DNA of 43,946 nt from an uncultured bacterium (GTDB lineage Bacteria > Verrucomicrobiota > Kiritimatiellia > RFP12 > UBA1067), in contig CACYNF010000010.1 in the NCBI GenBank assembly GCA_902775595.1, forward strand, positions 1-43,946, written 5' to 3'. A program made the position numbers and the translations under genes. Positions within the stretch are counted from its first letter, which is position 1. The number at the start of each line of letters is the position of its first letter. The notes under the pieces are model-generated. The model made no database searches. It was not told the DNA's origin and saw only the letters and a program-made list of their open reading frames with translations. Below are positions 1 to 43,946 of the stretch, in pieces.

Positions 1-1
1 C

Positions 2-283
2 GTCCGCGCGGGGATGGTTAAGCGCGCTGCCGACTACGCCTGGAGCTGGATATCCACGTCTGACAGCACTTTCGCGGGGTCTGTCCCCGACGGGAGACTT
101 ATGAGGAGGGTGGCGCAGATAGGGGCGGGGAAGATATTCGGAAGTCTCGCGTTCGTGACTGCCGCTGCGTTTGCGCTGGGTGACCGGTTCCGGTCGCGGA
201 GCGTCACGGCAAGGGAGGTGGGGGAGTTTGGCTACGCGACGCACGGCTGGAGGCTCGCGAAGGCGGCGAAAAGTGCGTCGTGA
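2..283 (+). CDS. REP-associated tyrosine transposase (RAYT), C-terminal part, cut by window edge
   Basis: The frame is open from base 2 and begins VRAGMVKRAADYAWSW, which matches the C-terminal 'NPVRAGLV...DYxWSS' signature of the Y1/TnpA_REP transposase family (IS200/IS605-related, catalysing single-strand cleavage at REP hairpins). The catalytic HUH and Tyr region would lie upstream, outside the window. About 94 residues remain, ending at TGA 281-283; the last part (GEFGYATHGWRLAK) is a family-like tail as I recall it. Unusually, a GGGG-TCTGT-CCCC hairpin lies inside the reading frame (76-88), and another copy lies 240 bp downstream, so the gene carries its own candidate REP. Whether the complete gene is intact cannot be seen. 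Confidence 0.75.
   Translation, partial: VRAGMVKRAADYAWSWISTSDSTFAGSVPDGRLMRRVAQIGAGKIFGSLAFVTAAAFALGDRFRSRSVTAREVGEFGYATHGWRLAKAAKSAS
71..90. repeat. REP-like hairpin, copy 1 (inside transposase frame)
   Basis: The sequence TTCGCGGGGTCTGTCCCCGA holds the inverted repeat CGGGG/CCCCG around TCTGT. It matches copy 2 at 322-341 in all but one base. It is read through in frame by the transposase (FAGSVPD). Confidence 0.7.
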
Positions 284-321
284 AAGGTGGAATGGCGATG
301 ACGGCCAATAAAATAGCAATA

Positions 322-341
322 TTCGTGGGGTCTGTCCCCGA
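322..341. repeat. REP-like hairpin, copy 2 (downstream of transposase)
   Basis: The sequence TTCGTGGGGTCTGTCCCCGA is 19/20 identical to copy 1. It lies in the spacer between the transposase fragment and mrp. A hairpin flanking a RAYT gene is the usual arrangement for a REP element served by that transposase. Confidence 0.7.
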
Positions 342-375
342 GCGACTTGTGGATGTGCTCAACAAGGGCTGAATA

Positions 376-384
376 TGGTATAAT
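376..384 (+). promoter_or_regulatory. Extended -10 promoter of mrp
   Basis: TGGTATAAT is a perfect extended -10 (TGn plus TATAAT). No convincing -35 lies 16-18 bp upstream. The expected start near 391 gives a leader of about 22 nt containing the Shine-Dalgarno AAGGAG (402-407), 6 nt before the mrp ATG at 414. Confidence 0.65.
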
Positions 385-413
385 GCTCCTGAGTTGATGA
401 CAAGGAGTATTAA

Positions 414-1235
414 ATGTCTGAAGAATGTACGCATGATTGCTCGACCTGCGGAAAGAACTGCGGGGACAGGAAGGAGAAGTTCGACTTCTCCGCGAAGCTG
501 AATGCCGCGTCGAAAGTCGGCAAGGTGATAGCCGTGGCGTCCGGGAAGGGCGGCGTCGGAAAGAGCTTCGTGACGACTATGCTCGCAGTCGCCGCGGCAA
601 AGCGCGGCCTCAAGGTGGGAATCCTCGACGCAGACGTGACGGGTCCCTCGATCCCCAAGGCGTTCGGTCTCGCCGGGTCGACCTGGAAGTCTGACGACGG
701 CATCGAGCCGACAATGACGAATTCCGGAATCAAGGTCATCTCGCTCAACATGCTTGTCGAAGATCCATCCGATCCCGTCGTTTGGCGCGGCCCGGTGATC
801 GCGGGACTTGTTAAGCAGTTCTGGACGGATGTCCACTGGGGTGAGCTCGACGTTATGTTCGTCGACATGCCGCCGGGAACGGGCGACGTGCCGCTCACGG
901 TCTTCCAGTCGCTACCGGTCGACGGCGTTGTTGTCGTATCCTCGCCGCAGGAGCTCGTCGAGATGATCGTATCGAAGTCCGTCAAGATGGCGAAGATGAT
1001 GGAGAAGCCCGTCATAGGGCTCGTCGAGAACATGAGCTACCTGAAGTGCCCTGACTGCGGAAGGGAAATCGCCTTGTTCGGAGAATCGAAGGCCGAGGCG
1101 ATTGCGAAGAAGTTCGACATCCCCGCCGTGGTGCGACTTCCGATTGATCCCTCGTTCGCGGCGTCGATCGACGCAGGTGCCGCGGAGCTGATCGAGATCC
1201 CCGGTTTCGAGGAGTTCGCGGAGAAGCTCGCCTGA
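414..1235 (+). CDS. mrp: Mrp/NBP35-family Fe-S cluster carrier ATPase
   Basis: This is a P-loop NTPase of the Mrp/ApbC/NBP35 family, 273 residues, which binds and hands over [4Fe-4S] clusters to client apoproteins in the cytoplasm. The deviant Walker A GKGGVGKS is at residues 44-51, LDADVTGPS at 71-79 and DMPPGTGD at 151-158. A CPDC pair at 212-215 is the cluster-bridging CxxC of the dimer. The N-terminus carries four cysteines (C5, C9, C12, C16), like the ferredoxin-like N-terminal site of NBP35-type members; the usual MIP18/DUF59 domain is absent. AAGGAG precedes ATG. The stop overlaps the next start (TGATG), so translation is probably coupled to the J-domain gene. Confidence 0.92.
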   Translation: MSEECTHDCSTCGKNCGDRKEKFDFSAKLNAASKVGKVIAVASGKGGVGKSFVTTMLAVAAAKRGLKVGILDADVTGPSIPKAFGLAGSTWKSDDGIEPTMTNSGIKVISLNMLVEDPSDPVVWRGPVIAGLVKQFWTDVHWGELDVMFVDMPPGTGDVPLTVFQSLPVDGVVVVSSPQELVEMIVSKSVKMAKMMEKPVIGLVENMSYLKCPDCGREIALFGESKAEAIAKKFDIPAVVRLPIDPSFAASIDAGAAELIEIPGFEEFAEKLA

Positions 1236-1606
1236 TGCTCTGGATCGGCCCACTCGCCGGAGCGATACTGTTCTCGCGCGGCGGCCTGCTCGGCGCTCTC
1301 GTGGGATCGCTCCTCGGCGGCTGGGTCGAGCGGCGCATCCGCGAGGAGCGGTGGCGTGCCGGCGGTGCCCGCCGGTCTCCGCGTCAGCGCGCGAACCCCC
1401 TTGCCAACGCCTACCGAACGCTCGGTGTGAAGCCGTCGGCGTCGGACGAGGAGGTGAAGCGCGCCTATCGCGAGAAGGCGAAGTCGTGCCATCCCGACAT
1501 CCTGCGCTCGCAGGGAGCGTCGGAACGGAAAATCGCCGAGGCGACCGAGCGGATGTCGCGGATCAACGCCGCTTGGACCGCCATCAGCAAGGAGAGGAAC
1601 ATATGA
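1235..1606 (+). CDS. Small membrane-anchored J-domain protein
   Basis: The protein has 123 residues. Residues 1-30 form a glycine-rich hydrophobic segment (IGPLAGAILFSRGGLLGALVG), probably a membrane anchor, followed by a basic stretch. A J domain fills the C-terminal half (about 58-120): the HPD signature is in KSCHPDI, after the typical helix II (ASDEEVKRAYREKAK). J domains stimulate DnaK ATPase, so this is a DjlA/DjlC-like co-chaperone that would recruit DnaK to the membrane. It lacks the G/F and zinc-finger regions of DnaJ. The start overlaps the mrp stop and the end overlaps the ruvC start (ATGA), so the three genes are one translation-coupled unit. The client is unknown; a link to Fe-S transfer by Mrp is only inferred from position. 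Confidence 0.8.
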   Translation: MLWIGPLAGAILFSRGGLLGALVGSLLGGWVERRIREERWRAGGARRSPRQRANPLANAYRTLGVKPSASDEEVKRAYREKAKSCHPDILRSQGASERKIAEATERMSRINAAWTAISKERNI

Positions 1607-2100
1607 TAATTCTCGGTGTCGACACCTCGCTTCGCTCGACGGGCTTCGGCGTCCTTGAGACGAAGGGCTCGCGCCTCGTTGCGCTCGACTACGGCAACAT
1701 CCCGAACGCGGCAAAGCTGCCGCTGTCGGAGTGCCTGAGGCGCATTCACGAGAAGATCGCCGAGCTGATCGCCGCATGGAACCCTGACGTCATGAGCGTG
1801 GAGAAGGTGATCTACGGCAAGAACGCTAACACGATGATGGTGCTCGGCGAGGCGCGCGGAGCCGTGATAGTCGCAGGCGTCGACGCGGGAAAGCCCATCT
1901 ACGAATATGAACCGCGCCGTGTCAAGATGGCGGTATGCGGCAACGGACTTGCCGAGAAGGAGCAGATACAGCGCATGGTTAAGACGCTTTTATCGCTCTC
2001 GGAGCTTCCGCAGAACGATGCGGCCGACGCCCTTGCGCTCGCCATCTGCCACGCCCACGCCTCGCCGCTTCTCGCCAGGGACGGCACAAACCTTGTGTAA
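1603..2100 (+). CDS. ruvC: Crossover junction endodeoxyribonuclease RuvC
   Basis: RuvC cuts Holliday junctions made during recombination. The 165-residue length is close to the usual 160-175. The four acidic catalytic residues are visible: D7 in GVDTS, E67 in SVEKV, and D139/D142 in NDAADALA. I chose ATG 1603, which overlaps the TGA of the J-domain gene and follows GGAGAGG; a longer in-frame extension upstream has no RuvC similarity. ruvA and ruvB are not in this window. The rubredoxin promoter begins directly after the stop codon. Confidence 0.95.
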   Translation: MIILGVDTSLRSTGFGVLETKGSRLVALDYGNIPNAAKLPLSECLRRIHEKIAELIAAWNPDVMSVEKVIYGKNANTMMVLGEARGAVIVAGVDAGKPIYEYEPRRVKMAVCGNGLAEKEQIQRMVKTLLSLSELPQNDAADALALAICHAHASPLLARDGTNLV

Positions 2101-2102
2101 TT

Positions 2103-2134
2103 TGGTATAATCCACGCATCGGGCAAGGTGCCCG
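2103..2134 (+). promoter_or_regulatory. Extended -10 promoter and leader hairpin of rubredoxin
   Basis: TGGTATAAT (2103-2111) starts 3 nt after the ruvC stop. The leader then contains the hairpin CGGGCA-AGG-TGCCCG (2120-2134). This could stabilise the mRNA 5' end or regulate it; no T-run follows, so it is not a classic terminator. Confidence 0.6.
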
Positions 2135-2169
2135 GTATCGTCAGTACTGCTCAAGAAAGGAACAGGACA

Positions 2170-2307
2170 ATGAAGAAATACGTATGCAAGGTCTGCGGAT
2201 ACGTCTACGACCCCGCGAACAACAACGGCGTCGCGTTCGAGGACCTGCCCGAAGACTGGACCTGCCCCATGTGCGGCGTGGGCAAGGACCAGTTCGAGGA
2301 AATGTGA
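2170..2307 (+). CDS. Rubredoxin, short (45-residue) form
   Basis: The translation starts [15 protein letters not shown] and ends [17 protein letters not shown]. The two iron-binding CxxC pairs are C6/C9 and C32/C35. Rubredoxin carries single electrons through an Fe(Cys)4 site in the cytoplasm, often to oxygen- or peroxide-detoxifying enzymes in anaerobes. Most rubredoxins have 52-54 residues; this one lacks about seven in the loop between the pairs, as in the known 45-residue Desulfovibrio desulfuricans form. AAAGGA lies 9 nt before ATG. It has its own promoter. Its stop codon directly abuts the stop codon of convergent nfnB, with no terminator in between. Confidence 0.93.
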
Positions 2308-3723
2308 TTACTTCTTGAGGTAGGCGGAAATTCCCGCCGCGGCTTTCCGCCCCTCGCCCATGGCGAGAATCACGGTCGCGGCTCCAAGCACGATGTCGCC
2401 GCCGGCGAATACGCCGGGTATCGACGTCATGTTCGTCTCGGGATCGACGACGATGTTTCCGCGCTTGTTGATCTCAAGCCCCTCGGTCGTCGTCGGGATA
2501 AGCGGGTTCGATGCGTTTCCGACCGCGACCACAACCGTGTCGACGTCGAGGACGAATTCGCTGCCTTCGATTGCGACAGGGCTGCGGCGTCCAGATGCGT
2601 CGGGCTCGCCAAGCTCGTACTTTAGGCACTCAAGTCCCGCAACAGCGCCCTTGCCGTCGCTCAAGACGCGCTTGGCGTTCTCGAGCATGTGGAACTCGAC
2701 ACCCTCTTCCTTCGCGTGCTCGACCTCTTCCTTGCGCGCGGGCATTTCGGCTTCGCTGCGGCGGTAGATGAGGTAGACTTTCTCTGCGCCGAGCCGGAGA
2801 GCCATGCGGCTCGCGTCCATCGCGACGTTTCCGCCGCCAAGGACTGCGACCTTCTTGCCGTGCCAGAAAGGAGTGTCGGCATTGCCTTCGAGGTAGGCCT
2901 TCATGAGGTTTGCGCGAGTCAGATACTCGTTCGCCGAAAAGACGCCGTTGAGGTTCTCGCCTTCGATCCCCATGAACTTCGGAAGCCCCGCGCCCGTGCC
3001 GACGAAAACGGCGTCGAAGCCATCCTTCTCGATGAGGTCCTTCAGCTTGCGCGTGCGGCCGATCACGAAGTTGTTCTCGATCTTGACGCCGAGCTGCTTG
3101 ATCGCCTCGATCTCGTGCCTGACGATCGCCTTCGGGAGACGGAACTCGGGGATGCCGTAGACGAGAACGCCGCCGCAGCGGTGGAACGCCTCGAACACCG
3201 TGACGTCGTGGCCCGCCTTCGCGCAGTCCGCCGCGCACGTTATCGACGCGGGGCCTGAGCCGATGACGGCAACCTTCTTCCCGGTCTTTGGCGCACAGGC
3301 GACGGGCTTCTCCGCGCCGGTCTCGCGCGCGAGGTCGGCGCAGAAGCGCTCCACGCGGCCGATAGCGACCGCCTTGTCGACGTCCTTGAGAAGCTTGCCC
3401 ATCGTACAGAACTTCTGGCACTGCTTCTCCTGCGGGCAGACGCGTCCGCAGACAGCCGGGAGTAGCGAAGTCTCCTTGATTATGTCGAGGGCTCCGGCGA
3501 AATCCCCCTCCGCGGCCTTTGCGAGAAAGCCGGGGATATTGATCGCTACGGGGCAGCCCTGCATGCACGGCTTAGTCGGACACTGGAGGCAGCGCGACGC
3601 CTCGGTCTTCGCCATCTCGGCCGTGTAGCCGAGCGCGACTTCGTTCATGTTGCGCGCGCGCACGGCGGCGTCCTGCTGGGGCATCGCCTGCGGCGGAATA
3701 GCCATCTTCTCTTTCGGTGTCAT
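2308..3723 (-). CDS. nfnB: NfnB / GltD-like large subunit of NADH-dependent ferredoxin:NADP+ oxidoreductase
   Basis: The 471-residue flavoprotein matches the glutamate-synthase-small-subunit-like family (GltA/SudA/NfnB). Two N-terminal [4Fe-4S] motifs are visible: C45, C48, C53, C57 and C92, C96, C102, C106. The FAD site GSGPAS is at about 155-160, and an NADPH site (VLGGGNVAMD followed by YLIYRRS) lies near 330-360. With NfnA it would couple ferredoxin and NADH oxidation to NADP+ reduction by flavin-based bifurcation in the cytoplasm. The start ATG at 3723 overlaps the nfnA stop (ATGA), which decides against the longer in-frame ORF reaching back to 3894. There is no glutamate synthase large subunit nearby, supporting Nfn over GltD. 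Confidence 0.88.
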   Translation of the reverse strand: MTPKEKMAIPPQAMPQQDAAVRARNMNEVALGYTAEMAKTEASRCLQCPTKPCMQGCPVAINIPGFLAKAAEGDFAGALDIIKETSLLPAVCGRVCPQEKQCQKFCTMGKLLKDVDKAVAIGRVERFCADLARETGAEKPVACAPKTGKKVAVIGSGPASITCAADCAKAGHDVTVFEAFHRCGGVLVYGIPEFRLPKAIVRHEIEAIKQLGVKIENNFVIGRTRKLKDLIEKDGFDAVFVGTGAGLPKFMGIEGENLNGVFSANEYLTRANLMKAYLEGNADTPFWHGKKVAVLGGGNVAMDASRMALRLGAEKVYLIYRRSEAEMPARKEEVEHAKEEGVEFHMLENAKRVLSDGKGAVAGLECLKYELGEPDASGRRSPVAIEGSEFVLDVDTVVVAVGNASNPLIPTTTEGLEINKRGNIVVDPETNMTSIPGVFAGGDIVLGAATVILAMGEGRKAAAGISAYLKK

Positions 3724-4574
3724 TTGAAAATCCCCGCCTTGCAAACGTGTTCCTTCGCGGCCTGCTCCTGCGGCTTGAACGCGCCCATGCGCGAAAGCAT
3801 CTGGTCCCAGTCGACTTCGTGGCCGTCGAATTCCGGGCCGTCGACGCAGACGAACTTCGTTTTGCCGCCGACCGACACGCGGCAGCCGCCGCACATTCCC
3901 GTGCCGTCGATCATGATCGTGTTGAGCGAAACGGTCGTCTTGACGCCGTAGGGCTTCGTCGCGAGCGCGCAGAACTTCATCATGATGGGCGGACCGATTG
4001 CAATCACTTCGTCGACCGCGCCTGCTTCGCAGAGCTCCTTCAGGGGCTCCGTCACGAGACCTTTGCGGCCGGAGCTTCCGTCATCGGTCATGAGGATCAG
4101 GTTTTCACCGGCGATCGCGGCCATTTCGTCCTTCATGACGAAAAGCCCTTCGTTCCTCGCGCCCATGATGATAGTCACCTTGTTGCCCGCCGCCTTAAGC
4201 GCTTGGGCGATCGGGTGCATCGGCGCGACGCCTATGCCGCCGCCAACGCAGACGACATGACCGGGCTTCTCGCCGTTTTCGCCGCGGATCGAGGTGGGGC
4301 GTCCGAGTGGGCCGAGAAGGGCGGCGATGGAGTCTCCGGGCTCAAGGCGCGAAAGCTTCGTAGTCGTTGCGCCGACTGTCTGGAAGATGACGGTGATCGT
4401 GCCTTTTTCGGTATCGGCGTCGGCGATGGTGAGCGGAATGCGTTCGCCCAGCTCGTCGTCGACCATAAGGATGACGAACTGGCCCGCCTTGCGCTCCTGC
4501 GCGACGAGTGGCGCCTCGAGCTGCATCTTGTAGACGTTGTCGGACAGTCTACTTTTCGATATGATTCTGTTCAT
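3720..4574 (-). CDS. nfnA: NfnA / SudB-like FAD-[2Fe-2S] subunit of ferredoxin:NADP+ oxidoreductase
   Basis: The 284-residue protein is a ferredoxin-NADP+ reductase-fold subunit: an FAD domain (about 1-100, with RIPLTIAD), an NAD-binding domain (GGGIGVAPMHP near 111-121) and a C-terminal iron-sulfur site with C228, C231 and C243 in the MCGGC...FVCVDGPEFDG signature. It would receive NADH electrons and, with NfnB, form the bifurcating NfnAB complex; the alternative name is sulfide dehydrogenase subunit SudB. A dihydroorotate-dehydrogenase electron-transfer subunit (PyrK) is similar, but the pairing with nfnB decides. Transcribed from its own extended -10, divergent from rluB. Confidence 0.88.
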   Translation of the reverse strand: MNRIISKSRLSDNVYKMQLEAPLVAQERKAGQFVILMVDDELGERIPLTIADADTEKGTITVIFQTVGATTTKLSRLEPGDSIAALLGPLGRPTSIRGENGEKPGHVVCVGGGIGVAPMHPIAQALKAAGNKVTIIMGARNEGLFVMKDEMAAIAGENLILMTDDGSSGRKGLVTEPLKELCEAGAVDEVIAIGPPIMMKFCALATKPYGVKTTVSLNTIMIDGTGMCGGCRVSVGGKTKFVCVDGPEFDGHEVDWDQMLSRMGAFKPQEQAAKEHVCKAGIFK

Positions 4575-4605
4575 GGTGCTTTTTGCCCAAAAAAGTTAGC
4601 CGCAA

Positions 4606-4614
4606 AATATACCA
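4606..4614 (-). promoter_or_regulatory. Extended -10 promoter of nfnAB
   Basis: On the minus strand this reads TGGTATATT, preceded by AAAAT. The expected start near 4599 leaves a leader of about 25 nt before ATG at 4574, without a strong Shine-Dalgarno. It is divergent from the rluB promoter 50 bp away. Confidence 0.6.
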
Positions 4615-4660
4615 ATTTTCACGCACGCGGTCAAGTGCCTTGCGGGCCGGGGGCGCACTT

Positions 4661-4669
4661 TGGTATAAT
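4661..4669 (+). promoter_or_regulatory. Extended -10 promoter of rluB, near-leaderless
   Basis: TGGTATAAT ends only 11 nt before the rluB ATG (4681). A normal start 6-7 nt after the -10 gives a 5' leader of about 5 nt with no room for a Shine-Dalgarno. Confidence 0.65.
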
Positions 4670-4680
4670 GAACAAAACGC

Positions 4681-5394
4681 ATGGAAGAACGACTTCAGAA
4701 CGTATTGAGCCACGCAGGCGTCGCCTCGCGCCGCAGGGCGGCCGAGATCATCGCCGAGGGGCGCGTCACCGTCGATGGAGTGGTGATAAAGGAGGCTGGT
4801 GCGCGCGTCGATCCCGCCGCGGTGAAAATCGCGGTCGACGGCAGACCGCTCGCCGCGCCGGAGCCGAAGCGGACGGTGATGCTCTACAAGCCTGTAGGGG
4901 TCTTGAGCTCCACGAGCGATCCTTTTGGCGGAAAGACGGTCGCGGAACTCGTCACTACGCCCGAGCGGCTCGTTCCCGTCGGCCGTCTCGACAAGGATTC
5001 CGAGGGAATGCTCCTCATGTCGAACGACGGCGACCTCACTCTCCGCCTCACACATCCGCGCTACGAACACGAGAAGACGTACATTGTCCGCGCCGCAGGG
5101 CGCTGGAGCGAGGAAAAGCTGCGCGTCCTTAGGGGGCCCGTCAAGATGCCCGACGGCTATGTGACGCGCCCTGTGCCGGTGAAGGTGCTCGAAGGCCCCG
5201 TGAACAACGTCACGACGCTCGAGTTCCGCCTGCGCGAAGGGCGCAAGAGGCAGATCCGCTACATGTGCTCTGCCGCGCATCTCGTCGTCGTCTCGCTTAA
5301 GCGCGTTGCCGTCGGACGACTTGCGCTCGACCCTGCGCTTGCCCCCGGCGAATGGCGAGACCTCACGCCCGAAGAACTGGAGTTGCTGAAATGA
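4681..5394 (+). CDS. rluB: RsuA/RluB-family rRNA pseudouridine synthase
   Basis: The enzyme isomerises a uridine in ribosomal RNA to pseudouridine. Residues 1-60 form an S4 RNA-binding domain (RLQNVLSHAGVASRRRA, EGRVTVDG). The catalytic signature GRLD is at 101-104, with D104 the nucleophile, followed by SEGMLLMSNDGDL. The KRQIRYM segment near 196 is the family's C-terminal motif. The length (237) fits RluB/RsuA. RluB (23S) is slightly more likely than RsuA, but family members are hard to separate from sequence alone. The final ATGA overlaps the next gene's start. There is no Shine-Dalgarno; see the promoter entry. Confidence 0.9.
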   Translation: MEERLQNVLSHAGVASRRRAAEIIAEGRVTVDGVVIKEAGARVDPAAVKIAVDGRPLAAPEPKRTVMLYKPVGVLSSTSDPFGGKTVAELVTTPERLVPVGRLDKDSEGMLLMSNDGDLTLRLTHPRYEHEKTYIVRAAGRWSEEKLRVLRGPVKMPDGYVTRPVPVKVLEGPVNNVTTLEFRLREGRKRQIRYMCSAAHLVVVSLKRVAVGRLALDPALAPGEWRDLTPEELELLK

Positions 5395-5804
5395 CGCACG
5401 AGGAGAAGGCGGAAGAACTTTTTAGAAGCGGCATGAACTGCTCGCAGTCCGTGTTCTGCGCGTTTGCCGACGAACTTGGCATGGACCGCGAGACGGCGGC
5501 GAAGGTCTCGTGCGGGCTCGGCGGTGGCGTCGGGCGGATGCGCGAAGTGTGCGGCGCGGTAACTGGCGCCACGCTCGTCCTCGGGATGCGACATGGCCCA
5601 GACAAGGTGGCGACATATCCGCACGTGCAGGCGTTTGCGGAGAAGTTCAAGGCGGAGTGCGGCTCTATCGTCTGCCGCGAGCTTCTGGCCGGGACTGGCG
5701 CGACTCAGGGCGGAGCGCCCGAGGCGCGGACCGAGGGGTATTACAAGAAGCGCCCGTGCGTCGAGCTCGTGAAACTCGCCACGCGGCTGTTGGAGGAGTG
5801 TTAA
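5391..5804 (+). CDS. C_GCAxxG_C_C family redox protein
   Basis: This 137-residue protein shows the spaced cysteines of the C_GCAxxG_C_C family: NCSQSVFCAFA, SCGLGGGVGRMREVCGAVTGA, CRELL and the final C. The family is found in anaerobes, is often annotated as putative redox-active, and some members are fused to or sit near electron-transfer proteins; its substrate is not established. I chose ATG 5391, which overlaps the rluB stop (ATGA) and begins the family-like MTHEEKAEELF; a longer ORF from 5352 would run through rluB. It is translationally coupled to rluB and followed by a large palindromic element. Confidence 0.88.
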   Translation: MTHEEKAEELFRSGMNCSQSVFCAFADELGMDRETAAKVSCGLGGGVGRMREVCGAVTGATLVLGMRHGPDKVATYPHVQAFAEKFKAECGSIVCRELLAGTGATQGGAPEARTEGYYKKRPCVELVKLATRLLEEC

Positions 5805-5935
5805 GAAAACAACATTGACAACTGGTAAAAACAACTTCCTTTGCGGCGGGCAACGCGCCCGCCGGTTCAAGAACGCCGCGAGGTTTCGCGGCGAGAAAGA
5901 TAGTGTTGTTTTCACAAGTTGTTTCAGTTGTTTTC
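5805..5935. repeat. 131 bp imperfect palindrome with two inner hairpins
   Basis: The outer arms start with GAAAACAAC (5805-5813) and end with its complement GTTGTTTTC (5927-5935). The arms stay similar over about 30 nt, each with three AACAAC-type units. Between them are two GC-rich hairpins: CGGCGGGC/GCCCGCCG (5844-5851 with 5857-5864) and CGCCGCGA/TCGCGGCG (5874-5881 with 5886-5893). The whole could fold as a three-arm structure. It may end the rluB transcript, but it looks more like a miniature mobile or REP-derived element. Confidence 0.7.
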
Positions 5936-5945
5936 AATATAGGCA

Positions 5946-6533
5946 ATGCAAGTAGTAAAGAGCGATGAAGAGGGGCTTGAGGCCGCTGCAAAGGTTCTGC
6001 TTGCGGGCGGCGTAGCGGTGATTCCGACCGACACGGTCTACGGCCTTGCCGCCCATCCCGATTTCCCAGAGGCCGTTGACCGGCTCTACACGATCAAGGG
6101 ACGCGAGGCGAAGAAGCCAATCGCCTTGCTTGCCGCGGATGTAGAAGTAGTCGAACACTTTGGCTACCAAATTACTGGCAAGGCCTGTGAGCTTGTTAAG
6201 CATTGGCCAGGCGGCCTCACGTTGATTCTTTCCAAATCAACTTTAAACTCTCAACTTTCAACTTTGAACTCAGCCGAAGGCTTTCGCGTTCCCGACCACG
6301 ACTGGACGCGGCGGCTTCTTGCGAAGTGCGGCGGGCTTTTGCGCGTGACGAGCGCGAATCTCTCGGGTCAGCGCGCGGCGACCGACGCGCCGGCGGCGCT
6401 TGCGGACGTCGGTCTTTCCGCAGACATCGTAGTCGACGACGGCATAAGCCCCGGCGGAGTACCGTCGACAGTCGTCAAGGTCGGCCCAGGGGGGGGAATA
6501 GAAGTTTTGCGCCGTGGCGGCGTCGAAATCTGA
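5946..6533 (+). CDS. tsaC: L-threonylcarbamoyladenylate synthase (TsaC/Sua5/YwlC)
   Basis: The enzyme makes threonylcarbamoyl-AMP from threonine, bicarbonate and ATP, the first step of t6A modification at tRNA position 37. At 195 residues it is the short TsaC form without the Sua5 C-terminal domain. Visible motifs are PTDTVYGLA (about 27-35), KGREAKKPIALL (51-62) and SANLSG (near 137). The loop STLNSQLSTLNS before FRVPDH is encoded by a (CAACTTT)-type repeat and is AT-rich compared with the rest. No clear Shine-Dalgarno precedes ATG 5946. The partner step gene tcdA lies 5 kb downstream on the other strand. Confidence 0.92.
   Translation: MQVVKSDEEGLEAAAKVLLAGGVAVIPTDTVYGLAAHPDFPEAVDRLYTIKGREAKKPIALLAADVEVVEHFGYQITGKACELVKHWPGGLTLILSKSTLNSQLSTLNSAEGFRVPDHDWTRRLLAKCGGLLRVTSANLSGQRAATDAPAALADVGLSADIVVDDGISPGGVPSTVVKVGPGGGIEVLRRGGVEI
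6238..6272 (+). repeat. Heptanucleotide tandem repeat inside tsaC
   Basis: Five 7-mers in a row: CAACTTT, AAACTCT, CAACTTT, CAACTTT, GAACTCA. The unit length is not a multiple of three, so gain or loss of one unit would shift the tsaC frame. Confidence 0.8.
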
Positions 6534-6539
6534 TATAAT
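6531..6539 (+). promoter_or_regulatory. Extended -10 promoter of the mannitol-dehydrogenase-family gene
   Basis: TGATATAAT overlaps the tsaC stop codon (TGA 6531-6533). The leader of about 18 nt holds AAGGAG before ATG 6564. No good -35 is seen. Confidence 0.6.
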
Positions 6540-6563
6540 CTACGAAACTAAAGGAGAGATGCA

Positions 6564-8147
6564 ATGAAGTTGAACATTGATTCCGTATTGAACGAAAAGG
6601 ACGCATGGGCTGCCGCCGGAGTGGCGCTTCCGAAGTTCGACATCGCCGCCATGCGCGAGGCGACGGCGAAAAGCCCAGAGTGGGTCCACTTCGGCGCGGG
6701 GAACATCTTCCGCGGCTTCATCGGCTCGCTCAGCCAGCGCCTCCTGAACGCGGGGCTCGCCAAGACCGGCATAATCGCGTGCGACACCTTCGACTACGAG
6801 GTGATCGACAAAATCTACGACGCGCACGACAACCTGACGCTCAACGTCCTCCTCAACCCCGACGGCACGACATCGCGTGAGATACTCGCCGGCGTAGCCC
6901 AGGGGCTCAAGGCGAACTTCGCGGACGAGAAGGCCGCCGCGCAGCTGAAGGCGATCTTCCGCGCGCCGTCGCTCAAGATGCTTTCCTTCACGATCACCGA
7001 GAAGGGCTACCAGCTTCGCCGCACCGACGGCTCGCTCATGCCGGTGGTGGAGGCGGATATGGCAGAGGGCTCGGCGAAGGCGCGCCACGCGATGTCGATC
7101 GTCGCCGCGCTTCTTCTTGAGCGCTTCGGCGCAGGCGCTCTCCCGATGGCCGTCGTCTCGATGGACAACTGCTCGCACAACGGCGAGAAGCTTATGTCCG
7201 CAGTCCTTGAAGTCGCCTCGGCCTGGGTCAAGAACGGCTTTGCGCCCGCCGCGTTTCTCGACTACCTCAAGGACGAGTCGAAGATCTCGTTCCCGTGGTC
7301 GATGATCGACAAGATCACGCCGCGTCCGCACCCGATGGTCGAGAAGTCCCTCTCCGACGCCGGCATCGAGGGGATGGCGCCGATCGTGACGGACAAGAAG
7401 ACGTTCATCGCGGCGTTCGTCAACGCGGAGAAGCCGCAGTACCTCGTCGTCGAAGACAAGTTCCCGAACGGCCGCCCGCCGCTTGAAAAGGCGGGCGTCT
7501 ACTTCTGCGACCGCGACACCGTGAACATGTGCGAGAAGATGAAGGTGACGACGTGCCTCAATCCGCTCCACACGGCGATGTCGATGTATGGGTGCCTGCT
7601 CGGGTACACGCTCATCTGCGAGGAGATGAAGGACGCCGACATCGTGAAGCTCGTGAAGCGCCTTGGCTACGTCGAGGGGCTGCCCGTCGTCGTCGACCCG
7701 AAGATACTCTCGCCGAAGGCGTTCATCGACGAAGTTGTGAACGAGCGCCTGCCCAATCCCTTCATGCCCGACGACCCAAGGCGCATAGCGACCGACACTT
7801 CGCAGAAGGTCGGCATCCGCTTCGGCGAGACGATCAAGAGCTACATCCGCGAAGGGCGCGACCTCGGCTCGCTCGTCGCGATTCCCCTCGCGATCGCCGG
7901 GTGGCTCCGCTACTTGAACGGGACGTTCGACGACGGCACTCCGCTCGAGGTCTCGCCCGATCCGCTTAAGGACGAGCTCATGGCAAAGGTGAAGGAGGGC
8001 AAGATCCGCGAGATCCTCTCGAACCCGACGATCTTCGGCCTCGACCTCACGACGACTCCGCTCGCCGACAGAATCGAGGGCTACTATGCGCGGCTCCTGT
8101 CCGGGCCAGGCTCGGCGCGCAGGCTTCTTCAGGAAGAGCTCGCGTGA
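6564..8147 (+). CDS. Mannitol dehydrogenase-family oxidoreductase (UxuB/MtlK-like)
   Basis: The 527-residue protein belongs to the long-chain polyol dehydrogenase family (mannitol 2-dehydrogenase, fructuronate and tagaturonate reductase). The N-terminal nucleotide-binding segment reads VHFGAGNIFRGF (about 41-52). The active-site segment has Lys, Asn and His in KVTTCLNPLH (near 331-340), and SMDNCSHNGEKL is the family's conserved central motif. It would interconvert a keto sugar acid or ketose and its polyol with NAD(P)H; the substrate is not decidable here. D-mannonate oxidoreductase (UxuB) is a reasonable guess, but no uxuA or uronate genes are near. The stop overlaps the GTG start of the addB-like gene. 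Confidence 0.82.
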   Translation: MKLNIDSVLNEKDAWAAAGVALPKFDIAAMREATAKSPEWVHFGAGNIFRGFIGSLSQRLLNAGLAKTGIIACDTFDYEVIDKIYDAHDNLTLNVLLNPDGTTSREILAGVAQGLKANFADEKAAAQLKAIFRAPSLKMLSFTITEKGYQLRRTDGSLMPVVEADMAEGSAKARHAMSIVAALLLERFGAGALPMAVVSMDNCSHNGEKLMSAVLEVASAWVKNGFAPAAFLDYLKDESKISFPWSMIDKITPRPHPMVEKSLSDAGIEGMAPIVTDKKTFIAAFVNAEKPQYLVVEDKFPNGRPPLEKAGVYFCDRDTVNMCEKMKVTTCLNPLHTAMSMYGCLLGYTLICEEMKDADIVKLVKRLGYVEGLPVVVDPKILSPKAFIDEVVNERLPNPFMPDDPRRIATDTSQKVGIRFGETIKSYIREGRDLGSLVAIPLAIAGWLRYLNGTFDDGTPLEVSPDPLKDELMAKVKEGKIREILSNPTIFGLDLTTTPLADRIEGYYARLLSGPGSARRLLQEELA

Positions 8148-10786
8148 GAAGAACCGAGTCCTTTGACGCGCGGCGGAAGGCAGTCGACGCAGTTGCCGAC
8201 TTTCTCGCCGCGCGGGCGAGGCCTGACGCAGCCGGCGTAAAGTCGCTCGCGCACATTCTCGTCGTCGTGCCGACGGCGCAGAGCGGTCGCCGCCTTCGCC
8301 ACGCACTTGCGCGGCGCTTCCCCGCGGGTGTCGTTCCTCCGTTCGTTAGGACTCCCGCGCACCTCGTCGACCTTTCCGCCCCCGACATCGCAGGACGCGC
8401 CGACGAACTGCTTGCGCTCAGGGAGGCGAACGGCGGGAAGGGCGGCTTTGACGTCGCCGCCGAACTTGCTGACATCCGCCGCATCCTCGGCGCGAACGCG
8501 CTTTCCTTTTCAGATGTTGCCGAGAAGGTCGGCTCGATACTCACTGGCGATCTCGCAGACGTCGAGATCGAGCGCTGGCAAAAGCTCGCCGGCCTTGAGT
8601 CGCGGTACTTTGCTGCGCTGCAGCTGCGCGGTAAGCGCGATCGCGTCGCGGCGCTCAAGGATGAACTCACAAAGCCGATAGAGTTTCCTGGCATCGAGGA
8701 AGCCGTAGTCGCCTGCGTTCTCGATCCGCTTCCTGTAATGAACATCGTCCTCGAGAAGTCGAATCTTCCCGTGACGGAACTCGTTCCCGATGTCTCGTCC
8801 GCTCCGGAACTTAAGATGTCGCAGATCGCCGCTTCTGGAACTGCGGCAAGCGAAGCCGCGAAGATTGCGTCGCTCTTCGCGTCCGTAAAGCCGGACGAGG
8901 CATTACCAGCGCTTTGCCTCGCGGACCCCGAGACTTTCCCCGAGATACAGGGGGCGCTCCGCGCAAAGGGGCTGAAGGTGCACAATCCCTCTGCGATGGC
9001 GCTTTCTACCTCCTCGCTCGGACATCTCGCCCACCAGCTTGCCGCGCTCGCGCGAACGTCATCCTATTCCGTCTTCTCCGCGTTCGTGCGCGGCGGCGAC
9101 GTCAGGCGCTGGCTCAAGGCGGAGCTGAAGATCGACGACGCGAAGCTCACCGCGGCTCTCGTCGACCTCGACAACCGACAGCAGCAGCTCATCCCCGCGA
9201 AAGTCGACGACATTGCGCCGAAGACGGAGCATACGCTGCGCGCGATTTTCGAGCTTGTGAAGGTGCAGCTCAGAAAGCGCGGCCTTCGGCAGATTCTCGC
9301 TTCGATCTTCTCGACCCTCGCCCTCGACGAACGCGACGAGCGCTCTCGCGAGTTCGCGGCGGCCGCGGAAGCGGTGAACAACCTTATCGACGAATGTTTT
9401 GCGGCGGATGTGCCGCGCGATCTTGCGCTCGAGCTTTTCGAGCGGCGTCTTGGAGAGACGACATACGCGCTCGAGCCCGACGAGGGCGATGCGATCCTGA
9501 CAGACGGCTGGCTTGAGCTTCCGTTCCTCGACGCCGACGAAGTCGCGATCTCCGGCTTTGCCGAGGGGAAGGTGCCGGAGTCTGTCGTGGGCCACGCCTT
9601 CCTTCCCGATTCGCTTCGCCGCGGGCTCGGCCTTGCCGACAATACGGCGCGGACCGCGCGCGACAGGACGATTCTTGCGATGACGCTTGCCTGCCGCGAG
9701 ACGGATGCGGTAACGGTGCATTTCCATTCCGTCGACGGGAAGGGCGACGTGATGAAGCCCGCGCGACTTCTCTTCGACTGCAAGGACGACGAAGAACTCG
9801 TCCGCCGCGTGATTGCGCTTTACGCGACGCGCGCCGGCACTGGCGAGACGCCGCCTGCCGACCTTCCCGACCGGTGGAAGATAAAGTTGCCTGTGCCGCC
9901 GGAGTACGCCGAGCTTCGCAAGACTTCCCCGTCGAGTCTCGACCTCTACATGCACTGCCCCTTCACCTACCTTCTCCGCAAGATCTTCAACGAGAGCGAG
10001 GACTACCGCGCCGAGGAGCTCGACGCGTCGGAGTTCGGCAATCTCGCGCACGACGCGCTCGAGGCGTGGGGGCAGGGCGAGCTAAAGGACTCGACCGACG
10101 CCGATGCAATCGCCGCGGTTCTCGAGGAGAAGGTCGACTCGATTCTCGTGGAGCGCTTCGGGCTCGAGATCCCTGCGATTGTCGCCTTGCAGGGCGAAAG
10201 CGTGAAGCGGCGGCTTCGCCGATTTGCCGCGCTTCAGGCCGCGCGTGCGGCGGACGGCTGGCGCGTCATGGCGACGGAGCGCAAGATGAAGGTCGCCTAC
10301 GGCCACACGCTCGTCGCTGGACGCTGCGACCGCATCGACTTCAACGAGCGCACGGGCAAGTGGTGCGTCGTCGACTACAAGACGTGGGACAGCGCGGCGC
10401 GCGCCGCTGCGTTCGAGACGAAGAAGGACGGCACCCGCGTCTGGAAGAGCTTGCAGCTTCCGCTCTACTGCGCGATGCTTGACGCAGACCCCGATTTCCC
10501 CGAAGCGAAGCGCGAGCGCATCACGGCTTCGTACTGCATTCTCGCCAAGACTGCCGCGGACACCTGCTATTCCGAGTCGTTCTCGGGCGCGGATGTTCCA
10601 GACGCAGAGGCGAAGGTGAAGGAACTTGTCGACGGCATCGAGCGCGGCGTCTTCTGGCCTGCGGCGGACACGTCCGAATGGCGGTGGGATTTCGCCGACT
10701 GGATCTTCAACTCTCCCGAGGAAAGCGTCGACCCAGCATGGATCGCCGACCAGCTCCGCCGGATTGAAGTTGGTGCCAGGACTTGA
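8144..10786 (+). CDS. addB: AddB-like exonuclease subunit (PD-(D/E)XK nuclease)
   Basis: The 880-residue protein is a compact AddB (Bacillus AddB has about 1166). The N-terminal inactive-helicase region starts HILVVVPTAQSGRRLRHAL, where the Walker A lysine of active forms is missing. The C-terminal nuclease domain has GRCDRID (about 726-732) and VVDYKT (about 741-746), the PD-(D/E)XK core. A conserved CPFTYLLR near 604 fits the first cysteine of the AddB iron-sulfur staple. With AddA it would resect double-strand breaks and degrade linear foreign DNA. Start GTG 8144 overlaps the upstream stop (GTGA). Its partner addA lies 5.2 kb away beyond the accessory region. Confidence 0.82.
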   Translation: MRRTESFDARRKAVDAVADFLAARARPDAAGVKSLAHILVVVPTAQSGRRLRHALARRFPAGVVPPFVRTPAHLVDLSAPDIAGRADELLALREANGGKGGFDVAAELADIRRILGANALSFSDVAEKVGSILTGDLADVEIERWQKLAGLESRYFAALQLRGKRDRVAALKDELTKPIEFPGIEEAVVACVLDPLPVMNIVLEKSNLPVTELVPDVSSAPELKMSQIAASGTAASEAAKIASLFASVKPDEALPALCLADPETFPEIQGALRAKGLKVHNPSAMALSTSSLGHLAHQLAALARTSSYSVFSAFVRGGDVRRWLKAELKIDDAKLTAALVDLDNRQQQLIPAKVDDIAPKTEHTLRAIFELVKVQLRKRGLRQILASIFSTLALDERDERSREFAAAAEAVNNLIDECFAADVPRDLALELFERRLGETTYALEPDEGDAILTDGWLELPFLDADEVAISGFAEGKVPESVVGHAFLPDSLRRGLGLADNTARTARDRTILAMTLACRETDAVTVHFHSVDGKGDVMKPARLLFDCKDDEELVRRVIALYATRAGTGETPPADLPDRWKIKLPVPPEYAELRKTSPSSLDLYMHCPFTYLLRKIFNESEDYRAEELDASEFGNLAHDALEAWGQGELKDSTDADAIAAVLEEKVDSILVERFGLEIPAIVALQGESVKRRLRRFAALQAARAADGWRVMATERKMKVAYGHTLVAGRCDRIDFNERTGKWCVVDYKTWDSAARAAAFETKKDGTRVWKSLQLPLYCAMLDADPDFPEAKRERITASYCILAKTAADTCYSESFSGADVPDAEAKVKELVDGIERGVFWPAADTSEWRWDFADWIFNSPEESVDPAWIADQLRRIEVGART

Positions 10787-10812
10787 CGCCTCCGACGGAT
10801 CGGTCTTGGGGT

Positions 10813-11619
10813 TCAGACGATTTTTTGTTCGACGTCTTGGATGACTAGCCCTGCGAGGGCAAAGCCGAAGATCGCCGTCGTGTGCGCAATGGTGCCGTTT
10901 ATGCGGGCCTTTGACGAACACCACTCATGCGTGGCAAGCGAACTTTCCCCGACGCCGGGGTCCTTCGGGCAGACGCACTCCCCGAGGCCGCATCCTGCGC
11001 CCGCCGGGCCCAGGTTCTCGCGGCGCTCTGGACTCCACACGCATTTGAACTTTCGCGCCGGCATGCCGCCGGTCTTCTTGAACTTTGTGCGCAGCGCACG
11101 CGCGAGCCCGTCGCCTTCGACCTTGCGGAACTCGGTTGCGCGGATCTGGAACGGGTCCATCTTCAGCGCCGCGCCCATCGAGGCGAAGAGCGTTACCGTC
11201 GGAATCGAGAGCGCGTGTCGTATGAGCGCCGCCTTTTCGCGAAGCGAGTCGATGGCGTCGACCACGTAGTCGTATTCGTCCAGCGCGAATTCCCCGGCCG
11301 TCTCGGGCGAGTATATCTGCTGCCGCACGTCGAGCTCGACGAGGGGGTTGATCTCTTTCAGCCGTCTTGCGAGGACGTCGACCTTGACCTGTCCCGCGGT
11401 CTTCGTCGTCGCCATCAGTTGGCGGTTCACGTTCGTGATGCAGACCCGGTCGGAGTCCACGAGAAGCAGCTTTCCGATGCCGGACCTGACGAGCGACTCG
11501 GCACACCAGCTGCCGACGCCGCCGAGCCCGAAGACGGCAACCTTGGTGTGCGCGAGCGCGTCGAGGGTCTCCGTTCCGAGCATCAGCTCCGTACGCCTGA
11601 ATATGGCTGGATGTTTCAT
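10813..11619 (-). CDS. tcdA: tRNA threonylcarbamoyladenosine dehydratase TcdA (CsdL)
   Basis: An E1-like ThiF/MoeB-family ATPase that dehydrates tRNA t6A37 to cyclic ct6A. The 268-residue length equals E. coli TcdA. Visible are FRRTELMLG at the start, the nucleotide site GLGGVGS (about 33-39), and LLLVDSDRVCITNVNRQ. The C-terminal GGMPARKFKCVWSPE and SSKARINGTIAH segments fit the family. I chose ATG 11619 (MKHPAIF) because it lies 9 nt after the -10 and begins the family's N-terminus; the longer ORF upstream is not conserved in character. It is convergent with addB, 26 bp apart, and works downstream of tsaC in the same pathway. Confidence 0.9.
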   Translation of the reverse strand: MKHPAIFRRTELMLGTETLDALAHTKVAVFGLGGVGSWCAESLVRSGIGKLLLVDSDRVCITNVNRQLMATTKTAGQVKVDVLARRLKEINPLVELDVRQQIYSPETAGEFALDEYDYVVDAIDSLREKAALIRHALSIPTVTLFASMGAALKMDPFQIRATEFRKVEGDGLARALRTKFKKTGGMPARKFKCVWSPERRENLGPAGAGCGLGECVCPKDPGVGESSLATHEWCSSKARINGTIAHTTAIFGFALAGLVIQDVEQKIV

Positions 11620-11628
11620 TCGCGGCAA

Positions 11629-11637
11629 AGTATACCA
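11629..11637 (-). promoter_or_regulatory. Extended -10 promoter of tcdA, near-leaderless
   Basis: On the minus strand TTTTGGTATACT, then 9 nt, then ATG. The predicted start is 2-3 nt upstream of the AUG, so the mRNA would be practically leaderless. Confidence 0.65.
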
Positions 11638-11708
11638 AAATTCCGCGCGCGCGGATAACACAAAGGGCACATAGATTTCGTCCGCACCATAATCTCATTT
11701 TGCCGTGG

Positions 11709-11755
11709 TTGATCCCAGCGCGGCAGTTTCGCTATAATATGCCCAACGCCGTTGG
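11709..11755 (+). promoter_or_regulatory. Sigma70-type promoter with operator-like palindrome
   Basis: TTGATC (11709-11714), an 18 bp spacer and a perfect TATAAT (11733-11738). The perfect palindrome CCAACG-C-CGTTGG (11743-11755) covers the expected start site, as a repressor site would. The only reading frame downstream is short and runs into the 3' end of the opposite-strand gene. Confidence 0.5.
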
Positions 11756-11784
11756 AAATGAGGAAAGTGAAGGAAAACATCGAA

Positions 11785-12012
11785 ATGGGCGATGAAAACA
11801 GTAGTATCAATGGGGTGTCTCCCCAGTTGGTCCAGAAGTTGTTACCTGACAATCGGAAGCTCCCTCATGTATCGGTCGTGCAAACGCCGAAACAGCACTC
11901 GTTGTTCTTCCTTGCTTGCGCCACTGGCTTTAACAACCTGATTTGTGAATACGGCAAATTCTTCAGTGGACATCAAATCTTTGCATCCCGCAACACTCAA
12001 AGAACAAAGTGA
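11785..12012 (+). other. Possible small ORF or gene remnant behind the 11709 promoter
   Basis: An open frame of 75 codons starts MGDENSSINGVSPQLVQKLL, about 11 nt after AAGGA. From 11842 it overlaps the opposite-strand secreted-protein gene, where its sequence looks like a shadow. I do not recognise it. It may be the 5' stump of a gene cut off when the accessory genes arrived, or the promoter may only make an antisense RNA. Confidence 0.2.
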
Positions 12013-12633
12013 AAGCAATTGTTTGCGGTAACCTTCAACAAGGCAATTCTCATTAAAGACACGAATCTGTAATTCACACTTCTCGCCTAACTGTCGACGA
12101 AGCTCTTTCCTGCGCAGATTTTCAAGCTCCAGCTGCTGCCTGTGTTCAGAAGAAATTCGCTTTCCGTTTAACGAAACCATTATTGGCATAGGCATGACTG
12201 CAACCGCCAGATCTGAAGGAAAGTCAACTCTTGTAACACTACCGACATACTCAGCCAAAGAGAGACACGCCAATGCATTTGTCGAAAAATCAACTAAGGG
12301 CAATTGCGTATTAAGACTCCATACCCAAGACATCTTAAGCGCATCGATACCAACGCTATCATCCACAGCGTTGGTGGAAACATGCACAATTATCTTTTTC
12401 AAGCCGTCCAGCACCACAGACTCCACGGAACGAGAAATATCTGGTGTCGATGGCTCTTGCATTCTACGAAACAATTGTCGCACCTCATCGTCGCAAGGCA
12501 GAATACAAGCCCGCCCTGCCTCGTTTAGCTTAAAGACAGCCTTCGCCTCTTCCTCAGTCGGATAGGAGCAAACGCCAATCAGCGGCAATGCCAATGCCGC
12601 AAAAACGGTGGTGATCGTTGATACTTTTTTCAT
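11842..12633 (-). CDS. Exported protein of unknown function
   Basis: The 263-residue protein has a signal peptide (MKKVSTITTVFAALALPLIGVCSY, cleavage near 22-24). The mature part is mostly charged and helical, with a Lys/Arg/Glu-rich stretch about 165-185 (QQLELENLRRKELRRQLGEK) and four or five scattered cysteines. I recognise no domain. Codon use is clearly AT-richer than in the surrounding housekeeping genes. It starts 1 nt after the stop of the upstream 704-residue secreted protein, with AGGAG inside that gene's end, so the two are co-transcribed and probably act together. Confidence 0.7.
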   Translation of the reverse strand: MKKVSTITTVFAALALPLIGVCSYPTEEEAKAVFKLNEAGRACILPCDDEVRQLFRRMQEPSTPDISRSVESVVLDGLKKIIVHVSTNAVDDSVGIDALKMSWVWSLNTQLPLVDFSTNALACLSLAEYVGSVTRVDFPSDLAVAVMPMPIMVSLNGKRISSEHRQQLELENLRRKELRRQLGEKCELQIRVFNENCLVEGYRKQLLSLCSLSVAGCKDLMSTEEFAVFTNQVVKASGASKEEQRVLFRRLHDRYMRELPIVR

Positions 12634-12634
12634 A

Positions 12635-14749
12635 TCATGGACTCCTAGTTACTGTTGTTATGTCGTTTGTTCCTCGTGTCGCGGTATACTTGTACTTTTC
12701 TACAGACAAATCGCCATTTGGCGAGAATGTATACACCTGCGACTCTACGATGAATGGATGCAATGATCCAATGATATTGCCATTTTCTTTCACATACCAA
12801 TAATTGGTTATGTTATATTCAAAACCTCCTGCCGTCCAAGTGACAGGCATTCCCCCAAAATTAGCAGCGGCAAAATCACCCCCTGCATAATTGTCCGAAA
12901 TGGACATCCCTACCTCACTCCATGCCCCGGCATTTGCATCGTGCGGCAAAAGGCCACTAGCGTATGGCACGAAAAATCCCCAAATATTTGAAGCTGGGCA
13001 TTCACCCTCCTGCAGAAACAGGTGCATAAACGAAACATAATCTGGCATAAGCCGCAACTCCGTATGCAAGCCTACCGCCACATCGCCCGGGATCGGATAA
13101 CTGCCAGCCTGAGCAAGCCACTCACCAGACGTTGCGGCATGCCCTGAGATAGATTCGAGTCTAGTAGGTGCAACAACCTCCAGAGGGAAGATGAAATCAA
13201 CACCCGAAATCGACACGGTCGCAACGTCGTTAGTAGGCTCATTGGAGGCGCGATAGTCATAGGTCGAACAAACGGCGTTCGTACCCCCAACGCTCCATTG
13301 AATGCCATTAAGCGTTGGCATGGGGACAAACTTTGCAGATTCCTGAGGTCCGAATATGTGGCGAACCTTATTTGTCGGGAATGTGGCATCCGCCAACACC
13401 TCGATCTTGACAGAGGTAATGGATGTGGTATCGGATAGTAATCGCCCCGTCACATTTTCTGAAAAGGTGGCTATAGCTACAATATCTCCTTCGCTCGCAC
13501 TTGCCTTCAGCCCCTCGTATCCAATTTCGAATATATAGGTCTCACCAGCAGAAAGCAATATATTAGTTGGCAGAATATCGCCCGAAACAGTACCTATCTT
13601 GTCCCCATTGGCGAGCGATACAGTTAGCGTTCCACCATACTGCCCGCCTACGACTCGACCCGCGAGCGTTACTGCCGTAGAACGTTTTGACATCACGACA
13701 CCGGGTGCGTTCGTGTACGCATCTTCAAATATAACGACATCTTTAGAAAATGCAATCCTGTTAGCCACACCATTTTCATCGTCATCCTCATTCGCGCACG
13801 GGCAGTTGACATACAAACCTCCTGTTAAGGTATAACCTCCATAGAGCAGTGACACTGTAATATAGTGGGGTGAGCCGCAACATCTACAATCTTCTGAACA
13901 AACCCAGTAGAATCCGTTTGTGTTCGCAGTGGTTATAGTACAGCAGCCTCCAGAGACCGCCGTAACTATTGCTCCGACATCTGGGTTTGTGGTAATCTTG
14001 TAGAACTTACCCGGCGGAGTGCCGTCACGTAAATTTGAACCGTTTCGATGTAACGAGTTTATGCTTTCAACCATTGTGTGCGATGCTCCAAATTTAGTCT
14101 CCACGTCAGAGCCCACGCCATCTGCAATAGAATCGAAATGAAGGGGCTGACCCACGACAGCACGACTCGTCTCAATCACGTGGCCGCCCGACAGGTCGGT
14201 GCGCGAAACCACGGATGTAACCGCGCCGGAATCGGCGCGGAGTACATCGATTCCGAGGTCGGCGACAAGAACCGGCTCGCCGTCTGGCGGGCGTATTGAT
14301 TCGACTGCTCCGTCGGTCAGCCTGGATGCCTCGGAGCTTCGCTGCTCTTGATCCGCCGACTCCGCCGCGTCGTTGCCGACGCAGACAATAGGCGAGCCGT
14401 CGAGGGAGTACAGGAATACGCCGACCGCCTCGGGAAATTCGGAAAGCGGCACATTGACGCCTTCACCCTCTGAAAGCGTATCGCCGGCGGCGGACAGTAT
14501 CCTGTAGCCAAGCGGAGAACCACCGCCGCCTGAAACCGCGAACACTACATCCTCGCCTCCGTCTACCGCGAACAGAAGCCCGCCGCCCGTTCGCTTGCAG
14601 ACAGGGGTGGCTTCTCCGGCGAGCGCAACGACGGTGGGCGGCTCGACATCGGCGTCGACAACAAGAAATTCGAACGCGCTTGTGGCGAACGCAATGGCGA
14701 AGACGGCAAAAAACAACGTGAACGGATGTTTCCTCAATGGCTGCGACAT
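12635..14749 (-). CDS. Large secreted protein of unknown function, compositionally mosaic
   Basis: The 704-residue protein begins with a signal peptide (about 1-25). Residues 1-190 are rich in Gly, Val and Asp and encoded by GC-rich DNA like the host; from about residue 195 onward the DNA is much AT-richer. A cysteine cluster lies near 270-325 (GGCCTITT, VCSEDCRCCGS, NCPCANED), followed by an acidic DDDENG stretch that could bind calcium. The remainder looks like beta-sandwich repeats of an adhesin or surface protein. GGGAGG precedes ATG. It shares an operon with the 263-residue exported protein. Function unknown. Confidence 0.75.
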   Translation of the reverse strand: MSQPLRKHPFTLFFAVFAIAFATSAFEFLVVDADVEPPTVVALAGEATPVCKRTGGGLLFAVDGGEDVVFAVSGGGGSPLGYRILSAAGDTLSEGEGVNVPLSEFPEAVGVFLYSLDGSPIVCVGNDAAESADQEQRSSEASRLTDGAVESIRPPDGEPVLVADLGIDVLRADSGAVTSVVSRTDLSGGHVIETSRAVVGQPLHFDSIADGVGSDVETKFGASHTMVESINSLHRNGSNLRDGTPPGKFYKITTNPDVGAIVTAVSGGCCTITTANTNGFYWVCSEDCRCCGSPHYITVSLLYGGYTLTGGLYVNCPCANEDDDENGVANRIAFSKDVVIFEDAYTNAPGVVMSKRSTAVTLAGRVVGGQYGGTLTVSLANGDKIGTVSGDILPTNILLSAGETYIFEIGYEGLKASASEGDIVAIATFSENVTGRLLSDTTSITSVKIEVLADATFPTNKVRHIFGPQESAKFVPMPTLNGIQWSVGGTNAVCSTYDYRASNEPTNDVATVSISGVDFIFPLEVVAPTRLESISGHAATSGEWLAQAGSYPIPGDVAVGLHTELRLMPDYVSFMHLFLQEGECPASNIWGFFVPYASGLLPHDANAGAWSEVGMSISDNYAGGDFAAANFGGMPVTWTAGGFEYNITNYWYVKENGNIIGSLHPFIVESQVYTFSPNGDLSVEKYKYTATRGTNDITTVTRSP

Positions 14750-14819
14750 GGCGAATCCTCCCTGTTTGCGACGGACAATGTTTGCACATGAAAACCACGC
14801 TGTCCGCCGTTCGTCGACA

Positions 14820-14849
14820 ATATTAGCAAATTTTGCACATGGCAGTCAA
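14820..14849 (-). promoter_or_regulatory. Promoter of the secreted-protein pair
   Basis: Read on the minus strand: TTGACT (14849-14844), 18 bp spacer, TAATAT (14825-14820). The start would lie near 14813, giving a leader of about 64 nt that ends in GGGAGG before the gene start. Confidence 0.5.
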
Positions 14850-15043
14850 TAGTAAAAAGGGTGGAAAGTTGTACAACGCAAAAAGGGTCAGCAACTGTAA
14901 ATTTCATGCGGAATTTTCTGGCATTGTCTAAAGACGTGGCTTTCCATCCTTGCGTTTCAGCGCAGGGAAGAGATAGCAAGGAGGATGAGGGGGTGCGGGG
15001 GAGAAGGAGGAAGGGAAGGGAAACCGTCTCCCTGGCCCGGGCG

Positions 15044-15160
15044 CTACGCAGCTTTCTTTCTTCGTCCGACATTGGCATTCTGTTTCGTCGACTCGGGCTC
15101 CGGCATCGGAATGAAGCCGGGATCCCTCGCGATCCTGTTCAGCAGCGACCTGATTCCCAG
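15044..15160 (-). pseudogene. Possible 3' remnant of a decayed gene
   Basis: The minus strand is open and host-like in GC here and reads LLNRIARDPGFIPMPEPES, ending in a Lys/Arg-rich tail and a stop at the low-coordinate end. Upstream the frame enters AT-rich, non-coding-looking DNA. I recognise no family. Confidence 0.25.
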
Positions 15161-15161
15161 T

Positions 15162-15188
15162 AAATTGCCACAGTAGCGGGAGTTTGTG
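15162..15188 (+). repeat. Hairpin repeat, copy 1, upstream of higBA
   Basis: Contains CACAGTAGCGGGAGTT, 20 of 23 bases identical over 15162-15184 to 15992-16014. CACA (15169-15172) and TGTG (15185-15188) can pair around the conserved TAGCGGGAGTT. Confidence 0.6.
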
Positions 15189-15334
15189 ATATATTGTTCA
15201 GCATGAGACGTAGCAGGATACATCTTCCAAATCGGTGCAGGTGAAAAAAAGAGGACATAGAAGACGTTGGCGAATAGATATGCAAGTGACATCAACCACT
15301 ACATAGCATTGCGATATCAAGAACAGTCGGGGGA

Positions 15335-15377
15335 TTGACATTACTAACCAAATAAGTTATCATATCTGTGTTGGTTA
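15335..15377 (+). promoter_or_regulatory. higBA promoter with operator
   Basis: Consensus TTGACA (15335-15340), a 17 bp spacer and TATCAT (15358-15363). The inverted repeat TAACCAA (15345-15351) / TTGGTTA (15371-15377) straddles the -10. This is where a HigA antitoxin would be expected to bind and repress its own operon. Confidence 0.7.
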
Positions 15378-15393
15378 TCAATGGGATTAGCCG

Positions 15394-15672
15394 ATGATAC
15401 GGAGTTTCAGAGACAAGGACACAGAGAAGTTCGCAGGCGGGGAGTCTGTAAGGAGATTCCGCTCGTTTGAGCGCGTTGCCTATCGGAAGATTAAGTATCT
15501 TATGGCGGCGATTTCGCTTGAGGACCTGCGCGTGCCGCCGGGGAACAGATTGGAAGCACTTTCCGGCGACAGGGTCGGCCAGCATTCCATACGAATCAAC
15601 GACCAATGGAGAATATGCTTCGTATGGAGCGACGGTGCGGCGGAGAATGTGGAAATAGTGGACTATCATTGA
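15394..15672 (+). CDS. higB: HigB-family mRNA interferase toxin
   Basis: The 92-residue protein has the full-length RelE-superfamily HigB signature: MIRSFRDKDTEKF, AAISLEDLRVPPGNRLEAL, the SIRINDQWRICFVW core and the closing VEIVDYH. HigB cleaves mRNA at the ribosome when the antitoxin is lost. As in higBA loci generally, the toxin comes first. The antitoxin gene starts 10 nt after the stop with GAGGAGG. The cassette is bracketed by two copies of a hairpin repeat and lies directly before addA. Confidence 0.93.
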   Translation: MIRSFRDKDTEKFAGGESVRRFRSFERVAYRKIKYLMAAISLEDLRVPPGNRLEALSGDRVGQHSIRINDQWRICFVWSDGAAENVEIVDYH

Positions 15673-15682
15673 GGAGGACAAC

Positions 15683-15988
15683 ATGAAAATGAAGCCTGTG
15701 CATCCTGGTGAGATATTGGTCGAGGAGTTCCTCGTGCCGATGGGAATCTCGCAGTATCGCCTTGCAAAGGAGATACACGTGCCGCTTCGTCGCGTGAACG
15801 AGATCGCACTCGGGCGGCGCGGCATTTCTGCCGACACGGCCTTGCGTTTTGCCAGGTTCTTCGGGACTTCGCCCGAGGTCTGGCAGAATCTCCAGAGCCA
15901 GTACGAGATGGACGTTGCAAGAAACAGCATCTGGAAGGAGATAAAGTCGACAATCAAGCCCGCGCTTGGTCGGGTTGCCTGTCTCTGA
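15683..15988 (+). CDS. higA: HigA-family antitoxin (XRE helix-turn-helix)
   Basis: The 101-residue protein opens MKMKPVHPGEILVEEF, typical of HigA addiction-module antidotes, followed by an HTH (ISQYRLAKEIHVPLRRVNEIALGRRGIS, about 23-50) and the SADTALRFARFFGTSPEVW segment of the family. It would neutralise HigB and repress the operon at the 15345-15377 dyad. Lengths of both partners are normal, so the module looks intact. Confidence 0.93.
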   Translation: MKMKPVHPGEILVEEFLVPMGISQYRLAKEIHVPLRRVNEIALGRRGISADTALRFARFFGTSPEVWQNLQSQYEMDVARNSIWKEIKSTIKPALGRVACL

Positions 15989-15991
15989 AGC

Positions 15992-16021
15992 AAAATGTCA
16001 CACTAGCGGGAGTTAATAGTG
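15992..16021 (+). repeat. Hairpin repeat, copy 2, containing the addA ribosome-binding site
   Basis: CACACTAGCGGGAGTT matches copy 1. CACTA (16001-16005) and TAGTG (16017-16021) pair, leaving GCGGGAG in the loop. The loop carries GGGAG, the Shine-Dalgarno for addA ATG at 16023, so the hairpin would control access to it. Confidence 0.6.
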
Positions 16022-16022
16022 C

Positions 16023-18962
16023 ATGAAGGCGAACGTCTTTATCGCGGCGTCGGCCGGAACTGGCAAGACGCAGGCGCTTGCCGAGCGGCTGATTGCGCTC
16101 GTAAAGGGCGGGCTTGAACCGCACGAAATCGTCGCGCTTACCTTCTCGCGCGCGGCGGCGGGCGAGATCTTCGAGCGGTTCGTCTCGCTGCTCGCAGAAC
16201 GCGCGAAGGACGACCCTTCCTGCGCGGCGCTTCTCCGCAAGGTCATTGCGACGCAGCACCTCTCGCAGATAGGGACCCTCGACAGCTTCCTCATGCGTAT
16301 CGTGAGGAGCTTCCCCCTCGAACTCGGACTTGACGGCGGCGTCGAGATAATGGACGACTACCGCGCCGGGCAGGAACTCGCCCGCATGTCGTTCTCGATC
16401 CTGCGCCGCACCGACGCGTTCGCCCGCCGCGCGTTCACCGACGCGTTTTCGCTCGCCATGAACGGCGAGGACGTCAGGAGCTTCATCGGCTCCTACCGCG
16501 ACTTCGTCAAGAAGTGGCAGTCGCTCGTTCGCGCAAACCAGTCGGAACGCGCATGGGGCGACGCGTCGTCGATATGGGGCGAGTCGCCCGCCTGGGCCGC
16601 GACTGACGAGAAGGAGCTTTCTCGGCTCGCCGACGGCCTCGTCGGAATATGCGACTCGAGTTCGTGGCCGGAGTTCGTCGAATGGGTGCGGAACTTCCGC
16701 GGCAGTTTCGACGGACTCAAGGGATTTGCCAAGAAGTTCTTTGAGATGGACGACTTCCTCTCGGGCGCGACAATCGACGTGTCGTTCAACCGAAAGGCGT
16801 ATTCCTTCGGCGGTGCCGAGGCGCGAGCCGTGCGTGCTGCCATCATTGGTGTCTGCGGCTTCGTCGTGCGCCGTCGGCTTGAGTTTGCCCGCGGCGTCTA
16901 CCGTCTCATATCGGAATACGAGAAGGACTACGACGCAAAGGTGCGCGGGAAGGGGCTTCTCGTCTTCGACGACGTGCCGCGCCTCGTCGCGTCTCTCCCG
17001 GACGATGTTCGTCTCGCGCTCGAATACCGCCTCGACGCGAAGATCCGCGCGTGGGCGCTCGACGAATTCCAGGACACGAGCCGCGAGCAGTGGGCCGCGC
17101 TCTCGCCGCTTGTCGAAGAGGCGAAGGAATCGGACGGCGAGAAGTCGGTCTTTATCGTCGGCGACAGGAAGCAGGCGATCTACGGCTGGCGCAACGGCGA
17201 TGTCGGGATATTCAATCGCGAGGCGGCGGATAATAACGCCTACGAAACGCGCAAGCTAAACGAGACCTACCGCTCGTCGCCCGCCGTCGTGGAGGCGGTG
17301 AACCGCGTCTTCGTGCGCGGGCGGCTGCGCAGCGAGTTCCCCGGCTGGGATGCGGACGAGCATGTCTCGGCCAAGCCCGATATGCCAGGGTTCGTTCAGG
17401 CGGTCGTCGCGGCAAGTCCAAAGTTCGACGACTACCTGGAGCCGGTGTTCAACGCGCTTGCCGCCGTCGATCCAGTGAAGCGGTCGATCGCCGCCGCAGT
17501 TCTCGTCAGGAGCAACGCGACAGGCGAGAAGATCGCCGCGTACCTGAAACTCAAGGGGATGGCCGGCGTCGTGTGGGAAGGCGAAAGCGCGATTCTCGAC
17601 ACACCCGCCCTGCAGGGCTTCGTCGATCTCGTGAAGCTCGCCGATCACCCGGGCTACCAGCAGGCATACAACCATTTCTCCTCTACTCCCCTCGCGTCGG
17701 CGCTCTATCCCGACGGCGTTCCGCCCGCCGCCGAGGTGTCGCAGTTCGCCGCGCAGTCGTTTACGGCGAAGGGGCTCGTGCGCACCTTCCGCGACCTGCG
17801 CGCGCGTCTTCCAGAAAATCCCGCGGAGGCGTGGAGCGACTTTACTGAAGCGCGCTTCACCGACATGCTGCGGGCCGCGGCCGAGTTCGAGCTTGGGCTT
17901 GAGCCGGGTACGCGGCTTTCGGACTTCGCGGACTTTCTCGCGGCGAAGAAGAAGCGCAATCTTGCCGAGCCGGGCAAGATCAAGATAATGACGATCCACC
18001 GCTCGAAGGGCCTCGGCTTCGACTATGTAGTCCTTCCGCTCTACGAGCCCGACGCGCTGAACGCCTCGTCGGACGGCGCGCTTGTCGCGGACGGCTGGGT
18101 TCTGCCCGACCCCGGAACGAAGGTGTCGACGATCGTGCCGGGGCTTTCCGCCGCCCGCGCGGCGCGGCAGGAGCGCGTCGAGGAGGAGGCGCTTTGCACC
18201 TACTACGTTGCGATGACGCGGGCGAAGAACGCGATGACGGTCGTCTGCCGACCGCCCGCGAAAAGCGGTTCGTCGACATACATTTCCGATTTCGTGCGCG
18301 AGGCGCTGCCAGATTCGGTTGGCGATCCCAAGTGGTACGAGAAGTTCATCGCAGGCCCCGCAAGGAGCCCTGCCGCGGCGGATGCGACGCGTGAGTTCGC
18401 GCGCGGGAAGCGCGAGAGCGTTCGCCGCCGTCTTCCGTCGCTCGCGTTCCGCTCTGGGATGTCGGCGGGCGAGCTTTTCACCGACGGTTCCGCGCGTCAG
18501 GCGGCGCGGCAGAGGGGAACGGATGTCCACGCGCAGTTAGAGGCGATAGAGTGGATCGACCCTTCGGCGCCGAAGGACGACCTTGAGCGGCAGATTCTCG
18601 CGAACGGCTGGACGGACGCGTTCGTGAAGGGCGGCGACGCCGCGGCGCTTTGGCGCGAGCGGAGCTATGAACGGCTCGTCGGCGCCGAGTGGGAGTCTGG
18701 CCAGTTCGACCGCGTGGTGTTCCGCGGCGAAGGTGCCGCGCGACGCGCGACCGTATACGACTTCAAGACGAACGCGATTCGTCGCGGCGAGACGAAGGAC
18801 GAGTTCGCCGCGAGGATGCGCGAGGCCTACGCCGGCCAGATGGCGGCCTATCGCGCCGCGGTCGCGTCGCTCGCTGGCCTTCCGCCCGAGCGCGTTTCGA
18901 CCATCCTTCTCCTCGTTTCCACCGGCGCGGCCGTGGAATGCGGAACGCGGGATCGAAGATAA
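16023..18962 (+). CDS. addA: AddA-like UvrD/RecB-family helicase-nuclease
   Basis: The 979-residue protein has all superfamily-1 helicase signatures: Walker A ASAGTGKT (9-16), Walker B DEFQDTS (about 346), GDRKQAIYGWR (about 380-390), TIHRSKGLGFDYV (about 657) and YVAMTRAKN (about 727). A C-terminal PD-(D/E)XK nuclease shows VYDFKT (about 911-916) followed by YAGQMAAY. It is shorter than Bacillus AddA (about 1230). With AddB it would unwind and resect DNA ends. Translation begins at ATG 16023, with the Shine-Dalgarno in the loop of a repeat hairpin. The higBA cassette separates it from anything upstream. Confidence 0.88.
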   Translation: MKANVFIAASAGTGKTQALAERLIALVKGGLEPHEIVALTFSRAAAGEIFERFVSLLAERAKDDPSCAALLRKVIATQHLSQIGTLDSFLMRIVRSFPLELGLDGGVEIMDDYRAGQELARMSFSILRRTDAFARRAFTDAFSLAMNGEDVRSFIGSYRDFVKKWQSLVRANQSERAWGDASSIWGESPAWAATDEKELSRLADGLVGICDSSSWPEFVEWVRNFRGSFDGLKGFAKKFFEMDDFLSGATIDVSFNRKAYSFGGAEARAVRAAIIGVCGFVVRRRLEFARGVYRLISEYEKDYDAKVRGKGLLVFDDVPRLVASLPDDVRLALEYRLDAKIRAWALDEFQDTSREQWAALSPLVEEAKESDGEKSVFIVGDRKQAIYGWRNGDVGIFNREAADNNAYETRKLNETYRSSPAVVEAVNRVFVRGRLRSEFPGWDADEHVSAKPDMPGFVQAVVAASPKFDDYLEPVFNALAAVDPVKRSIAAAVLVRSNATGEKIAAYLKLKGMAGVVWEGESAILDTPALQGFVDLVKLADHPGYQQAYNHFSSTPLASALYPDGVPPAAEVSQFAAQSFTAKGLVRTFRDLRARLPENPAEAWSDFTEARFTDMLRAAAEFELGLEPGTRLSDFADFLAAKKKRNLAEPGKIKIMTIHRSKGLGFDYVVLPLYEPDALNASSDGALVADGWVLPDPGTKVSTIVPGLSAARAARQERVEEEALCTYYVAMTRAKNAMTVVCRPPAKSGSSTYISDFVREALPDSVGDPKWYEKFIAGPARSPAAADATREFARGKRESVRRRLPSLAFRSGMSAGELFTDGSARQAARQRGTDVHAQLEAIEWIDPSAPKDDLERQILANGWTDAFVKGGDAAALWRERSYERLVGAEWESGQFDRVVFRGEGAARRATVYDFKTNAIRRGETKDEFAARMREAYAGQMAAYRAAVASLAGLPPERVSTILLLVSTGAAVECGTRDRR

Positions 18963-18982
18963 AATCCCCGCCCCGATTTCAC

Positions 18983-19012
18983 TTGCATTCCAAGGGCGGA
19001 TTGTAGTATACT
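18983..19012 (+). promoter_or_regulatory. Promoter of the TPR-ExbBD operon, probably leaderless
   Basis: TTGCAT (18983-18988), an 18 bp spacer and TATACT (19007-19012), 6 nt before ATG 19019. A start 7 nt after the -10 falls on the A of this ATG. No Shine-Dalgarno is present. Confidence 0.6.
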
Positions 19013-19018
19013 TGTCTC

Positions 19019-22000
19019 ATGATGTACAGGAAGGTACCAGTCTTTTGCGGGTGCGCGGCCCTGATGTTGGCCGCGTCCGCGCCGATTTCGGCCGTCGCTG
19101 ACGACAAGCCGGCCGCCGCAGCCGAAGCTCCCGTCGAGGAGACAGACCCCGCGCTCGAGTTCGAGATCCGCTACGTCGAGGCGCTCATCGAATACGGCTA
19201 CCCCGACTTCGCCGAGCCCGTCATCGAGGCGACGAAGAAGAAATGGCCCGAGGCCGAGACGAAGTTCTTCGCGATAGAGATCCGCGGCATGCTCTCCTTA
19301 GGCAAGTTCGAGGAGGCCGAGAAGAAGATCGCGGCTCTCCCCGACCGCACCGGCCCGAAATACTGGGCGGCGCGCCTCGAGGTCGCCAACAACCTCTTCT
19401 TCCGCGGCAAGAAGGCCGAGTGCTCGAAGATATACGACGAGTTCTTCAAGGCGTTCCCCAAGCCCACGAAGGAGATCCGCGAGTTCTACATGCAGGCGTG
19501 CTACGCCTGGGGCCAGATTCTCGTCGGCGACAAGCGCTTCGACGAGGCGGTGAAGGTCTACGCCGGGCTTCTTTCCCAAATCAACAAGAGGAAGAGCGAA
19601 GACGACGCGAACACGTGGTGCAACGTCGCGTGCGAGACGGCCGAGATGTACCTGAAGCTCGCGACCGACACTCCGAACGTAAAGAACCGCGGCCAGTATA
19701 TCGAACCCGCGAAGAAGATCGTCGACCAGCTCCTCTGGGAGCAGGACCGTCCCGTCTACTTCGGCCGCGCCATCGCGATGAAGGCCAACATCGAGCTCCT
19801 GAAGGGCGATGTCGCGAAGGCCCAGGAGACGATCAACGAGTACATGCCGCAGCTCGAGCAGCTCCACCAGTCGATCGTCGAGTTCGACCCCGAGGGCAAG
19901 GAGGGCCTGAGGAAGTTCTCGCCGATGCCGCTCTGCCGCTTCATGCTCGCGAAGATGCTGTGGGACGAGGCGCAGGCAGAGTACAAGAAGCCGAAGCGCG
20001 ACGACGAGCGCGTCAAGTCGCTGCTCTTCGGCGACAGGACGCCTGCCGGCAAGCGCAACGGCCTCGGCGCGTACAACCATGCGCTCAACGTCTTCATCCA
20101 GTATCCCGAGTCCACATGGGCCGCCGACGCCGGCGAGATGTCGGAGAAGATCGGCGAATTCGCGCGCAAGAACTACAACGCCAACATCCAGACGAGGATC
20201 AAGCCCGAACAGCTGGCCGAGGTCCGCAAGATGCAGTTCCGCGCACCGGCCGAGAAGATGGCCGAGGACAAGGTCGAGGAGGCGATCAAGGAGTATCTCG
20301 AGGTTCTCGCCCGCTATCCCGAGGTCAAGGAGTCGATCTACGCGGTCGAAGAGGTGATTCGCGGTCTTCTCGGCCTCATCCAGGCCAACAAGGAAGATCC
20401 CAAGGCCGCCGACTGGCGCATCGACGCCGACGCGATCGAGGGCTATCTCGCCGAGCGCTTCGCGGGGCTCAAGGACCGCGAGCTGATGACGATGGCCGGC
20501 GAGTCCGTCCTGCGTCTCGCTGCGTTCGAGAAGCAGCTCGGCCAGCTCGCCCGCGCCGACCGGCTCTACGGCGAGTTCCTGAAGAACTACCGCCGCCATG
20601 TCAGCGCCCCGAACACGGCTTCGCAGCTTCTCGGCGAGGCGATGCGCGCCGAACGCTGGGGTGACGCGATAAAGTTCTGCGAGATAATCCAGAAATACTA
20701 CACCAACTCCATCTACTACGCCGCCTCCTACTCCCAGGAGTCCTACTGCCATTCGAAGCTTGGCGAACAGGCCGAGGCGATAGCCATGATGAAGAAGTAC
20801 GTCGAGGTCGAGAAGGACGGCATCGCCCGCGAGCAGGCCAGGATGGCGCTCGCCCAGATGTACCAGAAGGAGGGTTTCGACATGGTCTCCGGCGCTGAGA
20901 CGAACGAGACGCCCGAGGCCGTCGCCGCCGCGCTCAAGGCCGGCTCCGCCCAGATCGTCCGCGGCATCCAGCAGTTCCGCGAGTTCGCGAAGGTCGCCGA
21001 CAAGGCGCTTGCCGACCCGTCGCTCACGAAGGCCGACAAGGCGAAGTACAATCTCCTCAGGGAGCAGGCCCTCTTCCTCGTCGGCGACTGCTGGCGCCGC
21101 ATGACGAAGCCCGAGGCCAAGCTCAACATGTTCCGCGAGAACGCCGCGAAGAGCTACGAAGACTATCTCTCCGCCTATCCCGAGGGCCGCTACTCCACCA
21201 ACGCCTATGTCCGCCTCGGCACGATCTACACCGCGCTCGGCGATACCGAAAAGTCGCGCAATGCGCTCGACCGCCTCTCAAAGGCGTTCCCCGACTCGCT
21301 TGAGGCCAAGAACGCCAAGCCCCAGCTCGCGAAGTCGCTCATCGAGATGGGCATGAAGAAGGAAGGCACCGAGATCTACGCCGAGATGCTCCGCACGGAC
21401 GGCGCCTACACCGCGTGGCAGTTCGTGAACGCCGGCGAGGCGCTTATCGATGCGAAGAGCTGGGGGCTTGCGAACGAGGCGTTCGAGAAGGCCATCCAGA
21501 AGGCAGGCACCAACCAGCTCCTGACCGTTGCCAGGGCGCGTCTCGGAGAGGCGAAGTCGCTTTACAAGCAGAAGGCCTACGCCCAGGCGCGCGACGCGCT
21601 CGACCAGTTCCTCGACGACGAGAAGATGTCGAAGATGTCGATCGCCGTCGACGCCCATCAGCTCATGATCGAGGTCGCCTCCGAGCAGGGCCGCACCGAA
21701 AAGGACTCGGAGCTCCGTTCCAAGCACTTCGGCAAGGCGATCGGCTCCGTCAAGAAGCTGCGCAACTACTGGAAGAACAAGCCCCAGTGGGAGCAGGATA
21801 TGGTCGACCTGATGTCGGCCGACGTCAAGCTCCGCCAGATGGCGGCGGAAGAGGCGATGGACCTCAAGGAGGAGGCCGAGAAGTCCGGCCGCACGGCGGC
21901 TTCGACGCTCCTTGGCTTCCTGCAGTCGCACTGCGTCGACGAGAACCACCCGGCCGACAAGATGACCCCGGGCGAGCTCGCCAATCTTGAGCGCTGCTAC

Positions 22001-22267
22001 GCGACGCTGGTTCCGCTCTGCGCCAAGCTCGGCAGCGACTTCGCCGACAATGTGCTGAAGTTCGGCCAGGAGTATCTCGACCTCTTCCCGAACGGCAAGG
22101 CGCGCACCGATGTGCAGAACGCGATGAACCTCGCGAAGACCGCTGGCGGCAAGGTGGCCGCGCCGACGGCCAGCGACCAGCCCGACGAGGCGGGCGACTC
22201 GCCCGCTCCTGCGGCCGAAGCCGCCGAGCCCGCCGCCGAAGCCGCCGACACCGATTCTGAAAACTGA
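19019..22267 (+). CDS. Exported tetratricopeptide-repeat protein, 1082 residues
   Basis: Signal peptide about 1-27 (ends PISAVA before DDK), no lipobox. The rest is a long helical solenoid with TPR-like units: paired helices with the A/Y/L pattern recur, for example YWAARLEVANNLFFRGKKAE, EAVKVYAGLL, RLGTIYTALGDTEKSRNALD and KSLYKQKAYAQARDALDQF. The C-terminus is a low-complexity Ala/Glu/Pro tail. It would be a periplasmic scaffold. It is the first gene of the block that continues through exbB, exbD, exbD, the toroid protein and lolCD, all in the same direction with short spacers. No enzymatic motif is seen; YbgF/CpoB-like scaffolding is an analogy. Confidence 0.8.
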   Translation: MMYRKVPVFCGCAALMLAASAPISAVADDKPAAAAEAPVEETDPALEFEIRYVEALIEYGYPDFAEPVIEATKKKWPEAETKFFAIEIRGMLSLGKFEEAEKKIAALPDRTGPKYWAARLEVANNLFFRGKKAECSKIYDEFFKAFPKPTKEIREFYMQACYAWGQILVGDKRFDEAVKVYAGLLSQINKRKSEDDANTWCNVACETAEMYLKLATDTPNVKNRGQYIEPAKKIVDQLLWEQDRPVYFGRAIAMKANIELLKGDVAKAQETINEYMPQLEQLHQSIVEFDPEGKEGLRKFSPMPLCRFMLAKMLWDEAQAEYKKPKRDDERVKSLLFGDRTPAGKRNGLGAYNHALNVFIQYPESTWAADAGEMSEKIGEFARKNYNANIQTRIKPEQLAEVRKMQFRAPAEKMAEDKVEEAIKEYLEVLARYPEVKESIYAVEEVIRGLLGLIQANKEDPKAADWRIDADAIEGYLAERFAGLKDRELMTMAGESVLRLAAFEKQLGQLARADRLYGEFLKNYRRHVSAPNTASQLLGEAMRAERWGDAIKFCEIIQKYYTNSIYYAASYSQESYCHSKLGEQAEAIAMMKKYVEVEKDGIAREQARMALAQMYQKEGFDMVSGAETNETPEAVAAALKAGSAQIVRGIQQFREFAKVADKALADPSLTKADKAKYNLLREQALFLVGDCWRRMTKPEAKLNMFRENAAKSYEDYLSAYPEGRYSTNAYVRLGTIYTALGDTEKSRNALDRLSKAFPDSLEAKNAKPQLAKSLIEMGMKKEGTEIYAEMLRTDGAYTAWQFVNAGEALIDAKSWGLANEAFEKAIQKAGTNQLLTVARARLGEAKSLYKQKAYAQARDALDQFLDDEKMSKMSIAVDAHQLMIEVASEQGRTEKDSELRSKHFGKAIGSVKKLRNYWKNKPQWEQDMVDLMSADVKLRQMAAEEAMDLKEEAEKSGRTAASTLLGFLQSHCVDENHPADKMTPGELANLERCYATLVPLCAKLGSDFADNVLKFGQEYLDLFPNGKARTDVQNAMNLAKTAGGKVAAPTASDQPDEAGDSPAPAAEAAEPAAEAADTDSEN

Positions 22268-22283
22268 TCTTAAGGAGAACCAA

Positions 22284-23054
22284 ATGAAGAGACTGATGAT
22301 CCTGTTAGCCGTCACCGCAGCGACTTCGCCGCTGTGGGCGATTCAAGGCACGATCCGCACGGCGACCGACTCCAAGAAGGGCGACATAAAGTGGCAGCCC
22401 CGCTCGAAGTCCTACGCCGTCTCGTTCAAGAAGGGGAATACCATGGTAAGCGCCGAGTACCCCCTCGCGGACGTCGAGGAGCTCGACATCGAAAAGCCCG
22501 CCGGCTACGACAAGGCCGTCGAGAACGTCAGGCGCGGCAACGGCGCCGCGGCGATCGGCGTTCTCACAAAGGTCGTGCAGGACTACAAGATGCTCAAGTG
22601 GGACAAGCCGGCGGGCCGCTATCTCGTCGAGGCCTACATCTCCGCGAACAACGCGCAGAAGGCGCTTGAGGTGGCCGAGGGCGTCATCAAGGACGACAAG
22701 TCCGCGGAATGGAAGGGCGAGCTCGCCCCGGCCTACTGGCAGGCGCTTCTCAAGCTCGGCAAGACCCAGAAGCTCGAAGGGCTTGTCAAGAAGGCGGCGA
22801 TCAGCGGCGACAGGGCGGCGAGCGCAAACGCCCTCGTGATGCGCGGCGACATGATTCTCGCCTCCGAGGGGACCTCGCCGGAGGGCTGCCGCAAGGCGCT
22901 CACAGACGCATATCTCCGGGTCGCGCTCATGTACGCCGACGAGCCGTGCCGCGAGGCGCGTGTCGACGCGATGCAGCGCGCGGCCGACTGCTTCGACAAG
23001 CTCGGCCAGGCCGCCCGTGCGGAGCAGCTTCGCTCTCAGGCCCGCAAACTCTAA
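22284..23054 (+). CDS. Exported TPR-like protein, 256 residues
   Basis: Signal peptide MKRLMILLAVTAATSPLWA (1-19). An N-terminal beta-rich part (IQGTIRTATD, SKSYAVSFKKGN, VSAEYPLADVEELDIEKP) is followed from about residue 75 by helix pairs of TPR type (YDKAVENVRRGNGAAAIGVL, QKALEVAEGVIKDD, AYLRVALMYAD). It follows the 1082-residue TPR protein by 16 bp with AAGGAG, and precedes exbB across a 57 bp spacer made largely of an octamer repeat. I recognise no named family. Co-location suggests a periplasmic partner of the motor complex. Confidence 0.75.
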   Translation: MKRLMILLAVTAATSPLWAIQGTIRTATDSKKGDIKWQPRSKSYAVSFKKGNTMVSAEYPLADVEELDIEKPAGYDKAVENVRRGNGAAAIGVLTKVVQDYKMLKWDKPAGRYLVEAYISANNAQKALEVAEGVIKDDKSAEWKGELAPAYWQALLKLGKTQKLEGLVKKAAISGDRAASANALVMRGDMILASEGTSPEGCRKALTDAYLRVALMYADEPCREARVDAMQRAADCFDKLGQAARAEQLRSQARKL

Positions 23055-23098
23055 CCACACAACCACATAACCACCAAACCACCTTAACCAACCACCCA
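23052..23098 (+). repeat. Octanucleotide tandem repeat between TPR gene and exbB
   Basis: Degenerate NAACCACN units: TAACCACA, CAACCACA, TAACCACC, AAACCACC, then a broken unit and a last copy. It begins in the stop codon of the upstream gene and ends just before the AAGGA of exbB. Confidence 0.75.
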
Positions 23099-23111
23099 AG
23101 GAAACAAACAA

Positions 23112-23924
23112 ATGAGCAAGGCAAGAAAATCACTGATGGCTTTTATGGTTCTCGTCGGAACAACTGTCGCGCCGATGGCGGCGCTTCAGTCGATGGGGCA
23201 GGAACTGACCGATGAAAACGGAAATGCGGTCGAGCAGAGCACAGTCAAGTCGAGCGGCAAGAAGGGTGGCGGCTTCGTCGACATCGTCTTCGGTTCGGGC
23301 GTCGTCGGTATGCTGCTGTGGTTCGCCCTCTTTGGCGACGGCGCTCTCGCAATATACTTCTCGGTTGACTGCTTCATTCTCATCAAGCCCGAGAAGCTCA
23401 TGCCCGCGCGTCTCATCGACCAGGTGCAGAAGGCGATGAGCGAAGGCGACATCGTGGCGGCGATGGAGGCCTGCCAGAACACCCCGTCCGTCATGTCCAA
23501 CATCCTCACCGCGGCGTTCCAGCACGTCGAGGAGGGCTTCGATGTCATTCAGGAGGCGGTCAATGCGGCTTCCGACCTCGAGCAGGAGAAGCTTATGCAG
23601 CGCCTGACCTGGATTTCGGTGTGCTCCAACCTCGGCCCGTCGCTCGGCCTTCTCGGTACGGTGCAGGGAATGATTCTGACGTTCCAGGCCCTCGCGCAGG
23701 GCGGCGCAGGCGACGCGGCCGCGCTCGCGAGCTCGATCGGCCAGGCGCTTTGGACGACGGCCGGCGGCCTTATCGTGTCGATCCCGAGCATCACCGTCTT
23801 CTACTCTCTCCGTAACAACGCGAACCGCCTCATTCTCCGCATGACAGCCGTCACGATGGAGTTCCTGAACGGCCTCAGGAACGTTGAGGTCGCCCCTGAA
23901 GAGGGTGCGGCGGAGATGGCGTAA
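23112..23924 (+). CDS. exbB: ExbB/TolQ/MotA-family proton channel subunit
   Basis: The 270-residue inner-membrane protein starts with a cleavable signal or extra helix (about 1-25), then a glycine-rich segment and the first membrane helix (about 55-80, VVGMLLWFALFGDGALAIYF). The long cytoplasmic loop runs about 85-165. The last two helices carry the family signatures GPSLGLLGTVQGMILTF and SIGQALWTTAGGLIVSIPS. It forms the pentameric stator that, with ExbD, turns proton flow into motion. An N-terminal export sequence is an extra compared with E. coli ExbB but is common in Planctomycetes and Verrucomicrobia relatives. AAGGA precedes ATG at 10 nt. Confidence 0.9.
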   Translation: MSKARKSLMAFMVLVGTTVAPMAALQSMGQELTDENGNAVEQSTVKSSGKKGGGFVDIVFGSGVVGMLLWFALFGDGALAIYFSVDCFILIKPEKLMPARLIDQVQKAMSEGDIVAAMEACQNTPSVMSNILTAAFQHVEEGFDVIQEAVNAASDLEQEKLMQRLTWISVCSNLGPSLGLLGTVQGMILTFQALAQGGAGDAAALASSIGQALWTTAGGLIVSIPSITVFYSLRNNANRLILRMTAVTMEFLNGLRNVEVAPEEGAAEMA

Positions 23925-23949
23925 GGAAACTATCTGACACAGAAATACC

Positions 23950-24423
23950 ATGGGCAGAAAGCCACAGGAAAACCCACAGCTCGACATGACGCCGATGATC
24001 GACGTCGTGTTCGAACTCATCATCTTCTTCGTCGTCACGCTCGTCGAGGCGCAGAAGAAGGACGAGTCGATCGAGCTGGAGGACGGCAAGCACGGCATTG
24101 TGCTTGTGCCGGAGGAGCTGCCGCCGACGCACATGCAGATCGACATCGGCCTTCACCAGAAGGGGCCGAAGAAGGGCAAGCCGAGGATCTCCATGGGCGA
24201 CATCGAAATAACGCCGGCGGAAATCTCCAAACGCGTAAGGGATCGTCTCAAGAAGTACAAGGACTTCCCGGTCATGGTCCGCGCAGACTTCGCCGTTCCG
24301 CACAAGGCGGTCGCGCAGGTCATGAACGCATGCACCGAGGCCGGCGTCTGGAAGATCTCGTTCGTCGCAGTCCAGGAGGACAAGACGCATGCGCGCAAGC
24401 GGCTCGGAAAGCTGAAGAAGTAG
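23950..24423 (+). CDS. exbD: ExbD/TolR-family protein, copy 1
   Basis: The 157-residue protein has a short cytoplasmic N-terminus, one membrane helix (MIDVVFELIIFFVVTLV, about 16-32) with the proton-carrying aspartate D18, and a periplasmic domain. The periplasmic part contains a Lys/Gly-rich insertion (HQKGPKKGKPRIS) and ends Lys/Arg-rich. The first 30 residues match the next ExbD in 29 positions and the DNA is also nearly identical; beyond that the two diverge completely. No good Shine-Dalgarno lies directly upstream. Confidence 0.9.
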   Translation: MGRKPQENPQLDMTPMIDVVFELIIFFVVTLVEAQKKDESIELEDGKHGIVLVPEELPPTHMQIDIGLHQKGPKKGKPRISMGDIEITPAEISKRVRDRLKKYKDFPVMVRADFAVPHKAVAQVMNACTEAGVWKISFVAVQEDKTHARKRLGKLKK

Positions 24424-24436
24424 CGGAGGCATCGAA

Positions 24437-24850
24437 ATGGCGAGAAAACCACAGGAAAATCCGCAGCTCGACATGACGCCGATGATCGACGTCGTGTTCG
24501 AGCTCATCATCTTCTTCGTCGTCACGATCAAGCAGGAGGACGTGTTCTCCACGCTTAACTGCAACCGCCCCGCTCCGGCGACGGGCCAGGCTACCGAGAA
24601 GGACGACATCACCGTCAACATCGAGATCGGCCGCCGCTACGACGGCAGCCCGCAGGGCGTCATCCTATATAACAAGCGCGAGGTCAAGCGCACCGAGCTT
24701 GACGCCGCTCTCCGCGAGATCGCGAAGGTCAAGAAGACGACGCCGATCATCGTGAAGTGCGCGGAGGACAGTCCTCACAAGGCGCTTGTCGACGTCCTGG
24801 ACATCTGCTACCACAACGAGCTTTTCAGCGTCAGCGTCTTTACGCTTTAA
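24437..24850 (+). CDS. exbD: ExbD/TolR-family protein, copy 2
   Basis: 137 residues; the same N-terminal anchor as copy 1 with D18, then a different periplasmic domain (EDVFSTLNCNRPAPATG, later IIVKCAEDSPHKALVDVLD, which is the ExbD fold motif). GGAGG lies 7 nt before ATG. Two ExbDs with one ExbB suggest a heteromeric rod inside the ExbB ring. Confidence 0.9.
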   Translation: MARKPQENPQLDMTPMIDVVFELIIFFVVTIKQEDVFSTLNCNRPAPATGQATEKDDITVNIEIGRRYDGSPQGVILYNKREVKRTELDAALREIAKVKKTTPIIVKCAEDSPHKALVDVLDICYHNELFSVSVFTL

Positions 24851-24880
24851 ACATGTCTACACAAGGGGGAAAAGGGAAAA

Positions 24881-26590
24881 ATGAGCGAAGAAATAATAGA
24901 AGAGGAAGTCGGCGAGGTTATCGACCTTGACGAAATCGCGAAGAAATACGAGGAGAGAGGTTTCTTCAAGCGCCTCGGCGACATGTTCAAGGGCCTCAGC
25001 AAGCCCCATGACACCCGCGACTACAAGCTTGCGAGAATAGAGCTGCAGCGCCTCGCCGCCCCGCTCACGGCAATCGTCGTTCCGATCGTCTTCGGCGTGG
25101 TGCTGTGCGTCGTCACGATGATATCGAGCCAGAAGAAGGACTCCATCGTCGTCGACATCGCCCAGATAGAGGATGAACCCGAGGAGCTCAAGGAAGAGGA
25201 GGAGATCCCTCCGGACGACATCGAGCCCCCGCCGATGGAGGAGGTCGAGATCACCGTCGACACGCCGAACCCGAATCCCGTCTCGAACGTGACGCCAGTC
25301 CCCTCGCCGCCGTCTTCACAGGTCTCCGTGAAGCCCGCCCCGATGGATTCGGTCGCCATCGTCAAGTCGCCTGTCACGATGAAGTCGATGACGGGATCCA
25401 GAACCCCCGGCTCGATCGGCGCGGCGACGCGCGGCGGCGCGGGATACGGCGATGCCAACACCGAGGCGGCGGTCATGAAGGTCCTCTGGTGGCTCAAGGC
25501 CCACCAGAACACCGACGGCAGCTGGGGCGGCCCCAACAAAATCGCAAATACGGCGCTCGCGATTCTCACCTATCTCGCGCACGGCGAATATCCGGGAAGC
25601 CCTTCGCCCTACAAGCACGACTTCGGCCCTACGGTCCAGCAGGCGATCGACTACCTGATCGGCAACCTTACCACGGGCCCGAACAACCAGCCGTACTTCC
25701 AGGGGTCCGACGGCAACGAGTACAGCTTCCTTATAGGCACATACGCGCTCTGCGAAGCATATGGCATGACGAAGAACCCGAACTGCAAGGAGGCGGCGCA
25801 CCAGTGCCTCTACCGTATCGTCGAGAACCAGTCGTCTACGGGCGGCTGGGACTACAAGCTGAACAAGAACTCGACGCGCGACGACCTCTCCTTCGCGGGA
25901 TGGGCGATTCAGGCGCTCAAGGCCGGCAAGATGGCGGGGCTTCACCCCGAAGGCCTCCAGACCGCTATCAACAAGGCGATCAACTGCCTCAAGAGGCGCA
26001 GCTATTCGAAGTCCTCGGGCTTCACCTACACGCCAACCAACGGCAACAACGGCGGAGCGACGGGGCTTGCGGGAGTCGGCACCCTTGCGATGCAGCTTCT
26101 TGGCCGCGGCTCGGAGCCGGAGGCGATGAATGCGCTTGAGGTCATGCGCGACTGGAAGCCGTCGTTCGACCCAGACGGGCTCTCGGCCAAGAAGCCCGGC
26201 GGAAGCCCCCAGTACTACTGCTACTACGCGACGCAGTGCAAGTACCAGGCGGGCATGAAGGCGGGCGCCATGAAAAACGACGAGGTGACCTGGCAGCAGT
26301 GGAACCTCGCCATGAAGAAGCTCTACCCGTCGTCGATCATCGATCTTCCCGAGAAGGTTCCGGATCACACGGGCAAGGAGCACAAGCAGGGCTACTTCGA
26401 GAACAAGGATGCCCACTCGTCGCGTCCCTATATGGATACGTGCCTCGCGGCGCTCCAGCTGATGGTCTACTACCGCTACCTCCCGACGACATCGGTCAAG
26501 GCAGGTGCGGATGAAGCGGCCGAAGGCGGCGAAGACGCCGCACAGGCGATAGACAAGTCCAAGGACGTCGCCGTCACGGTTGACATCTAA
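24881..26590 (+). CDS. TonB-like membrane protein with squalene-cyclase-type alpha/alpha toroid
   Basis: The 569-residue protein has a charged cytoplasmic N-terminus (1-58), one membrane helix (about 59-81, LAAPLTAIVVPIVFGVVLCV), an acidic and proline-rich linker (about 95-155, with EEEEIPPDDIEPPPMEE) as in TonB, and then an alpha/alpha toroid of prenyltransferase/squalene-cyclase repeats (about 190-545). QW-like motifs include LKAHQNTDGSWGG and VENQSSTGGWDY; RDDLSFAGWAIQALKAG is another repeat. I see neither a DxDD cyclase motif nor a TonB C-terminal domain. Located right after exbB-exbD-exbD, it probably takes the TonB position in the motor, with the toroid in the periplasm. Its binding partner is unknown. 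Confidence 0.8.
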   Translation: MSEEIIEEEVGEVIDLDEIAKKYEERGFFKRLGDMFKGLSKPHDTRDYKLARIELQRLAAPLTAIVVPIVFGVVLCVVTMISSQKKDSIVVDIAQIEDEPEELKEEEEIPPDDIEPPPMEEVEITVDTPNPNPVSNVTPVPSPPSSQVSVKPAPMDSVAIVKSPVTMKSMTGSRTPGSIGAATRGGAGYGDANTEAAVMKVLWWLKAHQNTDGSWGGPNKIANTALAILTYLAHGEYPGSPSPYKHDFGPTVQQAIDYLIGNLTTGPNNQPYFQGSDGNEYSFLIGTYALCEAYGMTKNPNCKEAAHQCLYRIVENQSSTGGWDYKLNKNSTRDDLSFAGWAIQALKAGKMAGLHPEGLQTAINKAINCLKRRSYSKSSGFTYTPTNGNNGGATGLAGVGTLAMQLLGRGSEPEAMNALEVMRDWKPSFDPDGLSAKKPGGSPQYYCYYATQCKYQAGMKAGAMKNDEVTWQQWNLAMKKLYPSSIIDLPEKVPDHTGKEHKQGYFENKDAHSSRPYMDTCLAALQLMVYYRYLPTTSVKAGADEAAEGGEDAAQAIDKSKDVAVTVDI

Positions 26591-27844
26591 GTGAACTTTT
26601 CTGTTTTCCTGGCCACTAAGTACCTTAAGCCGAAGCGCTCGGTCGCGTCGGTCATTACCTGCGTCTCGATTCTTGGCGTCATGCTCGGCGTCGCCGCCGT
26701 CATTATCGTCAGAAGCGTGATGACGGGTTTCGGCGACGAGTGGGAGAAGAAGATCCTCAGCTTTAAGCCCCACATCTCGATTCTGCCCTCGCGCGGCAAC
26801 GTTGTCGCGGAAGAGGACAGGATCGCCGCGGCGGTGCGCGCCATTCCCGGCGTCTCCTGCGTCACGCCCGAGGTCGATACCCGCATCCTCCTTTCCCACG
26901 GCAACCGCGTTCTCGCGCCGGTTCTTCTCGGCGTGGACGCGGATGACTTCACGGCGGCGTACAAGATCGGCGCTCCCCGCGCGGGCACGTTCGATCTCGA
27001 CGGCGACTCCATAGTGCTTGGGGTCCACGCCGCGCGCCAGCTCGGGTGCTGGGTCGGCGACGAGGTTACGGTCTATTCGCCCAAGACGCTCGCCTCGCAG
27101 GACGAGGTGTATCTCCCGATAAAGTGGAAGGTTGTCGGCATATTCTCGTGCGGACAGTACGACTACGATTCCGGTTATGCAGTCGCGTCGCTCGCGAATG
27201 TGCGTGATTTGATGGGGCTTGAGAAGGGCGTGTTCGCGATTCACGTCAAGACAGACTGCCCTACCGATCCCGCGAAGTTCCGCGCCCTCGTCGAAACTGT
27301 CGTGGAAACTGCCAACTCCTCCACTCCCCCACTCCTCCACTCCCCCACTCCTGTTCGCGCCCTCACCTGGCGCGAGGCCGACCGCGAGCTCTTCTCTGCG
27401 CTCGCCGTCGAAAAGAACATGACGGCCGTTCTTCTCCTGCTGATTTCCCTTGTCGCGCTCTTCTGCGTGATGAACACGCTTCTCGTCCTTACCGTCCAGA
27501 AGACGCCGGAAATCGGGCTTCTGAAGGCGCTCGGCTTCTCGCGCCGCGAGATAATGGGCGTTTTCATGACACACGGCCTCGTCCAGTGCACGGCGGGTAT
27601 TGTCCTCGGGCTTCTTGCGAGCTGGGCCGTCCTCTCGAATCTCCAGCGCATCGTCGAATGGCTCGGTTCGATAGGCCTGCCGGTCTTCCCGGAGTCGGTC
27701 TACGGCCTTGCGGAGATACCGCACCGCGTGATATTCTCCGACATCGTCTGGACTGTTGCGTTCGTGTACGCGTTCGGATGGCTCGCGTCGTTCATCCCCG
27801 CGCTCATTGCCTCCACGAAAGACCCTGTCAAGGCGTTGGAGTAG
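26591..27844 (+). CDS. LolC/LolE-type ABC transporter permease
   Basis: The 417-residue permease of the FtsX/MacB fold has an N-terminal helix after LATKYLKPKRS, a large periplasmic domain (about 45-270) and three C-terminal helices (VLLLLISLVALFCVMNTLLVL, VQCTAGIVLGLLASW, IVWTVAFVYAFGWLASFIP), ending STKDPVKALE as LolC/E proteins do. It would extract lipoproteins from the inner membrane for LolA. Start GTG directly follows the TAA of the toroid gene, so the two are translated as neighbours. The periplasmic domain holds a segment SSTPPLLHSPTP encoded by a (CYCCACTC) repeat. Confidence 0.88.
   Translation: MNFSVFLATKYLKPKRSVASVITCVSILGVMLGVAAVIIVRSVMTGFGDEWEKKILSFKPHISILPSRGNVVAEEDRIAAAVRAIPGVSCVTPEVDTRILLSHGNRVLAPVLLGVDADDFTAAYKIGAPRAGTFDLDGDSIVLGVHAARQLGCWVGDEVTVYSPKTLASQDEVYLPIKWKVVGIFSCGQYDYDSGYAVASLANVRDLMGLEKGVFAIHVKTDCPTDPAKFRALVETVVETANSSTPPLLHSPTPVRALTWREADRELFSALAVEKNMTAVLLLLISLVALFCVMNTLLVLTVQKTPEIGLLKALGFSRREIMGVFMTHGLVQCTAGIVLGLLASWAVLSNLQRIVEWLGSIGLPVFPESVYGLAEIPHRVIFSDIVWTVAFVYAFGWLASFIPALIASTKDPVKALE
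27312..27350 (+). repeat. Octanucleotide tandem repeat inside the LolC/E gene
   Basis: CTCCACTC and CCCCACTC alternate, four units at 27319-27350, preceded by a related CCAACTC. The unit is not a multiple of three, so unit changes would shift the frame. Confidence 0.8.
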
Positions 27845-27901
27845 TTTGAAGTCTAACGGGCAAAGCTAAAAGTGAGTCAGTTGCAGAACATCATATTTAA
27901 C

Positions 27902-27957
27902 CATGTAGAACATGTAGATCATGTAGAAATTCTACATGTTTCTACACGTTCTACACG
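27902..27957. repeat. Nonamer repeats forming a 27 bp stem hairpin
   Basis: Three direct copies of CATGTAGAW (27902-27928) face three copies of TTCTACAYG (27930-27957). The two halves are complementary with one bulge and a few mismatches. No T-run follows. It fills the 157 bp gap between the Lol permease and lolD genes. Confidence 0.8.
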
Positions 27958-28001
27958 GCTAATAATTCGTTGAAAGGCGGAGTAGTATTGGAAAGCTAAA
28001 A

Positions 28002-28643
28002 ATGGCTGTCTTGAGCACATTAGACGTGACGAAGAGATTCAAGATCCCGGGGCAGAAGCCCATCGAGGTCCTGAAGGGTGTCAACTTCTCGGTCCGCGAA
28101 GGCGAGAAGGTCGCGATCATCGGGCGTTCTGGTGCCGGCAAGTCGACGCTTCTCAACATCCTCGGGGGGCTTCTCAAGCCCACCTCCGGCGTCGTCACGC
28201 GCCCGAAGAACTTCGGCTTCGTCTTCCAGTCCTACCACTTGATGCCTGAGCTTACGGTCCTCGAGAACGTCCTGCTGCCGACGATGTCCCGCCGCGCCGC
28301 GGCGCTTGCGACGCGGGCGGCGAGCGAGGCGCGGGCGCGTGATCTTCTTGAGAAGGTCGGCCTCGGCAAGCGGCTCGACCATCTTCCCGCCGAGCTTTCG
28401 GGCGGCGAGCGCCAGCGCGTCGCGCTCGCGCGTGCGCTCGTCACCGATCCTTCGCTCGTTCTCGCCGACGAACCGACCGGCAACCTCGACGCAATGACCG
28501 GTGCGGACATTCTGCACATCCTCTCCGAGCTTTCAGGCGACGGCAAGACGGCGCTCGTGATGGTGACCCACTCGCCGGCGGCTGCGGCCGTGTGCGACCG
28601 CACGCTCACGCTCGAAGACGGCGTTCTCGTGAGGAAGGAATAG
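28002..28643 (+). CDS. lolD: LolD-type ABC transporter ATPase
   Basis: The 213-residue ATPase has Walker A GRSGAGKST (about 46-54), the Q-loop in FVFQSYHLMPELT, the signature LSGGERQR (about 139-146), Walker B LVLADEPTG and the switch histidine in MVTHS. The MacB/LolD/FtsE subfamily is clear from YHLMPELTVLENV. It would power the adjacent permease in lipoprotein release. A single permease gene implies a homodimeric LolC/E. The gap before it is filled by an inverted nonamer repeat. Confidence 0.9.
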   Translation: MAVLSTLDVTKRFKIPGQKPIEVLKGVNFSVREGEKVAIIGRSGAGKSTLLNILGGLLKPTSGVVTRPKNFGFVFQSYHLMPELTVLENVLLPTMSRRAAALATRAASEARARDLLEKVGLGKRLDHLPAELSGGERQRVALARALVTDPSLVLADEPTGNLDAMTGADILHILSELSGDGKTALVMVTHSPAAAAVCDRTLTLEDGVLVRKE

Positions 28644-28646
28644 CGA

Positions 28647-29330
28647 GTGGCTCCACGCGCCGAAATCCTCATAGCCGAAGACGAACCGTCGGCCCGCCGT
28701 GGCTTCCGCGCGCTTTTCGAGAGCGAGGGATACGCGGTGCGAACTGCCCGCGACGGCGAGGAGGCGGTCGCGAAGTTCATTGAGCGCCGTCCCGACGCGG
28801 TTCTTCTCGACGTGATGATGCCGAAGATGAACGGAATCGCCGCGTGCGCCGAGATGCGCAAGGCCGACCTGCTGGTGCCGATACTCTTTTTCACCGCCAT
28901 GCCGTCCGACGTGGGTGCTGTCCGCGCGCTCGGCCTGGGCGCGGACGACTACATCGACAAGGCGAAGTCGCCCGAGGAGCTTCTCGCCCGCGTTGCCGCG
29001 GTGCTGCGGCGCGCCGCAGCCGCCGCGAAGCCGCGCGCTGATGCGCTCGGCCTTGGCGGGGTGACCGTCGATTTCGCCACGATGACGGCGTCCGGCGATG
29101 GCGTCTCGGCCGAGCTCACTAAGTCGGAGGCGCTTTTTCTGCGGCTTCTCGCGTCGGAGCGTGGCCGCTGCTTCTCGTTCGACGAGATCTTCGCGGCACT
29201 GCGCGGGGAGGGGTACATTGGCGACGACAACGCCGTCAGGTGCATCGCGAAGCGGCTCAAGGCGAAGCTCGGCCGTGCTGGCGAGCTTATCTCCAACACC
29301 CGTGGCATAGGCTACAAGCTCGTCAGATAG
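28647..29330 (+). CDS. OmpR-type response regulator without adjacent kinase
   Basis: The 227-residue protein has a receiver domain (1-118) with acidic pocket E11/D12 and phospho-acceptor D55 in LLDVMMPKMNG, and a winged-helix DNA-binding domain (about 130-227; DEIFAALRGEGYIGDDNAVRCIAKRLKAKLG, RGIGYKLVR). After DDYIDK the usual KPF is replaced by AKS. The start is GTG at 28647 with AGGAAGGA ahead; it sits 3 bp after the lolD stop, so it belongs to the Lol/ExbBD transcript. No histidine kinase is next to it. A role in envelope-stress control is inferred from position only. Confidence 0.88.
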   Translation: MAPRAEILIAEDEPSARRGFRALFESEGYAVRTARDGEEAVAKFIERRPDAVLLDVMMPKMNGIAACAEMRKADLLVPILFFTAMPSDVGAVRALGLGADDYIDKAKSPEELLARVAAVLRRAAAAAKPRADALGLGGVTVDFATMTASGDGVSAELTKSEALFLRLLASERGRCFSFDEIFAALRGEGYIGDDNAVRCIAKRLKAKLGRAGELISNTRGIGYKLVR

Positions 29331-29352
29331 CGCCCGCTGGAAATCTCGTTCG

Positions 29353-29374
29353 CCCGCGGCACTTGCGCCGCGGG
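29353..29374. terminator. GC-rich hairpin after the response regulator
   Basis: CCCGCGGC (29353-29360) pairs with GCCGCGGG (29367-29374) around a 6 nt loop. A T-run is lacking, so it may be a Rho-helped terminator or mRNA 3' stabiliser. Confidence 0.45.
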
Positions 29375-29383
29375 GGGTGGTTA

Positions 29384-29392
29384 TGATATACT
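29384..29392 (+). promoter_or_regulatory. Extended -10 promoter of rpsT
   Basis: TGATATACT, 35 nt upstream of the rpsT ATG. AAAGGAT serves as Shine-Dalgarno near 29413-29419. Confidence 0.6.
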
Positions 29393-29427
29393 ATACGCGA
29401 ACATTCCCACAAAAAGGATAAGAAAAG

Positions 29428-29703
29428 ATGGCTAATATAAAGGGTGGCCGCGCCGCAAGGAAGCGCGACCGGCAGAATGAGAAGGCCCGCAAGCGCAATG
29501 CGGTCTGCAAGGCGAAGCTCCACGACGCGCACAAGAAGCTCTTCAAGCTCGCTGACGCGAACAACAAGGAAGACGCCGAAAAGAAGTTCAAGGAATTTGT
29601 CTCCGGCCTCGACAAGGCCGTGAAGAAGGGCATCATCACGAAGAACACGGCTGACCGCAAGAAATCGCGCGCTCAGCTCAAGCTCAACAAGATGGCCAAG
29701 TAA
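29428..29703 (+). CDS. rpsT: 30S ribosomal protein bS20
   Basis: The 91-residue, very basic protein starts [19 protein letters not shown] and has the [17 protein letters not shown] ending of bS20. It binds 16S rRNA early in 30S assembly. It is monocistronic with its own extended -10, followed by a long hairpin before pgk. Confidence 0.97.
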
Positions 29704-29735
29704 AACAATTCAGGGAATACGGGAATGTGATGGCG

Positions 29736-29770
29736 AAGGGCATCGGAATGAATACCATTCTGGTGCCCTT
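29736..29770. terminator. 15 bp stem hairpin between rpsT and pgk
   Basis: AAGGGCATCGGAATG (29736-29750) pairs with CATTCTGGTGCCCTT (29756-29770), with two imperfect pairs and a 5 nt loop. Only a weak T-run follows. It probably ends the rpsT mRNA. A candidate pgk promoter (TTGCAA near 29770, TACACT near 29794) follows. Confidence 0.5.
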
Positions 29771-29845
29771 TGCAATTGCGAAATCCTGCACGTTACACTT
29801 GGATTAGGAATAATTTCAAAGGTAAATAGAAAGGAAACAAAGAAA

Positions 29846-31159
29846 ATGGACAAGAAGACTCTCCGCGACGTCGAGCTCAAGGGCAAGCGCGTCGTAATGC
29901 GTGTTGATTTCAACGTGCCGATGGCCAAGGACGGCTCCGGCAAGATCACCGACGACACCCGCATCGTCGCGGCGCTGCCGTCGATCAAGTACGTCCTCGA
30001 GCAGGGCGGCTCGCTCGTCCTCATGTCGCACCTCGGCCGTCCGAAGGGCGTCAAGCTCGGCGCGGCCCCGAACCCCGACAACGCGGCGTTCACGCTGAAG
30101 CCCGTCGCAGAGGCGCTTTCCGAGAAGCTCGGGCTCCAGGTCAAGTTCGTCCCCGACTGCATGGCGGCCGACGATGTCGTCAAGGCGCTCAAGCCCGGCG
30201 AAGTCGCTCTCCTTGAGAACACCCGCTTCTACAAGGCCGAGGACGGCAAGGTCAAGAAGGACGACGAGAAGAAGGGCATCCACCTCACTGACGAGGAGTT
30301 CGCGGCGAAGAAGGCCGAGCTCAAGGCCCAGCGCGCCGAGATGGCGAAGAAGCTCGCCTCCTACGGCGACCTCTACTGCAACGACGCGTTCGGCACGGCT
30401 CACCGCGCCCACGCCTCGACCGCCGTCATCGCCGACTACATCCAGCCTGCGGTTTCGGGCTTCCTTCTCGAGAAGGAAATCCAGTTCCTCGGCGACGCCG
30501 TCGAGAACCCGGTCCGTCCGTTCGTCGCCATCCTCGGCGGCGCGAAGGTCTCGGACAAGCTCGCGGTCGTGAAGGCGCTCCTCAACAAGGTCGACACGCT
30601 CATCATCGGCGGCGGCATGGCCTACACCTTCAAGAAGGCCCAGGGCATCAAGATCGGCACGTCGCTCTGCGAGGACGAGCAGGTCGCCTACTGCAAGGAG
30701 ATGCTCGCCGCGGCCGACGCGAAGGGCATCAAGATCCTCCTCCCCGTCGACAACGTGATCGCCAACAAGTTCCCCGAGACGAAGGACGCGTCCGACATCG
30801 AGATGAAGCTCTGCGAGGGCGACATCCCGGATGGATGGATGGGTCTCGACATCGGGCCCAAGTCCGTCGCCCTCTTTGCTGACGCCGTCAAGGGCGCGAA
30901 GACGGTCGTCTGGAACGGCCCCATGGGCTGCTTCGAGTTCGCGCCGCTTTCCAAGGGCACCTACGGCGTTTGCGACGCGGTCGCGACCGTCAAGGCGAAC
31001 GGCGGCACTTCGATCATCGGCGGCGGCGATTCCGTGAGCGCCGTCAAGAAGAGCGGCAAGGCGGCCGAGATGAGCCACGTCTCCACCGGCGGCGGCGCGT
31101 CCCTCGAGTTCCTCGAAGGGAAGGTCCTCCCCGGCGTCGCGGCTCTCACCGCGAAGTAA
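29846..31159 (+). CDS. pgk: Phosphoglycerate kinase
   Basis: The enzyme transfers phosphate from 1,3-bisphosphoglycerate to ADP in glycolysis. Visible are [10 protein letters not shown] near the start, MSHLGRPKG (about 55-63), [41 protein letters not shown] and the C-terminal [11 protein letters not shown] and [14 protein letters not shown]. At 437 residues it is about 30-45 longer than most bacterial PGKs; the extra part is mainly a Lys/Glu-rich helical insert after ENTRFY (about 128-165, [20 protein letters not shown] and on). AAAGGAAA precedes ATG. A strong terminator follows. Confidence 0.97.
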
Positions 31160-31185
31160 TCCTGCCGCCCTGAGCGCAGAAAGTG

Positions 31186-31219
31186 CGGTGCGCACCGATC
31201 GGTGCGCACCGTATTTTTT
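31186..31219 (+). terminator. Rho-independent terminator of pgk
   Basis: A perfect 26 bp palindrome (31186-31211) built from two GGTGCGCACC blocks around GATC, followed by TATTTTTT. It fits an intrinsic terminator 26 nt after the pgk stop. Confidence 0.9.
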
Positions 31220-31295
31220 CGCCTTGTCTGAAAGGCCGCTTTCGATCAGAGCGTCCTTTGCGGTAAAAATAGTCCGCGCCGAGGGGCTGGGATTT

Positions 31296-31304
31296 TGGTA
31301 TACT
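31296..31304 (+). promoter_or_regulatory. Extended -10 promoter of the C10 protease
   Basis: TTTTGGTATACT, with no -35 match. The start would be near 31311, leaving an 18 nt leader with AAAGGGG before ATG 31329. Confidence 0.65.
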
Positions 31305-31328
31305 ACGGGCACAGACAAAGGGGTTACC

Positions 31329-34300
31329 ATGAGCAAGGCAAGACTATCTGCTGCAGCTGCTCTCGCGGCAATCGCCGCCGTAAACGCGGCCGAAATCACG
31401 GTCGAGCAGGCCGGCATCGCCGCCGAGTCTTTTGTCTCTGCTGACGCAATCGGATCGTCTGTCCTGTCGGGTAGAAGCGTCGCAGGTGTAAGCAGGCGCG
31501 ATGGGCTGTGGATTGTCGCTCTCGCGCCAAGCGGGCATGTCATTTTCAGTGGCAGCGACCTTGTTGAGCCAGTCGTCGGTTTCTCTAAAAACGACTTTGT
31601 CGAACCTGACCCAGAATCTCCTGCGTTCGCTGTCCTCGAAGGCGCGAATGCTTCCGTAGCAACTGCAGAGGCGCAGGACGGTGGAACTCGTCATGCGCGA
31701 TGGACTAAGCTGCTGGGCGACGTGAAGAAAAGCGGGTTGCTCAGAGCGGACAATCCATCAAGCGGGGCCGTAGTGGTCGAGCCGTTCCTCGCCGAACACT
31801 ACAACCAGTGGCAGCCCTACAACGACTATGCGCCGGTACATGAGCCAGATGAGGACAAGTTTGCAGGTGGGTACGAGCCATATCGCGGGCGCTGCCCTTG
31901 CGGGTGCGTGGCGACTGCGGCCGCACAGATCTTCCACTGCTTCAAATGGCCTGCGAGGATCGACAGCGCGATTTCGTACAACCACGTGTTCAAAGACGAC
32001 AACGGGGTCGGAAACTCTTTCCCGATTCGTTTCGACGGCCATGAGCCGATCTATTGGAATGCGATATCCAACGAGTACGCCTACTCGTACAGGAAGGGAA
32101 GCAAGACATGTTATGACCTTCGCGGCGGAGTTGACGAGACCGTGCGTTATCCAATCGCGCGTCTTATCCTGTGGTGCGATGTGCTGGCGCATATGGATTT
32201 CGAATCGAGCGGTTCGAGCTCTTCCTACGATACTATCGCCAGCAACGTGTCGGACTGGTATACACCTGGGCATTGGGTCGAAGTCAGCGCAAATGCCGAT
32301 TATTCACAGGTTGTATCCGATCTCCAGGCGGGAGTCCCGCTCCAAGTCAGTCTCAATGGGCACCAAGTGGTCGCCCACGGCTGGGCACAAGACGGAACAT
32401 CCAAGTACATATACCTCAACTACGGCTGGGGCGGCAGCAGCGACGGCTACTACAATCTGGACAACTCGACTATTGACCTCCCAATCCAGGCAATCTTCGT
32501 CGGGCACTACCCGCGTGCGAAGCCGCAGATCGACCCGCTGCCCGCGGTGAGCGGGACAAGCCTCTTGCTGAACTGGCACTTCCCTGATTTCTACACCAAC
32601 AATCTTTCCGGATTCACCGTTTCAATGTATAGGACCGCGACAACACCATCAACGTTTCTCGACGACTTTTCCGCATCAGACGGTTCTTCGACAAGCAGCG
32701 ACATCTACATCGAAACGAGCGGGAGTGATGGCTGGCTCTATTCTGACTATGCGGCTGGCGGAGTATACTCGTATTCGAAGTCCTTTACCCTGACGTCAGC
32801 ATCCGTGTTGACCTTCAAGGTGGCAAGCTATGCGGCTATCTCGGCGACGCTTGAAGTTCAAGCAAGGTACAACGGCGGATCGTGGCAGACAATTTCGATT
32901 CCAGATTTGGACGAAGGTTTCGGCTCTGCAAATTGGAATGTGCAGCGCGTCTATATAGGCGACCATGGCGGGGAGACCGCGCAGTTCAGGATAGTGCGCG
33001 GCTGGGGTGGAGTTTACTATATTGATGACTATGGCAATCGTGAAGACTACGGATATGTTCTAATTGACGACTTTAAGGTTACGGAGGTTCTTGCCGCGCT
33101 ATCGCCAGAAAATAAGAATGTGGGTAAGTCCGCTCGTTCTTGCATGTTCACCGAACTTGACGCAGGGTCCACGTGCACGTTCTCTGTTGTTCCAATTATG
33201 TCCGGTGCGCTTGTGTTGGCGGAAACATCCGAACCCGCGGCAACAAGCATTGCAGGCGAGCGGCGCACACCGGTTCCGATGGCGCAGACGTATTCGTCCC
33301 AGAACCTTGTGTTTTCCACTACGGACACAAGCGGCACATGGTCGAATAGTGGGACAAGCCGCTCGAACACGTCGATAAGGGACGTTTGGGGAAATTCAAT
33401 TACCGTGAATATTGCAGGAATGCTGAGTTCTACGTCGAAGCTTTCGTTCTCATGGAAGGCCAATTGCTATTACGATTCAAACTCCTACGATACTTTCTCG
33501 GCGGTGCTCAAGTGTGACGATGGAACGGAGACAACTCTTTGGTCTAAAAAGAACACGAGCAACAAAACGTCGGCACAGGCGGTGGCTGTCTCGCTGACGG
33601 ACTATGCAGGGAAGTCCGGCAAGATCGTGATTTCCTATTCGCACAGCGGGTCGAACTATACTGATGATACTAATGGCGGAACGCTTTCCGACGCGCAAGT
33701 CACCAACGTTCTTGTCCCATCCGTTCCTGATGTCGCGTGGGACACGGAAACGCTGGCTGCCCTCGGTACACCGGAGATACTTTCGGTGTCGGCTGTGTCT
33801 GAGGGGTTCTATGGCGAGTGCTGGACGAACACAACTACGTTCTCGGTCGTTTGCTCTGAGACGGTGGAGACGCTCGAGGCACGCCCGAGTCATTTGTCGC
33901 TTGTTGGTGACAATGACGTATCGGTTTCGAAAGTGGGCAACGGCACGTTCAAAGTCTGTGTCACGCCGAGTGGGATCAACGAGTCGAACTTCCGTTCTCG
34001 CATGATCCTCACGCTTGTCGGTACGGACTCCAATGGTACGAAATGCTACAAAGATCTTTCGCTGCGTTTCTCGCAAGTCGAGCCGAAGCCGACCGAAGTC
34101 CACGTGGAGGCGACGACGTCTTCTGGTGTCGCGTTTTCCGTTGATATCCCGTATTCGTGGCTTGAGGACAATGGTCTCGTGGCGTCTGGTAGCGATGCGG
34201 CTGCACACGAGGCAGCCCTTGCATCGACTGCCGACGCCGATTCGGACGGGCTTCCGAACTGGGCGGAGTATGTGTGTGGCACAGATCCTACAGATCCCGG

Positions 34301-34508
34301 CGACAAGCTTACCGTGTCAATAGCCATGGAGGACGGACAGCCGGTGGTGACATATTCGCCGGACGACTCCAGGATCATAAGCGGCTTCAAGGCCGTGATC
34401 AAGGGCGCTACCGATCTTTCTGCCGCGCTGTCTACATGGGAAGTCGTAACGGAGACGCGTACATCAACTTGTCGCTTCTTCCGAGTTGAAATCGTTCCCG
34501 AAAACTAA
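31329..34508 (+). CDS. Secreted C10-family (streptopain-like) cysteine protease, multidomain
   Basis: From ATG 31329 (the longer open frame upstream crosses the promoter) the protein has 1059 residues. Signal peptide about 1-20; a pro-region to about 150 resembles the SpeB propeptide. The catalytic domain has Q160 in HYNQWQPYN, C193 in CGCVATAAAQ, H345 in NGHQVVAHGW and YLNYGWGGSSDGYYNL, all placed as in peptidase family C10. Three close cysteines (C189, C191, C193) precede the nucleophile, which is odd. Two beta-sandwich regions follow (about 440-600, 680-840), and the C-terminus has a DADSDGLPNWAEYVCGTDPTDPGD calcium-binding repeat of thrombospondin-3 type. It probably degrades proteins outside the cell. 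Confidence 0.85.
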   Translation: MSKARLSAAAALAAIAAVNAAEITVEQAGIAAESFVSADAIGSSVLSGRSVAGVSRRDGLWIVALAPSGHVIFSGSDLVEPVVGFSKNDFVEPDPESPAFAVLEGANASVATAEAQDGGTRHARWTKLLGDVKKSGLLRADNPSSGAVVVEPFLAEHYNQWQPYNDYAPVHEPDEDKFAGGYEPYRGRCPCGCVATAAAQIFHCFKWPARIDSAISYNHVFKDDNGVGNSFPIRFDGHEPIYWNAISNEYAYSYRKGSKTCYDLRGGVDETVRYPIARLILWCDVLAHMDFESSGSSSSYDTIASNVSDWYTPGHWVEVSANADYSQVVSDLQAGVPLQVSLNGHQVVAHGWAQDGTSKYIYLNYGWGGSSDGYYNLDNSTIDLPIQAIFVGHYPRAKPQIDPLPAVSGTSLLLNWHFPDFYTNNLSGFTVSMYRTATTPSTFLDDFSASDGSSTSSDIYIETSGSDGWLYSDYAAGGVYSYSKSFTLTSASVLTFKVASYAAISATLEVQARYNGGSWQTISIPDLDEGFGSANWNVQRVYIGDHGGETAQFRIVRGWGGVYYIDDYGNREDYGYVLIDDFKVTEVLAALSPENKNVGKSARSCMFTELDAGSTCTFSVVPIMSGALVLAETSEPAATSIAGERRTPVPMAQTYSSQNLVFSTTDTSGTWSNSGTSRSNTSIRDVWGNSITVNIAGMLSSTSKLSFSWKANCYYDSNSYDTFSAVLKCDDGTETTLWSKKNTSNKTSAQAVAVSLTDYAGKSGKIVISYSHSGSNYTDDTNGGTLSDAQVTNVLVPSVPDVAWDTETLAALGTPEILSVSAVSEGFYGECWTNTTTFSVVCSETVETLEARPSHLSLVGDNDVSVSKVGNGTFKVCVTPSGINESNFRSRMILTLVGTDSNGTKCYKDLSLRFSQVEPKPTEVHVEATTSSGVAFSVDIPYSWLEDNGLVASGSDAAAHEAALASTADADSDGLPNWAEYVCGTDPTDPGDKLTVSIAMEDGQPVVTYSPDDSRIISGFKAVIKGATDLSAALSTWEVVTETRTSTCRFFRVEIVPEN

Positions 34509-34526
34509 AGAGAGAGCGTAAAAGCC

Positions 34527-37280
34527 ATGAAAGAACTTTCGCTTGCATTATTCATTGCATGCGCGTCCGGCCTGTGCTGGGCAATCACCGCAGACCTTGC
34601 CGTTTCGAATGGCGGCGGATTTTTCTTTTCGCCCAATTCCGGCAGCCATTTTGAACCCGTGTTGTTCGACGCTGGCTGGGGGCGCTGTCGCGCCTTCGGC
34701 GGATGGAGCGACGAAAATGGCGACGCGGACGGACCTTGGACACGTGCTTTTGAGATCGTCGGCAAAGACGCGGCGCCGGTTGTGCGGGGGAAGGTGACGT
34801 ATGTCCTTCGCCGCGATGCCTCGGCCGGCGAACCCGTGGCGCACTTCACTTGGGAGTTTTCCGCTGCCAAGGACTTTGAGGGGAAGGAATTCTGCCTCGC
34901 ATGGACGCTTCCTTGCGAGCAGTATGCCGCCGACGCCTCGGCGGGAAAGGTCGTCTTTGGCGGCAAGACGGTGGAGCTGCCGCAGAAATACGGCGTTACG
35001 CACTTGGGCAACGCAACATGCGACACGCTGGAGATCGCCGCTCCGGCTGGTGTGCCCCTTCGCATAAAGCTCGACAGGCCGACATGGTGCATGGTGCAGG
35101 ACGACCGCCAGTGGAATACCCCGTGTTTCTCGCTGCGGATGGTAATCGGCGCCGGCAAGCTCAAGGCCGGCGAAAGGCGGACTTTTTCGATGACAATGCG
35201 CGGCATCTCGTCCTTTGTCCGCGACGGCAAATACACCGTGCGGGCAAGCGACGACTGGGTGCCTGTCAATGACACGACGGCCGTCAAGGCCGGCTCCGCG
35301 CTCGACTTTTCCGCCGCAGGGTGGATCGACGCGCCCGCAGGGAAGCATGGTCGCGTCATTCGCAAGGGCGACCATTTCGAGTTCGCAGGGATGCCCGGCG
35401 TAAAGCAGCGCTTCTACGGCGTAAACCTCTGCTTCTCCGCGAACTACATGAGCGCGGCCGACGCCGAAGAGCTTGCGACGCGTCTTTCGCGCCTCGGCTA
35501 CAACGCGCTGCGCATACACCACTATGAGCGCGAACTATGCGACCGGAAGGACGGCACGACGATCCGCCCCGAGAAGATGGCCGAGCTCGACAACCTCCTG
35601 AACGCCTGCATCCGTCACGGCATCTACCTGACGACGGACCTTTTCGTATCGCGGGACATCCCCTGGCGTTCCTGCGGCATCGACCGCGACGGGAAAATCC
35701 CCATGCAGGATTACAAGGAGCTCGTCCTGTTCCATGAGGGCGCCTTCAAGAACTATCTCGACTTCGCGCGCCAGTTCCTTGGCCACGTCAACCCCGAGAC
35801 GGGCCGCCGATGGGCCGACGAGCCGGCCTTCGCGTTCCTCGCGCTCATAAACGAAGGGAATCCCGGCAACCACGGCTACGGCTTCATGAAGAACCTGCCA
35901 GAGGCGAAGGCGGCATGGGAGAAGTGGCTTGCCGCGCACAAGGCGCGCGAACCAGAGACATACACCAAGATCACGGACAAGGTGCCGGACAACTGCTGGG
36001 AGAATTCGCCGCAGAATTGCGCGTACGCGCTCTTCCTTACCGATATAGAAATCGACTTTGCCAAGCGAATGACGGCTTTCATCCGCGAGGAGATCAAGTC
36101 GCAGGTGCTTCTCACCGACCTTTCCTGCTGGAAGAACGCGATTGAGTACCAGCTCGTCCGCACGCACTACGACTATGTAGACGACCATTTCTATGTGGAC
36201 CACCCTAAGTTTCTCGAGAAGGACTGGCAGCTGCCGAGCAGCTGTCCGAACTCAAATCCAGTTCGCGGGGCGAACGCCGGCTTCGAGGCGGTCGCCAAGC
36301 ATCGACTCCTCGATCGCCCGTTTACGCTCACCGAATTCAACTACTCGGGTCCGGGGCAGTTTCGCGGCGTAGGCGGCATGATGCTGGGTGCACAGGCCGC
36401 GCTCCAGGAATACGACGGCATCTGGCGCTTCGCCTGGAGCCATAACGCCGAGGGCCTGCTCAAGCCGCAGTCAATCCACTACTTCGACGTCGCAAAGGAT
36501 CCGCTTCAGCGTGCGACCGAGCGCGCCGTAACGATGCTATACTTGCGAGGCGACATGAAGCCGCTTAAGCGTACGCACGCGGTCGTCTTCCCCGAGAAGG
36601 CGCTCCGCAGCGACTTCAGCTGCGGCCCCCAGGCGGACATCAAGGACATGTGGTTCGGGTGGCACGCCCGCTTCGGTACACTCATCGCCGACGCGCTCCC
36701 GCCCGGGGCGACTTCGGGCGGGCTCTTCCCGGAGATATACTCGCGCACGTCCGACGACTACCGGCGCTGGGCCGAAGGATCGCGTCCCGGTGACGGGCAG
36801 GTGGTCATTGACCGCGAGAAGGGGCTCTTCGGCGTCGACACGCCGCGGACCGCCGGTTTCTTCGCTGAGGCGGGCGAGCGCACTGTCGGGCCTCTTACTG
36901 CGAAGCTCGACGGAAAAGTGCCGGCCGCAGTCTGGGTGAGCGCACTGGACGATGCGCCGATCACCTCGTCAAAGCGCCTTCTGCTTACGCATGTCGCGGA
37001 CGTTCAAGACGAGGGAACGGTCTATGCTGATAGCACGAAGAAGGTGCTTCTCAAGTGGGGCCATCTCCCGCACCTCATGCGCCGGAGCGCGGCGGAAGTG
37101 ACGCTCAAGTTTGCAGACGCGAAGCCCTGCAAGATCTACGCTCTCGCGGCGGATGGCACGCGTCGCGACGAAGTGCCGGTCGTTCAGAAGGGCGGGAAGG
37201 TCTCCTTCGTTGCGAACACAGCCCGCGATCCCGCCGAAGCGACCTGCTACTACGAAATCATAAGGATTTGGTACAATTAA
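34527..37280 (+). CDS. Secreted clan GH-A-like glycoside hydrolase
   Basis: The 917-residue protein has a signal peptide (1-19), an N-terminal beta-sandwich (about 25-260), a TIM barrel (about 285-680) and a C-terminal beta domain. The barrel reads RFYGVNLCFSAN and NALRIHHYERE, and has the two expected glutamates: E443 in LALINEGNPG (acid/base after Asn, strand 4) and E603 in FTLTEFNYSGPG (nucleophile, strand 7). HYDYVDDHFYVDHP lies between them. This pattern fits retaining clan GH-A enzymes (GH2/GH5 and others), but I cannot name the family or substrate. It follows the C10 protease by 18 bp and precedes a two-component pair. Confidence 0.75.
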   Translation: MKELSLALFIACASGLCWAITADLAVSNGGGFFFSPNSGSHFEPVLFDAGWGRCRAFGGWSDENGDADGPWTRAFEIVGKDAAPVVRGKVTYVLRRDASAGEPVAHFTWEFSAAKDFEGKEFCLAWTLPCEQYAADASAGKVVFGGKTVELPQKYGVTHLGNATCDTLEIAAPAGVPLRIKLDRPTWCMVQDDRQWNTPCFSLRMVIGAGKLKAGERRTFSMTMRGISSFVRDGKYTVRASDDWVPVNDTTAVKAGSALDFSAAGWIDAPAGKHGRVIRKGDHFEFAGMPGVKQRFYGVNLCFSANYMSAADAEELATRLSRLGYNALRIHHYERELCDRKDGTTIRPEKMAELDNLLNACIRHGIYLTTDLFVSRDIPWRSCGIDRDGKIPMQDYKELVLFHEGAFKNYLDFARQFLGHVNPETGRRWADEPAFAFLALINEGNPGNHGYGFMKNLPEAKAAWEKWLAAHKAREPETYTKITDKVPDNCWENSPQNCAYALFLTDIEIDFAKRMTAFIREEIKSQVLLTDLSCWKNAIEYQLVRTHYDYVDDHFYVDHPKFLEKDWQLPSSCPNSNPVRGANAGFEAVAKHRLLDRPFTLTEFNYSGPGQFRGVGGMMLGAQAALQEYDGIWRFAWSHNAEGLLKPQSIHYFDVAKDPLQRATERAVTMLYLRGDMKPLKRTHAVVFPEKALRSDFSCGPQADIKDMWFGWHARFGTLIADALPPGATSGGLFPEIYSRTSDDYRRWAEGSRPGDGQVVIDREKGLFGVDTPRTAGFFAEAGERTVGPLTAKLDGKVPAAVWVSALDDAPITSSKRLLLTHVADVQDEGTVYADSTKKVLLKWGHLPHLMRRSAAEVTLKFADAKPCKIYALAADGTRRDEVPVVQKGGKVSFVANTARDPAEATCYYEIIRIWYN
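37269..37277 (+). promoter_or_regulatory. Possible extended -10 before the NarL-type regulator
   Basis: TGGTACAAT lies across the last codons of the glycosidase gene, 20 nt before the regulator start. It matches the window's promoter pattern at 8 of 9 positions but could be plain coding sequence. Confidence 0.35.
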
Positions 37281-37297
37281 GAAAAAGGGGACGAAGG

Positions 37298-37930
37298 ATG
37301 AAGAAGATCAAGGTGCTTCTTGTCGATGATCATGCGGTAGTGCGAATGGGCCTCAAGTATGCGCTTTCGCTCTTCAAGGACATTGAGCTAGCCGGCGAGC
37401 TGTCGGATGGGGAACGCGCGGCGGAACTCATGAAAAGCTCGGGCGCGGATGTCGCCCTGCTTGACATCAGGATGCCGGGCAAGGACGGCCTAGCCGCCCT
37501 CGGCGAGATGCTTGCGGCAGATCCTTCCGCAAAGGTTGTAATGCTCACTACGAGCTCAATGGAGGAAGACGTATATGCCGCGCTGAACGCCGGCGCGAAG
37601 GGATACGTCCTAAAGGACCGCAATCCGGAGAACATCGTCAAGGCAGTGCGCACCGTCGCGGAGGGCGGAACCTTTATCCCCGACGACATCAAGGCGATCT
37701 ACAAGGCGAGGAGCGAGGAGCCGGAGCTTACGCCCACGGAGCGCGAGGCAGTTGGACTGCTCGTCCAGGGGCTCAGCAACAAGGCCATAGCCGAAAAGGT
37801 CGGGATATCCGAAGACGGCGTGAAGGTACGCCTCAAGCATGCCTACGAGAAGCTCGGCGTAAATGACCGCGCTGGCGCGATATCCGTCGCCATCAGGCGC
37901 GGCATAGCCCGTCCCGCCGGTGTGGTGTAG
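37298..37930 (+). CDS. NarL/FixJ-family response regulator
   Basis: From ATG 37298 (CGAAGGA ahead) the protein has 210 residues. Receiver domain with D10/D11 and phospho-acceptor D56 in LLDIRMPGKDG, the conserved Thr in MLTTS, and K107 region YVLKDRNPE. LuxR-type HTH about 145-200 (LTPTEREAVGLLVQGLSNKAIAEKVGIS). The histidine kinase gene follows 21 bp later, so this is a complete two-component pair. Targets are unknown; the 40111-40138 inverted repeat is a candidate site. Confidence 0.92.
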   Translation: MKKIKVLLVDDHAVVRMGLKYALSLFKDIELAGELSDGERAAELMKSSGADVALLDIRMPGKDGLAALGEMLAADPSAKVVMLTTSSMEEDVYAALNAGAKGYVLKDRNPENIVKAVRTVAEGGTFIPDDIKAIYKARSEEPELTPTEREAVGLLVQGLSNKAIAEKVGISEDGVKVRLKHAYEKLGVNDRAGAISVAIRRGIARPAGVV

Positions 37931-37951
37931 TTTGCGTCCGCTCGGCGAAAA

Positions 37952-40033
37952 ATGAAATGCGGTCTGTCAGTCCTGTGCGCGGCGCTTGCCGCTTCGGCCT
38001 TCGCGCTTCCGCGCGTGAAGATCTCGGATGTCCTCGCCATGGACGCAGACGAGATCGCCGCATGCGGGAAGTGCGAGCTTGAAGTGCAGGTGACGTTCAA
38101 CATACCCTGGGTGGAGAATGCGTTCGTGGCCACCGATGTTGGCGATGTCGACGGGCATGCTCTCTATTTCGCGACGTTCACGGAACCTCAGCCCGGCAAG
38201 TTCGACATGGTCGAGCCTGGCGACATAGTGAGGGTCGTCGGCGCTCCGGATCCGATGCTGCTTGAGCCCGGAATAGACGTGGAGAGCGTGAAGTTCGTTT
38301 CGCACGCCGACCTTCCCCCGCCGCGTCCCCGGTCTGTTCTTGGAATAAAGGCGGGGCACTTCAACAACTGCCGTGTGCATGTGCGCGGCGTCGGCATGTC
38401 GGCGGCATACGGCACCGCGGTCGGGAAACCGGCGTTTCTACTGTGGCTTTCGACTTCGGACGGAGAGGTCCGTGTGCGCGTCCGCGCGGATGGCCTCTCG
38501 CCTGCGGCGTTCCGCGACGCGGAGGTGGAGGTGGACGGCGTGGTCGTTCCCGTGTTCAATCCGCGCCACGAGTTCATCGGCGCGGAGATCGAGGCGCTCG
38601 ACGCGAAGTCCATCTCGGTGGCGAAGGCGCCGCCGGAGGATCCGTTCTCCGTGCCGGAGTGCGACACATGGGCGCTGCTCGCATGGAGCCCGCGCGGACG
38701 CAGGCTGCACGCCTGCCGCGTCATGGGCGAGGTCACGTGCATCTACACGGAAGACGGTGCGTTTTCCGTCCAGCGCGGAAAGGCGTCCGCGAGGGTGTTC
38801 GCGGACGGCGAGCCTCCGGCGGTGGGCGACATTGTGGAGGCTGTCGGCTTCCCGGCGATACGGGACGAGTGCGGCGCGCTCGTGGGTGCGCTTTGGCGGT
38901 GCACGGATGCGGAAGTCGAGCCGGCGGAAGTGCACCGCCTCTCGCTCGCGCCGGGGTCGCTGTTCGACCTCGGCGGGTTCATGGCCGACAACGACCTGCA
39001 GTTCCGCCTCGTCGAGCTCGTGGGACGCGTCGAAGACGTGCGCCTGGAGCATGGCCCAGGCGGGCGTCTCATCATTGACGTCGACGGGCAGAACGTGGAC
39101 GTGATGCTCCCGCCGTCCGTAGCGGCCGAGCTTCCCTGGGGGATTGAGGACCGTCCGATCGTGCGTGTCCGCGGCGTTCTTGACGCGCGCGTCTCTCTCG
39201 GCAACGCGACGAACAGGCTGTTCAGCTTCGAGGGCTTCCATCTGCGCACGAGGAACGCCGGCGACATAGTGCTCGTTCCCGACTGGCGCTGGGGCGTGCG
39301 GCGCGCGCTCGGCTTCGCGTGGATCGCGCTGCTCTCGGTCCTCGCCGCGTTCGGCGCGTTCGCGTCCGTCGTCGCGTTTCGCCGCCATCACGCGCGCGTC
39401 GGGGCGGAGGCGATAGCGGCCGACAGGCGGCGCATCGCCGCTGAACTGCACGACACGATATCGCAGCACATCTCGGGCGCGAAGCTGTGGGTGTACTCCG
39501 CTAAGATGGCCGCGGGCGACACGCTTGCGCCTGGCGCAGCAGATGCGCTCGTGATGGCGGAGAACGTCCTTGAGGCGACGCGGCGCGAGATACGCGATGC
39601 AATCATGGACCTCCAGAGCGACGAGTTCGTATCTCAGTCGCCGGAGTCGCTTCTGCGGAGCATCTGCCGCAACGAGTCGGTCCCTGGGCGGACGAGGGTG
39701 CGCAGTTTCCTGCGCGGGCTCCCGGTGGACCTCCCGATCCGCGTGAAGCGCGACCTCCTTGCCATCGCGTCCGAGGCGATCGGAAACGCCGTGCGGCACG
39801 GCGGGGCGGCGAACGTCATCGTCGTGAGCGAAGGCGACGGCGCGGGCGCGTTTACGCTGGATGTCCTCAACGACGGCGCGCCGTTCTCGGCGGACGCCGC
39901 GCCCGGCCCGGAGAAGGGGCATTTCGGCATCTCCAACATGCGCGAGCGCGCGGCGCGCTCCGGCATGACGCTAACGTTCGGCGAAAAGCGCGGCTACGTA
40001 GCCGTCACACTCGAGCGCCGGGCCGGGTCCTGA
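37952..40033 (+). CDS. NarX/DesK-type sensor histidine kinase with OB-like periplasmic repeats
   Basis: The 693-residue kinase has a signal peptide (1-18), a large periplasmic sensor (about 19-445), one membrane helix (about 451-476), a HisKA_3 dimerisation domain with H500 in RRRIAAELHDTISQHISG, and an ATPase domain with N612 in SEAIGNAVRHGG and GHFGISNMRERA near 657-668. The sensor contains four related stretches with the pattern IVxVxG plus 20-30 residues (GDIVRVVGAPD, AEVEVDGVVVP, GDIVEAVGFPA, PIVRVRGVLD), suggesting tandem OB-like or beta-barrel modules. It would phosphorylate the preceding regulator. The ligand is unknown. Confidence 0.9.
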   Translation: MKCGLSVLCAALAASAFALPRVKISDVLAMDADEIAACGKCELEVQVTFNIPWVENAFVATDVGDVDGHALYFATFTEPQPGKFDMVEPGDIVRVVGAPDPMLLEPGIDVESVKFVSHADLPPPRPRSVLGIKAGHFNNCRVHVRGVGMSAAYGTAVGKPAFLLWLSTSDGEVRVRVRADGLSPAAFRDAEVEVDGVVVPVFNPRHEFIGAEIEALDAKSISVAKAPPEDPFSVPECDTWALLAWSPRGRRLHACRVMGEVTCIYTEDGAFSVQRGKASARVFADGEPPAVGDIVEAVGFPAIRDECGALVGALWRCTDAEVEPAEVHRLSLAPGSLFDLGGFMADNDLQFRLVELVGRVEDVRLEHGPGGRLIIDVDGQNVDVMLPPSVAAELPWGIEDRPIVRVRGVLDARVSLGNATNRLFSFEGFHLRTRNAGDIVLVPDWRWGVRRALGFAWIALLSVLAAFGAFASVVAFRRHHARVGAEAIAADRRRIAAELHDTISQHISGAKLWVYSAKMAAGDTLAPGAADALVMAENVLEATRREIRDAIMDLQSDEFVSQSPESLLRSICRNESVPGRTRVRSFLRGLPVDLPIRVKRDLLAIASEAIGNAVRHGGAANVIVVSEGDGAGAFTLDVLNDGAPFSADAAPGPEKGHFGISNMRERAARSGMTLTFGEKRGYVAVTLERRAGS

Positions 40034-40110
40034 TCCGCCGTGCTCGCCTGCCGCAAGGCGCTCGCGCGTCGTCCCTCCCCGGCTGAACAGCCCCCTGATG
40101 CGGATTCAAG

Positions 40111-40160
40111 GCGGCACTACACTTTCGTGTATTGTCGCATTGGGGGCTTTTGGGTAGAAT
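40111..40160 (+). promoter_or_regulatory. Promoter with inverted repeat before the surface-protein gene
   Basis: GCGGCACTACAC (40111-40122) and GTGTATTGTCGC (40127-40138) are inverted copies with 10 of 12 pairs and a TTTC loop. The right arm overlaps a -35 TTGTCG (40132-40137); 17 bp later is TAGAAT (40155-40160). AAGGAG (40183-40188) precedes ATG 40198. The layout suggests a regulator binding over the -35. Confidence 0.6.
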
Positions 40161-40197
40161 TACGACATAAGAGAAAATAGCAAAGGAGCCGAAAGTA

Positions 40198-43023
40198 ATG
40201 AAAAAGCCGCAGATTGAATGTCTCAAATCGCCTTCCATGCCGCTATCTTCGCACAATCGCAGCGGTGCGATTCTTGCAACTTTTCTCGCCGCGCTGTGTG
40301 CCGCAGCGGCGATCGGTGACACGCTCGACACGACGCCGTTTTCCAAAAAGATTCCGATAACGATTTCCGGCTACGCGGGTTCGACGGAACTGACCGATTT
40401 CCCGGTGCTCGTCACGCTGGCGGAAAATGCGCCGATTGGTTTTTCCTACAACGACTGCGCGACGGACGGCGCTGATCTGCGTTTCGCGGATGCGACCGGT
40501 GCGCTGCTCTCGCACGAGATTGAGACGTGGGATAAGACGGGAACGTCCTGTGTCTGGGTGAAGGTGCCGTCCATCGTCGGCACGGCCACGAAGATTACCT
40601 GCTACTACGGCGCGGACGGCGCGGCCACTTTGCCGACGGTTAGCGCAACCGATGTCTGGTCGCGCTACGCGGCCGTCTTCCACGGCGGCGCGTCGATTGC
40701 CGATGCAACTGGCCATGCGACTGCAATTACCGTTAATGGTGCCACGACCGAGACGACCGGCGGCAAGGCGGGCGGCGTGATGACGAAGGGCAACGTCAAG
40801 GGCGTACTCTTCTCGAACCCCGTCGACTCCGGGGCGCTTTCGTCGATCGACAACTTCTCGTTTTCGGGATGGTTCAAGACGACCGGCGTGCGCGGCTCGG
40901 TCCTTCTCGTCAACAAGGACCGCTACGACTGGGCGAAAGACGGTTTTATTGCCATTGTCGAAGGCGGAAAGTATTTTTCCGTCGGCGTTGGCGTGAATGG
41001 TTCGGGGGCGCATCAGCCCGCATCCAGCAACGGCAAGGGCGCGCTTGTCGCCGGCACGTGGGGGCACGTCGCCTTCCGATACGACAAGTCGGTGACGACG
41101 CTCGTCTCCTACTTCGATGGAGATGAAATCTATTCGACGGCCTCTGCGCGGAACATTCTCGATCCCGGGAAGACGACGTGGGCCTTCGGCGGACACCAGG
41201 ACTCCACGGATTATTGCTTTCAGGGCGACATGGACGAAGTGCGCGTCCTGAACGGGACCGCCTCGCCGGACTGGATCAAGGCGGAATATGATTCGGTCAG
41301 CGCGCCGACATCGTTCGCCGTCCTTGATGGCGTCGTGGAGGTGGATCATACCGCTCCTGTTCTCGCAACGCCTGTTCTCGTGCGCAATGCGGACGGCTCG
41401 TTCACAGTCTCGGTCGAGGTGTCGGAAAGCATTCCAGACTCGATTGTCTGCACGGCTGGCGGCACCGACTTCACGATGACGACATCCGATACGGCGCTTC
41501 CCGCAACCTATTCCGCCGTCGTTTCGGGTCTTTCCGCCGGAACATACACGGCCACCGTCGCCGCGACGGCGACGAGTGGAACGGTTGTTTCTATGACATG
41601 CCCGACGGTGTTCCACGTCGGCGCGCTTGCCGTAGCCGCCGTCGCGAACGCCGACGAAGGTTCGCTCGCGCCGGGCACGTTCCGCATCGCGCGCGCTGAC
41701 GCCGACGCGACGGGGCTTCCCGCGCTCACGGTCAGCGTGGCGTTTTCGGGCGCGGGACTTGATGCGGTGTCCGATCCGGGTGTGACGTTTGTCACGATTC
41801 CGGTGGGCGAGGCTTCGATCGATATTACCATCACGCCTGTCTATACAACAGCCGTCGATGCCGATGCAGAACTCGTGCTGACCGTCTCGGGCGATACGGT
41901 GGGAACGTCCTCCACCGCGACGATGACCATCGTCAACGCAACCTTCGACCCGGCGGTGCGCTACGTCGCCACGTCGGGCGACGACGCGAACCACGGCGGC
42001 ACGCCGGCTCTGCCGAAGAAGACCATCGCCGCTGCGGTGGCCTCGCTGGAAGACATCGCGCAGACGATGCCCTGCACGGTCCGCGTCGCGCCGGGGCTGT
42101 ATCCGTTTCAATCCGAGCTTTCGATCGAGGGGGCCATTCGAATCATTGGCGAGGGCGACACGGTGTCGTCCGTTGTCGTGTCCAATGCCCAGGCTTCAGG
42201 CAATTCTTACCAGCACCAACGCTTGTTTGTCATCAATCATGCGGAAGCCCTAGTTGCAAATTTGACGATGCAAAAGGGAGAAGGCTACGGGGATCAGGAT
42301 GGCGGCAATTTCTATATCGGATCGGCAGGCGGAATGGTCTCCAACTGTTTTGTGGAGGCCGGTTATGCACGCGACAACGCCCAGGCCGCCGGTGCCAGGC
42401 TTGATGCGGGCGTCGTCACGCACACAGTCTTCCGAGGTAATCGTTCGAATTCGGGGTCCGTCAATTGGGAAGGCAACCGCGCAGGCGTCCTCCAGCTCAA
42501 CGGTTCGGCCCGTGCCGAGGACTGCCTTTTCGACCAGAACAACCAGAACAAGGCCGTCACGCTGATCAACCTCGGCGGCTCGTCCGTCATGCGCAACTGC
42601 ACGATCGTCGATTCCGGGCTGTCCGTCACGAACGACTACTGCAAGGAATGGTCGGCCCTGCGGATCGCCTCGGGTGCGACGGTGCAGAACGTCGTCATCG
42701 CAGGCGTGACGAACACCGTGGACGGCTCGGCTGTTTTGCCGACAGGAACAGTGGCCAAATTTGCCAACGGCGCTGTCGATGGCGACATTTCGGAATTGGC
42801 TTTCCCCGAGGGCACGATCACCGGCACGGCGTCGTCGTTCTTCAAGGACTACGCGAACGGAGACTACACGCCGAAGACGGACGGGCCGCTCGTCAACAAG
42901 GGCGCGAACTACGAAGGGATGGCGTCGGTAGATCTCGCGGGCAACCCGCGCAAGGTCGGCAGCAAGATCGACATCGGATGCTATGAATTGCGGTCGACGC
43001 CGCTCGCCATAATCATCCGCTGA
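40198..43023 (+). CDS. Large secreted surface protein: DUF2341, LamG, beta domains, right-handed beta-helix
   Basis: The 941-residue protein starts with a long signal region (hydrophobic core about 24-40, ending AAAIGD). Residues about 45-140 match DUF2341 (FPVLVTLAENA, DGADLRFADATG, HEIETWD, WVKVPSI, YYGADG). A LamG/concanavalin-like domain follows (about 150-365, FSGWFKTTG, DEVRVLNG). Two beta-sandwich segments, one Calx-beta-like (about 470-580), lead to a parallel beta-helix from about 583 (YVATSGDDANHGGTPALPKKTIAAA, VRVAPGLYP) ending VDLAGNPRKVGSKIDIGCYE. Such proteins bind or present at polysaccharides; no catalytic residues can be assigned. It is transcribed from its own regulated promoter, with the M14 peptidase gene 15 bp downstream. 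Confidence 0.8.
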   Translation: MKKPQIECLKSPSMPLSSHNRSGAILATFLAALCAAAAIGDTLDTTPFSKKIPITISGYAGSTELTDFPVLVTLAENAPIGFSYNDCATDGADLRFADATGALLSHEIETWDKTGTSCVWVKVPSIVGTATKITCYYGADGAATLPTVSATDVWSRYAAVFHGGASIADATGHATAITVNGATTETTGGKAGGVMTKGNVKGVLFSNPVDSGALSSIDNFSFSGWFKTTGVRGSVLLVNKDRYDWAKDGFIAIVEGGKYFSVGVGVNGSGAHQPASSNGKGALVAGTWGHVAFRYDKSVTTLVSYFDGDEIYSTASARNILDPGKTTWAFGGHQDSTDYCFQGDMDEVRVLNGTASPDWIKAEYDSVSAPTSFAVLDGVVEVDHTAPVLATPVLVRNADGSFTVSVEVSESIPDSIVCTAGGTDFTMTTSDTALPATYSAVVSGLSAGTYTATVAATATSGTVVSMTCPTVFHVGALAVAAVANADEGSLAPGTFRIARADADATGLPALTVSVAFSGAGLDAVSDPGVTFVTIPVGEASIDITITPVYTTAVDADAELVLTVSGDTVGTSSTATMTIVNATFDPAVRYVATSGDDANHGGTPALPKKTIAAAVASLEDIAQTMPCTVRVAPGLYPFQSELSIEGAIRIIGEGDTVSSVVVSNAQASGNSYQHQRLFVINHAEALVANLTMQKGEGYGDQDGGNFYIGSAGGMVSNCFVEAGYARDNAQAAGARLDAGVVTHTVFRGNRSNSGSVNWEGNRAGVLQLNGSARAEDCLFDQNNQNKAVTLINLGGSSVMRNCTIVDSGLSVTNDYCKEWSALRIASGATVQNVVIAGVTNTVDGSAVLPTGTVAKFANGAVDGDISELAFPEGTITGTASSFFKDYANGDYTPKTDGPLVNKGANYEGMASVDLAGNPRKVGSKIDIGCYELRSTPLAIIIR

Positions 43024-43038
43024 CGGGAGGAGACAGAT

Positions 43039-43946
43039 ATGCGCCATGCAATGGTGGCGATCGCAGCCCTCGCAGTGTTCACCCCGCTCGCCGCGGCGGC
43101 CTATACCGTCGACGCGGAAATTCCGGCGGGGAACATCGTCGTGAAGTCGATCGAAGGTGATGTCGTAAAGCTGAAACAGGACTTCCGCGACACGCCCGGA
43201 CACTGGTTCTACTGGGCGTTCCGCGTCAGAGGCGCCGCGGGCCGGACGCTCACCTTCGATTTCGGCGACTCGGCCGCGGTTGGCTCTCGCGGCGCGGCGG
43301 TTTCGGAAGACTGCGGCGGACACTGGCGCTGGTCCGACTTCGAGAGGGACGATCCGCGCGACCCGGCGACGGGAGACCACGCATCGTACACGACCTTCAC
43401 CTGGAAGTTCGGCCCGGACGACAACGAGGTGTGGTTCTCGCAGACCTTCCCGTACTCGCAGTCCGACTGGGAGGCCTTCCTCGCGGCGCACGCGGCGGAC
43501 TACGGCAGGGTCTTCGTCACCAACACCCTGTGCCTCTCGGAGAAGGGGCGTCACGTCGAGACAGGACGCTTCGGACGCATCGACGGCAGGGCCAAATACC
43601 GCATGTTCGTCACTTCGCGCCACCACTGCGCGGAGACGACGGCGACGTTTGTGATGGAAGGGCTTCTGTCGGCCGTCTTCGGCGATGACGAACTCGGACG
43701 CTGGATGCGCGAGAACATCGAGATACGCGCCGTTCCGTTCGTCGACAAGGACGGAGTTGTTGACGGCGACCAGGGGAAGAACCGCAGGCCCTACGACCAC
43801 TGCCGCGACTACAACGACGACAGACCATCCATCCACCCCGAGATCAAGGCAATCCGCGAGACGCTGGAGAAGTGGGCGAAGGAGAGCGGGGCGCCGTCCG
43901 TCGTGATGGACCTGCACTGCCCGTGGCTCCGCGGCAGCTGGTTCAA
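43039..43946 (+). CDS. M14-family zinc carboxypeptidase, 3' end beyond window
   Basis: The frame opens at ATG 43039 (GGAGGA 6-10 nt upstream) and is still open at the window end (302 codons). Signal peptide 1-21 (ends LAAAA). An N-terminal beta-sandwich (about 22-140) precedes the catalytic domain, as in the AGBL/Nna1-like M14 group. Zinc ligands H196 and E199 lie in SRHHCAET and H293 in DLHCP; R256 and the NDD of DHCRDYNDDRP fit the substrate-binding Arg and Asn-Asp region. The final catalytic Glu would lie outside. It would trim C-terminal residues of peptides outside the cytoplasm. Confidence 0.85.
   Translation, partial: MRHAMVAIAALAVFTPLAAAAYTVDAEIPAGNIVVKSIEGDVVKLKQDFRDTPGHWFYWAFRVRGAAGRTLTFDFGDSAAVGSRGAAVSEDCGGHWRWSDFERDDPRDPATGDHASYTTFTWKFGPDDNEVWFSQTFPYSQSDWEAFLAAHAADYGRVFVTNTLCLSEKGRHVETGRFGRIDGRAKYRMFVTSRHHCAETTATFVMEGLLSAVFGDDELGRWMRENIEIRAVPFVDKDGVVDGDQGKNRRPYDHCRDYNDDRPSIHPEIKAIRETLEKWAKESGAPSVVMDLHCPWLRGSWF

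Follow-up and report, generated by a model that had tools for sequence, protein, structure and literature searches.

A block of eight genes was found in a 43,946-nucleotide stretch of DNA (the window) from a rumen Kiritimatiellia bacterium of the phylum Verrucomicrobiota. The first six genes probably encode a motor driven by the proton motive force, consisting of an ExbB ring with two different ExbDs as its axle, and a TonB/TolA-like transducer that this motor drives and that ends in an alpha/alpha toroid. This reading is based on the genes present and their order, on homology, the motor residues, the fold, conservation, co-occurrence and the docking residues of deep relatives, together with a predicted topology. 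The toroid system may represent an undescribed machine acting across the cell envelope. All eight open reading frames are intact, run in the same direction and lie at the coordinates of the original prediction or nearly so, with gaps of 0-57 bases between the seven genes from TPR1 through LolC/E (Table 1). The presence of a stub-helix-linker-toroid protein encoded together with ExbB, two ExbDs and two tetratricopeptide repeat (TPR) proteins was confirmed by the reading frames, domain matches, the AlphaFold model and the fold comparison. Since layout and fold agree and both order and sequence are conserved, the stub-helix-linker-toroid pattern is real. None of the six core proteins gave a defence-system match in PADLOC.

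Table 1. Positions of the genes and protein features in the window.
Feature	Position	Strand	Description and basis
TPR1	19019..22267	+	exported TPR protein of ~1080 aa; N-terminus signal-peptide-like
TPR2	22284..23054	+	exported, 256 aa; small five-strand beta domain, then TPR-like helices
ExbB	23112..23924	+	ring subunit, distinct orthologous group; Pfam MotA_ExbB 4e-25
ExbB Gly77 codon	23340..23342	+	aligns with E. coli ExbB Ser34 (TonB contact)
ExbD1	23950..24423	+	Pfam ExbD 9e-21; D18 equivalent to E. coli Asp25
ExbD2	24437..24850	+	Pfam ExbD 7e-21; D18 equivalent to E. coli Asp25
Toroid transducer	24881..26590	+	569 aa; alignment, AlphaFold, fold comparison
Cytoplasmic stub	24881..25057	+	residues 1-59; alignment
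Single membrane helix	25058..25126	+	residues 60-82; A64 and P68 at the Ser/His sites of the TonB/TolA SHLS motif
Linker	25127..25435	+	residues 83-185, Glu/Pro-rich, disordered; pLDDT < 50
Strand-like segment IVVDIAQI	25145..25168	+	residues 89-96, ~7 residues past the helix; position and pattern conserved in alignment
Alpha/alpha toroid head	25448..26485	+	residues 190-535; AlphaFold, match to 1sqc
C-terminal tail DVAVTVDI	26564..26587	+	residues 562-569, conserved, after a disordered stretch
LolC/E permease	26591..27844	+	lolCE 2e-71; abuts the toroid gene
LolD ATPase	28002..28643	+	LolD 2e-64; lineage-specific neighbour

By sequence, the toroid protein gave only weak squalene-cyclase matches (SQHop_cyclase_C at 7e-4, under the cut-off), and neither a TonB C-terminal domain (Pfam, NCBIfam) nor a VWA domain (Pfam) was matched. 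Its AlphaFold model consists of a helix at residues 46-82, the disordered linker and a twelve-helix alpha/alpha toroid at residues ~190-535, where the pLDDT is mostly 83-97 and lower at ~380-440. The best structural match was squalene-hopene cyclase 1sqc (Z 24.8, rmsd 3.0, 286 residues aligned; VIA-align), so a toroid does stand in place of the TonB tip as had been claimed. With its one N-terminal membrane helix, disordered linker and globular C-terminal domain, the protein fits the TonB/TolA layout in its predicted topology. The cytoplasmic stub carries a segment conserved in the alignment of toroid relatives (F29, R31, M35, G38, E47-Y48-K49, Q56 and R57), and a loose pattern of the C-terminal tail is present in 60 of 77 relatives. 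Within the toroid, residues kept in at least 90% of relatives concentrate in one of its two rings of alternating helices (26/87 compared to 11/93, p 0.003). The IVVDIAQI segment is a candidate ExbD-binding D-box, or motor box, by analogy with those described in PMC12905483 and PMC12204202.

Toroid-like folds were also found in drimenyl synthases, GH76 mannanases and sugar epimerases, and the head could accordingly be a membrane-anchored enzyme or receptor for a glycan- or isoprenoid-like ligand. On detecting or converting a molecule in the periplasm, it would gate the ExbB-ExbD channel and transmit no force. Many polar and aromatic residues of the toroid (H234, E236, Y281, Y288, E292, D335, W341, Q344, Y383, Y445, Y448, Y449 and Q452) are kept in at least 90% of relatives. 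The loss of the classical docking pair in the window's clade and the occurrence of some toroids with no motor also favour such a role. However, the window's toroid protein contains no DXDD motif, the nearest being TRDD (332-335), and only D335 of the DD pair at 334-335 is widely kept across relatives, so that neither class II cyclase nor GH76-type acid pairs are supported, even though the folds of GH76 mannanases and sugar epimerases match. Squalene-cyclase activity was rejected as a likely function: the fold fits, but DXDD is missing. Three traits are those of a transducer, namely the long linker, the D-box-like segment and the SxxxH of deep relatives, and we regard the enzyme or receptor reading as unlikely.

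The motor proteins support a driven transducer. ExbB residues T183, T216 and P225 are the equivalents of E. coli T148, T181 and P190, and these positions as well as the ExbD D25 equivalents are invariant in alignments of 60 rows each (E. coli numbering, which for ExbB matches that of PMC12215075). In the ExbB tree, a branch with a support of 98/94 separates the toroid-linked ExbBs from the rest. Toroid-type ExbBs score at least 305 bits and all other full-length ExbBs at most 174; the toroid type was found in 54 of 155 genomes. ExbD1 and ExbD2 belong to two old, separate groups. A toroid gene was found in 48 of the 54 genomes with the toroid-type ExbB compared to 15 of the 101 genomes lacking it (Fisher p 4e-20, for genomes that are not phylogenetically independent). 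The view that ExbB, ExbD1 and ExbD2 form a motor dedicated to the toroid transducer is thus supported. The nearest ExbB in the tree is that of the same genome's vWA motor, although on long branches, for which reason no kinship is claimed between the toroid and vWA motors.

An ordinary Ton variant that energises TonB-dependent receptors would share this motor family, and two plug-domain receptors are encoded in the genome. Nevertheless, the genome encodes elsewhere a TonB whose C-terminal domain is a true one. It adjoins its own ExbB and ExbD and therefore does not obviously serve the toroid motor. In addition, a toroid has no known TonB-box binding and the partner genes seen throughout the phylum are TPR proteins instead of receptors, which leaves a Ton variant very improbable.

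A sample of 40 loci around toroid matches was examined across Verrucomicrobiota and 25 of them hold the motor. In all 25, a TPR gene precedes ExbB, the two ExbDs and the toroid, which occur in that order; the conservation of order and of sequence far exceeds what chance would give. The predicted conservation of the six-gene order across PVC bacteria thus holds across Verrucomicrobiota, the phylum that our survey covered. Both TPR1 and TPR2 match TPR families (Pfam/NCBIfam). No lipobox was seen at the N-terminus of TPR1, and loci throughout the phylum carry a TPR1 orthologue ahead of the motor genes. TPR2 is confidently modelled (AlphaFold mean pLDDT 91.4), its Foldseek matches are TPR proteins and its place in the gene order is conserved. 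Exceptions to the pairing of motor and toroid were observed in five genomes, where the motor has no adjacent or detected toroid, and in one genus with tandem membrane-anchored toroids from which a motor of the toroid-linked type is absent. We also inspected 20 loci around the toroid-type ExbB, picked mostly for having no toroid seen adjacent. The recognised downstream genes were housekeeping genes (mutL and others) and no vWA was noticed among them; a vWA as the alternative head of this motor was not retained as a candidate. Separately, a Planctomyces plasmid was found to encode a toroid-like protein of distant similarity (24.5% identity, 56% cover); none of the genes listed for the 9 kb covered is an ExbB.

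The original prediction had joined the block to Lol export genes. On a reading that takes up this link, the motor would power the release or sorting of lipoproteins jointly with LolC/E and LolD. LolC/E directly follows the toroid gene, and within the window's family many loci have the LolC/E-LolD pair after the toroid (among them L045, L063, L089, L151 and L152). In other families, however, mutL or unrelated genes often follow the motor and LolC/E-LolD is absent. The window's LolC/E is the only clear one of the genome and hence probably a housekeeping gene, and Lol itself is ATP-driven. The lolCE and LolD matches are full-length yet under NCBI's curated cut-offs. The adjacency is lineage-specific and the conserved machine does not include LolC/E; Lol coupling was rejected and we give very little credence to a motor that powers Lol.

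A substitute for Tol-Pal in outer-membrane constriction, with either a Pal-like lipoprotein or the TPR proteins as the toroid's target, was also considered. The TolB N-terminal domain was not found in the 86%-complete genome, which has one OmpA/Pal-like domain, and TPR1 matches the CpoB/YbgF model under its cut-off. Conversely, TolB_N occurs in only seven of the 155 genomes of the phylum, with or without the toroid motor, and the block has no Pal gene. Because TolB_N is rare in the whole phylum, its absence alongside the toroid motor is uninformative, and replacement of Tol-Pal as judged from complementary distribution was set aside. We consider such a substitute quite unlikely.

The toroid helix had been expected to enter the ExbB ring. 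This expectation is not supported: in TonB and TolA, the membrane helix docks on the outside of the ring (PMC12215075, PMC12905483), and the motif for such docking is present in deep relatives of the toroid protein. In the cryo-EM structure, TonB Ser16/His20 touch ExbB Ser34/Trp38 (PMC12215075). The membrane helix of deep relatives contains GPxxSxxxH; the TonB/TolA docking motif (Ser-x3-His) is present in 13 deep relatives with a linked ExbB, and one further relative has SxxxN; where SxxxH occurs, the linked ExbB has Ser at the E. coli Ser34 column. The Trp38 position is not conserved in toroid-linked ExbBs. In the window's clade, the Ser/His pair is replaced by Ala/Pro and Ser34 by Gly, and thus the docking mode of the window's protein differs from the textbook one. 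Both substitutions map to a single event on the tree, so the replacement apparently happened once, and one independent co-change is no statistical proof of a helix-ExbB contact; such proof by covariation is not claimed. The paired replacement is nonetheless a ready-made natural experiment on the TonB-ExbB contact.

In the preferred reading, a driven transducer, the toroid protein would sit beside the ring through its membrane helix and its strand-like segment would contact the ExbD pair. The linker of ~100 residues could then span the cell wall. Proton flow would tighten and then release the linker, such that the toroid pulls on a partner in the periplasm or the outer membrane. The likeliest partners would be the co-encoded TPR1 and TPR2, which are the first candidates for the target, or alternatively a ligand in the conserved interior of the toroid.

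More tentatively, the system could constitute an undescribed class of trans-envelope machine driven by the proton motive force and old within Verrucomicrobiota, in which the ExbB ring and an obligate pair of different ExbDs move a toroid bound to either a specific ligand or a TPR1-TPR2 scaffold. The contact between transducer and ring would have been rewired in the window's clade (SxxxH/Ser34 to AxxxP/Gly), possibly insulating the motor from SxxxH-type transducers of the same cell. The known ends of ExbB/ExbD-type transducers have so far been the TonB/TolA domain or the vWA domain reported in 2025. A toroid head on its own motor in many families, within a phylum nearly devoid of detectable TolB, suggests that these gut and environmental bacteria probably have a major proton-powered function of the envelope that has yet to be described. 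Two questions are made testable, namely on what target an ExbB/ExbD motor with a pair of different ExbDs exerts its pull, and by what means transducers that share a cell are each kept to their own motor.

Among known systems, squalene-hopene cyclases share the toroid fold; the window's protein has a single toroid (~350 residues), carried by a linker that is tethered to the membrane. TonB-ExbB-ExbD and TolA-TolQ-TolR have in common with the toroid system the motor residues, the one-helix transducer, the Pro-rich linker, the strand-like segment after the helix and, in deep relatives, the docking motif that the window's clade has replaced. The toroid system differs from them in having no TonB/TolA C-terminal domain, two ExbDs and exported TPR partners. 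In the Agl-Glt and Agl-Nfs systems of Myxococcus (AglR, AglQ and AglS), AglQ and AglS are both TolR-like, and the likeness lies in one TolQ-like and two TolR-like proteins. That trans-envelope machine is driven via the contact of AglR with GltG/NfsG (PMC3858216); no periplasmic components in common were identified and its transducer is not a toroid.

The closest parallel is provided by the vWA force transducers that Williams-Jones et al. (2025, PMC12204202) described from PVC bacteria, where they belong to TPR-TolQ-TolR-TolR operons. A vWA transducer is also encoded elsewhere in the window's genome, on a different motor (C3, L115). No report of a toroid head was found in the literature, the main text of PMC12204202 mentioning neither toroid nor squalene, and the Akkermansia literature on ExbD/mucinosomes gave nothing useful. 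The toroid head therefore appears to be undescribed, although the claim of a new machine loses some of its novelty to the vWA-headed transducers, whose operons follow the same TPR-TolQ-TolR-TolR plan. Both systems consist of a TPR gene, ExbB/TolQ, two different ExbD/TolR proteins and a transducer in which a membrane helix and a disordered linker lead to a globular domain other than that of TonB, and the SxxxH in the helix of the vWA family is likewise present in deep toroid relatives. They differ in the head itself, a vWA domain in one and an alpha/alpha toroid in the other, and in the two TPR genes and separate ExbB group of the toroid system.

Nine co-directional genes at 19019-29330 encode TPR1, TPR2, ExbB, ExbD1, ExbD2, the toroid protein, LolC/E, LolD and a response regulator. 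The first seven, TPR1 through LolC/E, lie 0-57 bases apart. The identities of ExbB, both ExbDs, both TPR proteins, LolC/E and LolD were confirmed by protein family scans. The genome is 86% complete, and the named relatives nearest to it are MAGs from rumen and gut that bear the label Kiritimatiellae or Lentisphaerae. Orthologues of TPR1 and TPR2 carry N-terminal signal-peptide-like segments with no evident lipobox. The predicted structure of TPR2 (mean pLDDT 91) combines a small beta domain with TPR-like helices and was found to resemble TPR proteins of the PDB in a structure search. The response regulator stays with the block in the closest relatives only.

In the AlphaFold model of the toroid protein, built on 32 relatives, residues 46-82 form a helix (end of the stub and membrane helix), residues 83-185 a disordered Glu/Pro linker, and twelve toroid helices lie within 192-528, followed by a disordered tail. 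The head matches squalene-hopene cyclase (Foldseek and VIA-align; Z 24.8, rmsd 3.0, 286 residues), other fold matches being drimenyl synthases, GH76 mannanases and sugar epimerases. The toroid fold is common to head and cyclase, whereas the DXDD motif of the cyclase was not found in the toroid protein sequence. Positions conserved in 90% or more of phylum-wide relatives, many of them aromatic and polar, are biased to one of two alternating helix rings (26 of 87 versus 11 of 93 in the other, p 0.003), which suggests a conserved interior or face and hence a ligand or partner. The short C-terminal tail has a strand-like pattern (DVAVTVDI in the window; a loose version of the pattern matches 60 of 77 relatives) and may, speculatively, serve as another docking peptide.

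The survey covered Verrucomicrobiota, as draft MAGs that include contig ends, and a profile search found the toroid family in 148 of 289 genomes. Forty loci were fetched around toroid matches in other families, other classes and the window's order, and these loci were scanned with a model for every gene of the block. The motor is present in 25 of these, all with the order ExbB, two ExbDs, toroid and with a TPR gene upstream, so the gene order is kept well beyond close relatives, as the original prediction requires. Its joining of the Lol genes to the motor did not hold generally, as LolC/E-LolD lie downstream in the window's family only; mutL is downstream in about ten class-level loci.

The matching-ExbB profile separated, in 155 genomes, one group scoring at least 305 bits from all other full-length ExbBs at 174 or less; the ExbB of genome G170 is broken into two frames. 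By our reading, a motor of this type occurs in 54 genomes. The toroid gene is found in 48 of them versus 15 of the 101 that lack this motor (Fisher p 4e-20, uncorrected for kinship), and comparison of toroid and ExbB match coordinates places it directly behind the motor in at least 32 of the 54. Exceptions are several genomes with a motor lacking an adjoining toroid, and the coded genus f38/g62 (loci L183, L184, L185), where tandem membrane-anchored toroid genes without SxxxH (Ser-x3-His) occur in a genome without the matching ExbB type; these are possibly toroids freed from a motor.

Equivalents of E. coli ExbB T148, T181 and P190 and ExbD D25 are invariant in the alignment. Numbering follows the E. 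coli ExbB and ExbD sequences; that of ExbB agrees with PMC12215075. Phylum-wide, the tree splits the ExbDs into an ExbD1 group and an ExbD2 group (SH-aLRT 98 and 93), suggesting an axle of two different ExbDs.

The toroid membrane helix of deep relatives reads GPxxSxxxH, in which SxxxH corresponds to Ser-x3-His in the SHLS motif of TonB/TolA. In the E. coli structure, the Ser and His of this motif contact Ser34 and Trp38 of ExbB (PMC12215075; PMC12905483). ExbB has Ser at the Ser34-aligned column in all 13 SxxxH loci and in the single SxxxN locus. In the remaining 45 loci this column holds Gly, Leu, Phe or Ala, and the toroid helix has no His; 44 of them also carry Ala or Gly at the helix Ser position. 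The window belongs to this group without SxxxH (toroid A64 and P68; ExbB Gly77). Loss of the helix motif and change at Ser34 map once each to the same branch of the tree, so their joint change is a single event, suggestive rather than statistical proof. The Trp38 equivalent is not conserved in toroid-linked ExbBs. Since SxxxH is retained in the window genome's Ton, vWA and L114 transducers, we propose that the rewired contact may insulate the toroid motor and keep it private.

Transducers and other features in the window and in fetched loci (L, locus; G000, the window's genome; C, its contigs)
Feature	Location	Strand	Remarks
Toroid protein, 569 aa	window 24881-26590	+	
OmpR-type response regulator	window 28647-29330		directly 3' of LolD, gap 3 bases
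Toroid protein, apparently exported	L116:3718-4779 (G000:C63)		SQHop_cyclase_C 1e-6
vWA-headed transducer	L115:1937-3553 (G000:C3)	-	SxxxH
908-aa protein	L114:5610-8336 (G000:C18, about 10109-12835)		TonB-like membrane helix LSVAAHVAFF, SxxxH
Second-toroid gene of a near relative	L040:7989-9644		

A TonB with a true C-terminal domain, which would have counted against the original prediction if it served this motor, does occur on contig C63, beside its own ExbB and ExbD; a transducer is thus still needed at the window's motor, but cross-talk is possible. Entry of the toroid helix into the ExbB ring is not a suitable criterion, because the docking site of TonB and TolA lies outside the ring. The gene for the apparently exported toroid protein of L116 lies directly upstream of these canonical ExbB-ExbD-TonB genes. 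The vWA transducer adjoins a TPR gene and the genes for ExbB and a single ExbD, a motor separate from that of the toroid, so this one genome has two or more transducer systems that are not TonB. The 908-aa gene stands behind its own ExbB and ExbD and is followed by a bacterial alpha-2-macroglobulin gene; its product has no Pfam match and may represent a further type of transducer.

The window's genome encodes another toroid transducer on contig C54 (L118), which shares 74% identity with that of the window and lies among unrelated neighbours. No motor gene was found beside it or beside its counterpart in L040, where Maf, QueC and a GH92-like gene are among the flanking genes. It looks as though one motor serves several transducers in the window's genome. 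Two toroid genes stand behind a single motor in L163, L160, L161, L190 and L168, as though both heads were driven by it.

In the mechanism we propose, the motor would consist of an ExbB ring with ExbD1/ExbD2, and the toroid membrane helix would dock outside the ring, IVVDIAQI (residues 89-96) being a candidate ExbD-binding D-box. The linker of about 100 residues would span the peptidoglycan, the head would hold TPR1/TPR2 or a ligand, and proton flow would pull.

From PVC bacteria, Williams-Jones et al. 2025 (PMC12204202) described vWA-headed transducers that contain SHLS and a motor box and whose genes accompany those for TPR, TolQ and two TolR proteins. The toroid block has the same plan and differs by its head and its own ExbB group. 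As this plan is already described and the vWA transducer of the window's genome uses another motor, the toroid version is a new head on an already recognised plan, with its own ExbB group. No description of the toroid form was found in the open-access literature, most subscription papers and all preprints being outside this scope. A functional analogue is the Agl-Glt/Nfs trans-envelope machine of Myxococcus, with one TolQ-like and two TolR-like proteins (PMC3858216).
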